A stretch of 64,000 nt of DNA from Enteractinococcus fodinae (GTDB lineage Bacteria > Actinomycetota > Actinomycetes > Actinomycetales > Micrococcaceae). Shown one piece after another: positions 1 through 64,000 of the stretch (position 1 is its first letter; each line of letters opens with the position of its first letter). The stretch is taken from NCBI RefSeq assembly GCF_031458395.1, contig NZ_JAVDYJ010000001.1:434001-498000 (forward strand), in the 5' to 3' direction. The translations under genes and the position numbers were made by a program. The notes under the pieces were generated by a model that was not told where the DNA came from, made no database searches, and saw nothing but the letters and a program-made list of their open reading frames with translations.

Positions 1-53
1 GAGCCCGCTCGGTCCTGCGGTTGCGCTGATGTGCAACTCTCCCTGACGGGGAT

Positions 54-1505
54 TTAGGTGCCGCAGAACGTCTGGTAGTTCATTGCAAAGGCCACCGGGG
101 CCGGCTGTTCTAGGTGTTCGAAACCTTGTTGACGCTCATAGGGGTTTGTTACCGCAGCGAGCAGCGTATGGAAGGTTTCGAGGTTTTGGTCGGTGACTGC
201 GTCCTGAATCGCATCTTCGACCAGGTGATTTCGGGGAATATAGATCGGATTATGTTGCGCAAGCTTCTCAGCACTGGGGCTGAGATCCAGCCAGTGCCGA
301 TACCAGGACATGAGTTCGGGTTCTACATCCGCCGGGATGAGGCCTGACTTAGCGATATCAGCCAGACCAGCAAAGAACCCGGTGAAATCTGTCCCGCTGG
401 ATTGCAACTGCTCAAACAGCTGGGTGCTCAAAGATTGCGCATCCTCGTCGGAAGTCAGCCCGAGGCGTTGGGTGAAGCGTTTCGCCCAGGCGCCAGAGTA
501 GACTCTCCGGAAATTCACGACCGCTTCGGTTGCAGCAGTCACTGCGTCATCCTGGGACATGACAAGTTCCTCAGCGGGGTGCATGATGGCTGGCAGCAGC
601 GATTCGGCGAAACGTGCCAGATTCCATTCGGCGATGGCCGGTTGGTTCCCGTAGGCGTACCGACCGGCGAAATCAATTGAAGAAAACACCGCATTGGGAT
701 CGAACTTGTCCAGGAACGCGACCGGACCGAAATCGATCGAGTGCCCCGCGATGGTCATGTTGTCAGTATTCATCACCCCGTGGATCAGGCCCACGTGCAT
801 CCACTGGGCCAACAATTCGGCTTGGTTCGTGACCACTTGCTCTAGGAGCGCCAGCGCGGGGTTTTCGGCCTCGACGGTGGGGTAGTGGCGAGTCAGGCTG
901 TAGTTGGTGAAACGCTGGAGTAGTTCAAGATCCTGGTGCGCCCTGACGTATTGGAAGGTCCCGACTCGGATGTGCGAGGGACCGGTGCGAACCAGAACGG
1001 CCGCAGGTTGTTCGACTTCGCGCAGAATGTTTCGGCCGGTGGTGATGACCGCCAGCGACCGTGACGTTGGGATGCCCAGCGCGTGGACGGCTTCGGAGAC
1101 GAGGTATTCGCGCAACATCGGCCCCAGGGCGGCATAACCGTCGGAGCCCGGGCGGGAATACGGGGTGGGTCCGGTGCCTTTGAGGTGAATATCTACCAGC
1201 GTGTCATTGACGGGTAGTTCACCGGTGAGGATCGCGCGGCCGTCCCCCAGCGATGGCACGTAGTTGCCGAACTGGTGACCGGCATATCCTTGGGCCACCG
1301 GCTTGGCCGAATCGGGGAGGTTGTGGCCCAGCAAAAAGTTGATGCCCTCCTCGGTGGCTAACCACTCGGCGTCGAGTCCGAGTTCAGCTGCCAGGCCTCG
1401 GTTGAGCAGGACCAGCTGAGGGTCCGGGGAGGGAGCAGGGGTCGCATCTCGAACAAGTTCTGGAAACGCCTCGGCATACTGTGAAGTAAGGTTCGGCAAG
1501 CTCAT
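54..1505 (-). CDS. selO: Protein adenylyltransferase SelO (YdiU/UPF0061 family)
   Basis: SelO proteins are pseudokinase-fold enzymes that transfer AMP from ATP to Ser/Thr/Tyr of target proteins, in bacteria linked to oxidative stress. The 483-residue product has the family length. It shows AGHQFG (about 75-80), a lysine-containing LKGTGPTPYSR segment (108-118), the catalytic-loop-like HGVMNTDNM (242-250) and a DFG triplet (258-260). The C-terminus ends in FCGT, so the position that is Sec in animal SelO is Cys here. I chose the ATG at 1505 because AGGAG lies 7 nt upstream; an ATG 30 nt further out has no good ribosome site. The gene is downstream of, and co-directional with, the NRAMP gene, with a perfect 10-bp dyad in the gap. 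Family assignment is firm; the targets are unknown. Confidence 0.93.
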   Translation of the reverse strand: MSLPNLTSQYAEAFPELVRDATPAPSPDPQLVLLNRGLAAELGLDAEWLATEEGINFLLGHNLPDSAKPVAQGYAGHQFGNYVPSLGDGRAILTGELPVNDTLVDIHLKGTGPTPYSRPGSDGYAALGPMLREYLVSEAVHALGIPTSRSLAVITTGRNILREVEQPAAVLVRTGPSHIRVGTFQYVRAHQDLELLQRFTNYSLTRHYPTVEAENPALALLEQVVTNQAELLAQWMHVGLIHGVMNTDNMTIAGHSIDFGPVAFLDKFDPNAVFSSIDFAGRYAYGNQPAIAEWNLARFAESLLPAIMHPAEELVMSQDDAVTAATEAVVNFRRVYSGAWAKRFTQRLGLTSDEDAQSLSTQLFEQLQSSGTDFTGFFAGLADIAKSGLIPADVEPELMSWYRHWLDLSPSAEKLAQHNPIYIPRNHLVEDAIQDAVTDQNLETFHTLLAAVTNPYERQQGFEHLEQPAPVAFAMNYQTFCGT

Positions 1506-1568
1506 GTATCCGCTCCTAAAAGACTGGGTGCTCATAGCGTAGCTGGCGACCGCCCCTTGCTGATAGGG

Positions 1569-1591
1569 AATGTGTTCAAGGTGAACACATT
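1569..1591. promoter_or_regulatory. Perfect 10-bp dyad upstream of selO
   Basis: AATGTGTTCA, a 3-nt spacer and TGAACACATT form a perfect inverted repeat about 64 nt before the selO start and just past the NRAMP stop. It is not followed by a T-run, so an operator is more likely than a terminator. The regulator is unknown. Confidence 0.5.
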
Positions 1592-1607
1592 GACCTGAAG
1601 CACCGAT

Positions 1608-2891
1608 TTAGTTTGGCAACAGTCCGAAGATATCGGCGAACTGGTATCCGGCGAGGAAGACCACGACCGCGACGATCAGCCAACCCAGGATATTGGCCAC
1701 GGGCCCGTTGGTGTATTTGCCCATGATCCGTTTATTGTTCATGACGATCATCAACAAGATGGCCACGATCGGCAGGAGCAGACCGTTGGCGGCCTGGGCA
1801 ATCACGATGATCTGGATCGGGTTGAAGCCTGTTAGTGCGATGATTCCACCGACGGCAAGGGTGGACATCCACACGATACGAGACGGTGTGGACCGCAGAT
1901 CGTTGCTGACGCCCAGCACGCCCGTGATCGCGTAGGCGGCACCGAGTGGGCCGGCCAGGGCTGAGGTGAATCCGGCGGCAAACAGTCCGAGCGCGAACAC
2001 CCACGGGGCTGCATCTCCCAGCAGTGGGCGTAGTGCTTCGGCCAGATCGCTGCCTTCTTCTGCGGCGAGCCCACGGACGAACATCGACCCGACCGCGGTG
2101 ACCATGACCGCCAGCGTGATGATGCCGCCGATACTGATCGAGATCGCAGTGTCGGTCCGGGCTTCTTTCATCGCTTTATCGACGGGCATATCGCCCCAGT
2201 TCTCTTGGACCAGACTGGCCTGCAAAAAGAGGTTGTAGGGGACCACCGTGGTCCCAATCAGAGCGATCGTCGTCAGCAACGCCCCGGTCGGAATCGAGGG
2301 GATAAACATGCCCTGGAAGAGCTCGCCGATGTTGGGCCGGACGATGACCGCGGTGACGACAAAGAGCAGCGCCAAGATCGCGACCATCGCGATGAGCACT
2401 TTCTCGATGACCTTGTAGCTGCCGGTCCACAGCAACCCGAACAGCGTGGCGACCAGCACGACCACGATAATACGAATGTCGATGTCAATGACGTTGGTGA
2501 TGGCTAGTGCGGTCCCGGAGGTGTCACCGCCTGCGTAGGAGGCACCACCGATGCCGATGGCCGCGATAACGAGGATGACCATGAGCGTCCGGGCCGCCGG
2601 ATTCGTAAATACAGAGCGCATCACTTCGCCCAGGCTGCGCCGAGTACTCAGCCCAAGTCGGGCGGTCATCTCCTGGAGAATGATCGTCGCGATGATTGAA
2701 AACACGATCGCCCAGGCCAGCGCATAACCGTAGCTGGCGCCGGTGACAATCGATGTGGTGATCGTGCCGGGTCCGATAAACGACGCGGCAATAATCAGAC
2801 CGGGACCGAACCGTGAACCGGTCCGTTTGCCTGAGCTCTCGGATCGTGCGGCGTGCGAACCGCTGGTAGGTGTTGCCTCACTATCGGACAT
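1608..2891 (-). CDS. NRAMP-family (SLC11-like) transporter with non-canonical metal site
   Basis: A 427-residue membrane protein of the NRAMP/MntH family with about 11 hydrophobic segments; the family moves divalent metals with protons. The TM1 motif that is normally DPGN reads GPGT here (40-43), and the TM6 motif normally MPH reads VPY (217-219). The four side chains that usually hold Mn2+ or Fe2+ are therefore changed (D to G, N to T, M to V, H to Y), although the surrounding helices are clearly NRAMP-like. Substrate is therefore uncertain; calling it a manganese importer would be unsafe. The ATG at 2891 follows GGGAGGGG; an upstream in-frame extension of 38 codons lacks membrane or family features. 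It is divergent from the EctC-like gene. Confidence 0.9.
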   Translation of the reverse strand: MSDSEATPTSGSHAARSESSGKRTGSRFGPGLIIAASFIGPGTITTSIVTGASYGYALAWAIVFSIIATIILQEMTARLGLSTRRSLGEVMRSVFTNPAARTLMVILVIAAIGIGGASYAGGDTSGTALAITNVIDIDIRIIVVVLVATLFGLLWTGSYKVIEKVLIAMVAILALLFVVTAVIVRPNIGELFQGMFIPSIPTGALLTTIALIGTTVVPYNLFLQASLVQENWGDMPVDKAMKEARTDTAISISIGGIITLAVMVTAVGSMFVRGLAAEEGSDLAEALRPLLGDAAPWVFALGLFAAGFTSALAGPLGAAYAITGVLGVSNDLRSTPSRIVWMSTLAVGGIIALTGFNPIQIIVIAQAANGLLLPIVAILLMIVMNNKRIMGKYTNGPVANILGWLIVAVVVFLAGYQFADIFGLLPN

Positions 2892-2920
2892 CGAGACCCC
2901 TCCCGAATCGCAGGACCGGC

Positions 2921-2938
2921 GTCCGGGACATTCCGGAC
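2921..2938. promoter_or_regulatory. Short dyad in the NRAMP/EctC-like divergent gap
   Basis: GTCCGG, 6 nt, CCGGAC lies 30 nt upstream of the NRAMP start inside the 133-bp divergent spacer. It may be an operator for either gene. GC-rich dyads of this size also arise by chance. Confidence 0.25.
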
Positions 2939-3024
2939 CACCTAGCAAAGAAACTAATGTAGGAGCAGGCCGCTGCACTATAGCTGAGCTGCGGCTCTTA
3001 GTCATCGAATTTCAAGGAGATCCT

Positions 3025-3417
3025 ATGTTCATCCGTTCTATCGACGACGTCCCAAAAATTGAGTGGGGTCAGGGCACCAGCCAGCGCATTCTGACCAAAA
3101 AAGACGGCATGGGATTTGCTGTTGCACACACCGTGGTGCGCAAGGGCACCGAGGCCGCCCTGCAGTATCGTCACCACCTCGAGGCCTGTTATTGCATCGG
3201 TGGGAGGGGTTATGTGCTCACCGCTGACCGTCAGACCCGTTTCGAAATCACCCCTGGAGTCATCTACGTACTAGACGAACACGATGCCCACTACCTGCAG
3301 GGCGGCGAGGATGAGGACCTGATTCTGGTGTCCATTTTCAACCCGCCGATCAACGGCGACGAAGCACACGAACTCGTCGAAGGTGGATTCTCCTCCTACG
3401 GCCCGACCGAGGACTGA
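3025..3417 (+). CDS. Stand-alone ectoine synthase-like cupin (EctC family)
   Basis: EctC closes N-gamma-acetyl-2,4-diaminobutyrate to the compatible solute ectoine. The 130-residue product has the family length and cupin core. Candidate metal ligands align by spacing with those known for EctC: Glu53 in YRHHLEACYCI, Tyr81 in GVIYVLD and His89 in DEHDAH. The ATG at 3025 has AAGGAGA just upstream. No ectA, ectB or ectD lies next to it or anywhere else in the window, so this is an orphan EctC. It could use ectoine precursor made elsewhere in the genome or in the environment, or catalyse another cyclisation or hydrolysis. The family call is strong; the ectoine role is inference. Confidence 0.85.
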   Translation: MFIRSIDDVPKIEWGQGTSQRILTKKDGMGFAVAHTVVRKGTEAALQYRHHLEACYCIGGRGYVLTADRQTRFEITPGVIYVLDEHDAHYLQGGEDEDLILVSIFNPPINGDEAHELVEGGFSSYGPTED

Positions 3418-3425
3418 ACTGGGGG

Positions 3426-5063
3426 CTAGTGGCCTTGGAAGGCTTCGGCCAACCACCACGCGCCGCCGTCGTTGGCGATTTTAGCGTCAATCACCAGCGG
3501 GGCAGTAGGCGAAGAGTCCAACCACTCACGCATCGGTGCTAGATCTGCGACCTCGCGTACCGTGATGCCGTCGGCGCCGAAGCCGCGGGCGATCGCGGCG
3601 ATGTCAGTGTCCGGGAAGACGACATTATCCATGGTGTCGCCGGTGAAGTGGTGGACTTCCGCCCCGTAGGCGGCGTCATTGTAGACCAGCACGACCAGCG
3701 GGATCCGGTAGCGCACGGCGGTTTCAAGTTCTTGGATACTCATCAGGAACCCGCCGTCGCCGGTACCCAGCACGGGCAGGCGGCCGGGTTGGGCGAAAGC
3801 CGCTCCGATGGCCGTATACAGTCCCAGCCCGATCGACTGGAATGCTTGGGTAAAGCAGAACCCGAACTCATCGGGCACATCAAGATATTGGGATGGATAC
3901 CCCATGAAGTTGCCCGAGTCGATCGCGACGACGCGTTCGGTCGGCAACAGCTCGTTGAGGCGTTTGGAGACTTCGCGCGGGTCGACCAGTTGGCCGGGCA
4001 CGGACAGGTCCTCGGTCTCGGTTTGGTCCCAGCGAGCACCGGTGGCAATCCGTTTGGCGATGTCAGCGGTCCGATAGCGCGGTGGTTGTCTTGTGGACAG
4101 GGCAGCCATCGCATCGGTTGCGGTGGCCCCGGCATCGGCGACCACACCGACATCGACCGGACGATGGGCGCCAATGGCCGCATCGTTGACATCAATCTGG
4201 ACGATCTTGGTGTCGGCGCCGATGAGTTTGCCGCCGCGCATCGTCCACATGTTCAGCGCGGTCCCAAAGGCTACGATGAGATCTGCGTCGGTAATCAGCT
4301 CGGCGGTCAGCGGGGCCGAAAACCCACCGGAGATGCCCAGGTTATAGGGATCGTCGTTGAACAACCCTTTGGCTACCGCACTGGTGGCCAGCAGCGCTCC
4401 GGATTGCTGCGCCAGTGCTGTAATCTCTGACTTGGCGCCGCGGCCACCGCGCCCAGCAATAAACACCGGACGCTCAGAGGCCTCAAGCAATTCGACGAAT
4501 TCAGTCAGCGAGCGGGGATCCGGTCGCTGGGTCCGGGCCGGTTCGACATGAAGCCCGGCAATGCTGCCCACCGCAGGGGCTGCCTGGACATCCAACGGCA
4601 GGTTCAAGACCACGGTGGTGCGTTGCCGCAGTGCGGTCCGGTAGGCGCGCATCACATCGGCAATGGCGGTTTCGGGGGTGTGGACCCGGTGGGCGGCAGC
4701 ACCCAGGCTGGTGGCAAATCCGGCCTGGTCCATCGCAAAGTTTGAATGCACCGCACCCCGGGACGCTTCGGCGGCCAACACGAGCACGGGCGAATCGGAT
4801 TTCGCAGCTTCCCCGATCCCGGTGGCCGCATTGGTCAGCCCGCACCCTTGGTGCAGCGACACCAGGGCGACCGAATCTGACATCCGGGCGTAGGCGTCGG
4901 CCATGGTTGAGGCGCCACCTTCGTGGCGGGCTGCGGTAAAGGGCACGCCGGCGGAGCGCAACGCATTAGTCACATGAAAGTTGCCGGAACCGACCACCCC
5001 AAAACAGTGCCCGGCACCCAGCTGACCTAATAGTGCCCCAATTTGTTCCGCAACTGTGGTCAT
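3426..5063 (-). CDS. Thiamine-diphosphate-dependent enzyme, acetolactate synthase-like
   Basis: A 545-residue enzyme of the pyruvate-oxidase/acetolactate-synthase superfamily with three domains (PYR, central, PP). It has the cofactor-activating glutamate at Glu48 (RHEGGASTMADAYAR) and the ThDP/Mg motif GDG (435-437) with Asn462 at the usual spacing. No small regulatory subunit is adjacent, so it is probably not the biosynthetic IlvB; a 2-oxo-acid decarboxylase or carboligase is equally possible. The ATG at 5063 lies 2 nt after the stop of the upstream cyclase gene, and its ribosome site (GGAAGG) is inside that gene's end, so the two are translationally coupled and likely act on one pathway. 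Confidence 0.85.
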   Translation of the reverse strand: MTTVAEQIGALLGQLGAGHCFGVVGSGNFHVTNALRSAGVPFTAARHEGGASTMADAYARMSDSVALVSLHQGCGLTNAATGIGEAAKSDSPVLVLAAEASRGAVHSNFAMDQAGFATSLGAAAHRVHTPETAIADVMRAYRTALRQRTTVVLNLPLDVQAAPAVGSIAGLHVEPARTQRPDPRSLTEFVELLEASERPVFIAGRGGRGAKSEITALAQQSGALLATSAVAKGLFNDDPYNLGISGGFSAPLTAELITDADLIVAFGTALNMWTMRGGKLIGADTKIVQIDVNDAAIGAHRPVDVGVVADAGATATDAMAALSTRQPPRYRTADIAKRIATGARWDQTETEDLSVPGQLVDPREVSKRLNELLPTERVVAIDSGNFMGYPSQYLDVPDEFGFCFTQAFQSIGLGLYTAIGAAFAQPGRLPVLGTGDGGFLMSIQELETAVRYRIPLVVLVYNDAAYGAEVHHFTGDTMDNVVFPDTDIAAIARGFGADGITVREVADLAPMREWLDSSPTAPLVIDAKIANDGGAWWLAEAFQGH

Positions 5064-5065
5064 GC

Positions 5066-5860
5066 TTAGCCTTCCACCAGCGCAAAAACGCGGCACGGCG
5101 AGGCGGTGCCGTTAACAATCGGCAACGGTGAAATCACGACGACGGCCCCGCGGGTCGGCAGCTTGGCGAGGTTCTGCAGCGAGGTGATGCCGTATTTGTC
5201 GTTGCCCAACAGGTGATAGTGGATCGGGAAGGGTGGATCCAGCTCGGCGGCGTTGCCCGCGTCGATGCCCACGGTTTCCACCCCGATCCCGGAGATCTTG
5301 GTGTTTTCGGCTAACCAGCGGGCGCATTCAGACGAGAAGCCCGGGGTATGGGAACCGTTCTCATCGGCATTCAGGAACGCTTCTTGGTCATCGGAGTACT
5401 GGTCCCAGCCGGTGCGGAACAGCAACCAGCCGTTCTCGGGCAGCGGGCCGTGTTCAGCTTCCCACGCTTTGATGTGTTCGACTTCGATCAAAAAGTCGGG
5501 GTCTTGGGCTGCTTCGGCGCTAAAATCCAGCACCACGGCCGGTCCGATGAGTCGCTCGGGTTCGATCGAGGCGACATCTTTGCCGTCCTTGCCGGTGATC
5601 CAGTGGATCGGGGCGTCAATGTGGGTCCCGACGTGCTCACCCTGGGTGAAGTTGTTGTGCGCCCAGAAGGGGCCGGCATCGTCGTACTGTGCGACGTTTT
5701 CCAGACTAAAGTCCACCAAGTTGGCGAACGGTTCTGGCAGCCGCAGGGTCGGGGTGGACTCCGAGAGCGTATTGGTTAGATCATGAATCAGGATGCTCTG
5801 ATCGGCCAGGCCGGCAGCCAGCTGCGTCAAGCGCGTGCTCGAGGTGGTGATTGGGGTCAT
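5066..5860 (-). CDS. Cyclase-family metal-dependent hydrolase (kynurenine formamidase-like fold)
   Basis: The 264-residue product carries the signature HxGTHxDxPxH of the cyclase/KynB family at residues 76-86 (H-V-G-T-H-I-D-A-P-I-H), which binds Mn or Zn. Members include N-formylkynurenine formamidase, isatin hydrolase and polyketide cyclases, so the substrate cannot be read from sequence. The ATG at 5860 has AGGAG 8 nt upstream; a longer reading frame begins upstream without a better site. It is directly upstream of and coupled to the ThDP enzyme. Confidence 0.85.
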   Translation of the reverse strand: MTPITTSSTRLTQLAAGLADQSILIHDLTNTLSESTPTLRLPEPFANLVDFSLENVAQYDDAGPFWAHNNFTQGEHVGTHIDAPIHWITGKDGKDVASIEPERLIGPAVVLDFSAEAAQDPDFLIEVEHIKAWEAEHGPLPENGWLLFRTGWDQYSDDQEAFLNADENGSHTPGFSSECARWLAENTKISGIGVETVGIDAGNAAELDPPFPIHYHLLGNDKYGITSLQNLAKLPTRGAVVVISPLPIVNGTASPCRVFALVEG

Positions 5861-5956
5861 CGGGGGTGCTCCTGGTGTGCGTGCGCGAGTGTCGTACCCG
5901 CACCAATATAGTGTGGTCCAGGTCATGTTTAGGTTGTGTGGCGCAATGCTGCGGGC

Positions 5957-7012
5957 TTAGCCGCGCAGCACGTCGAGCAGTTCGGTGACCTTCTGGCTCG
6001 TGGTGGCCCAAGAACACACCAGCCGCACGATCGGCAGCCCAGCCCCGTTGGTGCCCCAGAGGTGGACGATATAATGTTCGCGCAATCTGATCAGCAGACG
6101 CTCGGGCATGGCCGCCAGCACCGTATTGGCCGCGGGTGCTTGCACGTCGACCCCATTGATGGTCGCCAATCCAGCGGCCAGTTCAGCGGCTGCTGTGTTG
6201 GCCGCGGTCGCGTTGCGGTGCCACAACGAGGTCCCGAACATGGCGTTTAACTGCGCGGACAGGAAGCTGGTTTTTGATGCCAGTTGGGTCGAGTATTTGA
6301 TGATCGGGGCCAGCACGTCCTGGGGTACCCGATTGGAGAGCACGACGACAGCGTCGGCGCCCATCGCTCCGTTTTTGGTTGCGCCCAGCGAGAGGATATC
6401 TACCCCCAGCGCGGTGGTCGCACCGTGGAGGTCTTGACCCAGCGCGGCAGCGGCCTGCGAGAGCCGCGCGCCGTCCATGTGGATGGCCAGCCCGGCCTCG
6501 TGCACCGTATTACACAGTTCGGTGAGCTCTTCAGCGGTGTAGACCGTGCCCATTTCGGTCACCTGGGAAATCGTGACCGCGGTCGGCTGGACGGCTTGTG
6601 GGTTGCCCGCATCCGAAGCGAGCACCTTTGCGACATCGGCCGGGTTGAGCTTGCCCTCGCGATGTGGTTGGGGTTTCAGGCTGAGCCCGGCGCGCACCGG
6701 GGCCGAGGACTCGGAAGTATAAACGTGGGCGGTGTCGGCACAAATCACCGAGCTGTGCGGATGCGATACGGCCTGCAGCGCCACGATATTCGCCCCGGTC
6801 CCGTTGAACACCGGAAAACCATAGGCGCCGCTGCCGAAGGTCTCGTCGATGAGCTCATGGAACTCATCGGTGATCTCATCAGCACCGTAGGCTGGGGCGT
6901 CGGTGTTGGCGGCGGCCAGTGCTGCCATGATTTCAGGGTGTGCCCCGGAAATATTGTCGGAAGCAAAGTGTGGGTCAGCGCCGGGCGCGTGGAAACGTCG
7001 CGAAGTCTTCAT
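5957..7012 (-). CDS. Threonine aldolase / beta-eliminating lyase family PLP enzyme
   Basis: A 351-residue fold-type I PLP enzyme resembling low-specificity L-threonine aldolase, which splits threonine or allo-threonine to glycine and acetaldehyde. The Schiff-base lysine is Lys213 in SLGATKNGAMGAD; HMDGARLS (178-185) carries the aspartate that contacts the pyridine ring. The N-terminus FASDNISGAHPEIMAAL is the usual substrate-entry segment. It is followed 38 nt downstream by the MenI-like thioesterase on the same strand. The substrate range (threonine, phenylserine or other beta-hydroxy amino acids) is open. Confidence 0.87.
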   Translation of the reverse strand: MKTSRRFHAPGADPHFASDNISGAHPEIMAALAAANTDAPAYGADEITDEFHELIDETFGSGAYGFPVFNGTGANIVALQAVSHPHSSVICADTAHVYTSESSAPVRAGLSLKPQPHREGKLNPADVAKVLASDAGNPQAVQPTAVTISQVTEMGTVYTAEELTELCNTVHEAGLAIHMDGARLSQAAAALGQDLHGATTALGVDILSLGATKNGAMGADAVVVLSNRVPQDVLAPIIKYSTQLASKTSFLSAQLNAMFGTSLWHRNATAANTAAAELAAGLATINGVDVQAPAANTVLAAMPERLLIRLREHYIVHLWGTNGAGLPIVRLVCSWATTSQKVTELLDVLRG

Positions 7013-7050
7013 GCTCCCATTGTCTCACTCGGCTGTCGTCCCGCCAGGAG

Positions 7051-7479
7051 TTAGGCGTGGTCGCGGATGGCCATCGTGCACCGGGAAATGCATACGAGCT
7101 TGCCGTCCTGATTGTGCAACCGGATATCCCACACCTGCGAACTGCGTCCCCGAGAAATTGGGGTCGCCCGTGCGGTGATCACATCACCCGGGGTGCCCGG
7201 CCGGATGTGGTTCGCGTTGATTTCTTGGCCGACCGCAAATTGTTTCTCGGTGTCCAGGGTCAGGGTTGCACCCACCGAGCAGGCGGTTTCAGCCAGCACA
7301 ACCGACACCCCGCCGTGCAGGATGCCGTGCGGCTGCAAGGTTTTCTCGGTCACCGGCATCCTCAGCTCGAGGTAGTCTTCGCCGATTTCGGTGAAGGTGA
7401 TGCCCAGCTGCTCCGCCACCCCTTTGAGGCTGGACTGGGCGAGTTCTTCGACTGTGGGAGTGCCAAACCAAATACTCAT
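7051..7479 (-). CDS. Hot-dog acyl-CoA thioesterase, MenI/YdiI-like
   Basis: A 142-residue PaaI/MenI-type thioesterase. The segment QPHGILHGGVSVVLAE (49-64) and the following INANHIR closely match DHNA-CoA hydrolase of menaquinone synthesis; the catalytic carboxylate is Glu64. Hydrolysis of 1,4-dihydroxy-2-naphthoyl-CoA is the best guess, but related enzymes take phenylacetyl- or benzoyl-CoA, and no men gene is close by. The ATG at 7479 gives the family length; the 10-codon upstream extension is not supported. Confidence 0.85.
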   Translation of the reverse strand: MSIWFGTPTVEELAQSSLKGVAEQLGITFTEIGEDYLELRMPVTEKTLQPHGILHGGVSVVLAETACSVGATLTLDTEKQFAVGQEINANHIRPGTPGDVITARATPISRGRSSQVWDIRLHNQDGKLVCISRCTMAIRDHA

Positions 7480-7558
7480 GATGCTTCTTTCTTCACAACG
7501 CAGGATCATGGGTCAGTGTATGACATCTCCGGCAGGAAAGAGCTCATGGCGCACCCGC

Positions 7559-7849
7559 TTAGGTGTCGAGCTCGCTCCGCTCTGATGGTTGATGCGCCTC
7601 CGATGATTGCCATGAAGCAATGTAACGCATCACGACTGAAGCCCCGATCAACACAGCTCCCAAGGGAAACGCCGCGTTTTGGATGATGTTTAATCCTGGA
7701 GAGAATAGCCAGAACCATAAAGCTTGGCTTGTCTGGGTGGAGGCCAATGCAGTTTGGAACCCGACGCTGGTGTACACATAAAAAGCAATCGCACCCAAGA
7801 TGAGGAATCCAATACCCCACCACAAAATGCGTTTTGGTGACATTTTCAT
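7559..7849 (-). CDS. Small membrane protein, unknown
   Basis: A 96-residue protein with two clear hydrophobic helices (about 9-28 and 50-75), a basic N-terminus and a polar acidic C-terminal tail. The ATG at 7849 has GGGAGG six nt upstream, which supports it as a real gene. I recognise no family. It lies between the thioesterase gene and hpaI, all on the minus strand. Confidence 0.6.
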   Translation of the reverse strand: MKMSPKRILWWGIGFLILGAIAFYVYTSVGFQTALASTQTSQALWFWLFSPGLNIIQNAAFPLGAVLIGASVVMRYIASWQSSEAHQPSERSELDT

Positions 7850-7941
7850 AGCAACCTCCCGTATGAGTGATCATCTCCAGGATGACATGCCACATCGCAC
7901 AGGAGACGGCTCGATGTCATCGGGTGGACTGCAGCGCTAGG

Positions 7942-8754
7942 TTAATAGCTGGTGGTTTCGGTTTCGACGGTGGTCCACTTGGCCGCCAATTGTTCGGTCG
8001 CCCGAGCCAACAGTGCCACATCGGCACCAACGTTGACGAAGTCCGCACCCGCCTCGACATAGTCTTGTGCCTGGTCGGGGTTGAAAGCGTTGACCCCGGC
8101 GAACACCCCGGCTGCTTTGGCCTTGGCGATGACGTTTTTCGCGGCTGCCACCACCTCGGGATGGTTTTGCTGGCCGGTGTAGCCCATCGACGCCGACAAA
8201 TCCGAGGGGCCGATGAACACCCCGTCGATGCCCTTGACCGCCAGGATGTCATCGAGGTGTTCCAGCGCCTCGGCGGTTTCAATCTGGATGGTCAGCGTGA
8301 TGGTCTCACGCGCGGTGGCCAGGTAGTCGGGGTAGCGTCCCCAGGCGCCCGACCGTGCCAGTGCCGAACCGATACCGCGCACGCCTTCGGGCGGGTAAGC
8401 GACCGCGGCGGCGGCCTTGCGAGCATCGTCAGGGGTGAAGATCATCGGGATGACCAACGACTGAGCACCCAAGTCCAAGTACTGCTTGATGAGCGTGGTG
8501 TTGTTCTCGGGGATCCGCACCACCGGGATGGACTCGTATCCGGCAATCGCGCGCAGCTGGTTTTGGACGGATTCCAAACTCAGCGGTGAGTGCTCGGCGT
8601 CGATGATGAGGTAATCCATCCCGGCACCAGCCACAATTTCGGCGATCCCAGCATCCCCGGAGGATAGGAACATGCCGGCGGCCGCCCGATTGCGTTGGGC
8701 TTTCGCTTCGTCGGTAAATAAGGATTTTAAAGAGGGGCGTGGGGTCAGAGCCAT
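7942..8754 (-). CDS. hpaI: 4-hydroxy-2-oxoheptane-1,7-dioate aldolase (HpcH/HpaI family)
   Basis: HpaI splits 4-hydroxy-2-oxoheptanedioate into pyruvate and succinic semialdehyde, the last step of homoprotocatechuate (3,4-dihydroxyphenylacetate) meta-cleavage. The 270-residue TIM-barrel protein has IIDAEHSPLSL (catalytic His55), a metal-binding Glu in the TIQIETAEAL strand and Asp in VFIGPSDLSAS. The ATG at 8754 has AAAGGA upstream; a longer open frame runs back into hpaH and is not the gene. It lies 31 nt downstream of hpaH, so the two form one operon under the palindrome at 9602-9613. Confidence 0.92.
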   Translation of the reverse strand: MALTPRPSLKSLFTDEAKAQRNRAAAGMFLSSGDAGIAEIVAGAGMDYLIIDAEHSPLSLESVQNQLRAIAGYESIPVVRIPENNTTLIKQYLDLGAQSLVIPMIFTPDDARKAAAAVAYPPEGVRGIGSALARSGAWGRYPDYLATARETITLTIQIETAEALEHLDDILAVKGIDGVFIGPSDLSASMGYTGQQNHPEVVAAAKNVIAKAKAAGVFAGVNAFNPDQAQDYVEAGADFVNVGADVALLARATEQLAAKWTTVETETTSY

Positions 8755-8785
8755 AAAGAGTCCTTTGCGTGACGGAGTGGCGGGA

Positions 8786-9571
8786 TTAGTCGAACTGGAT
8801 ACCGATGCTGCCCAGTGGGCCAAATTCGGCGAACACCGTATCGCCCTCGTGCACCCACATGTACCGGGTGAATGAACCGGCCAGAATAATTTCGCCGGCG
8901 GCCAGATAATCGTCGTGGCCGGCCAGGCGGTTGGCCAACCAGTGCACGCCATTGGCCGGATGGCCCAAAATACCGGCCGACAGACCGGTTTCCATAATCT
9001 CGTTATTGCGCCACAGCGCGCCCCCGACCCACCGCAGGTCGATCTCATCGGGTTTCACGGGAGTTCCGCCCAACACCATTGCGCCCAGTGCGGCGTTATC
9101 CGAAATGGTGTCGGTGATGGTGCGGCCTTCCATCTCGATGTGGGCATCGAGCACTTCCAACGCGGGTGTGACGTATTCGGTGGCGCGCAGCACGTCAAAA
9201 ATATTGACGTTGGGTCCACGCAGGTCGTCTTTCAGTACGAAGGCCAGCTCAATTTCGATCCGTGGGTGGGTGTACTGTTTCCACTCAAAGACATGACCGG
9301 ATTCGAACACTTGATCATCAAAGATCACGCCGTAGTCGGGTTCGTCGATGCCGGTTGCTGCCTGCATCGCTTTGGATGTCAGGCCGATTTTGTGCCCGAC
9401 TTTGCGGCGACCGCTCTCCACCTGGCGCTCAGCCCAGATTTTTTGGATCGCGTAGGAATCTTCGACCACCATGTCGGGGTACCGTTTCGTCAGCAGCGGC
9501 ACCGGTTTGCGGTCAATATTGGCCTGGTGCAACTCGTCAGCGATTTTGACGTGAGTTTCGTGATCTAACAT
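8786..9571 (-). CDS. hpaH: 2-oxo-hept-3-ene-1,7-dioate hydratase
   Basis: HpaH adds water to 2-oxohept-3-ene-1,7-dioate to give the HpaI substrate. The 261-residue protein belongs to the FAH-like hydratase/decarboxylase family (MhpD/DmpE/HpcG). It shows the conserved GHKIGLTSKAMQ, the metal-binding IEIELAFVL segment and HPANGVHWLANRL near the end. The ATG at 9571 has AAGGAG 5 nt upstream. It is the first gene of hpaH-hpaI, and its 77-bp upstream gap, shared with the end of selB, contains an operator identical to that of the other hpa locus. Confidence 0.92.
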   Translation of the reverse strand: MLDHETHVKIADELHQANIDRKPVPLLTKRYPDMVVEDSYAIQKIWAERQVESGRRKVGHKIGLTSKAMQAATGIDEPDYGVIFDDQVFESGHVFEWKQYTHPRIEIELAFVLKDDLRGPNVNIFDVLRATEYVTPALEVLDAHIEMEGRTITDTISDNAALGAMVLGGTPVKPDEIDLRWVGGALWRNNEIMETGLSAGILGHPANGVHWLANRLAGHDDYLAAGEIILAGSFTRYMWVHEGDTVFAEFGPLGSIGIQFD

Positions 9572-9601
9572 CGGACTCCTTCGCGTCGAACAGCCTGTCC
9601 C

Positions 9602-9613
9602 AATCGTATACGA
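9602..9613. promoter_or_regulatory. Putative GntR operator at hpaH
   Basis: AATCGTATACGA, with the palindromic core TCGTATACGA at 9604-9613, lies 33 nt upstream of hpaH. The identical 12-mer lies upstream of the hpaG-led operon (45023-45034). The GT-N2-AC dyad fits the general GntR-family operator form. Binding is inferred from the sharing, not shown. Confidence 0.65.
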
Positions 9614-9648
9614 AACCGTGCGGGAGCGGTTGGTGGGGTGTCTTCGAC

Positions 9649-11436
9649 CTATCGACCGCTGACTTTGCGCAGGTTGCCGTCGAGGCGCTGAGTCCAGCCG
9701 CGCTCATCGAGATGCTCTAGCAAGGGGATCAGAGTGCGACGGGTGGTCCCCAAAGCTTTGCGAGCATCGGCTGCGGTGAACGGCTGATCCAATTGGACTA
9801 GGTGGCGCATGGCCAGCGCCGGAGCCTTGGGTCCCAGGACGATGTTGTCCGCCAGACGCACGAGTCGCTGTTGTTTCGCTGCCGCCGCGAGGTCTTTGTC
9901 CCCTAGCTTCAACTCGTTGAGCTCATCCGCCGTGGGAGCGGTGAAGGGGTCTTGTTCCAGACGGCGCTCCAGCGTGGCGATAGATGCTTCGGCAGCCCCA
10001 AGCGATGGTCGCAGTTCCGGGTTGGAGACCCGTCCTTCGGTCTGCTGAAATCCGGCCTCGGTAACCACCAGGGGCAGGAGTTCGCGATCCGGAAGCGCTA
10101 ACAAATTCACTGCAGCCTGCTGGGAGATGCCACCGGCACTCGGGTCCTTGTCATAGTGCTGCTTGACTGCCGCATCCAAGTCCTGGGTCCATGCGGCCAG
10201 TGCGCTCCGGGCCACAAACCAACCAGCGTGTTCGTGAACTGTTGCCGGCAGGGGACTCGGTACTGGAATGTTCATCGCGGTGATCTGGGCCTGCAATACG
10301 GCCCGCCGTCGTGCAACCTCGAGCTCAAGGTGGTTGTTTGTGTTGAGATCGGCCAGTGTTCTGGCACGCCGGGCGGCGGCACCGCGACGACGTAGTTCCG
10401 GCGGATCGACGTCGAGCACGGTCGCCCCGCCGGTGATGAGTCGTTGCCCGGTGCCACGCAGAATAAACCGGTCACCGACGTGAAGCGGTAATGTGCGATC
10501 CAGACTCAAGCGCGCGAACCGGGGACCGAAGGGTCTGCAGTGCACGTAGGTAGTGGCCGTGCCGATGTGTACCGAGAATTCTTGGCCCAGCTCGGTGAAG
10601 TCGACCTCCGGGGTACCCATCACGTCAATGACATCGGTGTCCCACCAAGCATCCGGCGTGACCAGCACGTCTCCGCGAGAAATCTCCTCGACCTTGACAC
10701 CGCGGATATTCACCGCAGCTCGCGTGACCGGGGGGAGCGTCTCGGCGCTGGTGCCGTGGCTCTGCAGGCCGCGAATCGTCACGGTTTTGTCGGCGACCTC
10801 AAGGGTGTCTTCGAGCCGAAGTGTGCCTGCGGCCAAAGTCCCGGTGACGACAGTCCCGGCTCCTTTGACCGCAAAGGAGCGGTCGACCCAGTAGCGGATC
10901 GGCGCGTTGGTATCGGCGGGGGGCACGTTGCTCAGGACGTCGGCCAGCGTGGAGCGAAATTCGTCCAACCCTGTGCCCTCCACGGCCGATGTCGCCACGA
11001 TCGGCGCATCGGCCAGCCCGGTGTCTGCCAACTCGTGACGCACCTGGTCTGTGACGATCTCTAGGTTTTCGGGGGCCAGATCGTATCGCGAGATGACCAC
11101 GACTCCATGTTGAATACCCAGGGCCCTGATCGCGTCCCGGTGCTCAGCGGTCTGAGCCTGCCAGCCCTCATCTGCTGCCACCACCAAACACACGATCGGG
11201 GCAGGGCCCAGGCCCGCTAACATGTTGCCCACAAAGCGTTCATGCCCGGGCACATCCACAAATGACACCGTCTGGCCCGACTCGAGGGTCATCGCCGCAA
11301 ATCCGAGGTCGATGGTCAGTCCGCGCTCGCGTTCTTCATCCCAGCGATCGGTTTCGGTACCGGTCAAGGCGCGCACGAGAGCGGACTTGCCGTGGTCGAC
11401 GTGTCCGGCGGTTGCGATGACAAACTGTTCAGTCAC
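9649..11436 (-). CDS. selB: Selenocysteine-specific elongation factor SelB
   Basis: SelB is the GTPase that delivers Sec-tRNA-Sec to the ribosome at UGA codons marked by a SECIS hairpin. The 595-residue protein starts with the G1 loop GHVDHGKS (11-18) and G3 DVPGHERF (61-68). EF-Tu-like beta-barrel domains follow, and then a C-terminal winged-helix region that in the family binds the SECIS RNA. The G4 position reads SRYD rather than NKxD, which is variable in SelB proteins. The GTG start at 11436 overlaps the selA stop by 4 nt and has GAGGAGG upstream, so it is translated coupled to selA. Confidence 0.95.
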   Translation of the reverse strand: MTEQFVIATAGHVDHGKSALVRALTGTETDRWDEERERGLTIDLGFAAMTLESGQTVSFVDVPGHERFVGNMLAGLGPAPIVCLVVAADEGWQAQTAEHRDAIRALGIQHGVVVISRYDLAPENLEIVTDQVRHELADTGLADAPIVATSAVEGTGLDEFRSTLADVLSNVPPADTNAPIRYWVDRSFAVKGAGTVVTGTLAAGTLRLEDTLEVADKTVTIRGLQSHGTSAETLPPVTRAAVNIRGVKVEEISRGDVLVTPDAWWDTDVIDVMGTPEVDFTELGQEFSVHIGTATTYVHCRPFGPRFARLSLDRTLPLHVGDRFILRGTGQRLITGGATVLDVDPPELRRRGAAARRARTLADLNTNNHLELEVARRRAVLQAQITAMNIPVPSPLPATVHEHAGWFVARSALAAWTQDLDAAVKQHYDKDPSAGGISQQAAVNLLALPDRELLPLVVTEAGFQQTEGRVSNPELRPSLGAAEASIATLERRLEQDPFTAPTADELNELKLGDKDLAAAAKQQRLVRLADNIVLGPKAPALAMRHLVQLDQPFTAADARKALGTTRRTLIPLLEHLDERGWTQRLDGNLRKVSGR

Positions 11437-12746
11437 GCATCCTCCTCCAGAAGCTCTTGCAGGCGCTGAAGAATGACAGCATCAGCCTCAACTGGTACGC
11501 AGCGAAGATCCAGCAGACAACGTCCATCGGTCACCCGCGGAAGGATCGCAGGGCTGCCTGTTCGCAACGGTTTTGCAAGGGCTTCGTCAAGACTAATAGC
11601 CCACCCGGGCAGGGGCACGCCGGCACCACCGCCGCCGCCCACGCGCCCATCGTGGGCCACGACTTCCGCGCCCACTGCTTCGGCAATACGTACACTGCGG
11701 CGGTGCAATTCATCCGGGTCGATATGCAGCGCATCGCGGACCGGTGTGGACGGGGCGTTCAGTGTTGCTTCCAGCGCGGCCAGCGTGAATTTATCTGCCC
11801 GAAACGCTCGAGCCAGCGGGTGGGTGGCGAGTCCGCTGATCACTTCACGGGTGCCCAGCAATAACCCGGCTTGCGGGCCGCCCAGCAACTTATCGCCACT
11901 GGCAATGACCACATCGGCACCGGCGCGCAGGGCTTCCCCGATCGTCGGTTCATTCGGCAGCGCCGGGTCCCGTTCGAACAACCCCGATCCGACGTCCACG
12001 ATGAGCGGCACGTCATGTTCTCTGGCCAGCTCGGCCAACTGTTTGGTCTCGACATCGGAGTTGAACCCGCCAATCCAATAGTTCGACGGATGCACCTTCA
12101 AGATCCCCCCGGTGCGCTCGGTGATGGCGTCCCGGTAATCATCGAGATTGGTCCGGTTGGTCGCGCCGACCTCTCGTAGTTGCACGCCCGTGGAAGTGAT
12201 CAGGTCCGGCAGGCGGAATCCGGCTCCAATCTCGACGAGCTCACCCCGACTGATGACCACTTCGGGCCTATCCGCCCTCACCGACAGCGCAGTGGTGGCC
12301 AGAGAGAGTGCGGCCGCACCGTTATTGACGACCAGAGCGTCTTCGGCATCCGGTGCAGCAGCCAACAGGGCAGCCTTGGCCCAGGTTCCCCGTTTGCTGC
12401 GTTTGCCATCGCGCAGGTCCAGTTCCAAATCAACGTATCCGGCCGCCGTGATCAGCGCGTCTCGTGCAGCATCAGACAGTGGCGCCCGACCGAGGTTGGT
12501 ATGGATGATCACGCCGGTGGCATTCAACACCGACGACAACCGGGTCGGTGAGGCCTGCTCTACTGCAGCAATAACCTGCTCGGTCACCTCGGTAGGGGCG
12601 ATGTCGCCAGCGCGTGCGGACTCCTGCACGGTCGTGATGATGCGCCGGATCATCTGGGGTGCCAATCGCTTGCTGGCGGCCGCGACCTGGTCGAGCGCAA
12701 GCAGCCGGTCGGTGGAGGGAATCGTTCGGCGCGGATCTGGGCTCAC
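11433..12746 (-). CDS. selA: L-seryl-tRNA(Sec) selenium transferase SelA
   Basis: SelA is a PLP enzyme that converts Ser-tRNA-Sec to Sec-tRNA-Sec with selenophosphate. The 437-residue protein has the signature SGDKLLGGPQAGLLLG with the PLP lysine, the N-terminal tRNA-binding region, and TGVIIHTNLGRAPL early in the protein. I chose the GTG at 12746, preceded by AAAGGA 6 nt away. The frame stays open upstream through tRNA-Sec, so an automatic call might wrongly extend the protein by about 56 residues into the tRNA gene. It is followed by overlapping selB. Confidence 0.95.
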   Translation of the reverse strand: MSPDPRRTIPSTDRLLALDQVAAASKRLAPQMIRRIITTVQESARAGDIAPTEVTEQVIAAVEQASPTRLSSVLNATGVIIHTNLGRAPLSDAARDALITAAGYVDLELDLRDGKRSKRGTWAKAALLAAAPDAEDALVVNNGAAALSLATTALSVRADRPEVVISRGELVEIGAGFRLPDLITSTGVQLREVGATNRTNLDDYRDAITERTGGILKVHPSNYWIGGFNSDVETKQLAELAREHDVPLIVDVGSGLFERDPALPNEPTIGEALRAGADVVIASGDKLLGGPQAGLLLGTREVISGLATHPLARAFRADKFTLAALEATLNAPSTPVRDALHIDPDELHRRSVRIAEAVGAEVVAHDGRVGGGGGAGVPLPGWAISLDEALAKPLRTGSPAILPRVTDGRCLLDLRCVPVEADAVILQRLQELLEEDA

Positions 12747-12788
12747 CGCACGTCCTTTCCATACACAAGCGCAGGCGGGAAGAAAGTT

Positions 12789-12884
12789 TGGCGGAGGCGG
12801 ACGGGAATCGAACCCGCCAGACCAAGCTACTTGGTCTCGTCGGTTTTGAAGACCGCGGGGACCACCAGGAACCCTGACGCCTCC
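12789..12884 (-). tRNA. selC: tRNA-Sec (anticodon UCA)
   Basis: A 96-nt tRNA including an encoded CCA end. The acceptor arm is GGAGGCG with CGCCTCC. The anticodon loop is CTTCAAA, reading UCA (decodes UGA). The long variable arm has an 8-bp stem (AGACCAAG with CTTGGTCT), and the T-loop is TTCGATT with a G-C rich stem. Length and long extra arm are those of bacterial tRNA-Sec. It lies 42 nt upstream of selA on the same strand and back-to-back with selD. Confidence 0.95.
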
Positions 12885-12958
12885 AAAAACACAAACTATC
12901 ACGTTTAGGACCAAGCAGCATCGTCGGATGGCCCCTGTCGCGTCCGGTCCGGCGTTCC

Positions 12959-12964
12959 TATACT
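12959..12964 (+). promoter_or_regulatory. -10 element of selD
   Basis: TATACT lies 7 nt before the selD ATG, so transcription would begin at or just before the start codon, giving a leaderless or nearly leaderless mRNA, which is common in Actinobacteria. No good -35 hexamer is visible. A GGGG 4 nt before the ATG could instead serve as a weak ribosome site. Confidence 0.45.
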
Positions 12965-12971
12965 GGGGATC

Positions 12972-13976
12972 ATGTCTGAGACTTTAGAATCCCACACCCT
13001 GCCACGTTTGACCACCACAGCCTCCGGTGGTGGCTGCGCCTGCAAAATCCCGCCCGGGGAGCTAGAAGAGGCCGTTGCCCAGCTCGCCGGCCAGGACTAC
13101 GACGAAGTGATCGTCGGCCTCGACGACGGTGACGACGCAGCTGCAGTCCGACTAGAGGGCAATACCGCGATCCTCTCGACGGCTGACTTCTTCACCCCTG
13201 TGGTCGATTCAGCCTATGACTGGGGTCGGATCGCTGCGGCCAATGCGATGAGCGATATATACGCCATGGGCGGCCGCCCGATCGTAGCGATCAACCTGAT
13301 GGGATGGCCTCGGGGGGTATTACCGGCCGAACTGATGTCCGAAGTTTTGGCCGGTGGGCTGGCCGTCGGGAAACAGGCCGGTTGCCCGGTCATCGGTGGG
13401 CATACTGTCGATGACCCCGAACCGAAATACGGCATGGCCGTGACCGGAGTTGCGCAGGCCGATCAGCTGCTGCGCAATGACGCTGCACAAGCCGGGTTGC
13501 CGCTGACATTGACCAAACCGATTGGCCTGGGTCTGTTGAATAACCGGCACAAAGCCACCGGTGAAGTCTTCGAAGAAGCCATCGCCACGATGACGACCCT
13601 CAACAAGGAAGCCTCCGAGCAGGCAGTCGCCGCCGGGGTTAAAGCCGCCACCGATGTCACCGGTTTCGGGCTGTTGGGGCACCTATACAAAATGATGCGT
13701 GCCTCCGGGACCGGGGCGGTCCTCGAGCGCAGCGCTGTCCCACTGGTTGAAGGTGGAGCGGATGCGCTCGCGAAAGGTTACGTTTCTGGTGGCACCCGTC
13801 GAAACCTTGAATGGGTCGGCCCACACGTTGAAACCGGAGCAGGGATCATCGAAGACGACCTACTGGTGTTAGCTGACGCCCAAACTTCAGGCGGCCTGCT
13901 GGTGGTCGGCGAACTACCGGGCCACCCAATCATCGGGTACACAACCGAACGTGCCGGTGTGGTCGAGGTCCGTTAG
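12972..13976 (+). CDS. selD: Selenide, water dikinase (selenophosphate synthetase)
   Basis: SelD makes selenophosphate from selenide and ATP, the selenium donor for SelA. The 334-residue protein has the N-terminal catalytic loop GGGCACKIPP with Cys22 (the Cys/Sec17 position of the E. coli enzyme) and Lys25, so this SelD is itself a Cys form. AIRS-type ATP-binding follows, with aspartates in VGLDDGDDAA and the TDVTGFGLLGH motif. It is divergent from selC-selA-selB and overlaps the convergent nrfD-type gene by 4 nt. Confidence 0.96.
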   Translation: MSETLESHTLPRLTTTASGGGCACKIPPGELEEAVAQLAGQDYDEVIVGLDDGDDAAAVRLEGNTAILSTADFFTPVVDSAYDWGRIAAANAMSDIYAMGGRPIVAINLMGWPRGVLPAELMSEVLAGGLAVGKQAGCPVIGGHTVDDPEPKYGMAVTGVAQADQLLRNDAAQAGLPLTLTKPIGLGLLNNRHKATGEVFEEAIATMTTLNKEASEQAVAAGVKAATDVTGFGLLGHLYKMMRASGTGAVLERSAVPLVEGGADALAKGYVSGGTRRNLEWVGPHVETGAGIIEDDLLVLADAQTSGGLLVVGELPGHPIIGYTTERAGVVEVR

Positions 13977-15076
13977 CCGACCGTGACGATCGAGTCGTCC
14001 ACGATGCCCTGGGCGCGACGTGCTTCGAGTCGTGCTTTCTGCGGCTCAACCACATGGCGTGGATCTTTCGTGGAGTTGATACCAGCATCCATGATGGCCG
14101 AACGGGTAAGGAACGATGCGGTGGCCAGTGCCGCACCGGATGCGACGGCAGCGATCCGGTTACCACTGAGCAGGGCCGCACCGATACCGCCAGCAATGGT
14201 GAGGCGTTTAGCCCAGCGGAGCCGCTGACCGGGTTTGCCGGTTTTCAGTGGTTCCGCTTCGGCCGGGTGCATCGGCTCGGTGAGCTTTTCCGAAAAGTAC
14301 AGTTCCGACGCTGCGCCGATGGCGGCAAAAGCCCTGGCGGGTCGGGTCTCAGCGGTCGGGGTAGTGATCAGTGCCGCGCCGGAGGAGGCCATGGCCGCCG
14401 ACGACACGAACAGATACGACAAGTTCTCTTTCCCGGCGTTCCAGGTGGGGACCGCGGTGTCTGCCAGCAGCGCGCCGGTATAAGAGGCCAGGGGAGCGCC
14501 AAGGACTGCTGCCAGTGTCCCGGATGGTTTTTCGAGTGCTCTCGAAATCGGGCGGAGTATCCCGATCGGCAGTTTTTCGCCGGTCATTCGGTCAATGTCA
14601 GTGGCCGCTGCGACTCCGGCAGTGGTACCGAAAGATGCCAAGATCCATGTCCCCATGTTCATGGGGGACGATGGCTTGAACGTCCGCATCATGTGGTGGA
14701 AGCGCTCTGGTCGACCAAGGTCTACAATAAGAAACCCTGTGCCGGCTATGGTCGCGGCAAGAGCGGTGAGCCGAGTGTTTCGACGTAGCTTGGTGAAACC
14801 GATCGCGTCAGCCCCGGCGGCCAGCATAGCGGAGCCACCGGCGAGCCCACCGAGGAACAGGTACGCGGAGATCTTGTAGTCCCACGGTGGGGCTTTGACG
14901 ATGTGGCGGCCGTAGTACGAGTCGGAGAATTCGACGTCGTCCACCATCGGCATTTCGCGCCCACCATCGCCGCCACCGCGTCGTCGGCCACTGCCGGGGC
15001 GTCGGTTGTTGTCGCGCTTCTTTTTGCGACGGGTCTGGTGTTCTGGCCGGTAGGCGTCGAAATCTGACAGAGTCAC
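13973..15076 (-). CDS. Formate dehydrogenase membrane subunit, NrfD/PsrC family
   Basis: A 367-residue NrfD-type integral membrane protein, the likely quinone-side anchor of the formate dehydrogenase encoded upstream. About eight hydrophobic segments begin at residue 70 (KISAYLFLGGLAGGSAML). Before them lies an unusual 60-residue hydrophilic N-terminus with a strongly basic stretch (RRKKKRDNNRR and GRRRGGG at 16-36). The GTG start overlaps the stop of the iron-sulfur subunit (GTGA), so expression is coupled. It is not a FdnI-type cytochrome b: the protein is NrfD-like and lacks that family's haem pattern. Confidence 0.88.
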   Translation of the reverse strand: MTLSDFDAYRPEHQTRRKKKRDNNRRPGSGRRRGGGDGGREMPMVDDVEFSDSYYGRHIVKAPPWDYKISAYLFLGGLAGGSAMLAAGADAIGFTKLRRNTRLTALAATIAGTGFLIVDLGRPERFHHMMRTFKPSSPMNMGTWILASFGTTAGVAAATDIDRMTGEKLPIGILRPISRALEKPSGTLAAVLGAPLASYTGALLADTAVPTWNAGKENLSYLFVSSAAMASSGAALITTPTAETRPARAFAAIGAASELYFSEKLTEPMHPAEAEPLKTGKPGQRLRWAKRLTIAGGIGAALLSGNRIAAVASGAALATASFLTRSAIMDAGINSTKDPRHVVEPQKARLEARRAQGIVDDSIVTVG

Positions 15077-16137
15077 TTCTTGCGGGCTCCTAGGAATGCG
15101 GTTGCTGCGGCAGCAAGCATGCCAGCGGCAGCAATGCCGACTCGTTTATACATCGCGGGCAGATCCTTGGTGGGCACCTGTGGATCTGGTGGCAGACCGT
15201 AGACTTCTGGTTCATCGAGCAGGAGAAAGACCGAGCCGATGCCGCCCACTCCGTCATTGGGGTTCGCGCCGTAGAGGCGGGCTTCGGTCTGGCCCTGTTC
15301 GTGCATCGTGGTGACACGTTCTTTGGCCGAGTCAATCATGTCGGTCTGAGTACCGAACTTGATCGATTCAGTCGGGCAGGTTTTAGCGCACGCCGGGGTC
15401 TGGCCATCAACTAACCGGTCGTAGCACAGCGTGCACTTTTTGGCCGTGCCAGCGTGTTTGACTTCCATCGCGTATCGCGAGTCGGTGCGATCTGGTTTGG
15501 TATGAATCGTGCCGGTATCACGGCGTTCGATGACACCGAAGGGGCAACCGGCCACACAGGTACCGCACCCGTTACAAATATCATCTTGGACAACCACGGT
15601 GCCGTGCTCAGTCCGGTACAGTGCACCGGTCGGGCAGACGTCCAAGCAACCGGCGAAGGTGCAGTGCTTGCATACGTCAGAGCTCATCAACCACCGGAAC
15701 TCCGGGGTATCCGGGTTCGGTGGGTTATCGACCTGCTCTTTGATCCGCACCCCGGGGGACCCGAATTCCGGCATACCGACGTTCTTTGCGGTCGACTGCT
15801 TCTTCTCGGGCGCACCAAAGGATGGCATGCCCAGGGCTGTGAGTTTTGCACCGGAGTCGCGTGCTTTTTGGATCTGCTCTTGGTCTTGTTCAATGAACGC
15901 GACGTGACGCCACGTGTTAGCTCCGAGGCCACCGGTGTTATCGTATGACGATTCCAAGAGTTCTAGGTCCCCCTTCATCGGGACCTCGTTCCACTCTTTA
16001 CAAGCTACTTCACACGCTTTACACCCGATACAGATGGAGGTGTCGGTAAAGAACCCTTTGCGTTCTTTCCCATCCTCGTACGCATCGATGAGTTGACCCG
16101 GTTTTTCCTTGAAATCAAACAAGACTGTCTCCTTCAT
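15073..16137 (-). CDS. fdhB: Formate dehydrogenase iron-sulfur subunit (FdhB/FdoH-like)
   Basis: The 354-residue electron-transfer subunit has four cysteine clusters for four [4Fe-4S] centres: CIGCKACEVAC (36-46), CKHCTFAGCLDVCP, CNGCGTCVAGCP and CTLCYDRLVDGQTPACAKTCP. One C-terminal membrane helix follows (AAAGMLAAAATAFLG), as in FdnH/FdoH. I took the ATG at 16137; a TTG at 16155 is the alternative, and neither has a strong ribosome site. The start lies inside the 3' end of fdhA, so translation is coupled. It hands electrons from the Mo/W site to the NrfD subunit. Confidence 0.92.
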   Translation of the reverse strand: MKETVLFDFKEKPGQLIDAYEDGKERKGFFTDTSICIGCKACEVACKEWNEVPMKGDLELLESSYDNTGGLGANTWRHVAFIEQDQEQIQKARDSGAKLTALGMPSFGAPEKKQSTAKNVGMPEFGSPGVRIKEQVDNPPNPDTPEFRWLMSSDVCKHCTFAGCLDVCPTGALYRTEHGTVVVQDDICNGCGTCVAGCPFGVIERRDTGTIHTKPDRTDSRYAMEVKHAGTAKKCTLCYDRLVDGQTPACAKTCPTESIKFGTQTDMIDSAKERVTTMHEQGQTEARLYGANPNDGVGGIGSVFLLLDEPEVYGLPPDPQVPTKDLPAMYKRVGIAAAGMLAAAATAFLGARKK

Positions 16138-19100
16138 GGTGCTCGGGATCGGCAAAGCGTGGTGGTTGAAGCACCTTCATGGTCTCCGGATCACGTTCAT
16201 AGGTGATTCTGCCCTGTCCGGTCAGCGGCGTGATGCCCGCGCGTTCGCGGTATTCATTGACGAACTCAACCAGCGCTTCACCACGTGGCCGGCGACCGGG
16301 CTGAATTGCACAAGCAACAGCTTTCGCCGACTGAATGAAGACGTTGGGGTCCATCGTGATACCCAACAGGTCGTTGGCACCGTCGCCAGTGATGAGCGCT
16401 TCGGTTCCGACACCCCAGTGGTACGGCAAGCCGATTTGGTGGATCGTCTTGCCACCCGCCTGGATGGGCTGCATTCGTTGGGTCACCAAGACTTTTGCTT
16501 CGATCGCGCCACGCGGCGAGATGATCGTTGCCCAACCGTAGGGTTCCAGGCCGAATTCTTCGGCGAGTTCTTCCGAGACCTCGCAGAACATCTCTGGTTG
16601 CAGTTCGGACAGATACGGCAGGAAGCGGCTCATGCCACCGGCTGTGTGGTGCTCGGTTAGTCGGTAGGTCGTAAAGACGTGAGGATACACTTCCTCGCCC
16701 TTGCGACCGGCAGCCGGGGCCAGTTGGTTGCCTTCATCCGTAATCAGGACCCGTGCAGGGGACTCTTGTTGCGGATAGAGACTGTTCGCAACCGACGATT
16801 CGGGCGGCTCGTAGTGCGTTGGAAGTGGGCCGTCTTTCATTCCCATTGGGGCAAACAGCCAGCCCTTCCCATCGCGCTGCATGATGAACGGGTCATCGCC
16901 GGCAATGGATTCTGGACCATAGGAGCCGTGTTCGGTTTTCGCACTTGGGGCGCGATCGACCGGGAAGTCGGGGACATCGGGTCCGACCCACTTGCCTTCG
17001 TCTTCGTCCCACCAGATGTGCTTCTTACGTTCCGACCAGGGTTTCCCATCCGGATCCGCCGAGGCACGGTTGTACAGGATACGACGGTTCGCTGGCCAGG
17101 CCCAAGCCCACTCCAATGCCATTTCGTCCTGCTCGTCGCCGGGCACTCGAAGTGCGGCGCGGTTGACCTCATCGGCGTAGACACCGGTGTAAATCCAGCA
17201 CCCGCCGGCGGTCGAGCCATCGGGTTTCATCTGGTTGAAGTTATCCAACGGTTTCCCAGCGTCTGGGCCGCTCACATGGAAGCCATTGATTTCACGCAGT
17301 ACTGCTTCAGCGGACGGTTCGCCGTGCTCATCGACGGGGTAGTCCCAGGTCATGTCCAACAGTGGTCGGTCACGTGGGTCGGTCGAGTCTTTCAGTCGTT
17401 CTTTGATACGGTTGCCCAGATCAAAGAAGAACTCCAGTTCAGAGCGGGCATCGCCGGGTGGTGTCACCGCTTGGTGACGCCACTGGACCAGTCGTTGCGT
17501 CTGAGTGAATGTGCCAGCTTTTTCGGTGTGGTTGGCGGCCGGCATGAAGAAGACTTCCGTATCGATTTCTTCAGTCTTCAATTCACCGGTTTGGATTTCT
17601 GGTCCGTCACGCCACCAGGTGGCAGTTTCAATCTGTTGGAAGTCGCGAACGACCATCCACTTCAGATTTGCCATGCCCAGCCGCTGCATCCGCCCATTGG
17701 CTGACCCGACCGCCGGGTTTTGGCCGAGCACAAAGTAGCCGTCCACACCCTTGTCGAACATGCGCATCAGCGTCTGGTAGGTGCCATGTGCGCCAGTTAG
17801 TTTCGGCAGGTAGTGATAGGCGTAGTCATTCTCCGGGGTGGCTGCATCGCCGAACCATGCTTTGAGTAAGGACACCATGTAGGCATCGCCGTTGGACCAG
17901 AAGCCTTTCTGATCTTTGGGCACGGCTTCGTTGAAGTAGTCCTGCAGGGTGTCGTGCTTGCCAGCCACGGGGAATGGCAGGTACCCGGGTAGCAGATTGA
18001 ACAGCGTTGGAATATCGGTCGAGCCCTGAATGGTCGCGTGACCGCGCAGGGCCATGATGCCGCCACCGGGACGACCCATGTTGCCCATCAGCAGTTGCAG
18101 GATCGCAGAGGTACGAATGAATTGCGCACCCATGGAGTGCTGCGTCCAACCCAAGGCGTAAGCCATACAGGTGGTGCGTTCCCGTCCGGAGTTTTCCGCG
18201 AAGGCTTCGGCAAGATAATGGAAATCATCTTGCTTGATGCCACACAGGTCTTCGACCGTTTCCGGTGTGTACCGCGAGTAGTGGCGTTTGAGGATCTGGA
18301 ATACCGACCGGGGGTGTTCCAGGGTTTTATCCTTGGCGATGCCATCGGGTTCATTCGGGTCGTGTTCGTACTGCCAGGATTCGTTGTCGTAACCCTGGAT
18401 ATCGTCGTCGTAGCCGGAGAAGAGGCCGTCAAGGTCTTCGGGCCCTTTGTAGTCTTGCGAAATGATGAACGACGCGTTGGTGTACGGAATGACGTAGTCC
18501 TTGAACCATGCGTCATTTTCGATCATGTACCGAATGAGGCCACCCAGCAGCGCGATGTCGGAGCCAACACGAATGGTGATGTGTTTGTCCGCGACCGCTG
18601 AGGTTCGTGTGAAACGCGGGTCCACGTGAATAACTTTGGCACCGCGTTTTTTGGCCTCGGACACCCACTGGTATCCCACCGGGTGGCATTCAGCCATGTT
18701 TGAACCCTGGATGACAATCAGGTCTGCATTCGCCATGTCTTGCAATGGCTGGGTGGCACCGCCACGCCCAAACGAGGATCCTAAACTAGGAACCGTGGAA
18801 GAGTGTCAAATCCTGGCTTGGTTCTCGATCTGCACCGCTCCGGCAGCCGAGAACAACTTCTTGATCAGGTAGTTTTCTTCGTTATCGATGGTCGCTCCGC
18901 CAAGGGACGCAATGCCCATGGTGCGGTTGACGGGCGTGACACCATCCTCAGCAAAATCTTCCCAATGATTGGCCCGAGCTTCCAGGAAGCGGTCGGCAAT
19001 CATGTCCATCGCCGTGTCGAGATCGAGCTCTTCCCAGTCGGTGCCTCGAGGACGACGATAGAGGACGGTTTTCTGTCGGGAGGGTGTATTGACGAGCTGC

Positions 19101-19375
19101 TCGGAAGCAGCTCCCTTCGGGCACAACCGGCCGCGAGACACCGGGGAATCCGGGTCGCCCTCAATATGGGTGACCTTATTGTCTTTCACATAAATGCGCT
19201 GACCGCAGCCCACCGCACAGTACGGGCAGACGCTCTGGACAACTCTGTCAGCATCTTCCGTCCGGGGGCGCATGTTTTGATATTTGGGCGACTCAACCGT
19301 CGGCCCGCGCCCCAGCTTGTCTTTTGACTTGGCCTGGCGAAATACCGGCCACCCGAGGATAGAAAACCGTGACAT
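16115..19375 (-). CDS. fdhA: Selenocysteine-containing formate dehydrogenase, catalytic subunit (UGA read as Sec190)
   Basis: This molybdopterin oxidoreductase oxidises formate to CO2. Read through one in-frame UGA it is 1086 residues. The N-terminal [4Fe-4S] ligands are Cys50, Cys53, Cys57 and Cys85, followed by RGRLCPKG. The residue after NQARI is Sec190 (UGA at 18806-18808), exactly where FdnG/FdoG carry Sec, followed by HSSTV. Both halves match the family continuously across the UGA: SLGSSFGRGGATQ, then NADLIVIQGSNMAECHPVG. The N-terminus has no twin-arginine signal (MSRFSILGWPVFRQ), so the enzyme should face the cytoplasm. It is followed by overlapping fdhB. An annotation that stops at UGA would split it at 18806 and 18745. 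Confidence 0.95.
18776..18794 (-). promoter_or_regulatory. SECIS-like hairpin downstream of the Sec UGA
   Basis: Beginning 11 nt after the UGA, the mRNA can form GG, a U:U mismatch, UCCUA, loop GUU, UAGGA, a U, CC. The stem position (11 nt after UGA) and GGUU opening resemble the E. coli fdhF and fdnG SECIS. This is inferred structure; SelB binding is not shown. Confidence 0.65.
18806..18808 (-). other. In-frame UGA selenocysteine codon of fdhA
   Basis: TGA (minus strand) sits between codons for NQARI and HSSTV in an otherwise uninterrupted formate dehydrogenase frame, at the family's Sec position. selA, selB, selC and selD lie within 10 kb. Confidence 0.93.
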
Positions 19376-19649
19376 AGCAGTCAGCCTAACAGAGCACTCC
19401 CGTCCCGTGGAAGCTTCGACCGAAAGTATTCCGGCCAGTCACTCAAGGCTCCTTGTTAGGCCGTACCGAAGGTGGTCTGAGCTCACCAAAGACGTGCCGG
19501 ACGCAGCACTCACCGTCGATACCGATTGTCCCTCTAAGTAGGTTTTTTCCGGGCTGGTATGAGGAGTCGTGTTGAAGCTGGGTAGTTCGGTCAGGAGGGT
19601 TCTAGGGTGGGAGCTTATGGTGTGACCACCCTTCCACCTTATTGCTCAA
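19376..19649. other. Divergent intergenic region between fdhA and LysR
   Basis: No gene is seen. It must hold the fdhA promoter. An 8-bp inverted repeat, GCCTAACA (19384-19391) and TGTTAGGC (19454-19461), lies in what would be the fdhA leader and could form a long-loop hairpin or be a split operator. Confidence 0.4.
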
Positions 19650-19678
19650 TTGACTTGACTTTTTTCCACTTGTAGCAT
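19650..19678 (+). promoter_or_regulatory. Promoter of the LysR gene
   Basis: TTGACT, 17 nt, TAGCAT is a good sigma-70-type promoter. The expected start point lies within a few nt of the ATG at 19688, and no ribosome site is visible, so the mRNA is probably leaderless. Confidence 0.55.
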
Positions 19679-19687
19679 CAATGGATT

Positions 19688-20629
19688 ATGGACCTTCATC
19701 ATATTCACGCATTCCTCGCAGTGGCAGAGGAGTTGCATTTTGGTAGAGCAGCGACCCGGTTGCATATCACTCAGCCGCCATTGACTCGCACGATTAAACA
19801 GCTAGAACGCGAACTCGACGCGACGCTGTTTAAGCGCTCTACCCGGTCGGTAGAACTAACCGCCGCTGGTCAAGCACTCGTCCAGCCGGCCCAAGATATT
19901 CTGACCGCCTATCGGTTAGCCGAACAAGCCGTGCAGTCCGCCGGGAAAGGGGAGGTCGGAAGGGTCAGGCTGGGTTTTGCTGGCCCATCCTCGCATTTAT
20001 GGATAGCTGACCTAAGCCAGTACATTCGGCAGCACTATCCAGGGATTAGCTTCGAACTGCAGAGCACCACGTATGCAGATCATGGCTTGCAGCTAATCCT
20101 CGACGGTACGTTGGACTTAGGCATCGCAAGATGGTCCGTGGATCTTGCAGGTCTCGAAAGCCGAGTCATTGCCGAAGAACACTACGTCCTTGCTGTGCCA
20201 GAAGGGCATCCATTTGCTGAACGTGAGTCCGTCAGTATCGCTGAATGTCGCCACGAACATTTTGTGGCTCTGCCGGCTGAGTCACGGTCCGCGGTCCGCG
20301 ATTCGTTCTTCCAATTGGCATATGAGGCAGAGTTTGCGCCGAAAATAGCGCAGACGGCGCAGGACTCGTGGACTCTGATGGCATTGGTTGGGGCCGGGAT
20401 TGGCATTAACTTCACGGTGGATTCCATCTTCCACGGCACGGACCATCCTCGGGTCCGTATGGTCCGGCTCGAAGAAGGCGTCGAGCCCAGCTATGCGAGG
20501 CTCTTTTGGCGATCCGATGATGATAGCCCGGCGCTTCACACTGTGCTGAAGGTCGCTGAAGCGCTCCTTCCGGCAACGCGCTCAGACGCTGCGACCACCG
20601 AGCTTGACGAATCCGACCTGACTCGCTGA
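19688..20629 (+). CDS. LysR-family transcriptional regulator
   Basis: A 313-residue LysR protein. The N-terminal winged helix-turn-helix (1-60) contains HFGRAATRLHITQPPLTRTIKQLE, followed by a linker helix and a two-lobed effector-binding domain (about 90-295). It heads the CoA-thioester catabolic block and overlaps the 3' end of the convergent TesB-like gene by 48 bp. By position it is the likely regulator of the CoA-transferase, TRAP and acyl-CoA genes that follow, sensing the imported acid or a metabolite. Which promoter it binds cannot be seen. Confidence 0.92.
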   Translation: MDLHHIHAFLAVAEELHFGRAATRLHITQPPLTRTIKQLERELDATLFKRSTRSVELTAAGQALVQPAQDILTAYRLAEQAVQSAGKGEVGRVRLGFAGPSSHLWIADLSQYIRQHYPGISFELQSTTYADHGLQLILDGTLDLGIARWSVDLAGLESRVIAEEHYVLAVPEGHPFAERESVSIAECRHEHFVALPAESRSAVRDSFFQLAYEAEFAPKIAQTAQDSWTLMALVGAGIGINFTVDSIFHGTDHPRVRMVRLEEGVEPSYARLFWRSDDDSPALHTVLKVAEALLPATRSDAATTELDESDLTR

Positions 20630-21493
20630 CACAAGGTGCTCGCCGGTAGCACTAAACACCTCGCCGCTGCCAAAGGCTCTACCATGAGATAAAGCTTCCA
20701 GCTTGGCGTCGAAATGCAACCAGGTACTCCAGTCTGGTATCTGGTGGAAGGTCAGGGCATGCGTCATGGTGAGGATGCGACTGTCCGGGGCGTGACGCAT
20801 CGCTCCTGTCGCCCGGAACGCGGGTTCCAGAATGCTCATATCAGTGGCGTAACCTACCAGCGCAGCTTGGATCACCGGGTCATTTGGTACCTCCCCGGCG
20901 GGGCGTAACAACGTCGATTGCGTATTGCCCTGCTCGACGTGAGAGACATACGGCGGCGCAGAAACCGGATGGGGATTGATCGGGCGATTCATGCGCCACC
21001 ACAGCGGAATCCGGTCATCATCATGAAACCGGTCGTGCAGACTTGGGAGATCGTCGGGGGAAGCAACAGAGGTTAGTGGTTGCGTTGGTTTGTGCGAGGG
21101 CAGATCAGCCCGCAGCGTGCTCCAGCGAGTGAGGGCGGTGAAAAGTTGGTCCCCGTCGTCATTAATAATCGAACTGCGACGAGCCGAAGCATTTGGGGTT
21201 GAAGCCACGTCTTCTACGATCCACGTCAGCGGAGCATCAGTGGGCACGCCTTGCAGAAAGTCGGCCTGTAATGTGAGCAGCTCTTGAGTTTCGGGCACCG
21301 TGTTGCCGGCAGCCACGATAGCTTGGGCCAGTTGCAGTCCTCCGAACACGCGGTCCCGTGGCTCAGTTTGGGGCGTCCCGATCCAAGCGGTTGCGTTGGG
21401 ACGCTCTGTGGCCGTCTGGGTCATCTTCAGCATTTGCAAAAGTTGTGCCATGGAAAGGGACTGCGCCTGTTGTGGTTTCTGCATGGCCTTCAT
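20582..21493 (-). CDS. TesB-like acyl-CoA thioesterase (double hot-dog)
   Basis: A 303-residue protein of the acyl-CoA thioesterase II family, which hydrolyses acyl-CoA to free acid and CoA. It has the first hot-dog motif DRVFGGLQLAQAIVAA (about 47-62) and the second-domain segment VGYATDMSIL, whose Asp matches the catalytic Asp of E. coli TesB; QVGFVKL follows near the end. I start at ATG 21493; ATG 21484 is an alternative. It is divergent from the class I CoA-transferase genes. Confidence 0.85.
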   Translation of the reverse strand: MKAMQKPQQAQSLSMAQLLQMLKMTQTATERPNATAWIGTPQTEPRDRVFGGLQLAQAIVAAGNTVPETQELLTLQADFLQGVPTDAPLTWIVEDVASTPNASARRSSIINDDGDQLFTALTRWSTLRADLPSHKPTQPLTSVASPDDLPSLHDRFHDDDRIPLWWRMNRPINPHPVSAPPYVSHVEQGNTQSTLLRPAGEVPNDPVIQAALVGYATDMSILEPAFRATGAMRHAPDSRILTMTHALTFHQIPDWSTWLHFDAKLEALSHGRAFGSGEVFSATGEHLVSASQVGFVKLGGRSV

Positions 21494-21727
21494 TATGCAC
21501 GGAGCCTCGACATGAGTGAAGAGCGTCGGCGCGTAGGCCGATACCACCTCGGCATCAATCCAGGTGCAAACTGGTATTGGACTTTCTCGCGTCCTGCGAG
21601 CAGGGTGATATGTGACACAAGCTTATCTGCCGGGTGGACGTACCGTGCCCGCTACTTGAAATCGACAAGGCTTTGAATCGAAGTCTTTGTGCGAGATGAC
21701 CCGGCGATACCTAGAGGAACGAGGAAC

Positions 21728-22669
21728 ATGACGGATCTTCAAGTCAATAGCAAACTTATGGATCTCACCACGGCGGTGGATCGGTTCGTCCAAGATGGAG
21801 ATTGCGTCGCCCTAGAAGGATTTGGGCACCTCATTCCGTTTGCCGCAGGACACGAAATTATTCGCCAAAATAAGCGGAACTTAACCGTCTGCCGGATGAC
21901 TCCAGACTTGCTAACCGACCAGATGCTGGCGGCCGGGGTAATCACTCGGCTGGTTGCATCATTTTTTGCCAGCGGCTCTGCGGGATCGCTGTATGAGTTG
22001 CGTCGTCGAGTAGAAGATCACGATCCAGAACCGCTCGAGGTTGAGGAGTATAGCCACTACGGGATGGTCTGCCGTTATCAGGCTGCGGCCGCAGGGCTGC
22101 CGTTCTACCCGCTACGTTCATACGCGGGCAGTGATCTGCCGCAACTGAACACCGATATTCGCAAGGTGACGGATCCGTATGGTGGCGGCGAAATCTATGT
22201 GGTGCCACCCCTGCAACCCGATGTGACCATTGTGCACGCCCAGCGTGCCGACCACCTGGGCAATGTGCAGATGTGGGGCATTGTAGGAGCCCAACAAGAG
22301 GCGGCGTTTGCCGGCAAGAAAGTTATCGTCACGGTCGAAGAGGTCGTGGACCCGGAAGTCGTACGCTCTGACCCCAACCGGACGTTAATCCCCTCGCACG
22401 CAGTCGATGCAATCGTGCACTGCCCGGGCGGGGCATACCCGTCCTACGCTCAGGGGTACTACGACAGAGACAATTTGTTTTATCGGGATTGGACAGCGAT
22501 CAGTCGCGATCCAAAACTGATCCGTAGCTGGATTGATCGTTGGGTTTACAACATGCCGGATAGAGCCGCGTACATGGAGGCCGTAGACGACGAGCGCTGG
22601 GCGTCGCTGCAGGTAGCGACCAAGATGTCGGGTGCAGTCAATTACGGTCAACGTCAGCCCCAGCACTGA
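21728..22669 (+). CDS. Class I CoA-transferase, subunit A (glutaconate CoA-transferase-like)
   Basis: A 313-residue alpha subunit of the glutaconate/3-oxoacid CoA-transferase family, resembling GctA/IpdA. It has the N-terminal ALEGFGHLIPFAAGHEIIRQ segment and THE HAQRADHLGNVQMWG strand-turn typical of these subunits. The ATG at 21728 has GAGGAAC upstream and is preferred over an upstream frame opening. Together with the next gene it should move CoA between an acyl-CoA and a free acid. The acid is not identifiable; IpdAB relatives open steroid rings, GctAB relatives use dicarboxylates. Confidence 0.87.
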   Translation: MTDLQVNSKLMDLTTAVDRFVQDGDCVALEGFGHLIPFAAGHEIIRQNKRNLTVCRMTPDLLTDQMLAAGVITRLVASFFASGSAGSLYELRRRVEDHDPEPLEVEEYSHYGMVCRYQAAAAGLPFYPLRSYAGSDLPQLNTDIRKVTDPYGGGEIYVVPPLQPDVTIVHAQRADHLGNVQMWGIVGAQQEAAFAGKKVIVTVEEVVDPEVVRSDPNRTLIPSHAVDAIVHCPGGAYPSYAQGYYDRDNLFYRDWTAISRDPKLIRSWIDRWVYNMPDRAAYMEAVDDERWASLQVATKMSGAVNYGQRQPQH

Positions 22670-22707
22670 CCAGCGAAGAACATACTCTAAGGTTTTACGG
22701 AGACATC

Positions 22708-23520
22708 ATGAACAACATCAATACAGTCCGCGGTGACGTGACAGACTCACTTGAGGTCACGCGTTTTGATGCGGAATTTCTTGTCACAGTCGCGGCACGT
22801 GAATTAGCCGGAAAACGTCGCGTGTTTGCCGGCGTTGGATTACCGACGTTGGCAGTTGATCTAGCGCAGCGCCGTTTCGAACCGAACCTCGAGATGGTGT
22901 ACGAATCAGGCGTGTGTGGTGCTCACCCCGAGGGGTTGGCTGAAGGTATTGCCGACTCGGTGTTGGTGTCCGGTTCCGAATCGGTGCTCAACATGCAGGC
23001 GTTATTTGGCTACGTGCTGCAAGGCGGCAACGTAGATGTCGGCTTCTTAGGTGCAGCCCAGGTCGATCGGTGGGGCAACCTCAACACTAGCTTTATCGGC
23101 GATCCAAAGAACCCGAAAGTGCGTCTGCCTGGTTCCGGTGGGGCGGCAGATATTATGGCGAGCGCCGGCGAAATCATCGTGATTCTTCGTCGGCACGACC
23201 TCAGCGCGCTCCCCGCCGAAGTAGATTTTTGCACCTCCCCGAGTCCGGTACGCGCGCGAGAAAAAGATCCAAATGTGCCGGTCAATGGGTTTGGCGTTTC
23301 TACGGTAATCACCCCGCTGGGGATTCTGCGCAGACCGGACCGCTACGGTGAGCTTGAACTGGCAGAAATCTTTCCCGGGGTCGAGTTTGACGAGGTGCAC
23401 GCGGGAACGGGCTGGGATTTAAAAGTGTCTGAAAATCTGCGCACGACCGCTCAGCCGAGTCAGGAAGACGTAGCCTTATTGCAGCAGCAGATCGACCCAG
23501 ACCGTTTCTATCTCCGCTGA
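22708..23520 (+). CDS. Class I CoA-transferase, subunit B
   Basis: A 270-residue beta subunit partner of the preceding gene, 38 nt downstream in the same operon. The segment MVYESGVCGAHPEG carries a Glu at the position that forms the glutamyl-CoA thioester in true glutaconate CoA-transferases, so it may be a genuine transferase rather than an IpdB-type hydrolase. QVDRWGNLNTSFIG and LPGSGGAADIMASA follow the family pattern. A strong hairpin terminator lies 24 nt after the stop. Confidence 0.87.
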   Translation: MNNINTVRGDVTDSLEVTRFDAEFLVTVAARELAGKRRVFAGVGLPTLAVDLAQRRFEPNLEMVYESGVCGAHPEGLAEGIADSVLVSGSESVLNMQALFGYVLQGGNVDVGFLGAAQVDRWGNLNTSFIGDPKNPKVRLPGSGGAADIMASAGEIIVILRRHDLSALPAEVDFCTSPSPVRAREKDPNVPVNGFGVSTVITPLGILRRPDRYGELELAEIFPGVEFDEVHAGTGWDLKVSENLRTTAQPSQEDVALLQQQIDPDRFYLR

Positions 23521-23543
23521 CCAAAGCTTTCATACCAGACGTG

Positions 23544-23580
23544 AACGGCCCGGCCACCGGCAAGGTGGACCGGGCCGTTT
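23544..23580. terminator. Bidirectional hairpin terminator
   Basis: A 15-bp GC-rich stem with one bulged A (AACGGCCCGG.. with ..CCGGGCCGTT), loop GGCAA, then TTTCGTTT. It sits between the convergent CoA-transferase B and MFS genes and can serve both. Confidence 0.8.
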
Positions 23581-23583
23581 CGT

Positions 23584-24936
23584 TTATGGTTCGTGGTCCG
23601 CGGGGATTTGCGGGGCAGGCCCACCAATAACCGTTACCAGCAGAGCAAAGAGCGCAGCCGCGGAGACCCCACCGTAAAGCAGCAAGCTGTTGCCCATCGG
23701 ATAGATCAGAGCTGCCCACGCGTACCCGATAGCCATCCCCATGAACCGCGCGGTGTTGTGGATCCCGAAGGCCATTGTGTTGCGTGCTGCTTGAGAGCGG
23801 GAGATGGCAAAGGCTGCAACGCTTTGACTGGCGTTGATACCCGTGCCGATGAGCAATAAGAGCACCACGATAATTGTCACCTGGATGGCAAAGGAGCTTT
23901 CGGATGAAGTCCACCACCCCAACAACAGCGGTGCGGCGATCAACACGCTAAGTCCCATCTCCACGACTCGGCGCGACCCCAGTCGCTCCGCAAACCACGC
24001 GGTGAGCGGCCCAGATAGCAGCATGGCCGCCGCCATCGCAGAGACAATGAACCCCACAGGCCCGGGACTTAACCCCATGGTCTCGCCCAGATACAGTGGC
24101 AGACTAACTAAGCACACGCCCATGATTAGCATGGATGTTCCCGCCGTGACGGTCCCGCGAATGTAGCGTTTTTCGAGTAGTGATCGGGGCTCAAATAGCC
24201 GCTGAGGAAATTTCGTGGCGAGGAATGCGTAGACCCCGACGCTGAGTGCAGCGGTTCCGCCTGCCACAGCCTCGGTGATCGGTGAGGCTCGCTGGCCGAT
24301 AAGCGTTACGGTAAGAGCTGCGGCCCCAACTGCAACCATCAACATAAACATTCCCGCGGGGTGCACTGGGACACTTCTGCCGCGTGGTTTCGGGACCACA
24401 GCAAGGATCGTTACCGTTAAAATGAGACAGACCAGCGCCTGAAAGATAAAGACGGAGCGCCACCCCGAAAGTTCCGAAATCAGTCCGCCAATTGGTGGCC
24501 CGATCGCTTGTCCCGCTCCGATTGCTGAAGCCCAGGCAGCCATCGCGGCCTGCCCCTTTGATGGCCACAGGGTCGCAAGGCTTCGTTGAATCCCGGGCGG
24601 GAAGGCCGAACAGGCTATGCCTTGCGCTAGTCGAAGCAGAATGAGCATCTCAAGATTGACCGAAAAAGCCGCAAGCAGTTGCGCAAGCACCATGGCTGCG
24701 AGGCTGATGAGCACGACCCGCACTGCTCCGTAGCGATCACACAACCATCCAGTCAGTGGAACGAAAACCACCATGGCGATGGTGAAAGCGGAAACCGCGA
24801 GCACGATTTCGGCGTCAGAGGCGTTGAAGTCACGCTGGATGCGATGCAGCGGGGCGTTCATTACGTTGGCGGAAAGGGTGCCCACCATCGTGGTGCACAG
24901 TAACGCGATGTACGCGATCTTCCCTGGCTCACGCAA
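23584..24936 (-). CDS. MFS transporter, DHA2-type (14 TM)
   Basis: A 450-residue major facilitator with about 14 hydrophobic segments, as in the drug:H+ antiporter-2 group. The loop GWLCDRYGAVRVVL between TM2 and TM3 is the MFS motif A, and GAGQAIGPPIGGLI in TM5 is the antiporter motif C. I propose the TTG at 24936 (GAAAGAGG upstream). The frame opens further upstream at TTG 25005, but that codon lies inside a terminator-like hairpin of the TRAP operon. It may export a toxic acid or product of the neighbouring pathway; the substrate is unknown. Confidence 0.85.
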   Translation of the reverse strand: MREPGKIAYIALLCTTMVGTLSANVMNAPLHRIQRDFNASDAEIVLAVSAFTIAMVVFVPLTGWLCDRYGAVRVVLISLAAMVLAQLLAAFSVNLEMLILLRLAQGIACSAFPPGIQRSLATLWPSKGQAAMAAWASAIGAGQAIGPPIGGLISELSGWRSVFIFQALVCLILTVTILAVVPKPRGRSVPVHPAGMFMLMVAVGAAALTVTLIGQRASPITEAVAGGTAALSVGVYAFLATKFPQRLFEPRSLLEKRYIRGTVTAGTSMLIMGVCLVSLPLYLGETMGLSPGPVGFIVSAMAAAMLLSGPLTAWFAERLGSRRVVEMGLSVLIAAPLLLGWWTSSESSFAIQVTIIVVLLLLIGTGINASQSVAAFAISRSQAARNTMAFGIHNTARFMGMAIGYAWAALIYPMGNSLLLYGGVSAAALFALLVTVIGGPAPQIPADHEP

Positions 24937-24992
24937 TGCGGCCTCTTTCCTCTCGCTGGCTGATTTTGAGTTTGAGATGACGAAGACACCAG

Positions 24993-25022
24993 ACGGGCGG
25001 ACCAAATACTTGGCCCGCCCGT
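24993..25022 (-). terminator. Hairpin after the TRAP permease gene
   Basis: An 11-bp stem (ACGGGCGGGCC with GGUCCGCCCGU in the minus-strand RNA, including one G:U) and 8-nt loop, 23 nt after the permease stop. The T-run behind it is weak. It separates the TRAP operon from the MFS gene. Confidence 0.5.
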
Positions 25023-25045
25023 TCGATAGTCAGTCGCAACTTATT

Positions 25046-27052
25046 TTATGTTTTCTGAAGCGTGGTAGTGGCCTCTGCAGAAGTCTCGATGGGAGCCTTT
25101 TTCTCCTCCCGTGGACGGAAGGCGAGGAGCACACCCAGTACCACGGCGACTGCCAGACCTCCGATGCTTGTTGTCGTTTCTGGGAGCATGATCATAAACC
25201 CAGCAACTACCGCAATGATGCGCATCAGGACAGGAAGACGTTTCTCGATACCGACGGCATATCCTTCGAATCCACAGGCCATCATGAAGACCCCGATAAG
25301 ACTGAGACCGAAACTTAGCAGGATGGTACCCAAATCGCCTTGACCGACTAAGGCCGGGTTCAGTGCGAAGGCAAACGGGATGATGTATTTGACCATGCCT
25401 AACCGCATGGAGGTCAAGCTCGTGGGGATGGGCTTCGAGCCAGCAATGCCTGCGGCTGCAAACGACGCCAAGGCTACCGGAGGCGTGATGTACGAAACGG
25501 TGGCCCAATAGATCACGAAGAGGTGTGCGGCGATTGGTTCAATGCCCAACGCTACGAGTGCAGGAGCAAGCACGATGGCCAACAGCACATACACCGCTGA
25601 AACGGTCATACCCAGTCCAAGCACGAAGGACACCACAGCGCCGGCGATCAGCATCAGTAGGAGATTCCCGCCCACCAGATTCACGAGTTCGCTCGACAGT
25701 GACAGTGATACTCCGGTCATCGACAGGCTGCCGATAATGAGCCCAACACCAGCGATAATGCCAATAATTTCGGCGATCGTCTTTCCGGCGATGTAGAGAA
25801 TACCAAAGAGGTCGGTCGGGGTGACTCGATTGCGCCGACGCAGCATCGCGTAGGCCAGAATAACCGCGACGAGGATGAATGGCGCTTGGGCCTCGCGCTG
25901 GTACACGATGAGGATGGCCATCAGGCCTACCAGAGCCGCGATGTATGGCCAACCGAGTTTAATGACAGACCAGAGTTTTGGTAGGTCGGCTCGTGGCAAG
26001 CCTTTCAGGTTTGATTTGGCGGAGTATGCATCAACTTGAACGAAAATGCCGACGTAGTACAGCACCGCTGGGATAATGGCCGCGATCGCAATTTCTACGT
26101 ATGGTACGCCGACAAAGGCCACCATCAGAAACGCTGCCGCCCCCATGATTGGTGGGGTGACGGAACCACCTGATGAGGCTGTCGCTTCGACTGAAGCTGC
26201 ATATTTCGGGCTAAATCCGCTGCGTTTCATCGCGGGGATCGTCATCGGTCCGGTGGTGAGAACGTTCGAGACCGCACTCCCACTCATCATGCCGAAAGCG
26301 GTCGTGCTCACGACGGATACTTTGGCGGCGCCACCTCGCTGGGTACCAAAGATCGATTGCGCAAAGTCATTGAAGAATTCCGCTCCACCCGTACGCTGCA
26401 GCACCACACCGAAGAGGAGGAACCCAATAAGAATGCCCGCTGCCGTTTGTAATGGCAGCCCCAAAATGGATTCAGAGCCCATGACGTGCATGATGGCGGT
26501 TCCATTGAGGTCAAAATCCATTCCTTGGAGGAAGGACACTGGAACTTCAGCGGTAATCAGCGGAAAGAGCGAGAACGCGCCCGCCAGGATGGTAACGATC
26601 AAACCAGCTGCTCTTCGCAGGGCTTCTAAGGTCAGCAACCAGTGAGCGTATGCGATGACAATGGCAACGTTGGGCGCAGCATAATCCCAACCGAAGTTAA
26701 TGACGTTCTGTGCGTTAATCGCAAAGTACAGGTTCAACGCCATCGCTAAGCCAGCCAGCACGATGTCATACCAGGGGAGCCGTCCGGTGCTCTTTCCAGA
26801 CACGGGCTGGGTGATAAAGACGATCGGCAGGAAGATCGCTAGGACCAGGTAGAGGTACTCATTCGTAAGCAAGGTTCGGCCGATAGGGGACCAGAAGAAT
26901 ACCTGACTAGCGGTTAGTAACACCCCTATGACAGTCAGAGTCACAATGGTAGTTTTCCATCCCCTTCCATATCGAGGTGTCGATAGTGGAGGGTTCTGCG
27001 GGTCCTGCTCAGCCGGCATGCTGGCCGGTTCTGAAAGCTTCTTGGTGCTCAT
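25046..27052 (-). CDS. TRAP transporter fused permease (DctQM-type, 4TM/12TM)
   Basis: A 668-residue TRAP permease in which the small (Q) and large (M) membrane subunits are one chain, typical of TAXI-type systems. It uses an ion gradient to import the ligand delivered by the binding protein. The large-subunit signature is clear in the middle: GGAAKVSVVSTTAFGMMSGSAVSNVLTTGPMTIPAMK and SSGGSVTPPIMGAAAF. Membrane segments run from about residue 35 to 640. It lies 36 nt downstream of the TAXI binding-protein gene. Confidence 0.92.
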   Translation of the reverse strand: MSTKKLSEPASMPAEQDPQNPPLSTPRYGRGWKTTIVTLTVIGVLLTASQVFFWSPIGRTLLTNEYLYLVLAIFLPIVFITQPVSGKSTGRLPWYDIVLAGLAMALNLYFAINAQNVINFGWDYAAPNVAIVIAYAHWLLTLEALRRAAGLIVTILAGAFSLFPLITAEVPVSFLQGMDFDLNGTAIMHVMGSESILGLPLQTAAGILIGFLLFGVVLQRTGGAEFFNDFAQSIFGTQRGGAAKVSVVSTTAFGMMSGSAVSNVLTTGPMTIPAMKRSGFSPKYAASVEATASSGGSVTPPIMGAAAFLMVAFVGVPYVEIAIAAIIPAVLYYVGIFVQVDAYSAKSNLKGLPRADLPKLWSVIKLGWPYIAALVGLMAILIVYQREAQAPFILVAVILAYAMLRRRNRVTPTDLFGILYIAGKTIAEIIGIIAGVGLIIGSLSMTGVSLSLSSELVNLVGGNLLLMLIAGAVVSFVLGLGMTVSAVYVLLAIVLAPALVALGIEPIAAHLFVIYWATVSYITPPVALASFAAAGIAGSKPIPTSLTSMRLGMVKYIIPFAFALNPALVGQGDLGTILLSFGLSLIGVFMMACGFEGYAVGIEKRLPVLMRIIAVVAGFMIMLPETTTSIGGLAVAVVLGVLLAFRPREEKKAPIETSAEATTTLQKT

Positions 27053-27088
27053 AGTTGTCCGATCAAAATCACGTGGGTCTGAAGAAAA

Positions 27089-28252
27089 TTACTGCAGATG
27101 GTCTGGAAGTGGGATCTCTTCTTTTCGGTCTTCCCAGACCGTTCGAAGATCATCGGGATCTGTGTCCTCCACGATCTCGTTCCATGCAGCACGGAGTGCT
27201 TCTCCCCGTTCGACCAGCTGATCCTGACGAACCTGAGCTTCTTCGGTCCATAGATCGCGTTCTTCGAGGAAACGAATCATGCCGTCATGGAAGGGGACCT
27301 GAATGGGTTCAAGGGCAATATTGTCGATACCCCACTCTTCTGCGGTAGCCGTAGAGTCCTTATATTCGTCGAAGTGATCGACAAGGGCGCTGACCGTTTC
27401 ATACACGGCGAGCTCATTCATATCCGCATACGTGACCACTGGTACGGGGTAGTACATAATGGTCCCTGTTGCATCTTCGTCTTGACCGGGTGCCCCAGAG
27501 AATTCCCCGACGAAAGTTGACGGAGCGACGCTTTGAAGGCGTGCAAGTTTTTCAGTTTCGTCTTCGTCGAGCTCCAACCAGCGGATAGGGGTCGTGGCTT
27601 CCAGTTCATATAACGACGGGCCGTAGACCTGTTGGAACAGGACATCGAGCTGACCGTTATCTACCGCGTCTGCCTGTTCCCCGTAACCAAGCTCAATTTG
27701 ACGAGTATCTTCCGGCGTGAGACCGCCGTAGGCAAGGAAAGCTTCGAGTTTGTTATTCACGGACGGATTCGCTGTGATCCTCGGGAAGTTTACGCCTTCA
27801 AGGTCTTCGAAGGTCTCTATATTAGAACTTTCGGGCACGGCGAGACCATGGGGCGCTACTGGGGACCAGGCGACTCGTAAATCTTGGGGTCCCCAACCGG
27901 GGTCGACAAACTCGTGTTCACCCTCAAATGCGAAAATGTATTCATCGCCGGTTCGAGAAAAGTGGGCTTTTCCTCTACTCAGGGGGGCCAGTCGACCGAT
28001 CGCGGTATCGGAAGTTACTACACGGACGGCAGTGTCCTCGTTACGCCCGATGGCCTCGGTCGCTACTGCGACGTCGGCGTAGGTGGAAGTTCCGGTGCCG
28101 TAGGTGCTCCAGACCATAGTGCCGGGCATGCCATCTTCTTCCATGGCTCGGTCTTCTGCATCGCCGCTGCCACCGCCGGTTCCGCAGCCGGCGAGAGCCA
28201 GTGCGGCGATGGTGGACATGGCGATGACGCCTGTTCGGTGTAGGTAGGACAT
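27089..28252 (-). CDS. TAXI-family TRAP solute-binding lipoprotein
   Basis: A 387-residue extracytoplasmic binding protein of the TAXI family. A lipoprotein signal peptide ends in LALAGC with the lipidated Cys at 23, followed by a Gly/Ser-rich linker. The mature part has the two-lobe TAXI pattern (VWSTYGTGTSTYADVAVATEAIG; GVNFPRITANPSVNNKLEAFL). The ATG at 28252 has GAAGGAG upstream. It is first gene of the TRAP operon. TAXI ligands known so far are few (glutamate and 2-oxoglutarate-like acids), so the cargo here is open; the surrounding CoA genes suggest a carboxylic acid. Confidence 0.9.
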   Translation of the reverse strand: MSYLHRTGVIAMSTIAALALAGCGTGGGSGDAEDRAMEEDGMPGTMVWSTYGTGTSTYADVAVATEAIGRNEDTAVRVVTSDTAIGRLAPLSRGKAHFSRTGDEYIFAFEGEHEFVDPGWGPQDLRVAWSPVAPHGLAVPESSNIETFEDLEGVNFPRITANPSVNNKLEAFLAYGGLTPEDTRQIELGYGEQADAVDNGQLDVLFQQVYGPSLYELEATTPIRWLELDEDETEKLARLQSVAPSTFVGEFSGAPGQDEDATGTIMYYPVPVVTYADMNELAVYETVSALVDHFDEYKDSTATAEEWGIDNIALEPIQVPFHDGMIRFLEERDLWTEEAQVRQDQLVERGEALRAAWNEIVEDTDPDDLRTVWEDRKEEIPLPDHLQ

Positions 28253-28588
28253 GACGCTCCTTCAGTGCTGTGCCTCACCTCACTTTGCACTAAGTCCTAT
28301 GTCAAACTCCAATACTTCTGCCGCGAGCTATTGTTGCCCAGAAGGCATAAGTCAAGAGGAGGCGGCCGATTAGGCGGAATGGCGGCCAATATGTGCGCTT
28401 TTATCAGTCACATAAGTCGGACTGGGCCCAATGATTTTGCGGCGAGTGAGGTTATGGCAGCTTGTCTAGCGACTGCCGATCCTCGGGGATCGTGTGTTGA
28501 ACACGGAGGATCACTATTACCTTGCAGGCATATATAACCCGATATAAAAGCATTGGACGGGTAGCAATTTGAGGGTCAAGCTAGACGT
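28253..28588. other. Divergent intergenic region, TAXI-TRAP / class III CoA-transferase
   Basis: No gene is seen in these 336 bp. TAAGTC occurs three times in one orientation (28291, 28348 and 28413), the last two within CATAAGTC. A hairpin lies at 28478-28512, and an AT-rich patch (28531-28549) may hold the promoter of the class III CoA-transferase operon. It is a plausible control region for both divergent operons. Confidence 0.4.
28478..28512 (+). promoter_or_regulatory. Bulged hairpin or dyad upstream of the CoA-transferase operon
   Basis: Outer arms GATCCTC/GAGGATC enclose inner arms CGTGT/ACACG with loop GTTGA and a 6-nt bulge on one side. It lies upstream of the likely promoter, so it is more likely an operator or activator site than a leader structure. 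Confidence 0.35.
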
Positions 28589-29824
28589 ATGTCACAGCCA
28601 ACATTATTGCCTCTTAAAGGTTACACAGTCGTCAGCTTGGAACAAGCAGTAGCAGCTCCGCTCGCTACGCGGCATCTAGCTGATCTCGGCGCTCGCGTCA
28701 TTAAACTCGAGCGAGTGGGTGAAGGTGACTTCGCACGTAACTACGATACGGCGGTGAAAGGTCTTGCTTCGCACTTCGTGTGGTTGAACCGCGGCAAAGA
28801 GTCCGTCGCGCTGGATCTAAAAAACCCCGAGACCCTGGAGATTGCGAAGAAGCTCATCGCTTCGGCCGATGTGTTCGTGCAAAATGCAGCCCCGGGTGCG
28901 GCCGAGCGATTGGGTCTGGGCGCCGAGCAGTTGCGCGCTGACAACCCAGAGCTCATTACTGCAGCCATCACCGGCTATGGCACGTCTGGGCCGCACAAGG
29001 ACCGGAAGGCATATGACATGCTGATCCAAGCCGAGTCCGGCTTGGTATCGATTACGGGGACCCCAGAGACCGCCACGAAGACCGGAATCCCAGCCTCCGA
29101 TATTGCGGCTGCGCACTACACCTGCCAGTCGGTCCTTGCCGCGCTGCTCCGTCGGGAACGGACCGGCATCGGGGCCACGCTCGACATTTCGATGCTGGAT
29201 GCCACCGCCGAATGGCTTGGGCACCCAATGTACATGAAGCTTTACGCAGACAAACAAATCCAGCGGATGGGTCTCAGCCATGCTTCCATCGCGCCATACA
29301 ACGCCTACCCCACTAAAGACGGTGAGGTCCTGATCGGGATCCAGAATGATCGGGGTTGGGCTGCTCTGATGAACGAGGTCTTCGACTGCCCGGACTACGT
29401 GACGGATCCACGCTTCGAAACCAACGTAGCCAGAGTCCAGAATCGTTTTGAGTGCGATGCTGTCGTGGCGCGGGAAGCTCAGAAATTCACTAGCGCAGAG
29501 CTCGAACAAAAACTCAATGATGCCGGGATCGCTTCGGCCCAGCTTCGCGATATCCAAGGGCTGATCGATCACCCTCAACTCTCATCACGGGATCGGTGGC
29601 GCACAATCGGCTCACCCGTCGGGGAGCTGAAAGCACTCTTGCCTCCGATGAACTTCGGTGACGTCGAACTACCCACAGGTGATATTCCTGCATTAGGTGA
29701 GAACACCCAAGCCGTGTTGGACGAAGTCGGCATCAGCCAGCAAGACTTCGAGCTGCTTCTGGCACAGGGATCTATTGGTGTCCCCCAAGACGGTGTCGCA
29801 GCAGGCGAGCGAACAAGCGCCTGA
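28589..29824 (+). CDS. CaiB/BaiF family (class III) CoA-transferase
   Basis: A 411-residue class III CoA-transferase. The N-terminal Rossmann part contains LADLGARVIKLERVGEGDFAR and NRGKESVALDLK. The catalytic aspartate lies in KAYDMLIQAESGL, at the position of Asp169 of formyl-CoA transferase. It would activate an acid using a CoA donor such as succinyl-CoA. It starts a four-gene operon (CoA-transferase, reductase, thioesterase, dehydrogenase), divergent from the TAXI-TRAP importer. The acid substrate is not evident. Confidence 0.9.
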   Translation: MSQPTLLPLKGYTVVSLEQAVAAPLATRHLADLGARVIKLERVGEGDFARNYDTAVKGLASHFVWLNRGKESVALDLKNPETLEIAKKLIASADVFVQNAAPGAAERLGLGAEQLRADNPELITAAITGYGTSGPHKDRKAYDMLIQAESGLVSITGTPETATKTGIPASDIAAAHYTCQSVLAALLRRERTGIGATLDISMLDATAEWLGHPMYMKLYADKQIQRMGLSHASIAPYNAYPTKDGEVLIGIQNDRGWAALMNEVFDCPDYVTDPRFETNVARVQNRFECDAVVAREAQKFTSAELEQKLNDAGIASAQLRDIQGLIDHPQLSSRDRWRTIGSPVGELKALLPPMNFGDVELPTGDIPALGENTQAVLDEVGISQQDFELLLAQGSIGVPQDGVAAGERTSA

Positions 29825-29883
29825 AGACTACCGGCAAGGTCAGCAGGCTTGTCTCCCATTCTGAAGACGAAGGACATCTAGAA

Positions 29884-30651
29884 ATGTTACCCAACGATAC
29901 TTTCCAAGACCGTGTAAGCATCGTAACGGGCGGTGGCTCCGGCATCGGTGCGGGCATCGCGCTGGAACTGATTCGACTTGGCTCGAAAGTCGTCCTCGTC
30001 GGCAGAACCGAGGAGAAACTGCGCGAAGTCCAGCGAGCAGGAGAAGAACTCCGCCCTGGAAGCGCCGCCATGGTTGCACCTTTGGATGTTCGGGACCGGG
30101 AGGCTGTTTCCGATCTTATCGACGAAGTCGTCGGTACACACGGCAAAATAGACCACCTGGTCAACAGCGCGGCCGGGAACTTCCGGGTAGCTCCGGAGGA
30201 AATGTCGGCCAATGCTTGGGATGCCGTGGTCAAAATCGTGCAGTATGGAACGTGGAATTTTACCCAACTTGTGGGTCAACATATGATTGAGCGCGGCGAA
30301 GGCGGTTCTATTTTGTCGATCGGCACCACCGGGGCCGCTCAGGGTGGACCGGATACGGTGCACTCGGCCAGTGCGAAAGCCGCTGTGGCGACCATGTCGA
30401 AATCGCTGGCTGCAGCCTGGGGTCCATACGGTATTCGATCAAATATTCTCGTCCCGGGTCTGACCGCTGGTACTCCAGGAGTGGACATCCTGTATGAGGA
30501 AGCGGACCCAAGCCATCTCGTTCCGTTGGGGCGCATGGGGACGAAGACGGAACTGGCGCATGCTGCGACGTTTCTCCTCAGCGATTTCGCGTCGTATGTG
30601 ACCGGTGCCGAACTCGTTGTGGATGGTGGGCGTGGACTTCGACGACAATAA
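29884..30651 (+). CDS. SDR oxidoreductase, 2,4-dienoyl-CoA reductase-like
   Basis: A 255-residue short-chain dehydrogenase with the NAD(P)-binding TGGGSGIG (15-22). The segments NSAAGNFRVAPEEMSANAWDAV and HSASAKAAVATM match the 2,4-dienoyl-CoA reductase branch (DECR/B. subtilis FadH). In that branch the usual catalytic Tyr of YxxxK is absent; here Ser161 sits four residues before Lys165. The enzyme would reduce dienoyl-CoA with NADPH during breakdown of unsaturated acids. The ATG at 29884 has AAGGA upstream. Confidence 0.85.
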   Translation: MLPNDTFQDRVSIVTGGGSGIGAGIALELIRLGSKVVLVGRTEEKLREVQRAGEELRPGSAAMVAPLDVRDREAVSDLIDEVVGTHGKIDHLVNSAAGNFRVAPEEMSANAWDAVVKIVQYGTWNFTQLVGQHMIERGEGGSILSIGTTGAAQGGPDTVHSASAKAAVATMSKSLAAAWGPYGIRSNILVPGLTAGTPGVDILYEEADPSHLVPLGRMGTKTELAHAATFLLSDFASYVTGAELVVDGGRGLRRQ

Positions 30652-30728
30652 CGCTCCCGAATGAAGAGCGGCGCCGGATCCCAAAGAAATCGAGATAATC
30701 ACACCCACAAGAAAGAGTGCGGTACACA

Positions 30729-31166
30729 ATGTCGAACCTTGAACAGATTCTCAAGCTAGCGACTCCGATCAACCTTCAACTGCGCTGGTCGGATCAAGAC
30801 CCGAACAGGCATGTCAATAATGCCAATATCGGGACGCTGTTCGAAGAAGCACGCATCCGAGCCAGAAGCATCTGGAACGCTGATGCTTCGCCAGACACGG
30901 ACGAAAAGGTCTTGGTACGGGCACAAAACACCACGTTCGACCGTGAAGTGCACTACGCTGCTGACACCACAATATGGGTGTGGATCTCGAAGATCGGGCG
31001 AACGTCACACGTGGTTTCCCACTTATTGATCCAAGACCACACGCCGTGCGTGCACATGGAAGTCACCGTCGTGACGATCGACGCCAATACCGGAAAACCG
31101 AAAGTTCCCAATGAGGCCTATCGGCAGCAGCTCGAAGTGCACTCCGGACCGGGATACTCAGCATAG
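30729..31166 (+). CDS. 4HBT-type hot-dog acyl-CoA thioesterase
   Basis: A 145-residue single hot-dog protein of the 4-hydroxybenzoyl-CoA thioesterase family. The active-site segment LRWSDQDPNRHVNNANIGTLFEEAR has the Asp and the HVNN helix start typical of YbgC/FadM-like enzymes. It lies inside the CoA-transferase operon, so it may release CoA from a product or dead-end ester. The ATG at 30729 is preferred over the frame opening 12 nt upstream. Confidence 0.85.
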   Translation: MSNLEQILKLATPINLQLRWSDQDPNRHVNNANIGTLFEEARIRARSIWNADASPDTDEKVLVRAQNTTFDREVHYAADTTIWVWISKIGRTSHVVSHLLIQDHTPCVHMEVTVVTIDANTGKPKVPNEAYRQQLEVHSGPGYSA

Positions 31167-31214
31167 CTATAAGGGCCAGACGGCCAACACCCTGCGATAA
31201 CGAAGGAAATCACC

Positions 31215-32423
31215 TTGCTAGCAACGAATGAACTCATCGACCACCCTGACTTCTTGCTGCTCGACTGCGAGTTGAATGAGCAAGAAATCGCCCTGCGAGA
31301 CAAAATCCGTACCTTCGGCATTGAACACGTCCGACCGGTCATTAACGAGCATTGGGAACGTGCAGAGTTCCCCTACGAGGTGCTCCCTGCGGTCAAGGAA
31401 CTGGGCATCGTTGGGAGCTTTGTCGAAGGCTACGGTGCGCCTGGCTTTTCCCGCCGTGAAGCCGGACTTTTATCTCGTGAGCTCGGCCGAATCGATGGGT
31501 CGTTCTGCACCTTCTTGGGAGCACACGCAAACCTGGCGATGGGCTCGATCTACTTACTAGGCAACGAGGAACAACGCCAACGCTGGCTCCCTGACATGGC
31601 ATCGCTGGACAAACTCGGCGCCTTTGCCCTGACAGAACCCAAGCATGGTTCTGACTCGGTTGCATTGGAAACCTCGGCACGTCGGGACGGAGATTCTTGG
31701 ATCCTGAACGGGCACAAGCGCTGGATTGGCAACGGTCACGCCGCTGATGTGACCGTGCTCTACGCCCGAGACGAGACCGACGGCGAGGTCAAAGCATTCG
31801 TCATTGAGAAAGAAGACGGTGAGTTCCCCACCGGTTACGAGCCGACCGTGATTGAAGGCAAGATCGGCAAGCGCGGTATTTTGCAAGCTGACATCACCAT
31901 CGAGAACGTTCGTGTACCAGACGACAACCAGTTGGAGTTTGGCCAGTCTTTCAAGGACGTCAACCGGGTCCTGCAAGCCACCCGCGGCGGGGCGTCGTGG
32001 GAGGCCCTCGGCCATGCGATGGCAGCCTTTGAACACGCGGCCCGTTATGCATTGAACCGTGAACAGTTTGGCGCTCCGCTCGCACACTTCCAGTTGGTTC
32101 AAGAAAAGCTGGCAACAATGCTGGCTGATGTGACGACCATGCAACTGCTGTGCATGCGTCTTGCTGAATTGCAGACCCGGGGCGAAGATAATCAAGCCAT
32201 TGCTTCGATGGTCAAGATGACAACTTCGCGCAAAGCGCTCGCGGTCTGTCGGGAGGCACGCGACATGATGGGCGGCAACGGGTTGCTCCTAGAGAACCAC
32301 GTGGCCCGCCATCTGACCGACATGGAAGTCATCTCCACTTATGAGGGCACTGACTCGATGCAGGCGCTGATCGTGGGCCGCGCGATTACCGGTACTTCTG
32401 CGTTCACCCCGAAAACCAGGTAG
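31215..32423 (+). CDS. Acyl-CoA dehydrogenase, glutaryl-CoA dehydrogenase-like
   Basis: A 402-residue flavin acyl-CoA dehydrogenase with the three-domain pattern: LGAFALTEPKHGSDS (FAD side), KRWIGNGHAADVTVLYA, and the C-terminal catalytic base Glu377 in ISTYEGTDSMQALIVGRAITG. This motif and the overall spacing resemble glutaryl-CoA dehydrogenases. The start is TTG at 31215 with GAAGGAAA upstream. It is the last gene of the operon, which together would activate an acid, oxidise it and reduce a dienoyl intermediate. Exact substrate is unknown. Confidence 0.88.
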   Translation: MLATNELIDHPDFLLLDCELNEQEIALRDKIRTFGIEHVRPVINEHWERAEFPYEVLPAVKELGIVGSFVEGYGAPGFSRREAGLLSRELGRIDGSFCTFLGAHANLAMGSIYLLGNEEQRQRWLPDMASLDKLGAFALTEPKHGSDSVALETSARRDGDSWILNGHKRWIGNGHAADVTVLYARDETDGEVKAFVIEKEDGEFPTGYEPTVIEGKIGKRGILQADITIENVRVPDDNQLEFGQSFKDVNRVLQATRGGASWEALGHAMAAFEHAARYALNREQFGAPLAHFQLVQEKLATMLADVTTMQLLCMRLAELQTRGEDNQAIASMVKMTTSRKALAVCREARDMMGGNGLLLENHVARHLTDMEVISTYEGTDSMQALIVGRAITGTSAFTPKTR

Positions 32424-32444
32424 GACTGCTGCGCCTTGCGGCGG

Positions 32445-34433
32445 TCAGAACGCGAAGGGCAGGTTCGGCCGCCGCGAGTGCAGGAATTCGTTGACCACCG
32501 CGGCACCAAGGTCTCGTACATCGGGGGCTACGACTTTGCCTTCGACGCGCTTTGCCATCGCTTCTAAGAAGCGTTTCAGGCCGGGGTCATTACCCAACCG
32601 GAAGAACGTGATGTCGGAGTTCATTCGGCTGACTCGGTCAAGCTCTGCGACCGTGGCGTGCAAGGTATCGGGCATGGGCGGGTAGGAGAACCAGGATTGT
32701 CCGTTGGGCAACAGGTGCGCGGTCGGTTCACCATCGGTGACGATGAGCAGCACGGGCCGCATTGACGGATGTTTGCGGAAGAACCGGGTCGCCAGCAGTA
32801 GCCCGTGGTGGAGGTTGGTGCCTTGCTCGTAGAGGGGTGCCATGGCAGTCAGCTCTTCGACTTGCACCTGGTTGGCGTAGCGACCGAAGTTGATCAGTTG
32901 TAGTTCATCACCCCGGAACCGGGTGGAGATGAGCTGATGGAGCGCCAACGCGGTGCGTTTCATGGGCACCCACCGGTTTTCGGCGGCCATCGAAAACGAG
33001 GTATCGACCAATAAGACGACTGCCGCTTGGGTTCGGGCTTCGGTCTCTTGAATCTCGACGTCCTCGACCTCTAGTCGCAGCCTCTCGCCAGGATCGTTAC
33101 CTTCACTCACGGTGCGGGTGATCGCATTGGTGATTGTGCGGGTCACGTTCCAAGGCTCAACGTCACCGAATTGCCAGGTCCGGGTAGCGCCCGTGAGCTC
33201 ACCGGCAGCACCGGCAAGGCGGGTGTCGCGCTGACCTTGCCTATCGGTGAGCCGATCTGCTGCGTCCTTCAGCAGTGATTTGCCCAACCGTCGAATAGCT
33301 TGCGGGGACAGTCGCAGGTCACCGGTTGAGCCGCGTCGCAACAGGTTCGAATCGTAGAGCGCTTTCTCTAACTCCGCCAGGGTCCGGGCCGATACGGCGG
33401 CGTCGTCTCCGAGCTGGCGTGCTAGTTTTTCAATGTCGACGTCGGACAGGCTAGAACCCTCATATGATTGGGAAAGTTGTTCGGCGAGCGCATCCAGATC
33501 GGCCAAATCCTGCAGCACACCGGTGCCATCGCCCAACCCTAAGCCTTGTTCGCCCTCGAAGGTTTCAGAGCCGGTCCAGTCTTCCCCGGGACGCAGCGCT
33601 TGTAAGTTCGCGTCAAGGCGGCTCAGTTGGTCCATTAGTTCTGGGGAACCGAACGCTTGGGCTGATAACTGCATGAGCTCTTCGCGCTGTTCGGGGGTCA
33701 TCGATGCCAGCATGCGCTGCGCCGCGGCCGATCGTTTGGCCAGCGTATCGATCAGTTCGTCGATATTCTGCGGATTTTCCGGGAACTGGTCACCGTGTTT
33801 GGCCATGAAGTCTTCGAAATCTTGCTGGGTGTCTTCCCCCCGAGCATGCTTATCCAGCAGTTCGTTGAGATCGTTGAGCATTTCAGCGATGGCTTCACGG
33901 TCCGCATCGGTGGCGTTTTCTAGCGCGTCTTTCATTCCCGCGAAGCGCTGATCGAGCATCTCACGGCCCAGCAGATCTTTGATCTCTTCGTAGTTTTGGC
34001 GAGCCGTGGTGGACTGCCAGTCGTAATCGGAGAGCTCGGTGACGGCGGCCGCGGTGGACTCGGGCAGATTCATCAGCTGCATTTCCCGGAAGTCACGATC
34101 CATGTCGTCCATGGTGATATCGCGGGCCAGTTGCTTGCGTTCTTCTAAGACGGCCTCATCGAGGAGTTCTTTGACCTGTTGCAGCGTGCCATCCAACCGG
34201 TGGCGGCTCAACAGGTCGCGACGACGCTGATGAACGCGGCCGGCCAGCTCATCGAGCCCGGGCATATCTCGGCTGCCGCGCTGGAGGTACTCACGGATCG
34301 CCTGTTCGGGGGAGTACCCGGCCATGACTTCGTCGGCGATCTCTTCGAGCGCGTCGCTGAGATCTATGGGCGGTGCCAGTGGGTCAGGCCCGCCGGTATA
34401 CCGACCATAGCGTGCAGACTTGCCGTGGCGCAT
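32445..34433 (-). CDS. VWA-domain protein, chelatase-subunit-like
   Basis: A 662-residue protein with a long, charged, mostly helical N-terminal part (about 1-460) and a C-terminal von Willebrand A domain. The metal-ion (MIDAS) residues are visible: Asp477, Ser479 and Ser481 (LVDTSFS), Thr539 and Asp567 (VTDGEP). It pairs with the AAA+ gene upstream, whose stop overlaps this gene's ribosome site (TAAGGAGG), so the two are translated coupled. The pair resembles ChlI/ChlD or MoxR/VWA modules, which remodel or insert metal into client proteins; the client is unknown. Confidence 0.87.
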   Translation of the reverse strand: MRHGKSARYGRYTGGPDPLAPPIDLSDALEEIADEVMAGYSPEQAIREYLQRGSRDMPGLDELAGRVHQRRRDLLSRHRLDGTLQQVKELLDEAVLEERKQLARDITMDDMDRDFREMQLMNLPESTAAAVTELSDYDWQSTTARQNYEEIKDLLGREMLDQRFAGMKDALENATDADREAIAEMLNDLNELLDKHARGEDTQQDFEDFMAKHGDQFPENPQNIDELIDTLAKRSAAAQRMLASMTPEQREELMQLSAQAFGSPELMDQLSRLDANLQALRPGEDWTGSETFEGEQGLGLGDGTGVLQDLADLDALAEQLSQSYEGSSLSDVDIEKLARQLGDDAAVSARTLAELEKALYDSNLLRRGSTGDLRLSPQAIRRLGKSLLKDAADRLTDRQGQRDTRLAGAAGELTGATRTWQFGDVEPWNVTRTITNAITRTVSEGNDPGERLRLEVEDVEIQETEARTQAAVVLLVDTSFSMAAENRWVPMKRTALALHQLISTRFRGDELQLINFGRYANQVQVEELTAMAPLYEQGTNLHHGLLLATRFFRKHPSMRPVLLIVTDGEPTAHLLPNGQSWFSYPPMPDTLHATVAELDRVSRMNSDITFFRLGNDPGLKRFLEAMAKRVEGKVVAPDVRDLGAAVVNEFLHSRRPNLPFAF

Positions 34434-34442
34434 GACGCCTCC

Positions 34443-35831
34443 TTAGCCGTAAACGGATTGCCCGTCGACGGTTTCTTTCGATAATTCTTGGGCCAGATAA
34501 AGCCCTTCGAGTGCCAGCTCGATGGCACCTGCTCGGTGTCCGGGACGGTTACCGGCATCGAGCCGGTCCGCGATTTCGTCGTAGACACCGGACTCGGTCT
34601 CTTCCGGTAGCTCATCTAGAAATGCGGCGGCGGTGACGCGTTCCCCGGTTGTGACGGTGTGGGCGCCGTCGAAGGTGTCGACCAGCGGGGCGAAGTCGAT
34701 GCCGGCGAAATGTGCCCGAGCGGTCTGGGCAATAGCGGTCAGTAGCAGGTGATCCAAGATCGCTTCTTCGCGGCCTTCTTCCCCGGACTCGAACTCGATC
34801 TTGCCCCCCAGCACTTCGACAGCGGTGTGGATGTCGATCAGCCGGGCCACCGCTTCTTCGCTGCAGATGGTGGCACGATGCCGCGCGGCTGCCGCAATGG
34901 TTTCTGCCCCAGCAATTGCGAAGCGCGCCGAAACCCCGGACGCCTGGTTGATCGCGGGGGAGCGACGCAGCGCTCGAGTGAATCGGGCCAGGATTTCTAA
35001 TAGCACATCGGGCACTTCGGCGGTGAGCTGGGCTTCCTGCCGGATGACCGCGATCTCGTCGGCGATTTCTTCGGGATAGTGGGTGCGAATTTCCGCGCCG
35101 AAGCGGTCCTTGAGTGGGGTGATGATGCGCCCGCGGTTGGTGTAATCCTCCGGGTTGGCGCTGGCCACCAGCAGGATGTCCAAGGGTAGCCGCAATACAT
35201 AGCCACGGATCTGAATATCGCGTTCTTCCATCACGTTCAGCAGGGAGACCTGAATACGTTCGGCCAGATCCGGCAGCTCATTGAGTGCCACGATGCCGCG
35301 GTGGGCTCGCGGAACCAGTCCGTAGTGGATGGTCTCGGGGTCACCCAGGCGACGTCCTTCGGCAACCCGCATCGGGTCCACGTCACCGATCAGGTCGGCC
35401 ACCGAGGTATCAGGTGTCGACAATTTCTCCACGTAGCGTTCGTCGCGGTGTAACCAGGCCACGGGCAGTTGATCGCCGTCTTCCTCGGCCCGGCGGATCG
35501 ATTCCGGGGTGATCGGTTCATAGGGGTGCTCATGCAGCTCCGAGTCAGCGATGACAGGTGTCCACTCATCGAGCAGACTGGCCAGGGTGCGCAACAGACG
35601 CGTTTTGCCCTGCCCACGTTCGCCCAATAACACCATGTCGTGCCCGGCGATCAGAGCGCGTTCGAGTTGGGGGAGGACAGTGCGTTCAAAACCGTGGAGT
35701 CCCGGCCAGGGGTTCTGCCCGGCGGCCAGCGCGGCCAACAGGTTGTCGCGGAGCTCTTCGCGCACGGACTTTTGTACGTGCCCGGAAGCCCGAAGTTCGG
35801 CCAGTGTCTGAATCTCAGGGGAAGTAGTCAC
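34443..35831 (-). CDS. AAA+ ATPase, magnesium-chelatase ChlI/MoxR-like
   Basis: A 462-residue AAA+ protein with Walker A GERGQGKT, a Walker B-like GIVALNELPDL strand and the pre-sensor region ILLVASANPEDYTNRGRIITPLKDRF characteristic of ChlI and MoxR proteins. It forms a pair with the VWA protein downstream. No ChlH/BchH-type catalytic chelatase is present, so tetrapyrrole metallation is unlikely. I use the GTG at 35831; a longer open frame reaches 35906 and would overlap the divergent phosphatase start. Such pairs are common in Actinobacteria and poorly characterised. Confidence 0.87.
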   Translation of the reverse strand: MTTSPEIQTLAELRASGHVQKSVREELRDNLLAALAAGQNPWPGLHGFERTVLPQLERALIAGHDMVLLGERGQGKTRLLRTLASLLDEWTPVIADSELHEHPYEPITPESIRRAEEDGDQLPVAWLHRDERYVEKLSTPDTSVADLIGDVDPMRVAEGRRLGDPETIHYGLVPRAHRGIVALNELPDLAERIQVSLLNVMEERDIQIRGYVLRLPLDILLVASANPEDYTNRGRIITPLKDRFGAEIRTHYPEEIADEIAVIRQEAQLTAEVPDVLLEILARFTRALRRSPAINQASGVSARFAIAGAETIAAAARHRATICSEEAVARLIDIHTAVEVLGGKIEFESGEEGREEAILDHLLLTAIAQTARAHFAGIDFAPLVDTFDGAHTVTTGERVTAAAFLDELPEETESGVYDEIADRLDAGNRPGHRAGAIELALEGLYLAQELSKETVDGQSVYG

Positions 35832-35904
35832 ACTGCTTACGCTAGCCCGGACGGCACCACCTGTCGAGGGGTTTGTAATAGCACGGTTGGGTATGCTAGG
35901 CGTC

Positions 35905-36558
35905 ATGGCAGTCAATGAGCAACCGCAGACCACTCTGATCCTGCTGGTGCGACATGGTCAAACCCCCACCACGGGCCAGGTTTTGCCGGGCCGGGCGCCC
36001 GGTCTGCAGCTGAGCGAACACGGCCGGACACAGGCAGCCAAAGTGGCAGAACGTCTGGCGGTTTTACCGGTGACAGCGGTGTACGCTTCCCCGATGGAAC
36101 GCACAGTTGAAACGGCCACACCGACTGCCGACCACTTCGGCCTACCCATCGTTGAAGAATCCGGGCTCATAGAGGGCGACTTTGGGGACTGGACCGGAGC
36201 ACAGCTGGCGGACTTAATGAAACTGCCTGCCTGGCGAAAGGTTCAACGCCGCCCAGATAAGTTCCGATTTCCGCACGGGGAAAGTTTCGCTGAGATCCAA
36301 CGCCGCATGGCGACGACGCTGAGCCGGTTGCGCAACCAGCATCCCGGTGGAACAGTGGTCTGTTTTTCTCATGCGGACCCGATTAGAATTGCCGTCTCAG
36401 ATGCCCTGGGTGCGCCATTGCGACGGTTCCAACGTGTGAGCATCGGGCCCTGCTCGGTCTCCGCACTGGCTTATTCCGTTGCCAAACCTGAGGACGATCC
36501 CCGGGTGCTTATGGTGAACTCCACGCTGGAATCCCTCGCCGACCTGCGAGCGACATAG
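35905..36558 (+). CDS. Histidine phosphatase (phosphoglycerate mutase-like, MSMEG_4193-type)
   Basis: A 217-residue histidine phosphatase: LVRHGQT with the phospho-acceptor His17, ASPMERTVETA, the proton-donor region around EGDFGDW, and VVCFSHADPIR with the second His. The next gene, SCO1664-like, starts 9 nt downstream; this pair is conserved near mycothiol biosynthesis genes in many Actinobacteria, though mshC is not seen here. A TATGCT 7 nt before the ATG suggests a leaderless mRNA. ATG 35893 is an alternative start. Confidence 0.88.
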   Translation: MAVNEQPQTTLILLVRHGQTPTTGQVLPGRAPGLQLSEHGRTQAAKVAERLAVLPVTAVYASPMERTVETATPTADHFGLPIVEESGLIEGDFGDWTGAQLADLMKLPAWRKVQRRPDKFRFPHGESFAEIQRRMATTLSRLRNQHPGGTVVCFSHADPIRIAVSDALGAPLRRFQRVSIGPCSVSALAYSVAKPEDDPRVLMVNSTLESLADLRAT

Positions 36559-36566
36559 GAGCGACC

Positions 36567-37304
36567 ATGACCCATCAGCCGGATGTGCCAGTGCCTCGCC
36601 ACGACGAGCCGTGTGTTGAGGAAGTGCTCCGCTGCGGTCAGATCCAGGTGCTGGGGCGAATCGCGAACAGTAGTAACGCCACCTTTCTCGTGGAGATCAC
36701 TCACGGCGACGTCCAACATATGGCGGTGTACAAACCCGAAGAAGGGGAGCGACCGCTATGGGACTTCGACCCAGGGTTATACCGTCGAGAAGTCGCGGCC
36801 TATCTGGTCAGTGAAACGTTAAGGTGGCACATTGTCCCGACCACCATCATCCGCGAGGATGGCCCGCTGGGGATCGGGTCAGTCCAGGTGTTTATCGATC
36901 ATGACCCCGCAGAGCATTTCTTCACGCTCTTTGGCCAACGCCCTGAAACCCATCCGCAATTGCGTCGCCTAGCCTTGTTTGACCTGGTCGTGAACAACGC
37001 AGACCGCAAATCCGGGCACGTCCTATACGACCCCGACCAACGCCTGTGGGGCATCGACCACGGCCTGTGCTTTGCTGCCCCGCTGAAACTGCGCACCGTG
37101 ATCTGGGATTTTGCTGGCGAAACGATCGATGACGAACTGCTAGAGGAACTAGCACCGTTAGCCGAAGACGTGCCCGCCGACGTCGCGGCTCAGCTCACAC
37201 ACCAGGAAGTCACCGCGCTGCAAGACCGGGTGGCCCAGTTGCTCATCTCTCGACGATATCCCGACGATCTCACCGGCAGACGTTTCCCGTGGCCCCTGGT
37301 CTAA
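36567..37304 (+). CDS. SCO1664-like protein (PI3/4-kinase-like fold)
   Basis: A 245-residue protein of a conserved actinobacterial family. A phosphatidylinositol-kinase-like core is visible: a lysine in HMAVYKPEEGERPLWDF, a catalytic-type loop DLVVNNADRKSGHVL and an IDHGLCF motif like the kinase DFG/DH element. Enzyme activity is not established. It is co-transcribed with the histidine phosphatase upstream and convergent with the AlkD-like gene 6 nt away. Confidence 0.83.
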   Translation: MTHQPDVPVPRHDEPCVEEVLRCGQIQVLGRIANSSNATFLVEITHGDVQHMAVYKPEEGERPLWDFDPGLYRREVAAYLVSETLRWHIVPTTIIREDGPLGIGSVQVFIDHDPAEHFFTLFGQRPETHPQLRRLALFDLVVNNADRKSGHVLYDPDQRLWGIDHGLCFAAPLKLRTVIWDFAGETIDDELLEELAPLAEDVPADVAAQLTHQEVTALQDRVAQLLISRRYPDDLTGRRFPWPLV

Positions 37305-37310
37305 CCGGCC

Positions 37311-37997
37311 TTAGACCTTCTGCCGCGAGACCATCTCTTCGATCCACGCCGGTGCATACGGGGACGTGCAGTTCGGGGGAGTCGGATAATCCTTGAGCAC
37401 GCCTAAGCGCTCGCCGATCTCGATGGCCCGTTTCCGGTGCTTGGCCGAATGGATACCGATCGTGGCCAGGCATTCATTCATGGCCCATTGAAGGCGTTCT
37501 GGTGCCTGCTGCAGCTGCTCCTCAATTTCCTCCAGCAGCTCTTTCAAGTTGAGATTGTCGACCCCTTGGGCCACCGCGTGACTGGTCAACGCCCATCCGG
37601 CAGCTGCGACATCCTCATCAACATCGTTCATCCACAAGATGCGCCGGTCTTCGGACTCGGGGTTCTTTTTCAAAATGTAGTTGATCAGCCAGTCCTGAAC
37701 CTTTGGTACGCGGGTATCGCGCAACATGACATCGAGCTGCTCGGCCGTATACTTCTTAGGGCTGCTGATCAAAATTGCGACGAGTCTTGCCTGAGGATCC
37801 CCGGTGTCCCAGAGTTCTGCAGCGAAGTCATGTTGAGTTTTCAGTCGCTTGGCGATCGCACGAAGCTTGGACAGATTCACCCCGATATCATTTCCGTGAC
37901 GCTGGTTGACCTCCCGGATTTTAGGGTCTTCGAGGGCATCGAGCTCGGCGAGGACATCTTCGACCGTCAGGTGTTCTGCTGGGGTACGGCTTGCCAT
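37311..37997 (-). CDS. DNA alkylation repair protein, AlkD-like HEAT-repeat family
   Basis: A 228-residue all-helical protein resembling the AlkD/AlkC-like 'DNA alkylation repair' family, built from HEAT-like repeats. The C-terminal segments LQWAMNECLATIGIHSAKHRKRAIEIGERLGV and NCTSPYAPAWIEEMVSR are typical of its members. AlkD proper removes 3-methyladenine and 7-methylguanine; activity of this subfamily is not certain. The ATG at 37997 follows AGGAGG; an upstream opening of the frame by 70 codons is not supported. Confidence 0.82.
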   Translation of the reverse strand: MASRTPAEHLTVEDVLAELDALEDPKIREVNQRHGNDIGVNLSKLRAIAKRLKTQHDFAAELWDTGDPQARLVAILISSPKKYTAEQLDVMLRDTRVPKVQDWLINYILKKNPESEDRRILWMNDVDEDVAAAGWALTSHAVAQGVDNLNLKELLEEIEEQLQQAPERLQWAMNECLATIGIHSAKHRKRAIEIGERLGVLKDYPTPPNCTSPYAPAWIEEMVSRQKV

Positions 37998-38094
37998 TAT
38001 TCCTCCTGGGGAAGTCTCGTAAAGAAGCCTAACGCTTACCAGCCGAGCCTCACGGATATTAATTATGGCGGGTTTAGCGGAGCAGACCGCAGTC

Positions 38095-38817
38095 TTAGTC
38101 CCCGTGCGCGGCGACCACACGGGAACTTGGTGTGTATGGGCGATACTGCTGAACGAAGAATCCCCGCCACCGATCGATGCGGTGTGGTCGGACGAGTTGG
38201 TAGGCAAACCCTTCGGGGTCGTGATCCTCGGCTCTGCGAAGGATCACTTCGTATGGCTTCTTGGAGGCGGGGCGGAACGGTTCGTTTGGGTCGTAGACCA
38301 GAAATTCGGGCCGGCCTGCATCGTTGGTACGGTAGCCATAGCCCACCACTTGATGGTTGACGCCCTGCGCGGTCAAGCCTCTTCTAGTGGCCTGGATCAG
38401 GCCCAAGATGACTGGCTCTCCGCGATCCAGAGACTCCAGGGCTTTGCGTTCCTCAGCGAGACTTTGCTGCAGAATCCGCTCGGCGGTCAGGCCGCTCCAA
38501 TGGAGAAAACGCACACCGTTGTGTATCCCGTGTCGGCTGGTCAACATGCTGTGCAGTTGTCGTTTGAAAATGTAGTCACCCACTGGATCTCCGTCCGGCG
38601 GTACATCTGCCGACGAGAAATCGTCGGGTTCTACAAAAGGCACGGGTATACCGAGGTGGAAAAAGTCCAAGGAAGCAAACGCCATTCCTCCGCATCTGCC
38701 GGAAGTTTTGATCTCATATGTGCGCCCAATCAGCGGCGGAATGCGACCCGTCCAGACCTGATTGACAAAGGAATTGGGGAACCGAAAGGCATAGCGTTCT
38801 GGAACATAAGTTGTCAC
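38095..38817 (-). CDS. Putative papain-like cysteine peptidase, unknown role
   Basis: The 240-residue protein has no signal peptide or membrane segment. Three features are in papain-like order: Cys42 in GRCGGMAFASLDFF, His155 in GVNHQVVGYG and Asp176 in FLVYDPNEP. This suggests a C39/C1-type fold. Whether it cleaves, ligates or only binds is not known. The GTG at 38817 has AGGAGG 8 nt upstream. It precedes the AlkD-like gene on the same strand with about 100 nt between. Confidence 0.6.
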   Translation of the reverse strand: MTTYVPERYAFRFPNSFVNQVWTGRIPPLIGRTYEIKTSGRCGGMAFASLDFFHLGIPVPFVEPDDFSSADVPPDGDPVGDYIFKRQLHSMLTSRHGIHNGVRFLHWSGLTAERILQQSLAEERKALESLDRGEPVILGLIQATRRGLTAQGVNHQVVGYGYRTNDAGRPEFLVYDPNEPFRPASKKPYEVILRRAEDHDPEGFAYQLVRPHRIDRWRGFFVQQYRPYTPSSRVVAAHGD

Positions 38818-39003
38818 TGCCCTGTCCTCCTGCTGTCAATTGACTACAGCGTAGCGCACTCCGACAGACCGGCTGTGGGGCTTGACAGTCAGACACCATA
38901 CGGGGTGGGATGAGACGGTGACCGCCATCACTTCTGAGCGGGATCTTACGTCCTCGACGCGGGACGGCAGATGCGGCACCACCGACAAGTTAAAGGAGCC
39001 CCC

Positions 39004-40062
39004 ATGGACACGACGACAGGCGTTCCGCCCGAGCTGCACGCGCACCTGCCTCAGGGGGTGTCCGTACATGAGCATGCCACCGATCGGCACACCTCGGCCT
39101 ATCTGGCTGCCGGGGACCCTGATGACCCCGTAGTGCTCCTATGCCACGGGTGGCCTGAGCTAGGTCGCAGCTGGGTCCGTGTCATGGAACCTCTGGCGGC
39201 GGCCGGATTTCGTGTCGTTGCACCCGATATGCGCGGCTATGGAGCGTCACGGGTGCACTCCTCGCCGGATGATTACGCCATTGCCGAGGCGGTGTTGGAC
39301 ATGTGCGAACTGCTTGACCACCTCGGCGTCGATGCGGAGTCACCGGCTTTTGCGGTCGGGCACGACTACGGCGCACCGGTGGTGTGGAACCTCGCGACGC
39401 ATCATCCCGAGCTGCTCGCCGGGGTCGCCGGGGTTTGCGTGCCGCATCTACCGCCGGGTACTACGCTGGTCGACCATATCGACCGCGATCTCTACCCGGC
39501 CGAGCAGTACCCATTGGGTCAATGGGACTATCTCGTGGCGCATGTGAGGATGCCCGAAGTCCTCGCCGCGGAGTTCGACGGCGACGTACGGGGGATGATC
39601 GCGAGCATCATGCGCGCAGGCAACCCGCGGGCGATGGAGCGGCCGGTGCCGAACGCTACGGTGCAAGAGCGCGGGGGATGGTTCCCCAATGGGCACCCGT
39701 ACCACGAGCCGGACCCGCGAGTGCTTGACGACATCGAATTCGAGGCACTCGTCGCGTCCCTGTCGCATACCGGGTTCACCGCCGCAAACTCTTGGTATCA
39801 GAACAACAGAGCTAATGCGGCGTACGCCGAAAATGCTGTAACCGGCGGACGGATCACCGTACCCGCTCTCTTTGTGCACGCCCGCTATGACGCAACGTGT
39901 GCCACGCTAACCACCACGGCGGCAGACCCGATGCGCTCGGCGTGTGAAGAGCTACACGAAGAGATCGTCGAAGCCGGTCACTGGGTGGCCCAGGAGCAAC
40001 CAGCGGCCCTCACTGAGGCGCTCCTTCGGTGGCTGCGGCCGCTCCGTCCAGTGTCAGCCTGA
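39004..40062 (+). CDS. Alpha/beta hydrolase, epoxide hydrolase-like
   Basis: A 352-residue alpha/beta hydrolase of the soluble epoxide hydrolase type. The oxyanion motif HGWP lies at 48-51, the nucleophile Asp121 in VGHDYGAPVVW, and the catalytic His in EAGHWVAQEQP near the end; a cap domain lies between. Asp as nucleophile and HGWP favour epoxide hydrolase over haloalkane dehalogenase. The ATG at 39004 has AAGGAG 6 nt upstream. It is convergent with hpaD. Confidence 0.88.
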   Translation: MDTTTGVPPELHAHLPQGVSVHEHATDRHTSAYLAAGDPDDPVVLLCHGWPELGRSWVRVMEPLAAAGFRVVAPDMRGYGASRVHSSPDDYAIAEAVLDMCELLDHLGVDAESPAFAVGHDYGAPVVWNLATHHPELLAGVAGVCVPHLPPGTTLVDHIDRDLYPAEQYPLGQWDYLVAHVRMPEVLAAEFDGDVRGMIASIMRAGNPRAMERPVPNATVQERGGWFPNGHPYHEPDPRVLDDIEFEALVASLSHTGFTAANSWYQNNRANAAYAENAVTGGRITVPALFVHARYDATCATLTTTAADPMRSACEELHEEIVEAGHWVAQEQPAALTEALLRWLRPLRPVSA

Positions 40063-40102
40063 AGGTTGTCGCTGGCCATGGCGCACAGAGTGAGTTAGCG
40101 CC

Positions 40103-41269
40103 TTAGAGTTGGTTGCCGAGCTTGAATTCACCCTTCTTCCAGTCGGGCATGTCTTTGTCGTCGTCGGCTCGAGTGTAGGAGAAACCATCTGCACCGATGG
40201 TGACCTCCATTTCGCTTTCGTCGGTCCGTTCCACGACTTCCTGTGGCTTGCCATCGAGGTCCAGCACCAAGGAAGCTTCGGTATACCAGGATGGCACAAC
40301 CGGGTTGCCCCACCAGTCGCGACGTTGATTATCGTGCACGTCCCAGGAAACCACGGGGTTATCGGGGTCACCGGTCCAGTAATCCTGCGTGTAAATCTCG
40401 ACGCGGTGACCGTCTGGGTCGCGCAGGTACAGATAGAAGGCGTTGGAGACACCGTGGCGACCGGGGCCGCGCTCGATGGCATCCGAGCGACGCAGGGCAC
40501 CTAGCTTGTCACAGATGGCCAGGATGTTGTGCTTTTCGTGGGTGGCAAACGCGACGTGGTGCATCCGGGGTCCATTGCCACCGGTCATCGCGGTGTCGTG
40601 GACTGTCGGTTTCCGGCGCATCCACGCGGCATACACGGTGCCGTCGCTGTCGGAAATTTCTTCGGTGATGCGGAAACCCAAGTCCTGCATGTAGCGGGCC
40701 GCGCGTGGCACATCCGGGGTGACCTGGTTAAAGTGATCCAACCGGACCAGTTCGCCAGGGATGTGCAGGTCATAGCGCCAAGCTAAGCGTTCTACATGGT
40801 CAACATCGTAGAAAAATTCGTATGGGAAGCCCAGCGGGTCTTCGACGCGAACCGAGTCGCCGATACCCCGGACGAAACCGTCCTTACGGCGTTCCACCCG
40901 GCAGCCCAGTTCTTTATAGAACGCCTCGGCTTTATCCACATCTTCGGGGGAACGCACCCGATAGGAGAATGCCCCGACGGCTGCGATATCACCTTGTTTC
41001 AGCACCAGGTTGTGATGAATGAACTCTTCGGCCGAGCGCAGGTAGATCTCCTGGTCATCCTCGTGGGTAACGTGGAGACCTAAAACGTCAACATAGAACT
41101 CTCGGGATGCCGCCAGGTCGGTGACCTGGATTTCCATGTAGGCTACGCGCAGCACATCTGGGGCTTCAGCTTCCGGTGTCGGGATCGGGTTGTCCGTGTT
41201 GACGGGCGCGTCCTGGGAGACGTGAAATCCCGAACTGGTGAGGGTGCGCTTATTTTTATCGATGGTCAT
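40103..41269 (-). CDS. hpaD: 3,4-dihydroxyphenylacetate (homoprotocatechuate) 2,3-dioxygenase
   Basis: This extradiol ring-cleavage enzyme opens homoprotocatechuate to 5-carboxymethyl-2-hydroxymuconate semialdehyde. The 388-residue vicinal-oxygen-chelate protein is very like the Arthrobacter Mn enzyme MndD and Brevibacterium HPCD. Metal ligands His179 (RLDHFNQV), His238 (MHHVAF) and Glu291 (HRVEIYT) have the same spacing. It carries about 30 extra N-terminal residues. Whether it uses Mn or Fe cannot be read. The ATG at 41269 has GAAGGAT upstream. It is the last gene of the operon hpaG-rraA, gntR, hpaE, hpaD. Confidence 0.95.
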   Translation of the reverse strand: MTIDKNKRTLTSSGFHVSQDAPVNTDNPIPTPEAEAPDVLRVAYMEIQVTDLAASREFYVDVLGLHVTHEDDQEIYLRSAEEFIHHNLVLKQGDIAAVGAFSYRVRSPEDVDKAEAFYKELGCRVERRKDGFVRGIGDSVRVEDPLGFPYEFFYDVDHVERLAWRYDLHIPGELVRLDHFNQVTPDVPRAARYMQDLGFRITEEISDSDGTVYAAWMRRKPTVHDTAMTGGNGPRMHHVAFATHEKHNILAICDKLGALRRSDAIERGPGRHGVSNAFYLYLRDPDGHRVEIYTQDYWTGDPDNPVVSWDVHDNQRRDWWGNPVVPSWYTEASLVLDLDGKPQEVVERTDESEMEVTIGADGFSYTRADDDKDMPDWKKGEFKLGNQL

Positions 41270-41300
41270 AATTGATCCTTCAGTATGGTTCCGACCACAT

Positions 41301-42800
41301 TTACTGTTTGCCGAAAACTGGGTTGTGCACTTCGCCCAGGTTGATGTGAACGGCCTGCTGCTCGGTGTAGAAGTCGATCGAGCGGTAGCCACCCTCTTGA
41401 CCGAGTCCGGAAGCCTTCACGCCACCGAATGGGGTGCGAAGATCGCGAACGTTGTTGGAGTTCAGCCACACCATGCCGGCTTCCACCTTCTGGGCGAAGT
41501 TGTGGGAACGCTGCAGGTCGTTGGTCCAAATGTAGGCAGCCAGACCGTACGTGGTGTTGTTGGCCAACTCGAGGGCTTCTTCATCGGTGTCGAACGGGGT
41601 GATTGCCACGACCGGCCCGAAGATTTCTTCTTGGAAGATGCGGGTATCTGGTGCCACGTCAGCAAAGACAGTGGGCTGCAGGAAATTTCCGTCCGGGAAT
41701 TGCTCTGGACGGTCCCCACCGGCGACCAGACGGGCTTCGTCTTTCCCGATTTGGACATAGGACCAGACCTTGTCGAAGTGTTCTGGGTGGACCAGGGCCC
41801 CGACTTCGGTCTTTGGATCGTCTGGCATCCCGACTTTGACGTTGGCGGCCTGAGCTGCGTAGCGTTCGACGAATTCATCGTAAATGCTGCGCTGAACCAG
41901 GATGCGCGAACCGGCGGTGCAGCGTTCACCGTTAAGCGAGAACACTCCGAAAATGGTCGCATCGATGGCTTTTTCCAAATCGGCGTCTTCGAAGACCACG
42001 GCGGGAGATTTGCCGCCCAGTTCCATGGACAGACCCTTCAGGTAAGGAGCGGCGTTGGCCATGATGATCTGGCCGGTGCGGGATTCACCGGTGAACGAGA
42101 TCAGCGGAACATCTGGGTGTTTGACCAGCGAATCGCCGGCATAACCTTCTTCGCCGTAACCGTGGACCATGTTGAACACACCGGCAGGCAGGCCGGCTTC
42201 TTCGAAGATGCCGGGCCATAGGCTGGCCGACAGTGGCGTGAACTCAGCTGGCTTCAACACCACGGTGTTTCCGGTGGCCAAGGCTGGGCCAAGTTTCCAC
42301 GACTCCAGCATAAAAGGGGTGTTCCAGGGAGTGATTAGCCCGGCAACACCAATGGGTTTGCGGTTAACGTAGTTAATCTGACGCCCCGGAACCTTGAAAG
42401 CGTGGTCTTCCTGAGCCACGATCAGGTCGGCGAAGAACCGGAAGTTTTCGGCCGCACGGCGTGCCTGGCCCAGGGTCTGGGAAATCGGTAGACCCGAATC
42501 CCAGGTTTCCATTTCAGCCAGTTCCTGCTGACGGGTTTCGACCACATCGGCGATGTTGTGCAGGATGCGGGAGCGTTCGCGTGGCAGCATGTGTGGCCAT
42601 GGGCCGTTGTCGAAGGCATCTTTGGCGGCCGCTACGGCAGCGTCAATGTCGGCGACTTTCCCCGACGATGCCTGGATGTAGGTCTCGTTGGTGACCGGGT
42701 TGATCACGTCAAAGGTATCCTCATCGACGGAGTCGACGAATTCACCGTTGATGTAGTGACGGATTTGATCTGGCATATTGTCTGGTTTGCCGTTACTCAT
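41301..42800 (-). CDS. hpaE: 5-carboxymethyl-2-hydroxymuconate semialdehyde dehydrogenase
   Basis: HpaE oxidises the ring-cleavage semialdehyde with NAD. The 499-residue aldehyde dehydrogenase has Asn160 (ITPWNTPF), Glu260 (MELGGKSP) and catalytic Cys294 (NGERCTAGSR). The ATG at 42800 has AAAGGA 5 nt upstream. It lies between the GntR gene and hpaD in one operon. The HpaE call rests on that context as well as sequence. Confidence 0.93.
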   Translation of the reverse strand: MSNGKPDNMPDQIRHYINGEFVDSVDEDTFDVINPVTNETYIQASSGKVADIDAAVAAAKDAFDNGPWPHMLPRERSRILHNIADVVETRQQELAEMETWDSGLPISQTLGQARRAAENFRFFADLIVAQEDHAFKVPGRQINYVNRKPIGVAGLITPWNTPFMLESWKLGPALATGNTVVLKPAEFTPLSASLWPGIFEEAGLPAGVFNMVHGYGEEGYAGDSLVKHPDVPLISFTGESRTGQIIMANAAPYLKGLSMELGGKSPAVVFEDADLEKAIDATIFGVFSLNGERCTAGSRILVQRSIYDEFVERYAAQAANVKVGMPDDPKTEVGALVHPEHFDKVWSYVQIGKDEARLVAGGDRPEQFPDGNFLQPTVFADVAPDTRIFQEEIFGPVVAITPFDTDEEALELANNTTYGLAAYIWTNDLQRSHNFAQKVEAGMVWLNSNNVRDLRTPFGGVKASGLGQEGGYRSIDFYTEQQAVHINLGEVHNPVFGKQ

Positions 42801-42818
42801 GTCGTCCTTTCAATATTC

Positions 42819-43493
42819 TTAGAAATCTTGTGCAGTGGCCTGTGCGTGGTGATCCAGGTAGGCATTCAAGGCATTGAGCCGGTGGTTTCGAGCCGCTGAT
42901 TCAATGACGGAAAACGCTGCCCCGCCGGCAATCAAATCCAGCAGTTCATCGTGTTCGGCGACCGAGTTCGGAGCCCGGGACGGGATGATCGAAAACGTTG
43001 ATGACCGAAGAGCCGCCAGTCGGTTCCATCCGCGATTCACCAGGTCCAAAATGTGCGGATTTGGGTGATGTTCAAATAGGGCTAAATGAAATCTCTCGTT
43101 CAGTGCGGTGAACGTCTCGGGCACGAAACCCTCGCCTAACATATCTCGCATCTGATCATTGATCCCGCGGGCCCTGGTGAGCGTCTGGGCTGTAACCAAC
43201 GGTGCACACAGCGCCGTGGAATACCCTTCCACCAGGGCCAGGGTTTCCATCGTGTACTGGTATTCCACGGGGTCGATACCGGTGACGGTGGCGCCCACAT
43301 TGCGTTCAAATTGGACTAAGTCATCGGTCTGGAGCCGCCGAATGGCCTCCCGTACGGGAACCACCGACATGCCCAACTCTTGTGCAATGGTCGAGAGCAC
43401 GAGCCGGTCACCGGCCTTGTAGCGACCCGAGGTAATCCCATCCAGGACGTGCTGGTGCGCCTGATCAGCTTTGGAAAGACCATTGACAGACAT
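42819..43493 (-). CDS. GntR-family (FCD) regulator of the hpa genes
   Basis: A 224-residue GntR protein. The N-terminal winged helix (about 10-75) includes VPVREAIRRLQTDDLVQFERNVGA, followed by an all-helical FCD ligand domain whose histidines (NERFHLALFEHHPNPH and a later HRLNALNAYLDHH) probably hold a metal. It directly follows the HpaG-RraA gene inside the hpa operon. It is the obvious candidate to bind the palindrome TCGTATACGA found before both hpa operons, released by an aromatic or ring-cleavage acid (inference). Confidence 0.9.
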   Translation of the reverse strand: MSVNGLSKADQAHQHVLDGITSGRYKAGDRLVLSTIAQELGMSVVPVREAIRRLQTDDLVQFERNVGATVTGIDPVEYQYTMETLALVEGYSTALCAPLVTAQTLTRARGINDQMRDMLGEGFVPETFTALNERFHLALFEHHPNPHILDLVNRGWNRLAALRSSTFSIIPSRAPNSVAEHDELLDLIAGGAAFSVIESAARNHRLNALNAYLDHHAQATAQDF

Positions 43494-44972
43494 TTAGTCG
43501 CCTTGCTCGGCGCGGTAAGCCTCGTATTTGGCTTTCCACTGACCCGTTGGTGGAAAGAGGCCATCTACGGCAGCGCCGTTTTTGACTTGTTCAAAGACCC
43601 ATGCGTCCTGTTTTTCTTGTTCGAAGGATTCTTCGATCACTTCAACCAGCAGCTCCGGTGGTACAACGACCACTCCGTCATCGTCACCAATGATGATGTC
43701 GTTAGGTTGCACCGTGGTGCCACCGCAGGCGATGGTGCCATCCATTTCCCAGGGGACGTGGCGACGGCCCAGCACAGCCGGGTGGAAGCCATTGGAATAC
43801 ACTGGGATGCCCACTTCGGCAACGGCCGCAGCGTCGCGGACCCCACCGTCGGTGATCACGGCCTTTGCGCCGCGAACCTTGGCCCGCATGGCCAATACGT
43901 CACCGAGAGTTCCGGTGCCTTTTTCGCCGCGTGCTTCCATGACAACAATGTCATCGGGTTGCACCGAGTCCATGGCCTGCTTCTGTTTATTAAACCCGCC
44001 CCCGTGCTTTTTGAATAGGTCTTCACGGTTTGGCACATATCGTAGGGTCTTCGCGAAACCGAGAATCTGCTGGCCTGGATGCATTGGTCGAGGACCGTCG
44101 ATCGTGCAGTTATTGATACCGCGTTTGCGCATGTTCGCCACGATGGTCGCCACCGCGGTCTGGGAGATTTTCTTGCGCAATTCATCGGTCAAGATCGCGC
44201 GCGGATCCGTCAGCCCTGCTTTTTCTTTCGAACCCCAGGCTTCCTCGCGCTGCACATCATCAACCTTTGGTCCGTGCCCATAATCGGCCATCGCAAATGA
44301 GGACTCTTGGACATGGGATACCAGACGCCCGGTCGTGGGCGCACCGTCAGCCTGCGGCGCGTCGACTTCCACCTCGACGACGTCGCCGGGCTGTGCCACC
44401 GATGAACCCGCAGGCGTGCCGGTCAAAATGACGTCGCCTTCCTCCAGTGTCATCAACTGGGACAGATCAGCGATCAGCTGTCCGAAGGGGAAGACCAGGT
44501 CCGCGGTGGTGTCGTCTTGGACGATCGCGCCATTAACCCAGGTACGAATACGCAGCTGGGTGGGGTCGATGCCCTCGGTACTGATGATCGCAGGGCCCAA
44601 TGGCGTGTAGTTGTCACCGGATTTATTTTTGACGTTGGAGCCCTTATCCGCATGCCGCAGATCGTAGAGCCCCCAGTCGTTGGCGGCGGTAACCCCTGAA
44701 ACGTAGGACCAGCCATCCTCGGGGGACACGCGACGAGCGTCTTTGCCGATGACCAGCGCGATTTCGCCTTCATACGCTAATAGTTCAGTGCCGGCTGGGC
44801 GCTCAATTGTCGCACCGGTTGGGGCGATAGATGACGTGGCTTTAAGAAAATAGCCGGGGAACTTGGGGCTGCGTCCGCGCTCTTTGATGCGGGACGGGAA
44901 GTTGAGATGCAGGGCAACGATTTTGCCCGGTCGGTTCTGCTTGACCGAAAAATCGTACGCACTCACGTTCAT
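43494..44972 (-). CDS. hpaG: HpaG-type FAH isomerase/decarboxylase fused to an RraA-like domain
   Basis: The 492-residue protein has two domains. Residues 1-245 are a fumarylacetoacetate-hydrolase-fold HpaG domain (YEGEIALVIGK around 67-77, LTGTPAGSS). This domain decarboxylates 5-oxopent-3-ene-1,2,5-tricarboxylate or isomerises its product. Residues from about 265 are an RraA/HMG-aldolase-like domain (MEARGEKGTGTLGDVLA, DGGVRDAAAVAEVGIPVYSNGF, IIGDDDGVVVVP). Relatives of the second domain are 4-hydroxy-4-methyl-2-oxoglutarate/oxaloacetate aldolases, so it might decarboxylate or clean up an oxo-acid. The ATG at 44972 has GGAGGT. First gene of the operon. Confidence 0.87.
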   Translation of the reverse strand: MNVSAYDFSVKQNRPGKIVALHLNFPSRIKERGRSPKFPGYFLKATSSIAPTGATIERPAGTELLAYEGEIALVIGKDARRVSPEDGWSYVSGVTAANDWGLYDLRHADKGSNVKNKSGDNYTPLGPAIISTEGIDPTQLRIRTWVNGAIVQDDTTADLVFPFGQLIADLSQLMTLEEGDVILTGTPAGSSVAQPGDVVEVEVDAPQADGAPTTGRLVSHVQESSFAMADYGHGPKVDDVQREEAWGSKEKAGLTDPRAILTDELRKKISQTAVATIVANMRKRGINNCTIDGPRPMHPGQQILGFAKTLRYVPNREDLFKKHGGGFNKQKQAMDSVQPDDIVVMEARGEKGTGTLGDVLAMRAKVRGAKAVITDGGVRDAAAVAEVGIPVYSNGFHPAVLGRRHVPWEMDGTIACGGTTVQPNDIIIGDDDGVVVVPPELLVEVIEESFEQEKQDAWVFEQVKNGAAVDGLFPPTGQWKAKYEAYRAEQGD

Positions 44973-45022
44973 CGAGACCGTACCTCCAAGGGTTGGGGAA
45001 GATCCAAAACTCTCTCAATTCA

Positions 45023-45035
45023 AATCGTATACGAT
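45023..45035. promoter_or_regulatory. Putative GntR operator at the hpaG operon
   Basis: ATCGTATACGAT (45024-45035) is a perfect 12-nt palindrome about 52 nt upstream of hpaG. The 12-mer AATCGTATACGA (45023-45034) recurs exactly before hpaH. Confidence 0.68.
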
Positions 45036-45223
45036 ATCGATGAATTCGGGAAGATCAAATATGAAAATCCAATTGCTGGCGACGCCACGTGCATGCGGGA
45101 GTCCCTGTTGCTTGAGTGATCAGATGACGACCCTGAGCTTCGTGAACGCTGAAACCACCTATTCGGCGGGGTCCCTAGGGGGAAGATCGTTGAGCAATAC
45201 GTCTTTGTAGCCGTTAAAGACAA

Positions 45224-45260
45224 AGCCGCCCTCGGGTGCGCTGGGCACCCGAGGGCGGCT
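45224..45260 (-). terminator. Terminator of the SDR gene
   Basis: A perfect 16-bp GC-rich stem (AGCCGCCCTCGGGTGC and its complement) with a 5-nt loop. On the minus strand it is followed by TTTGTCTTT, 41 nt after the SDR stop. Confidence 0.85.
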
Positions 45261-45301
45261 GAAGGTCAATGTGGCTTGATATCACCACAAGGATGGAGCG
45301 G

Positions 45302-46087
45302 TTAGTACATAGCGTGCTGGCCGCCATCAACCGGGATGACGGTACCGTTGATGAACCCAGCATCTTCAGACAGCAGGAAGCTTACGAGCCCGGCAACTTC
45401 TTCGGGCTTGCCGAAGCGTTTCATCGGGTTCGCGGACACGAACTGCTTGCCGGCTTCTTCCGGGTTGTCCGGATCGAGCTGCTTCAGGGAGTTCTCGACC
45501 ATTGCGGTCATAATGGCGCCGGGTGCGATCGCGTTGATGCGCACGCCCAGTTCGCCGTATTCACGGGCCGAGTTGCGGGTCAAACCGACTACCCCGTGTT
45601 TCGACGCAGCATAGCCGGACTGGTTCCCCACGCCGCGGATCCCGCCGACGGAGGCGGTGTTCACTACGGCTCCGTGGCCCTGTTTGTGCATCTGCTTGAG
45701 GACATATTGCATGCCGAGGAATACACCGTTGAGGTTCACGGCGATGACTTTAGAGAACTCGTCGAGGCCGAAGTCTTCGGTCAGGTTTTGTTTGCCTTCG
45801 ATCCCGGCGTTATTGAAGAAGCCATCGATCTTGCCGAAGGCGGATATCGTCGCGTCGACGTACTTCTTGACGTCGTCTTCCTTCGTGACATCAGCCGTGA
45901 CAAGCTCGGCCTTGATCTCACTGTTCGCCTGCTCGACCAGCTCCTTGGTCTCTTCTAGCCCCTCGGGGTTCATGTCCACGAGCACGAGGTTCGCGCCGTC
46001 AGACGCCAAGCGTTCGGCCACTGCTTGTCCAAGACCGGAACCGGCACCGGTAATAATGATGGCTTGATCTGCGAAACGTTGAGTCAT
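45302..46087 (-). CDS. SDR-family dehydrogenase
   Basis: A 261-residue classical short-chain dehydrogenase with TGAGSGLG near the N-terminus, NNAG, and the catalytic Ser with GYAASKHG (YxxxK). It resembles cyclic-ketone/levodione reductases and 3-oxoacyl reductases, and the LVDMN end of the second strand suggests NAD rather than NADP. It has its own terminator and lies upstream of the hpa operon without sharing its operator, so a role in that pathway is not established. The ATG at 46087 is used; the upstream opening is shorter than a domain. Confidence 0.85.
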   Translation of the reverse strand: MTQRFADQAIIITGAGSGLGQAVAERLASDGANLVLVDMNPEGLEETKELVEQANSEIKAELVTADVTKEDDVKKYVDATISAFGKIDGFFNNAGIEGKQNLTEDFGLDEFSKVIAVNLNGVFLGMQYVLKQMHKQGHGAVVNTASVGGIRGVGNQSGYAASKHGVVGLTRNSAREYGELGVRINAIAPGAIMTAMVENSLKQLDPDNPEEAGKQFVSANPMKRFGKPEEVAGLVSFLLSEDAGFINGTVIPVDGGQHAMY

Positions 46088-46275
46088 GCGTATCTCACTC
46101 CTGTCTTTGATGTCGCGCGCATATCGAAGCGCGCTTTCTGCCTCATCACCCACAACCGAAGATAGTTCAAATTTGTTCCATTATTTGGCCTGCGGCTTGA
46201 CACAGTGGGCTGTGTCACGTTGGGATTGTCAGGGAACGTGGGTCCGCCACGCCACTCCACCAAGGAGCGCATCAT

Positions 46276-47919
46276 ATGTTTCCTGAAACCACGCACGCGG
46301 TGCAAAACCAGGCCGAACCGCGCGTCAATATCAATGAGTTCCGCACCAATACCCCATTAGTGGAGGCCGTTGCCGCATACGTTCCGGACGCCGCGACAAC
46401 GACACTCGATGAGATCGGGGCTCATGTGGGCGCCGAAACCTTCCAGGGTGCGGCCGAGACGGTCAATATTCACACCCCGGTATTACACACCCATGATCGC
46501 TGGGGCCGTCGGATCGACGACGTCGAATTTCATCCGGCCTATCACGACATCATGCGTGAGTCACTGAGTTATGGCACCCATAGTTTCGGCTGGACGCACG
46601 CCGGTGGCAGCGCCGAACGTGCTGCACGGTTTTCGCTATTTGCCCAGATCGAACCCGGGCATGCGTGTCCGGTGTCGATGACCCACGCAGCCGTTCCTGC
46701 TTTGATGGGCACCGAACTCGAAGACTTCTGGGTGCCGAAACTGACCAGTACGGTATATGATCCCCGGCTCATTGATCCGGCCGAGAAACAAGCCGCGACC
46801 TTTGGTATGGCCATGACGGAGAAACAGGGCGGCTCTGATGTGCGGGCCAATACAACGGTCGCCACCCCGGATGGGGATCATTACCTGCTCACCGGGCATA
46901 AGTGGTTTTGTTCGGCACCGCAATCCGATGCGTTTCTTGTTCTGGCGCACCTACCTGAGGGACTGAGCTGCTTCCTGGTTCCCCGGGTGCTCCCCGGTGG
47001 TGACCGGAACCCCTTTTTCATTCAACGACTGAAGAATAAGCTCGGGAACAAGTCCAATGCTTCGTCGGAAATCGAACTGCACGGCACCCACGGTTGGCTC
47101 GTCGGTGAGCCCGGCGGCGGAGTCCGAGCCATCATTGAGATGGTGGCCCGCACTCGCTTGGACTGTGTCATTGGCTCAACGGCTGGGATGCGTCAGGCCG
47201 TCGCCGAAGCTTCTTGGCATGCCAGCGGGCGAGCAGCGTTCGGTAATACCCTCATCGACCAGCCGCTTATGCGTTCGGTGCTCGCCGATCTGCAATTAGA
47301 GGCAGAAGCGGCCACCTGGACGATGATGCACCTGGCCGCTGCGCACGACGATGACTCCGCCGATGGTCAAGCCTTCCGTCGGATTGCCACCGCCATTGCA
47401 AAATACTGGATCTGCAAGCGCGGACCAGCCCACGCCTACGAGGCACTTGAGTGTCTTGGTGGTAACGGATACACCGAAGACTTCCCGTTGGCCCGGCGTT
47501 ACCGGGAACAACCGGTGCTGGCCATCTGGGAAGGTTCCGGCAATGTGATTGTGCTCGACGTCTTACGTGCGATGGGCCGCGAACCGCACAGCGTCACAGC
47601 TCTCACCACTTTTCTTGAAGGGGCACTGGGGGTGCACGCGAACTACGATGCTCGATACGAAGCCCTGAAACCCAGGGTGCAAGACACTATGAAAACCCTC
47701 GCATCCCACGATGCATCGGCAGTGGCCGCCCTGCAGCGAGCAGGACGGGTACTGGTGGAAGACCTAGCGGTCATGCTCCAAGCGGCGATACTGATTCACC
47801 ACGCACCAACCGAGATCGCAGAGTCGTTCGCACGTGCCCGCTTGGGCGGGGATCGAGGGATGCAGTACGGTGCGCTGCCAGACGGCGTGGCGATCGATGC
47901 GTTGATCGAGCGCGCCTAA
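46276..47919 (+). CDS. aidB: AidB-like acyl-CoA dehydrogenase family protein
   Basis: A 547-residue protein of the AidB branch of the acyl-CoA dehydrogenases, which in E. coli is induced by alkylation damage, binds DNA and holds FAD. It has the branch hallmark MTEKQGGSDVR, followed by LTGHKWFCSAPQSDAFLVLA, and WEGSGNVIVLD, where the Glu sits at the dehydrogenase base position. The ATG at 46276 has AAGGAG 8 nt upstream. The AlkD-like gene in the window is 8 kb away, so no alkylation operon is visible. A conventional acyl-CoA dehydrogenase function cannot be excluded. Confidence 0.88.
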   Translation: MFPETTHAVQNQAEPRVNINEFRTNTPLVEAVAAYVPDAATTTLDEIGAHVGAETFQGAAETVNIHTPVLHTHDRWGRRIDDVEFHPAYHDIMRESLSYGTHSFGWTHAGGSAERAARFSLFAQIEPGHACPVSMTHAAVPALMGTELEDFWVPKLTSTVYDPRLIDPAEKQAATFGMAMTEKQGGSDVRANTTVATPDGDHYLLTGHKWFCSAPQSDAFLVLAHLPEGLSCFLVPRVLPGGDRNPFFIQRLKNKLGNKSNASSEIELHGTHGWLVGEPGGGVRAIIEMVARTRLDCVIGSTAGMRQAVAEASWHASGRAAFGNTLIDQPLMRSVLADLQLEAEAATWTMMHLAAAHDDDSADGQAFRRIATAIAKYWICKRGPAHAYEALECLGGNGYTEDFPLARRYREQPVLAIWEGSGNVIVLDVLRAMGREPHSVTALTTFLEGALGVHANYDARYEALKPRVQDTMKTLASHDASAVAALQRAGRVLVEDLAVMLQAAILIHHAPTEIAESFARARLGGDRGMQYGALPDGVAIDALIERA

Positions 47920-48221
47920 TAGGGCTTGGGCAGGTTCGAGTCCTGTTCTCCAAGCTCTTGTGCCGGTAGACCTGGCACCTCAACTGAGGGGGTCGGCAGG
48001 CTCGTGGTGTCCCCACCTGCTGCGCCCAACTGGATGGGCGCCGTAGAACCGGGGGAGGGGGACGTAGGATCAAGCGTCGGTCTCGGCAAAGCGACGTCTT
48101 CGGAAGGTTCCGCGAGATGAGGAGAAGGTAACGGGATGGGTGCTTCGTCATGCTCGACGCGTGCACTGACACCGCGCTCGTCACTGACTTCAATGCGGAT
48201 ATTTATGGAGGGTATAGACAT
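47916..48221 (-). CDS. Small Pro/Ser-rich protein downstream of the M4 protease
   Basis: A 101-residue protein. The first 25 residues look like one or two beta strands (INIRIEVSDERGVSARVEH); the rest is Pro-, Ser- and Thr-rich and probably unfolded, ending SNLPKPY. The ATG at 48221 has TAGGAG and a second GAGGA upstream, so it is very likely translated. I recognise no family. Its place, 61 nt behind the protease and on the same strand as the emfourin-like gene, suggests a link to that protease. Confidence 0.6.
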   Translation of the reverse strand: MSIPSINIRIEVSDERGVSARVEHDEAPIPLPSPHLAEPSEDVALPRPTLDPTSPSPGSTAPIQLGAAGGDTTSLPTPSVEVPGLPAQELGEQDSNLPKPY

Positions 48222-48282
48222 TCCTCGCTCCTACCTCAACGTTTCGAAAACTCGTGGCAGCCATAGCTGAACCTCGACAGGG

Positions 48283-49566
48283 TCACACTGCATAAGCCTC
48301 ATGGATGAAGGACTTATCGGCATAGATGTGTACCTTGCGACTGGCCGCCAGGGCATGGGTGAACAGCATAAACATATTGGTGACCCCGTCTGCGCTGAGG
48401 GGTTGAATCCTGCGCCATCCAACATCTTGAATAAAAACCCACGCGTTCTGCGAATGTGCGGTGGTATAGGTCGATAACACATCTTTGTTGTAGTGCCACG
48501 CCAGCACGTTTTCGATTTCAAGCCCGACGTCACGCCACGCCTCAATGACGACGTCCCGTACGCTTTCGCCAAATAATGTGTTGGCATTGTCAGCGGTCAG
48601 GGTCGCGAATTCCATGAAGGATGCCGTGCTGCTGAGCCGAGAGTCGGTTAAGGTCTGGTACCAGATCTTTCCCGCGCGCTCCCACGAGTGCCCACCCAAT
48701 GCCAGCGCTGCGAGGTAGAAGGCCTTATTCGGAATGCCCGAATTGATGTGGACGCCGCCATAATCGGCGGTTGTCTCGACGAATTTATCCATGTGATCCG
48801 GTTGTGGATCTTTCCCGAGTTTCGGGTCGTCATACGCGGTCCCGGGGGCTTTCATCGAACGTAAAGCGACACCATTGATCCCGCTGGTCAGTAACCCAGC
48901 TCCGATGAGCCAGTCGGCCTGCTCGGAAGTTTGCCCCAGCATCCGTTGTTTGACCATTGCCCCGATGCAGTCTGCGATCGACTCGTTAAGTGCTCCCGAC
49001 TGGTTCCGGTATTCCAGCCCGGCCGTTGAGCCAATCACCCCGTGGGCGAGTTCGTGACCTTCGACGTCCGGGGCGATCGTAAAGCGATTGAAGATCACGC
49101 CGTCACCGCCGCCAAACACCATTTGGGTGCCGTCCCAAAAGGCGTTGTTATATTGTTCGCCGTAATGCACGGTGGCGTTGAGGTCCATGCCGTTATCGTC
49201 GATGGAATTTCGTCCAAACTCTTCCCAGAACAAATCGAAGGTCCCACCCAGCCCGTCGTAGGCTTCATCAACTGCCGCATCCCCGGTGGCGGGATCGCCC
49301 TCGCCACGTTGCAAGGTACCGGGGAGCTCGGTGCCGTTATTGGCGCTCGAAACTCGTCGATTTTTCGGCGGGGCAGCTGTACCTTCCTCAACATGTCTGT
49401 TTGCCGCAGCGTTGGCGACCTCCCGAGCGATGCGAACACTCGAGTCAACGAGCAAGGTGGCTGCCGCAGCCTGCTGTTCCTCGCGCGTACCGTTTTGGAC
49501 AATCGATTCAAGAATAAAGGGCGGAACGAATGAGCATACGCGAGCTTCGTGAGGGTGGGTTCGCAT
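48283..49566 (-). CDS. M4 family metallopeptidase, protealysin-like
   Basis: A 427-residue thermolysin-family zinc protease: HELAH at 171-175 (Zn ligands His171 and His175, catalytic Glu172), NESIAD with the third ligand Glu195, and YGGVHINSGIPNKAF with the transition-state His. The propeptide is short, with the PPL-type motif VPPFILESI (14-22), and there is no signal peptide, both typical of protealysins. Beyond the catalytic domain (ends near 345) is an extra beta-rich C-terminal part of about 75 residues (HSQNAWVFIQDVGWRRI...). The ATG at 49566 has GAAGGAGA upstream. An emfourin-like inhibitor gene lies 52 nt upstream in the same operon. Confidence 0.92.
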   Translation of the reverse strand: MRTHPHEARVCSFVPPFILESIVQNGTREEQQAAAATLLVDSSVRIAREVANAAANRHVEEGTAAPPKNRRVSSANNGTELPGTLQRGEGDPATGDAAVDEAYDGLGGTFDLFWEEFGRNSIDDNGMDLNATVHYGEQYNNAFWDGTQMVFGGGDGVIFNRFTIAPDVEGHELAHGVIGSTAGLEYRNQSGALNESIADCIGAMVKQRMLGQTSEQADWLIGAGLLTSGINGVALRSMKAPGTAYDDPKLGKDPQPDHMDKFVETTADYGGVHINSGIPNKAFYLAALALGGHSWERAGKIWYQTLTDSRLSSTASFMEFATLTADNANTLFGESVRDVVIEAWRDVGLEIENVLAWHYNKDVLSTYTTAHSQNAWVFIQDVGWRRIQPLSADGVTNMFMLFTHALAASRKVHIYADKSFIHEAYAV

Positions 49567-49618
49567 CGGACTCTCCTTCAACGTAGGTGGGTGATCTCAG
49601 CTGAGAGCCTGGAGGAGC

Positions 49619-49921
49619 CTACGGGGTGCTCCGAAGAATGTTAATAAGACGAGAAATCTCACCTTGCGGCACGGGATCAGATACTTCTACGGAATGCACG
49701 TACGTGCCGTCTTTGACCGTGAGCCGATACGTGAAGTGATCGGCTGCCCCGGGTTTCGTCTGGCTCAACTGGGTGGGAAGGCTAAAGAATCGGACCTCGT
49801 GGATGAGTTGTTCGATTTCGTCGCCACGCTCAGGTTCGCATTCCTGGGTGTCAATCGTCTGGGCCTGATTCAAAGCTGGAGCGGCAAAGAATCCGCCGCT
49901 GACTTCAAGCGAAACTAGCAT
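49619..49921 (-). CDS. Emfourin-like protealysin inhibitor
   Basis: The 100-residue protein begins LVSLEVSGGFFAAPAL and continues with RFFSLPTQLSQTKPGAADHFTYRLTVKDG, a pattern matching emfourin, the small cytoplasmic inhibitor whose gene usually neighbours protealysin-like M4 proteases. It lies directly upstream of such a protease on the same strand. It would keep the signal-less protease inactive in the producing cell. The call rests on sequence pattern recognised by eye and on context. Confidence 0.78.
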   Translation of the reverse strand: MLVSLEVSGGFFAAPALNQAQTIDTQECEPERGDEIEQLIHEVRFFSLPTQLSQTKPGAADHFTYRLTVKDGTYVHSVEVSDPVPQGEISRLINILRSTP

Positions 49922-50014
49922 GTGCGCAGGCTCCTACCCTCGAGGCTTGTGGCATCAGGATACTCCCGGGCCACCGGAGGGTCAACGAACCGGCAGTGCC
50001 TCAAGAAAGCTGCG

Positions 50015-51307
50015 CTAAAGCCGAGCATAGGCTTCGATGTCTTCGTGGAAAGCATCGATGTCGAGCCGCGAAACCGTGGCGCGAGTCAGTGCTAATGCCG
50101 CGAGGTAACTGTCGGTCGTCAACTCCTGCTCCGGACGTGGGGAACCGTTGCCACTCAGCGCACGAGCGAGGGCATCTTGGGACGCTCGTCGTGCCGCATA
50201 CTCCACATCAGCAGGCGTCATCCCCTCGCTGGCCTCGGCCAGGATGTGAAAATCAATCTGTCCTGCCACCGAGTCCGGCACATAGCGGCCCCAGATAGCG
50301 ATGCGCGCCTCAGTGTCCGGCAGCCCAATCGGGATCACGTAATCGAAGCGGCCGTGCCGGAGAAACGCCGAGTCCAGAGCGCGGATGAAGTTGGTCGCAC
50401 AGATCAGCAACAACCCGTCCCGATCGCGGAACTCGGCGACCTGCTTGAGCAATTCATTGGTCACTCCCTGGGTGGGAGAGGGCGGGTCACCGCGGCGCTG
50501 AGATGCGACCTCTTCGACCTCGTCAATGAATACGACAGCGTGCTCAAGTTCTGCAATCGCCTCGAAGGAGGTGCGGAAAGCATTGGGTAAACCGCCGGGT
50601 GCGCTCGCGAGCCGGGAGGGGAATAACTCAACAAAGGGCCAACCCAAGCGTGACGCCACGGCTTTAGCGAACGTGGTCTTGCCGGTGCCGGGCGGACCAA
50701 AAAGCATAACCGCACGGGGCGGCATGACCCCGAACTGATCGGCAAGATCTGGCTCACCTAACGGGGTGATGAGGCGCTCTTCGAGCATGGTCTTTTCTTG
50801 CTGCATCCCACTGACGCGATCCCACAGCCGACGCGGTAGGATCCTGCCCCCGAGTTCTCGAAGTTTATCCAGTTCCCGACGCTGTACCGGCATGCCGCGT
50901 TCCAGATAACGCAGCGGATTGTGCACCTCAAACCCGTTGTCTGTCAGGGCACCCGCCGCGTCATCCTCTAGGGAGGTCAGGATCGACAGCTTGGAGAGAC
51001 CCAGCGGGGCGATGCGGCGTTCGAGTGCATCCAAGAGCCGCCCGCCAAGTTCAGAGCCGGCGTTCTCGGCTAAGCCGAAAAATACGATCCAGCCTTGGGC
51101 GTGGGCTGCGCGTCCCACGACTGCCCCGATGACTTCGTCGTGTTGGGTGGCCACGAGCGCGTAATCCGCCTGGCACGACGCGATGACTTCAGGCAGCGAA
51201 TACACCGGGGGTGTACCCCGGTTATACGAGCGCTCCCAGAGGCGGACGATCGCATCAAGATCATCGTCGTGAAAATCCCGAACGTGGGCCCGATTCATGA
51301 AGGGCAC
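50015..51307 (-). CDS. GNAT acetyltransferase domain fused to AAA+ ATPase
   Basis: The 430-residue protein has an N-terminal GNAT-like domain (about 6-140; VIGAVVGRAAHAQGWIVFF and GLAENAGSELGGRLLDALE resemble the acetyl-CoA-binding core). A classical AAA+ module follows, with Walker A GPPGTGKT (204-211), Walker B VVFIDEVEEV (258-267) and a second-region motif ending FLRHGRFDYVIPIGLPD. The AAA part resembles the SpoVK/FtsH/CDC48 type. The start is GTG 51307 with AGGTGA upstream; ATG 51298 is possible. No client or partner gene is adjacent. The role is unknown; a remodelling ATPase with an acetyltransferase or acyl-CoA sensor head is inference. Confidence 0.83.
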   Translation of the reverse strand: MPFMNRAHVRDFHDDDLDAIVRLWERSYNRGTPPVYSLPEVIASCQADYALVATQHDEVIGAVVGRAAHAQGWIVFFGLAENAGSELGGRLLDALERRIAPLGLSKLSILTSLEDDAAGALTDNGFEVHNPLRYLERGMPVQRRELDKLRELGGRILPRRLWDRVSGMQQEKTMLEERLITPLGEPDLADQFGVMPPRAVMLFGPPGTGKTTFAKAVASRLGWPFVELFPSRLASAPGGLPNAFRTSFEAIAELEHAVVFIDEVEEVASQRRGDPPSPTQGVTNELLKQVAEFRDRDGLLLICATNFIRALDSAFLRHGRFDYVIPIGLPDTEARIAIWGRYVPDSVAGQIDFHILAEASEGMTPADVEYAARRASQDALARALSGNGSPRPEQELTTDSYLAALALTRATVSRLDIDAFHEDIEAYARL

Positions 51308-51377
51308 TGTATCACCTAGGTCACACCGGGTCTATATACTTTCAGCGCGCGAGTATTGATGCGGTGGTCCGCTGAAG

Positions 51378-51992
51378 CTACTCGTCGTCGGCGAGGGGCT
51401 CGGTATCAAATGGTTCCAGCCCCAAGACGTCGTTGAGTTCGGTGCCTTCGACGAGGACGCTGACGTCGTCGACCCCTGCGGCGGCGGCCGCTGTGCCATA
51501 CAGTTGCGCTTGGACGCGATAGGCCTCGCAGTCGCTGCGAACCACGACATCGCCGGTCAGCTCAACGTCGACGGTGGTGCGGCCAACTTCTACGGAGGAT
51601 AACTCAAGAGTTTCGGAGAGGGTCAGTGAGTTCGTCACCGACGGGGAGCCGTGATAATACTGCGAATCGTTGAGTAAGAATTCCACCGCGGCAGCCACGT
51701 GATCTTCTCGGGTGTCGGTTTCGATGGGCACCGTGTCGATGGTGACGAGCGTGTCGGAACAGCCAAATTCGATGCCGTCGACGCCGTCAGGGAAATGCGT
51801 GCCCGATTCGGCAACCATATTGACCTGCAACGGTTGAAAAGCATCATTGGGGTCAGGCGGTGCTGACGGGTCGGTCTCGGTGGTCTCAGTATCCGTGGTC
51901 CCATTGGCGGTGCTGTCAGCATCGGTTCCACATCCTGCGAGCAGTGCGGTACACACGACGGCAAGCGCTGGCAGGGTGGGAAAGGTTCTCAA
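51378..51992 (-). CDS. Putative lipoprotein with GerMN-like domain
   Basis: The 204-residue exported protein has a signal peptide ending LLAGC (lipobox, Cys21), then a Thr/Asp/Glu-rich linker. The folded region contains repeated LSETLELSSVEVGRTTVDVEL-type strands similar to the GerMN/sporulation-lipoprotein domain seen in actinobacterial LpqB-like proteins. I chose TTG 51992 with TAGGAGAA upstream; GTG 52022 would give 10 more residues without a ribosome site. No two-component partner is present. Function unknown. Confidence 0.65.
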   Translation of the reverse strand: MRTFPTLPALAVVCTALLAGCGTDADSTANGTTDTETTETDPSAPPDPNDAFQPLQVNMVAESGTHFPDGVDGIEFGCSDTLVTIDTVPIETDTREDHVAAAVEFLLNDSQYYHGSPSVTNSLTLSETLELSSVEVGRTTVDVELTGDVVVRSDCEAYRVQAQLYGTAAAAAGVDDVSVLVEGTELNDVLGLEPFDTEPLADDE

Positions 51993-52152
51993 GCTGGTTC
52001 TCCTACGTCCCGCAACGGGCACGGAAATGGTGTATCAGAAGCGATTGTAGCGCGGATTGTTCGCCGATCCGGTTAAACATTCGGCCCAAGCGGTCGGGTA
52101 GCTTAGAATAAATAGTTCAGATTTGTTTTGACTTTGAGGTTTCCACATACCG

Positions 52153-53271
52153 ATGAGACATAGTGCACCACACGGTGACCTTTCTGGGACCGAGTCCCAG
52201 CGACCTGACACCGGGTACCAGCAGCATTCGGGCCGGGATCGATTCTCCGATCCCACATCCGGTGCGGGCGCGGCAAAAGTTACCGGCACTCCGGTGGAAA
52301 CCGGACTGGGTTCAGCCCACGGCAAGGCCATCCTCTTAGGGGAGCACTCGGTGGTGTACGGAGCGCCCGCGATTGTGTTGCCTCTGCTCGATTTGCAAGC
52401 CACCGCATCCCTGCGGCGCACTCGTCGTGGGTATATCACCTCGGACTTGTACACGGGGCCGCTGGCGACCGCTCCCAAACATATGGCTCCCGTGTTGACT
52501 GCATTACGGGTCTCTGCTGAACAACTCGATGTTCGCGCTGACCGCGTGGACCTGATTTTGCGTTCGACGATCCCATTTGAACGCGGCCTGGGCTCGTCGG
52601 CGGCAACGTCTGCCGCGGTGGTGCGCGCCATGGCGAATCTTGCCGGGACGCGCCTGTCCGCCGCACAATTGCACGGGCTGATCCAAGAAGCCGAACACGT
52701 CGCCCATGGGACCTCCTCCGGGTTGGATGCCCACGCCGTGCAATCGATGACGCCGCTGCGGTTCCAACAGGGCAAACCCACCACCGTCAAAGTCGCCGAT
52801 AAATTCACCTTCGTCATTGCCGACACCGGTACCTCGGGTTCGACCGCGGCCGCAGTGGACGGGGTAAAAATGCTGCGCGATATTCAACCGCGCGTCGTCG
52901 ACCGGGTCGTGGAAGATCTCGCGAACCTGACCGATGACGTGGTCTACGCGTTAGGGATCGGCGACCCGATTCGCGTGGGGCAATCCATGCACGAAGCACA
53001 CTCGCTGTTGGCCTACCTGGGTGTGTCGTCCCCGGCGTTGGATGCGCTGGTCGCAGCTGCCTTAGAAGCCGGCGCATACGGTGCCAAACTCACCGGGTCT
53101 GGTCTGGGCGGCTGTGTGTTGGCTGTTGTTCCCGACCAAGAACAAGCCGGTGACGTCGCCGCTGCCATGACCGCGGTCGGCGCGACCCGCACCTGGACGA
53201 CCTCACTGATCCCCAACGACTTCGACCTGATGACGGCCCCGACTGCCCGGGTGTCCAAGGAGGACCGCTAA
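52153..53271 (+). CDS. mvk: Mevalonate kinase
   Basis: This GHMP kinase phosphorylates mevalonate at C5. The 372-residue protein has HGKAILLGEHSVVYGAPA early, the ATP loop ERGLGSSAATSAA in the middle and GAKLTGSGLGGCVLA near the C-terminus. About 45 polar N-terminal residues precede the domain, so an internal start is possible. It is the first gene of the mevalonate operon in the same order as Streptomyces CL190 (MK, MVD, PMK, IDI-2, HMGR, HMGS). Its stop abuts the next start. Confidence 0.95.
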   Translation: MRHSAPHGDLSGTESQRPDTGYQQHSGRDRFSDPTSGAGAAKVTGTPVETGLGSAHGKAILLGEHSVVYGAPAIVLPLLDLQATASLRRTRRGYITSDLYTGPLATAPKHMAPVLTALRVSAEQLDVRADRVDLILRSTIPFERGLGSSAATSAAVVRAMANLAGTRLSAAQLHGLIQEAEHVAHGTSSGLDAHAVQSMTPLRFQQGKPTTVKVADKFTFVIADTGTSGSTAAAVDGVKMLRDIQPRVVDRVVEDLANLTDDVVYALGIGDPIRVGQSMHEAHSLLAYLGVSSPALDALVAAALEAGAYGAKLTGSGLGGCVLAVVPDQEQAGDVAAAMTAVGATRTWTTSLIPNDFDLMTAPTARVSKEDR

Positions 53272-54243
53272 GTGGTCTCAGCTGCCCGCGCGCACCCCAA
53301 TATCGCCCTGGTTAAATACTGGGGCAAAGCCGATGATGAACTGATCATCCCCGTGGCCGGGTCGATGTCTATGACGCTGGACAAATTCGCCACGACCACC
53401 CAGGTCGAACTGACAACCGACGCCGACCGGTTTGAACTCAACGGCACCGTGGCCGATGCCAAAGCCACCGGGCGAACCACCGCCTTCCTGGATCTCGTGC
53501 GAAACTTGGCCGCCGAGGCCGGCCTGGATACCGCCAACGCGAAAGCCAACGTCATCTCGGTCAACGAAGGCCCCACCGCCGCCGGTATGGCGTCCTCGGC
53601 ATCCGGTTTCGCCGCCCTGGCAACCGCAGCGGCCGATGCCTACGGGCTCAAGCTGTCGCCCAAAGACCTCTCACGACTGGCCCGTCGCGGCTCGGGTTCG
53701 GCATCGCGGTCAATCATTGATCGGTTTGCGATCTGGCACGCCGGGACTTCCGACGCGACCAGTTACGCCGAAGCCATCGACGCCCCCGAGATGGCGATGG
53801 TCTCGGTGACCGTCAATGCCGCGGCCAAAAAAGTCTCATCGCGTGACGGTATGGTCGCAACGCGCCAGACCAGTCCCTACTACCAGGCCTGGATTGACGT
53901 AACAAAAACCACGCTGGATGAAATGGTGTTGGCCTGTGCGGCCAAAGACTTCACGCGCGTTGGCGAAATCACCGAAACTCACGCACACCGGATGCACGCC
54001 GTCATCAACGCAACCCACCCGCCCATCCGGTACTTGGCACCGGTGTCCTGGCAGGTCTTCGACGAGGTCGCCGCGATGCGCGAGGACGGGATCGAAGCGT
54101 ATGCGACCGCTGATGCCGGACCCAACGTCGTCATCATTTGTCGCCCTGTTGACACCGACGCGGTTGCGGCACGAGTCGCCGAATACGGGCAGATTAACAC
54201 GTTTGCTCCCGGACCCGGTGCGCACCTGGTGGACACTGCATGA
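53272..54243 (+). CDS. mvaD: Diphosphomevalonate decarboxylase
   Basis: MVD converts diphosphomevalonate to isopentenyl diphosphate with ATP. The 323-residue protein shows ARAHPNIALVKYWGKADDELIIPVAGS at the N-terminus, the ATP loop NEGPTAAGMASSASGFAALA, and ARRGSGSASRSI with the catalytic arginine region. The GTG start has AAGGAGG across the preceding stop, and the end overlaps the phosphomevalonate kinase start (ATGA), so both junctions are coupled. Confidence 0.95.
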   Translation: MVSAARAHPNIALVKYWGKADDELIIPVAGSMSMTLDKFATTTQVELTTDADRFELNGTVADAKATGRTTAFLDLVRNLAAEAGLDTANAKANVISVNEGPTAAGMASSASGFAALATAAADAYGLKLSPKDLSRLARRGSGSASRSIIDRFAIWHAGTSDATSYAEAIDAPEMAMVSVTVNAAAKKVSSRDGMVATRQTSPYYQAWIDVTKTTLDEMVLACAAKDFTRVGEITETHAHRMHAVINATHPPIRYLAPVSWQVFDEVAAMREDGIEAYATADAGPNVVIICRPVDTDAVAARVAEYGQINTFAPGPGAHLVDTA

Positions 54244-55331
54244 CGCAGCGTCTACCGTTCCGGGTCGCGGCCCCCGGCAAACTCTACGTGGCCGGAGAAT
54301 ACGCGGTGGTCACCCCGGGTCAACAGGCCATTTTGATTGCCGTGGATCGGTATGTGAGCGCCACCGTTACACCAGCCCAACCGGCTCAAACCGCGACCCC
54401 CACCGAGCAAGTCCTGGCCCACGACCACGGTGTCGCAGCCGCGGCGAACCGCAGCTTTGGGACAGATTATGCGCTGGCCGCCTGGTTGGTCATGGACGCA
54501 CTGCGCGCCGAACGCGGCATCGATCCCATCCCCGTCGACCTGCATTTTGACTCCACGCTGCGCTCAGACACCGGGGAAAAATACGGGCTCGGCTCCTCCG
54601 GGGCTGCCACCATGGCCGTGATCACGGCCTTCAACGAGCTCTATGATCTCGGCCTGACCGTGACCGAAAAGCTCAAGCTCGGCATTCTGGCCTCGATCGA
54701 GATCTCCCCGCGTGCCTCGGGCGGTGACCTGGCAGCCGGCGCCCTGGGCGGCTGGGTGTACTACCAAGCACCAGACCGCGACCACCTGGCCCGGGTACTG
54801 TCCGACAACGTCTCGGTGACCGAAGCCATGACCGGCCCCGCCTGGCTTCCGATGCGCGCTCGTCGCATCCCCACCCCGTCCGAGGTTCAGGTGCTCATCG
54901 GTTGGACCGGCAGCCCCGCGGCCACCGACCACCTCGTCAGCCAAGCGACCACCAACGGCAACGGACTGGACTGGGACGCCGACTTCCTGCGCCCCTCGGC
55001 CGCCAACGTCAACAGCCTGCTCCTGGCGCTGGCCGAAGAAAAGTTTCCGCTGATCCACGCCGGGATTCGCACGGCCCGCAAACTCCTGGCTCGCATGGCC
55101 CACGACACCACCACGTTGGTCGAAACCCCCGCGCTGACCACGCTGATCGACACTGCCGAACGGTTCGCCGGCACCTCGGCCAAAACCTCCGGCGCCGGTG
55201 GGGGAGACTGCGGTATCGTCCTGGCGGAACCCTGGGTCAACGCTGACGACATTTACGCCGCCTGGCGCGACCACGGCATCCAGCCACTACCGCTTTCCGT
55301 GACCCAACTGGGTGCCGGACGCAAGGAGTAA
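54240..55331 (+). CDS. mvaK2: Phosphomevalonate kinase
   Basis: This GHMP kinase makes diphosphomevalonate. The 363-residue protein has APGKLYVAGEYAVVTPGQQAIL at the N-terminus, the ATP loop EKYGLGSSGAATMAV in the middle and KTSGAGGGDCGIVL near the C-terminus. The ATG overlaps the mvaD stop by 4 nt. Type 2 IPP isomerase follows 2 nt later. Confidence 0.95.
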   Translation: MTQRLPFRVAAPGKLYVAGEYAVVTPGQQAILIAVDRYVSATVTPAQPAQTATPTEQVLAHDHGVAAAANRSFGTDYALAAWLVMDALRAERGIDPIPVDLHFDSTLRSDTGEKYGLGSSGAATMAVITAFNELYDLGLTVTEKLKLGILASIEISPRASGGDLAAGALGGWVYYQAPDRDHLARVLSDNVSVTEAMTGPAWLPMRARRIPTPSEVQVLIGWTGSPAATDHLVSQATTNGNGLDWDADFLRPSAANVNSLLLALAEEKFPLIHAGIRTARKLLARMAHDTTTLVETPALTTLIDTAERFAGTSAKTSGAGGGDCGIVLAEPWVNADDIYAAWRDHGIQPLPLSVTQLGAGRKE

Positions 55332-55333
55332 CG

Positions 55334-56422
55334 ATGGCACAATCCCGCAAAGACGACCACATCCGGTTAGCCGCCGTCCAGCAAGAACAGCTCGCTGACA
55401 CGCGCAATGCCTTCGACGACGTCGACTTCATCCACCACGCCCTAGCCGGCATCAATGAGGACGACGTAGATATCAGCGCCCAGTTCGGGCCCTGGACGAT
55501 CCCGGCACCGATCTATATCAACGGCATGACCGGCGGGACCGACACCGCGCTACCCATTAACCGCGCACTGGCCCAAGCTGCAGCGGCCACCGGCATCCCG
55601 ATGGCCTCCGGATCAGTAGCCGTCGCGCTAGAACAGCCCGAAACCGCCGGCTCATTTACCGTCATCCGCGAGCACAACCCGGATGGCATCGTCTGGGCCA
55701 ACCTCGGCGCCGGCCGAACGCTGGACCACGCCAAAGCGGCCGTCGACCTGCTGGCCGCCGACGGACTACAAATCCACGTCAATCCCATCCAAGAAACCGT
55801 CATGCCGGAAGGCTCGCGCGACTTCGGTCAGTGGCTGGGCCTGATCGAAGACATCGTCGCGGGGCTCGATGTACCCGTCATCATCAAAGAAGTCGGCTTC
55901 GGTCTCAGCGCCAAAACCATCCAACAGCTCTACGACTTAGGCGTGCGCATCGTCGATGTAGCCGGCTCGGGCGGCACGAACTTTGCCCGGATTGAAAACG
56001 AACGCACCCCGCACCCCTCCAACGCCATTGACGTCCACGCCAAATGGGACTGGCTTGAACCCATGGGCCTGACTGCGGTCGACTGCCTGCTGGAAATGGC
56101 CCGTGTCCCAACCGACCTGACGGTGGTGGCCTCCGGCGGGGTCCGCAACCCCTTGGATGTTGTCCGCGCCCAAGCGCTGGGCGCACACGCCGTCGGACTA
56201 GCCGGCGCGATGCTGCGCGTGGCCATGTCGGACGGGGCCGAAGGCGTGACCGAAGTACTTAACCTGTTCAAAACCCGTATCCGTCAGGTGTACGCGCTCC
56301 TGGGGGCCGCCAACGCCCGCCAGTTGCGCGCAACCGATGTCATCATCACCGGAACCAGTGCCGAACGCGCCCGCGCGCGCAATATTGACGTCACACGGTT
56401 CGCTGATCGGTTCAGAATTTGA
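55334..56422 (+). CDS. fni: Isopentenyl-diphosphate isomerase, type 2 (FMN)
   Basis: The 362-residue TIM-barrel flavoprotein interconverts isopentenyl and dimethylallyl diphosphate using reduced FMN and Mg. It shows the family features YINGMTGGTDTALPINRALAQAA, QIHVNPIQETVMPEG with catalytic-region Gln/Glu, VIIKEVGFGLS and DVAGSGGTNFARIENER, followed by an ASGGVRNPLDVVRAQALGA phosphate loop. Type 2 enzymes typically travel with mevalonate clusters, as here. Confidence 0.95.
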   Translation: MAQSRKDDHIRLAAVQQEQLADTRNAFDDVDFIHHALAGINEDDVDISAQFGPWTIPAPIYINGMTGGTDTALPINRALAQAAAATGIPMASGSVAVALEQPETAGSFTVIREHNPDGIVWANLGAGRTLDHAKAAVDLLAADGLQIHVNPIQETVMPEGSRDFGQWLGLIEDIVAGLDVPVIIKEVGFGLSAKTIQQLYDLGVRIVDVAGSGGTNFARIENERTPHPSNAIDVHAKWDWLEPMGLTAVDCLLEMARVPTDLTVVASGGVRNPLDVVRAQALGAHAVGLAGAMLRVAMSDGAEGVTEVLNLFKTRIRQVYALLGAANARQLRATDVIITGTSAERARARNIDVTRFADRFRI

Positions 56423-56477
56423 CCCGACCGCCCGGTACCGTCCACAGTAAAGAGCACGTTACGTGAAAAGGAATGCC

Positions 56478-57572
56478 GTGATCGATCCAACGCCAATTGA
56501 ACCCTCAAAGTCCACGTACAATGACACCTTCAGCACCGCCGTCCCCACCCGTTGGGTTGGTCCGCTGCGCATGACCGGTGCAGCCTTCGACGGCGTCGAA
56601 GAAGTTGACGTACCGCTGGCGACCTACGAAACCCCGCTGTGGCCATCCGTCGGACGTGGCGCAAAAATCTCGCGCATGCTGACCTCGGGCATCACCGCCA
56701 CCGTCCACGATGAACGCATGACCCGCTCGGTGCTGTTCACCGCCTCGGACGCCGGCGCAGCACAAGCCGCAGCCGACACGATTGCCGCGCGTTTTGATGA
56801 GCTAGCCGAAATCGTCACCGCCGGCTCCCGGTATGCCCAACTCATTGAGGCACACCCCGAAATCGTCGGCAATCTGCTCTTTGTGCGGTTTGCTTACCTA
56901 ACCGGCGACGCCTCGGGCCACAACATGACCACCGCAGCCTCCGATACGTTGATGTCGACCATTCTGTCGTGGAACATCGGACTGTCCTACGGTTCGATCT
57001 CGGGGAACTTCTGCACCGATAAAAAGGCTACCGCCGTCAACGGGATTCTGGGCCGCGGCAAGAAAGTCACCGCCGAGCTGATCATCCCGCACGACATCGT
57101 CGAGAACAACTTGCACACCACCGCCGACCAAGTCGTACAACTGGTAGTTACCAAAAACTACGTCGGCTCCAATGTGGCCGGCGCCATCCGCTCGGCCAAC
57201 GCGCACTTTGCCAATATGCTCTTAGCGTTCTACTTAGCCACCGGCCAGGACGCAGCAAATATTGTAGAAGGATCCCAAGGATTCGTGTGGGCTGAGAACC
57301 GTGCCGAAGGCTTATACTTCGCTGTGACCCTACCCCATCTGATCGTTGGAACCGTGGGCAATGGCAAACATCTGCCCTACATTGAAGAGGCAATGGCGCG
57401 CATGGGCATCGGCCAACGTGGCGAACCCGGCGCAGATTCGCGTAGACTGGCAAGCTTGATTGCCGCTAGTGTCCTGGCGGGCGAACTGTCGCTGCTGGCA
57501 GCTCAAACCAACCCCGGCGAACTGATGGAAGCACACGTAGCCTACGAACGCTCGCAAGCACAGGCAGAATAA
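56478..57572 (+). CDS. mvaA: Hydroxymethylglutaryl-CoA reductase
   Basis: HMGR reduces HMG-CoA to mevalonate, the committed step. The 364-residue protein has the glutamate-bearing TYETPLWPSVGRGAKIS, GDASGHNMTTAAS, the catalytic-lysine segment FCTDKKATAVNG, the aspartate in GQDAANIVEGSQG and PHLIVGTVGNGKHLP. It is short like the Streptomyces enzyme, with no membrane anchor. I chose the GTG at 56478 with AAAAGGA 6 nt upstream rather than GTG 56463. It lies within the mevalonate operon. Confidence 0.94.
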   Translation: MIDPTPIEPSKSTYNDTFSTAVPTRWVGPLRMTGAAFDGVEEVDVPLATYETPLWPSVGRGAKISRMLTSGITATVHDERMTRSVLFTASDAGAAQAAADTIAARFDELAEIVTAGSRYAQLIEAHPEIVGNLLFVRFAYLTGDASGHNMTTAASDTLMSTILSWNIGLSYGSISGNFCTDKKATAVNGILGRGKKVTAELIIPHDIVENNLHTTADQVVQLVVTKNYVGSNVAGAIRSANAHFANMLLAFYLATGQDAANIVEGSQGFVWAENRAEGLYFAVTLPHLIVGTVGNGKHLPYIEEAMARMGIGQRGEPGADSRRLASLIAASVLAGELSLLAAQTNPGELMEAHVAYERSQAQAE

Positions 57573-57586
57573 TAAAGGAGTCATCG

Positions 57587-58735
57587 GTGAAAATAGGCAT
57601 CCACGATTTGGAAGTCGCCACTTCCCACTACGTGTTGGACCTCGATACGCTGGCCGAACAGCAGAATATCGATCCCAATAAATACCATCTTGGCTTGGGC
57701 CAAGACACCTTCTCGATGCCTGCTCCCGATGAAGACATCATCACGATGGCGGCCGAAGCTGCTGCCACGTTGCTGGAACGCCACGAGGTGTCCAAGATCC
57801 GTCAGGTGCTGTTTGCTACTGAATCCTCGATCGATCAGTCTAAAGCCGCCGGCGTCTACCTCCACGAACTGCTCGGGCTACCCGCCAACGTGCGTTCTGT
57901 GGAATTGAAACAAGCCTGCTATTCGGGCACCGCGGCGCTGCAGATGGCCGTCAACGCCATTGCCCGTAACCCCGAAGAGCAGATCCTGGTCATTGCCTCC
58001 GACGTGGCACGCTACGCGCTGGACTCCGGGGGAGAACCAACCCAGGGGGCCGGTTCGGTGGCCATGCTGATTGCCGCCGACCCGAACCTGGTGGAAATCG
58101 AACCCGGCTCTGGCTTCCATACCTCTGATGTCAATGACTTCTGGCGTCCCAATGACTCCACCACGCCGTTTGTCGACGGTCAGCTTTCCCTGGATGCCTA
58201 CCTCAACGCCACCAACGCGGCGTGGGACGACTTGGCGGCCCGTCGCGAGCTCGCCGTCGAGGACATTCACCGGTTCCTGCACCACCAGCCGTTCACCAAA
58301 ATGGCACGCAAACAGCTTGCCGCACTGGCTGTGCACACCGGCACCGAGCTCTCCGATGACCTGATCGAAGAGTCGATGAGCTACAACCGCGCCCTGGGCA
58401 ACACTTACACCGCGTCGTTATACTTCGCGCTGACCGCCCAGCTGCACAACAACGCCGACCTGGCCGGCAAGCGCCTGGGCTTCTTCTCATACGGCTCCGG
58501 CGCTGTGGCCGAGTTCTTCACCGGTGTGGTCCAAGAACAGTACCGCGACCACATCTACCCGCAGAACGTCGAGAAGCAGCTCGATAACCGGGTGAATCTG
58601 ACCTACGACGAGTACCGCACGCTCCACGAGGGGTATGCGGCTACGTCGGAAACCTTTACGACCCCCAAAACGACCAATGCACCCTTCCGGTTGAGCGGCG
58701 TGACCGAACACCAGCGCCGCTACGAGGCACAGTGA
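57587..58735 (+). CDS. mvaS: Hydroxymethylglutaryl-CoA synthase
   Basis: HMGS condenses acetyl-CoA with acetoacetyl-CoA. The 382-residue thiolase-fold enzyme has the proton-shuttling Glu79 (LFATESSID), the acyl-accepting Cys111 (KQACYSGTAAL) and the His in HRFLHHQPFTKM. The GTG at 57587 has AAAGGAG upstream. With the preceding five genes the whole acetyl-CoA-to-IPP/DMAPP route is present apart from the thiolase. Its stop overlaps the next gene's GTG start. Confidence 0.95.
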   Translation: MKIGIHDLEVATSHYVLDLDTLAEQQNIDPNKYHLGLGQDTFSMPAPDEDIITMAAEAAATLLERHEVSKIRQVLFATESSIDQSKAAGVYLHELLGLPANVRSVELKQACYSGTAALQMAVNAIARNPEEQILVIASDVARYALDSGGEPTQGAGSVAMLIAADPNLVEIEPGSGFHTSDVNDFWRPNDSTTPFVDGQLSLDAYLNATNAAWDDLAARRELAVEDIHRFLHHQPFTKMARKQLAALAVHTGTELSDDLIEESMSYNRALGNTYTASLYFALTAQLHNNADLAGKRLGFFSYGSGAVAEFFTGVVQEQYRDHIYPQNVEKQLDNRVNLTYDEYRTLHEGYAATSETFTTPKTTNAPFRLSGVTEHQRRYEAQ

Positions 58736-61700
58736 GCTCTTACCCATTCGTTGACATTCAAACCGTCGCCGCAGCATTCGGCGATACGATGACCGAACGC
58801 GGCCGCAATTACGCCGCGCAAGATCGTGTTCTCACGCTGAAATTCAACGAAGAATCCGGCAGGCTGGTCGGCCGAGTGCGCGGCTCCGAAGACAAAATCT
58901 GGCGGGCATCCGTCACCCTGCGGCAAACTGAGCGCAGCCTGGGCGGTATCCCCGTCTGGGACGTCGAGTGGGCGTCGTGCAGCTGCCCCGTCGGCGTTGA
59001 CTGTAAACACGGTGCCGCCCTGGTGTTTGAAACCAATCACCGCGCCGTCGCGTCCTCCGATGTGCTCACCGCTGCCGACCTAGAAACTCCCGAAGCCGCC
59101 GACGACGCAGACCACGGCATTCCCGGGCTGTCCTGGCGACAAGTGGTCCAAGAACTGCTGCCCACCATCGACTCGAATCAAGACTTCACCGACGTCGCGC
59201 TCGGGGTCGAGATCGATGCGCTGCATTCCGAACCCGCGGGCTACCGGACCCGTTTTGCATGGCGGGAGGCCACTTCCGAGGATCTGGAGAATCGCAACGA
59301 TCTGACCGTGCGGTTGCGCCCGCTGCGGGTCGGTGCCCGGGGTGGTTGGATCAAAGGCAATATGAACTGGACGCTGTTCGATCTGCCGTTCCACCAGTCA
59401 TCCCACACCGACTTCCAGTTCCTGCCCGACCAACACGACGCCCTCCACGAACTTAACCGGCTCTACACCACCTCGGTGTCGTCGTTGGGTTCGACCGATG
59501 TGATCACCCTGGCCACGATCAACATGCCCCAGCTGTGGGACATCATGGCCAAAATCGACAACGCCGGCATCCCGTTGGTGCCGCTGCAAAAGATCATCAA
59601 CCGTGTGTCCATCACCGAACCGGCGCGTATCATCTTCGACGCGACCGAAACCGAAACCGACGACGTCGCACTGTCTATCCGGGCCCAACTTCCCACCGAA
59701 GCCGTCGAACCATCCGGCACGTTAGGCGCCATCGGACTGTACACGATCGATTATTATCCCGATGCGGGCACCGCTGATATCAATGTGCTGCCGTTGGAAC
59801 AGCCCCTGACCCGGACCGTCATGGACCTCATCGAGTCGCCCGAACCGATGGTCATCCCAGCCGGAGATACCGAAGAGTTCTTCGACAATGTCTACCCAAT
59901 ACTGGCCGGGGTGATTCCGCTGGCCAGCCAGGACCAGTCCGTCGAGCTGCCAGAAATCCCACCGTCTACGCTGGAACTGACTCTGGAATACTACCAGGCA
60001 ACTCACCAGGGCGAACGGCAAGACCACGTGCGTATTTCCTCACGCTGGGATTATTTGGGGACCGAAGATCAAACCGAACACCGCCAACAGGTACTCGACA
60101 GCATCTCCGACGAACTCGAGCTCAGCGCTGTCCCCGGAAAGACCACGCTCATCGGTGCCGCAGCCGCACGATTTGTCGACGAAGCGCTGCCGATCATCCA
60201 GCAGCGCCCCTATGTGCGCATTGTCGAAACCGAAGACCGACCGGCCTACACTCGACTCACCGGTGATCCTCACATCGTCATCAACGCCACCCAGTCGGAG
60301 AAAAACGACTGGTTCGATCTGGGGTTCCAAGTCACGATCGAAGAACGCACTATTCCGTTCCGTCAGCTTTTCATTGCGCTGGTGCGAAACCAAGACAGCC
60401 TGCTGCTGACCGATGGCACATATTTTTCACTGAACCACCCGGCCTTCGAGCCGTTGCGCAAGCTGCTCGAAGAGGCTTCGACGCTGGATGACTTTGGTGC
60501 CGATAATCCTTCGATTTCGCGCTTTAACGCCTCGCTGCTGGAAGATGCCGAAGACGTTGCCGATACGTTCCATGCCGATCCAACGATCGTCGAGTGGCAA
60601 AAAGCGCTTGCGGTATTGCGCAACGCCGACGACATTCCAGCGTTGGACACGCCACCCACGCTGCAGGCGGACCTTCGTGATTACCAGCACGAAGGTTATG
60701 AATGGTTGTCTTACCTCTATGATCTGGGGTTGGGCGGTATCCTCGCCGACGACATGGGGCTGGGCAAAACGGTGCAGACGCTGGCCATGATCGCTCGTGC
60801 GAAAGAACTCGGCGAAGAGGACCCGTTTTTGGTGATCGCTCCGTCGTCGGTATTGACCGTGTGGCGTGATGAGGTTGAACGGTTTGCGCCGCATCTGAAG
60901 GTCGCCGTCGTGGATGTATCGAATCTGCGTCGTACCGAATCGATTAAGGCCATCCGGCATCGGGCCGATATTTTGGTTACGTCCTATGCGATTGCACGGT
61001 TAGATGAGGATTATCTCGCCGAACAGGACTGGGCCGGGCTGATCCTCGATGAAGCCCAGTTCGTGAAAAACCACCAGACGAAGGCGCATCGCGCTATTCG
61101 GAATTTCCGGGCTGGCTTCAAGCTGGCTATCACCGGTACTCCGATGGAGAATACGCTGGCTGATTTGTGGTCGATTTTCCGGTTGGTGGTACCGGGGATG
61201 TTGCCGCGGTACTCCAAGTTCCGGGATGATTTCTTGCGGCCGATCGAGGCGGGCCAGCGGGTGGCTCGTACAGAACCGGGTACGTCGGATGAAGAACGTG
61301 CCGACCAACAAACGCGATCTCGCGAAGCGATGGCCAAGCTCCGCACGAAGATCCGGCCGTTTATGCTGCGTCGTACAAAAGAATCTGTTGCAGCTGAGTT
61401 GCCGGACAAACAAGAGATGGTGCTGCAGGTCCCAATGGAGCCGGAACACGATAAGTTGTATCAGCAGATTCTGCAGCGCGAACGCAAGAATGTGTTGAAC
61501 CTTGTGACGGACATGGAATCGAATCGGATGTCGATTTTCCGTTCGTTGACGCTCATGCGCATGCTGGCTTTGGATCCGGCGATTGTCGACGATGAGTACG
61601 CGCATGTCCCATCTTCGAAGCTCAATGAGCTCATGTCGCGTTTGTCTGAGATTCTGCCGGAAGGCCACCGAGTGCTGATCTTCTCGCAATTCACCTCATT

Positions 61701-62172
61701 CTTGGCGCGCTTAGGTCAAGAGCTGGACGGACAGGACATTGAGTATGCCTACCTGGATGGGTCTACTCGTGATCGCGGTGCCGTTGTGGATCAGTTCCGT
61801 TCCGGGGAGGCACCGGTGTTCCTGATTTCCTTGCGTGCCGGCGGGTTTGGTCTCACACTCACTGAGGCTGATTATGTCTTCCTCTTGGATCCGTGGTGGA
61901 ACCCTGCGGTCGAGGCTCAAGCTGTCGACCGTGCGCACCGCATTGGCCAGGACAAGAATGTCATGGTCTATCGGATGGTGTCGAAGGGTTCGATCGAAGA
62001 AAAAGTCCTGGCACTGCAGCAGCAGAAAGTTGAGATGTTTGATGCTTTGACCGAGGACGATACCGCATTCTCCTCCAACGTCACGGCTGAAGACATCCGT
62101 GCTCTGTTTGACGATAGTCCAGTTGATCTCGAAGAGATACAAGCCGGTGCCACAACCGGTTCAGACAGCTAG
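58732..62172 (+). CDS. SWIM-domain SNF2/RapA-type helicase
   Basis: A 1146-residue protein. An N-terminal SWIM zinc finger is visible as Cys83, Cys85, Cys91 and His93 (CxCx5CxH). A long middle region (about 110-640) has no motif I recognise. The SNF2 ATPase core follows: GILADDMGLGKT near 668-680, DEAQ near 771, then the helicase C-terminal domain with LISLRAGGFGLTLTEADYV and VDRAHRIGQ. It would remodel nucleoprotein or RNA polymerase complexes. The GTG start overlaps mvaS (GTGA), so it is translated coupled to the mevalonate operon, an odd partnership without evident functional link. Confidence 0.92.
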   Translation: MSSYPFVDIQTVAAAFGDTMTERGRNYAAQDRVLTLKFNEESGRLVGRVRGSEDKIWRASVTLRQTERSLGGIPVWDVEWASCSCPVGVDCKHGAALVFETNHRAVASSDVLTAADLETPEAADDADHGIPGLSWRQVVQELLPTIDSNQDFTDVALGVEIDALHSEPAGYRTRFAWREATSEDLENRNDLTVRLRPLRVGARGGWIKGNMNWTLFDLPFHQSSHTDFQFLPDQHDALHELNRLYTTSVSSLGSTDVITLATINMPQLWDIMAKIDNAGIPLVPLQKIINRVSITEPARIIFDATETETDDVALSIRAQLPTEAVEPSGTLGAIGLYTIDYYPDAGTADINVLPLEQPLTRTVMDLIESPEPMVIPAGDTEEFFDNVYPILAGVIPLASQDQSVELPEIPPSTLELTLEYYQATHQGERQDHVRISSRWDYLGTEDQTEHRQQVLDSISDELELSAVPGKTTLIGAAAARFVDEALPIIQQRPYVRIVETEDRPAYTRLTGDPHIVINATQSEKNDWFDLGFQVTIEERTIPFRQLFIALVRNQDSLLLTDGTYFSLNHPAFEPLRKLLEEASTLDDFGADNPSISRFNASLLEDAEDVADTFHADPTIVEWQKALAVLRNADDIPALDTPPTLQADLRDYQHEGYEWLSYLYDLGLGGILADDMGLGKTVQTLAMIARAKELGEEDPFLVIAPSSVLTVWRDEVERFAPHLKVAVVDVSNLRRTESIKAIRHRADILVTSYAIARLDEDYLAEQDWAGLILDEAQFVKNHQTKAHRAIRNFRAGFKLAITGTPMENTLADLWSIFRLVVPGMLPRYSKFRDDFLRPIEAGQRVARTEPGTSDEERADQQTRSREAMAKLRTKIRPFMLRRTKESVAAELPDKQEMVLQVPMEPEHDKLYQQILQRERKNVLNLVTDMESNRMSIFRSLTLMRMLALDPAIVDDEYAHVPSSKLNELMSRLSEILPEGHRVLIFSQFTSFLARLGQELDGQDIEYAYLDGSTRDRGAVVDQFRSGEAPVFLISLRAGGFGLTLTEADYVFLLDPWWNPAVEAQAVDRAHRIGQDKNVMVYRMVSKGSIEEKVLALQQQKVEMFDALTEDDTAFSSNVTAEDIRALFDDSPVDLEEIQAGATTGSDS

Positions 62173-62175
62173 TTC

Positions 62176-63984
62176 TCATAACGCCCAGTAGAGGTTGCGC
62201 AGTAAGGGTTGGGTGGGATCTAACCAGGGTGCTGGTTGGAAGAACGTGGTCCCGTGGTGTTTGCGGATTTTCCATTTGCCGTTGTGGACCGCCCCGTGGT
62301 GGTGGGCACACAGGGTGATGGCGTTGTCGACGTTGGTGGTGCCGTTGTTGAGCCATTCCACAATGTGGTGGATTTGGCAGTAGACGGCTGGCACGGTGCA
62401 GCCGGGGGCTTGGCAGCCACGGTCCCGCGCTAGAATGGCCCGACGTTGGGTGGGGGTAAAGAGCCTGTGGGCTCGGTGTTGGGCGAGGACTTCGTGGTGG
62501 CTGTTCCAGATTTGGCCCACGAGTTTACTGTCACAAGCTAATGGAGCAATGTCAGCAGGGCGCATGGCGCCGATGTTCACGGCCTCCGACATAAACTGAG
62601 TCCACGATGGTGGGGAGTGGCCCCGGGTGTGATCGGGATTCAAACATACCGGCTCGTGATCGGGATTCGGACGCGTGATGATCGGTGGTAACACTCCGGC
62701 GGCTTGGGGTGGTCGTCGCACCGCCTCCGGGAGAGCACCGACTCCGAGGGTTTCATAGGCTGTCTGGATGTCTTGGACGATCATCAACTGCGCTGCGGCG
62801 CCGTGGGCTTTCTTGACGCCGAGGTCCTTGGGATCCATCGTCAACAAGTTTTGAAACATGCCAATGATAATGGCTGCTAACCGCTGACCGGTGGTGAGCG
62901 GGTCGATAGTCGCCGTCTTTTCAGCTGAGAGGGTGGCGCCCTGAGGGTCTTCAGCTTGAGCATCCGGATCCGGGCTAGATGTCAGGTCGTTGAGGTCATT
63001 GACGGCTGCCGCCGGGTCAGGTGCTTCCTGGTCGTCGGTGGCTAGCAGGTCCAGGACCTCTTGGGGGATCTCGACCGGGGTGCCATTGAAATTCAGCTGA
63101 TGCAGGGACCAGTTTTTAAAGGCCGCATACACCGCCGGGGTGGCATGCATGCTGATTTTGCCGGACCCATCGGCCAGGTTCTGGGTGCGAAGCGCGTTGT
63201 CGGGTTGTTTGCGCAGCGCATCGGATACCAGGGGCCCGTCAGGGTCGATCGCGTGGGCGATTTTGTTGGCCCATCGGGTTTTGGCTTCGGAGAGTTCATC
63301 GGGAGTCAGAGTCTCGGCGGCATCGACCAGAGCGTCTTCAAAGGCCAGCAGGATGTCGCGTTTGATCCCGGGGAGGGCCTTGGTTTTGTGCACGTACTTG
63401 GTGAGATCTTTGTCCATGCTGATGATGCGGTCGAGGTTTTCGCCGGAAATCTTGCCTTCGGCAAAGGATTCAGCGACTTTGAGCAAATTGGGCTGATAGG
63501 CCGCCAACGCGGGATTTTTGCCCGAGGCCCAGGTGACATACGGGACCCGATCATGAATCTTCGTCGTCTGAGCTGATGAGAGTTTCAGCACTTCCCGGAA
63601 GTACACCTGCCCATTTTTATATCCTTTGACCCCGTCGGGAGTCCCTAACAATGCGGCTTGGTCGCCCAGGGCTGGTTCCAGATGAGCGGCGAAATGTGTG
63701 AGGATCGCATCGGTGGCTCGCTGCTGGTGGCGCACCATATGGGCAATGCCCGGCAGCGAATCATAATAGTTATCTGGCGGTATTGGCACCGCACCGGGTG
63801 CAGTCGCGGACTTGAATCCGCTCCAGTCCTCTCCAGAGGCCGTCACAAATCGGGCGAAGTCACCAGCTGCCGCCGGATCGGCCATCCGCTGTGCGGCCAC
63901 GTCGGCGAAGAAGGCTGCAGCGTAGACGGCTTCGCCCACACTCATGTCATCGGCAGCTGCCGGGTCAAACGCTGGCGAGGACAC
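62176..63984 (-). CDS. DUF222/HNH endonuclease-domain protein (13E12-type)
   Basis: The protein, at least 602 residues, has an N-terminal DUF222-like region (about 60-430, mostly helical, low-complexity linker DPDAQAEDPQGA) and a C-terminal HNH nuclease domain: ARDRGCQAPGCTVPAVYCQIHH, then TLCAHHHGAVHNG. Such proteins occur in several copies in many actinobacterial genomes, their role unclear. The frame remains open from the GTG at 63984 to the window edge, so the true start may lie outside. It is convergent with the SNF2 gene, 3 nt apart. Confidence 0.88.
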   Translation of the reverse strand: MSSPAFDPAAADDMSVGEAVYAAAFFADVAAQRMADPAAAGDFARFVTASGEDWSGFKSATAPGAVPIPPDNYYDSLPGIAHMVRHQQRATDAILTHFAAHLEPALGDQAALLGTPDGVKGYKNGQVYFREVLKLSSAQTTKIHDRVPYVTWASGKNPALAAYQPNLLKVAESFAEGKISGENLDRIISMDKDLTKYVHKTKALPGIKRDILLAFEDALVDAAETLTPDELSEAKTRWANKIAHAIDPDGPLVSDALRKQPDNALRTQNLADGSGKISMHATPAVYAAFKNWSLHQLNFNGTPVEIPQEVLDLLATDDQEAPDPAAAVNDLNDLTSSPDPDAQAEDPQGATLSAEKTATIDPLTTGQRLAAIIIGMFQNLLTMDPKDLGVKKAHGAAAQLMIVQDIQTAYETLGVGALPEAVRRPPQAAGVLPPIITRPNPDHEPVCLNPDHTRGHSPPSWTQFMSEAVNIGAMRPADIAPLACDSKLVGQIWNSHHEVLAQHRAHRLFTPTQRRAILARDRGCQAPGCTVPAVYCQIHHIVEWLNNGTTNVDNAITLCAHHHGAVHNGKWKIRKHHGTTFFQPAPWLDPTQPLLRNLYWAL

Positions 63985-64000
63985 CGGGGAGCCAATGTTG

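Follow-up and report, generated by a model that had tools for sequence, protein, structure and literature searches.

A selenocysteine-decoding block with its formate dehydrogenase, probably acquired as a unit, between hpaD and hpaH of Enteractinococcus fodinae

Introduction

Selenocysteine (Sec) decoding provides a stop codon with a second meaning, and its gain therefore requires several parts and a client together. The window, i.e. the whole stretch of 64,000 nucleotides that was analysed, contains at 9649-19375 a seven-part block composed of selB, selA, tRNA-Sec(UCA), selD and fdhABC. The locus raises the question of how the decoding parts and their client came to lie together in this genome. 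We consider it quite probable that the block is a functional Sec-decoding cassette with its formate dehydrogenase (FDH) client, which an ancestor of the genus gained as one unit and which was placed between hpaD and hpaH.

Composition of the block

An earlier note on this DNA reported tRNA-Sec(UCA), SelA, SelB, SelD and a three-subunit FDH with an in-frame UGA, and all of these were recovered as follows:

9649..11436, minus strand: selB, selenocysteine-specific elongation factor, 595 aa (TIGR00475, 305 bits; Pfam SelB-wing_3)
11433..12746, minus strand: selA, L-seryl-tRNA(Sec) selenium transferase, 437 aa, GTG start (TIGR00474, 402 bits)
12789..12884, minus strand: selC, tRNA-Sec, anticodon UCA (ARAGORN; Rfam RF01852, 72.4 bits, gathering score 47)
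12972..13976, plus strand: selD, selenophosphate synthetase, 334 aa (TIGR00476, 367 bits)
13973..15076, minus strand: fdhC, NrfD-like membrane subunit (Pfam NrfD, 78 bits)
15073..16155, minus strand: fdhB, 4Fe-4S subunit (TIGR01582 as best match, below cut-off; Fer4_11)
16115..19375, minus strand: fdhA, FDH catalytic subunit, predicted selenoprotein of 1086 aa with the UGA read through (NF041513, formate_DH_Act)

The Sec-decoding set is complete, with selA, selB, selD and tRNA-Sec all above curated thresholds (for TIGR00475, TIGR00474 and TIGR00476, each match exceeds the curated cut-off). The longest selA frame extends through the tRNA gene, and the GTG at 12746, downstream of the tRNA gene, is most likely the real selA start. 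selD carries no UGA and has Cys in GGGCACK. We also note that selD lies on the strand opposite to the other block genes.

NF041513 matches FdhA on either side of the UGA with 322 and 1438 bits, and in a genome-wide search with this model the frame reaches 1824 bits over the two stretches together, against a cut-off of 1400. The relatives of FdhA in the PDB are 1kqf and 1h0h. The FeS and membrane subunits adjoin fdhA, the latter resembling NrfD and not FdnI. Judged from its sequence, the client is predicted to be a membrane-bound, molybdenum-dependent FDH.

That factors and client lie together in one block was also borne out, and both selA (a single match in the genome) and selD (one match only over the TIGR00476 cut-off in the whole genome) are single. 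In partial agreement with the single client named in the earlier note, FdhA is the sole PF00384 protein of the genome, and the SECIS of fdhA is its sole SECIS_3 match. A window scan for UGA codons with coding signal on both sides ranked the true fdhA UGA only 11th of 285. SelO (54-1607) was considered as a second selenoprotein and rejected, its frame ending in Cys-Gly-Thr followed by TAA. A check for fdhD and Mo-cofactor genes, proposed earlier, found fdhD and moaA present and both away from the block, which is thus devoid of cofactor genes.

Insertion site in the 4-hydroxyphenylacetate operon

In what follows, g1 is the genus of this genome, g2, g4, g7, g10, g13 and g17 are other genera, and f6 and f11 are families. 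The genes hpaG-gntR-hpaE-hpaD-hpaH-hpaI of the 4-hydroxyphenylacetate (hpa) operon are contiguous in the sister genera g4 and g13; in this genome the block sits between hpaD and hpaH. The window contains the following features of the severed operon:

7942..8910, minus strand: hpaI, aldolase, start approximate (TIGR02311 as best match, below cut-off)
8786..9571, minus strand: hpaH, hydratase (TIGR02312, 340 bits, below the cut-off of 351.5)
9604..9613, no strand assigned: palindrome TCGTATACGA upstream of hpaH, candidate regulator site (from sequence)
40103..41416, minus strand: hpaD, start approximate, directly preceding hpaH in g4 and g13 (TIGR02295, 432 bits)
41301..42809, minus strand: hpaE (TIGR02299, 654 bits)
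42819..43493, minus strand: GntR/FCD regulator inside the operon (Pfam GntR, FCD)
43494..45014, minus strand: hpaG-like fumarylacetoacetate hydrolase/RraA-like fusion (NF009399, 804 bits; Pfam FAA_hydrolase, RraA-like)
45025..45034, no strand assigned: second copy of palindrome TCGTATACGA, upstream of hpaG (from sequence)

The empty site is seen in two g4 genomes and one g13 genome, in which hpaD adjoins hpaH with gaps of 22 and 122 bp and of 20 bp, respectively. The corresponding distances in four genomes of this genus are 30.5, 18.4, 16.6 and 23.5 kb. One gene in g17 and two in g2 already lie between hpaD and hpaH, which makes this a variable spot where the 16-30 kb may have accrued stepwise. 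The interval also holds acyl-CoA dehydrogenase, thioesterase and DNA alkylation repair genes. hpaH is located 77 bp downstream of selB. The conserved palindrome upstream of hpaH suggests that hpaHI are under their own control, with possible read-through from selB; simple co-transcription of hpaHI with selAB was rejected on account of this palindrome.

Distribution and gene order in relatives

The system had been described as patchily distributed in bacteria. A patchy distribution is seen across the family, where 71 of 295 genomes have a tRNA-Sec scoring at least 72 bits, but not within the genus, where the selB-hpaH junction is common to 8 of the 9 genomes sampled; most of the genus is accordingly no older than the gain. 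tRNA-Sec and a UGA-containing FdhA occur together in 70 of the 295 family genomes. The exceptions are one genome with tRNA-Sec and no UGA-containing FdhA (G110, whose FdhA is cut by a contig end) and three with the reverse (G021, G148 and G155, in 100, 430 and 280 contigs). Of the 41 Sec-positive loci in the family, 39 have the identical gene order, as do 10 of 18 loci from the order's other families. The arrangement is shared by other genomes, and the gene-cluster description in PMC2830990 already has it in print for another actinobacterium.

Phylogeny of the block and its alternatives

Vertical inheritance, the alternative that survives best, is unlikely. It holds that the block was present in the family ancestor and disappeared from most lineages, that weak signal, long branches or old duplicates account for the odd trees, and that the interval in the hpa operon arose by plain rearrangement. 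Conservation of the block order over several families is what this account would lead one to expect, and the long stem of the genus in both the FdhABC and the SelABD tree also speaks for it. The species tree, which is rpoB alone, groups the genus with g17, g2 and g4 at 100 (it leaves out G155, represented by a fragment of rpoB; G014, which was not fetched; and G347, in which no rpoB was found). In the FdhABC and SelABD trees, by contrast, the block of the genus stands beside that of g13, apart from its rpoB relatives (AU tests); the SelABD tree leaves out G310 and G316, in which selA was not detected, and every tree comes from a quick search, with SH-aLRT as the sole support measure.

The clade g1+g2+g4, although rpoB joins its members (with g17), is rejected by both data sets, by FdhABC with p 4e-54 and by SelABD with p 2.6e-5, and FdhABC also rejects the family as a clade (p 1e-8). 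Conversely, a clade of g1 and the two g13 rows of the same block type is rejected by rpoB (p 2.4e-5). The simpler model used, and the naming of groups after the trees had been seen, make the p-values of the FdhABC clade and rpoB g1+g13 tests optimistic. With SelABD alone, monophyly of the family is not rejected (p 0.144), a result in line with vertical inheritance. A further point on that side concerns f6 and f11, which in the FdhABC tree hold blocks resembling that of the genus; a smaller SelABD tree, built without a mixture model, does not resolve the tie of g1 to them. In this smaller tree g1 and the two g13 rows remain joined at 99. That both gene sets agree on the same odd place argues against common descent within the family. 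The gene trees thus conflict with the species tree and agree among themselves, as would be expected of a transferred unit, with the SelABD family test as given above.

A separate arrival of machinery and client, joined only later, is very improbable. A Sec-FDH with no sel genes inside the fetched stretch is present in G421, and one of the two in G316 is of this kind; this indicates that a client can sit apart from its machinery and favours such a history. The distances of FdhA and SelABD, however, agree beyond what rpoB accounts for (partial r 0.77, 0 of 5000 permutations, 30 genomes; here and in the FdhABC clade and rpoB g1+g13 tests the 30 were hand-picked from 53), and the nearly invariant order of the family loci also stands against it.

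Acquisition as a unit, which the earlier note had proposed, is hence supported by the tree discordance and the split hpa operon. Base composition, which it had named as a further check, lends no such support, since there is no clear step between the block genes (57-64% G+C) and the other measured genes (55-61%, hpaD left aside).

Mobility

The same cassette, including the UGA and tRNA-Sec, is present on the conjugative Arthrobacter plasmid pYA7-1a, and a vehicle of the needed kind therefore exists. A Tn3 element beside selB on pYA7-1a was rejected as the cassette carrier, related 3.8-kb elements being found on cassette-free plasmids. Among 32 distinct window translations, a subset of the ORFs searched with varied and partly strict E-value limits, no recombinase families were found; several of the 32 have no family match at all. 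A search of phages for selA gave matches that were weak or within bacterial records.

The UGA codon and its hairpin

With the UGA read through, the frame stays open for 1086 residues, and the codon lies in the context NQARI-U-HSS. The relevant features are:

18806..18808, minus strand: in-frame UGA, selenocysteine codon 190 of fdhA (read-through frame; TGA/TGC in homologues)
18755..18811, minus strand: SECIS region behind the UGA (Rfam SECIS_3, RF01989, 35.8 bits, E 4e-5, below the gathering score of 63)
18776-18794, minus strand: SECIS apical stem (pairing kept in 66 unique rows)

At the Sec position, 86 of 101 FdhA entries have TGA, 15 have TGC and none has another stop codon; the entries include duplicates of loci, and the pattern accepted stop or Cys only, so that other residues were undetectable. 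In the 66 unique rows with UGA, 97% of the hairpin cells are paired. Over 1000 synonymous-codon shuffles the mean was 92.6% and no value exceeded 93.8%; slid positions gave no more than 68%, and 12 unique Cys rows gave 67.7%. When RNA folds of the window SECIS alone were compared with shuffles, it was no better than these. A mir-981 match in the RNA family search was taken as chance. Selenocysteine insertion at FdhA residue 190 is predicted from the parts, the conserved UGA and the hairpin. A true stop, with fdhA a pseudogene or a sequencing error, is scarcely credible, for it has nothing beyond the stop itself in its favour, and against it are the UGA at the same codon in the 66 unique rows, where a conserved hairpin follows, and the Cys there in 12 family genomes, 5 of which lack tRNA-Sec.

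Proposed mechanism and implications

All parts of the following mechanism were found here, and its steps draw on established knowledge of the families. Serine would be charged onto tRNA-Sec, SelD would make selenophosphate, and SelA would convert the seryl-tRNA to selenocysteyl-tRNA. SelB would then bind the selenocysteyl-tRNA and the hairpin behind the UGA, so that selenocysteine is inserted at residue 190 of FdhA. Electrons from formate would pass from FdhA through the FeS subunit and the NrfD-like subunit to the quinone pool. The donor lineage may have had a block like that of present g13 and, by the FdhABC tree, those of f6 and f11. The cassette would have ended up between hpaD and hpaH, with hpaHI retaining, or already having, their own copy of the likely operator.

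A broader proposal is offered tentatively, as one that could well prove wrong. fdhABC-selD-tRNA-selA-selB may be a portable code-expansion unit of the order, which moves repeatedly, at times on conjugative plasmids, and carries its own reason for retention. In this genus it may have settled in a catabolic operon, the downstream half of which is shielded from polar effects by its own operator copy. The cassette is fixed, its insertion site can be recognised, its phylogeny is discordant and the family has a copy on a conjugative plasmid, all of which makes the step from UGA as stop to UGA as selenocysteine testable by transfer into harmless laboratory actinobacteria. The Sec trait and its horizontal transfer are already known; the insertion site is unusually clear here.

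Comparison with known systems

Clusters of this kind are described in published surveys, and the present block is one of a kind already known. In Corynebacterium aurimucosum, the cluster description of PMC2830990 gives fdnG-fdxH together with selA, selB, selD and selC; this resembles the present locus in the clustering of Sec machinery with a UGA-containing FDH in an actinobacterium. It belongs to another family, and that description mentions no insertion site in an hpa operon. For Pseudomonadales, the relevant passages of PMC1794560 describe a selA-selB-selC operon with fdhA nearby and infer horizontal transfer. There, too, machinery and FdhA are inferred to have moved jointly, with a single client; those organisms are Proteobacteria, and selD is treated as evolving independently, whereas here it lies within the block.

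Closer to this genome, Table 2 of PMC5029168 lists two Arthrobacter strains that received the Sec trait by horizontal transfer, with other Actinobacteria as the source. The trait is the same, the order is Micrococcales (Micrococcineae), and sel genes and FDH are mostly close, as far as that table and its text go; the cases concern species other than that of this genome, and its genus is not named there. For Actinomycetospora chiangmaiensis, the sections of PMC7176365 on formate report selenium-dependent formate removal and detection of SelABD. Its FDH1 cluster is similar in combining FdhA1B1C1 with SelA and SelB, and differs in that selD is not listed in the cluster in those sections and that there are three Sec-FDHs. 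The island table of PMC12467314 places fdhA, fdnG, selD, selA and selB in the predicted genomic island 8 of Brevibacterium luteolum 26C, a table entry for another organism with recQ listed between. The plasmid pYA7-1a of Arthrobacter sp. YA7-1 (NZ_CP110115.1) has the same gene order, tRNA-Sec and UGA included; it differs in being plasmid-borne and in having a block that groups with g10/g7 rather than with this genus.

Composition and Genomic Setting of the Selenocysteine Block

The earlier note had placed tRNA-Sec, SelA, SelB, SelD and a three-subunit formate dehydrogenase with an in-frame UGA within 10 kb, and all of these parts are present at 9649-19375:

16115-19375, minus strand: fdhA, with the in-frame UGA at 18806-18808
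15073-16155, minus strand: fdhB
13973-15076, minus strand: fdhC
12972-13976, plus strand: selD
12789-12884, minus strand: tRNA-Sec
11433-12746, minus strand: selA
9649-11436, minus strand: selB

All four sel parts pass curated thresholds. The match of FdhA to the actinobacterial formate dehydrogenase model NF041513 spans the UGA, with the frame scoring 1824 bits against a cut-off of 1400, and its best PDB match is 1kqf, a nitrate-inducible formate dehydrogenase. SelD of the window contains no UGA and has Cys in the motif GGGCACK, presumably at the position held by Sec in some SelDs. The selenocysteine block is real and ordinary in kind.

The genome, a single contig of 2.93 Mb, belongs to the genus of Yaniella/Enteractinococcus (g1; other Micrococcaceae genera also carry g-numbers, other families of the order f-numbers and genomes G-numbers). 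Near selA loci, at 73-76% identity, come from E. coprophilus, E. helveticum, Y. halotolerans and three MAGs, Ca. Y. excrementavium among the latter. Duplication of sel genes elsewhere, named in the note as contrary evidence, was not seen for selA, a single copy, or for selD, with one match above the cut-off. Of the fdhD and Mo-cofactor genes that were to be sought, fdhD (~0.86 Mb from the block) and moaA were found in one copy each. FdhA of the block is the only PF00384 protein in the genome. Neither moaA nor FdhA had a match in G016 of g17, the rpoB sister of g1, as if molybdenum cofactor synthesis had come or gone together with formate dehydrogenase.

A SelO/YdiU-family gene without UGA is situated at 54-1607, ~8 kb from the block, and such a gene is also near the block in the Y. 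halotolerans and Ca. Y. excrementavium loci (L004 and L007). These two loci carry an AAA-ATPase gene between selD and tRNA-Sec (L004 8480-9763, L007 5761-7044), which is 86-87% identical to window 50015-51331.

UGA Codon and SECIS Hairpin

With a pattern that admits a stop or Cys at the UGA position, 101 FdhA entries were matched (TGA 86, TGC 15). An 8-pair stem behind the UGA has 97% of its cells paired in 66 unique UGA rows, against a mean of 92.6% and a maximum of 93.8% when synonymous codons are shuffled per column (1000 trials), a test that overstates independence because the rows are related. Pairing does not exceed 68% when the 3' partner is slid, and Cys-type FdhA (12 unique rows) gives 67.7% at the stem position. 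A double synonymous change from C-G to U-A at one stem pair is found in 7 rows, all of g1. The window keeps 7 of the 8 pairs; folded alone, its hairpin is no better than shuffles. Rfam SECIS_3 matches window 18755-18811 with an E-value of 4e-5, at a score well below the gathering score, and among the 150 of 1601 first-look candidates scored, no other site in the genome matches at E up to 1. A broader SECIS model built from the present FdhA rows may be useful.

Distribution in the Family and Order

tRNA-Sec scores at least 72 bits in 71 of 295 Micrococcaceae genomes; five more, at 47.5-48.5 bits, just over the gathering score, were not counted. UGA-type FdhA occurs in 73 of the 295, in 70 of them together with tRNA-Sec. 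The only genome with tRNA-Sec and no UGA-type FdhA is G110, where a contig end truncates FdhA ahead of the UGA, and the three with the converse pattern (G021, G148, G155) are all fragmented assemblies. Full-length Cys-type FdhA is found in 12 genomes, 7 with tRNA-Sec and 5 without. A separate Cys-type FdhA is seen in g7 and in G018 of g19 (loci L045-L056), and 7 genomes hold both types; a Cys type beside the Sec type is a possible route to losing Sec.

The order fdhA-fdhB-fdhC, reversed selD, tRNA-Sec, selA, selB is found in 39 of 41 examined family loci with tRNA-Sec, although some of the 39 are truncated by a contig or fetch end or contain extra genes between the parts. The exceptions are G001, which is rearranged, and G294, split across two contigs. 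Of 139 genomes sampled from the order, the family among them, 46 exceed the FdhA cut-off, and 10 of 18 loci from other families have the same block order. Across the order, the block is therefore both old and widespread, and the E. fodinae genome is one of many. G316 (family f5) carries a pair of Sec-FdhA genes (L235, L236), with sel genes beside only one within the fetched stretch.

Probable Acquisition as a Unit

There is a good case that the block was acquired as a unit. In the rpoB tree (86 rows), g1 lies inside the family beside g17, g2 and g4 (support 100), with f6 as the family's sister group and f11 more distant. The trees of FdhA (63 rows), FdhABC (30 rows) and SelABD (53 rows) instead place g1 with G012 and G165 of g13, and also near G138, f6 and f11. 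AU tests rejected g1+g2+g4 for FdhABC (p 4e-54) and SelABD (p 2.6e-5), the family as a clade for FdhABC (p 1e-8), and, for rpoB, both g1+G012+G165 (p 2.4e-5) and g1+g13+f6+f11 (p 4.3e-5); these p-values are optimistic, as the groups were named after the trees were seen and a simpler model served for FdhABC and rpoB. A SelABD tree of 32 rows, built with no mixture model, does not resolve the link of g1 to f6/f11, while support for g1 with G012 and G165 is still 99. Across 30 genomes, fdhA and SelABD distances have a correlation of 0.84, which is still 0.77 once rpoB is taken out (reached in 0 of 5000 permutations). Of the gain or loss as a unit that the note had suggested, gain is favored by the tree discordance and by fdhA-SelABD agreement beyond rpoB, although SelABD alone do not reject the family clade (p 0.144).

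Probable Insertion Site in the hpa Operon

The 4-hydroxyphenylacetate operon has the order hpaG-gntR-hpaE-hpaD-hpaH-hpaI, judged from the families and order of neighbors. hpaD and hpaH are separated by 22 bp (G034) and 122 bp (G003) in g4 and by 20 bp in g13 (G012); with genes named from their translations, one FAD-linked oxidase gene lies between them in g17 (G016, 1.5 kb) and two genes in g2 (G001, 3.0 kb). In g1, hpaD and hpaH stand 30.5 kb (window), 18.4 kb (G093), 16.6 kb (G049) and 23.5 kb (G140) apart, with the Sec block directly against hpaH in all four. The patchiness proposed for the system describes the family, by its tRNA-Sec count, but not g1, where 8 of 9 genomes have the selB-hpaH junction. 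Also in the interval, and common to several g1 species, are an acyl-CoA dehydrogenase with a thioesterase (30699-32423) and a DNA alkylation repair protein (37314-38243).

The exception, G021, is a fragmented assembly in which no hpaH, selA, selD or tRNA-Sec of at least 72 bits was found. Its UGA-containing fdhA, at a contig edge (L111, G021:C3:1-20000), is of a different type, 67% identical to that of the window, and groups with G001 of g2; a second gain, contamination or an assembly gap would each account for it.

A palindrome conserved in g1 stands ahead of each half of the split operon:

9604-9613: TCGTATACGA, upstream of hpaH in the selB-hpaH gap (77 bp in the window)
45025-45034: TCGTATACGA, upstream of hpaG

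The first site is present in 7 aligned g1 genomes and G155, and the second in the window, G093, G049, g2 (G001) and g4 (G034, G003). The g4 stretches have it upstream of hpaG only, g2 upstream of hpaD and hpaH as well, and it was not found in the g13 and g17 stretches scanned. With at most one mismatch, 3 copies occur in the 64 kb against 0.83 expected (4 of 100 shuffles reach 3); the two exact ones both adjoin hpa genes. The GntR/FCD protein of the operon (42819-43493) is the obvious candidate binder.

Plasmid Copies and Known Systems

Relatives of selA include 149 plasmid records. The two closest are on the Arthrobacter plasmid pYA7-1a, typed conjugative (MOBP, MPF_T), and on a 239-kb Tsukamurella plasmid, typed non-mobilizable; in each, the cassette has the window's gene order and includes tRNA-Sec and the UGA. 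Because it groups with g10/g7, the Arthrobacter copy is not the source of the g1 block. On pYA7-1a, a Tn3-family element lies ~0.2 kb behind selB (L274 15345-18962) and an integrase gene ~3.6 kb before fdh.

The g1 block, its hpa site and pYA7-1a were not found reported in open-licence literature on Enteractinococcus, Yaniella, Micrococcaceae, plasmid-borne sel genes or strain YA7-1. Published cases of Sec-trait transfer include Pseudomonadales, together with FdhA (PMC1794560), Photobacterium profundum as recipient (PMC1273633) and two Arthrobacter strains listed in a table (PMC5029168). For an actinobacterium, formate removal that depends on selenium is described, and SelABD were detected there (PMC7176365). 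A gene region of the same kind as the window block is described in C. aurimucosum (PMC2830990) and listed in a Brevibacterium genomic island (PMC12467314).
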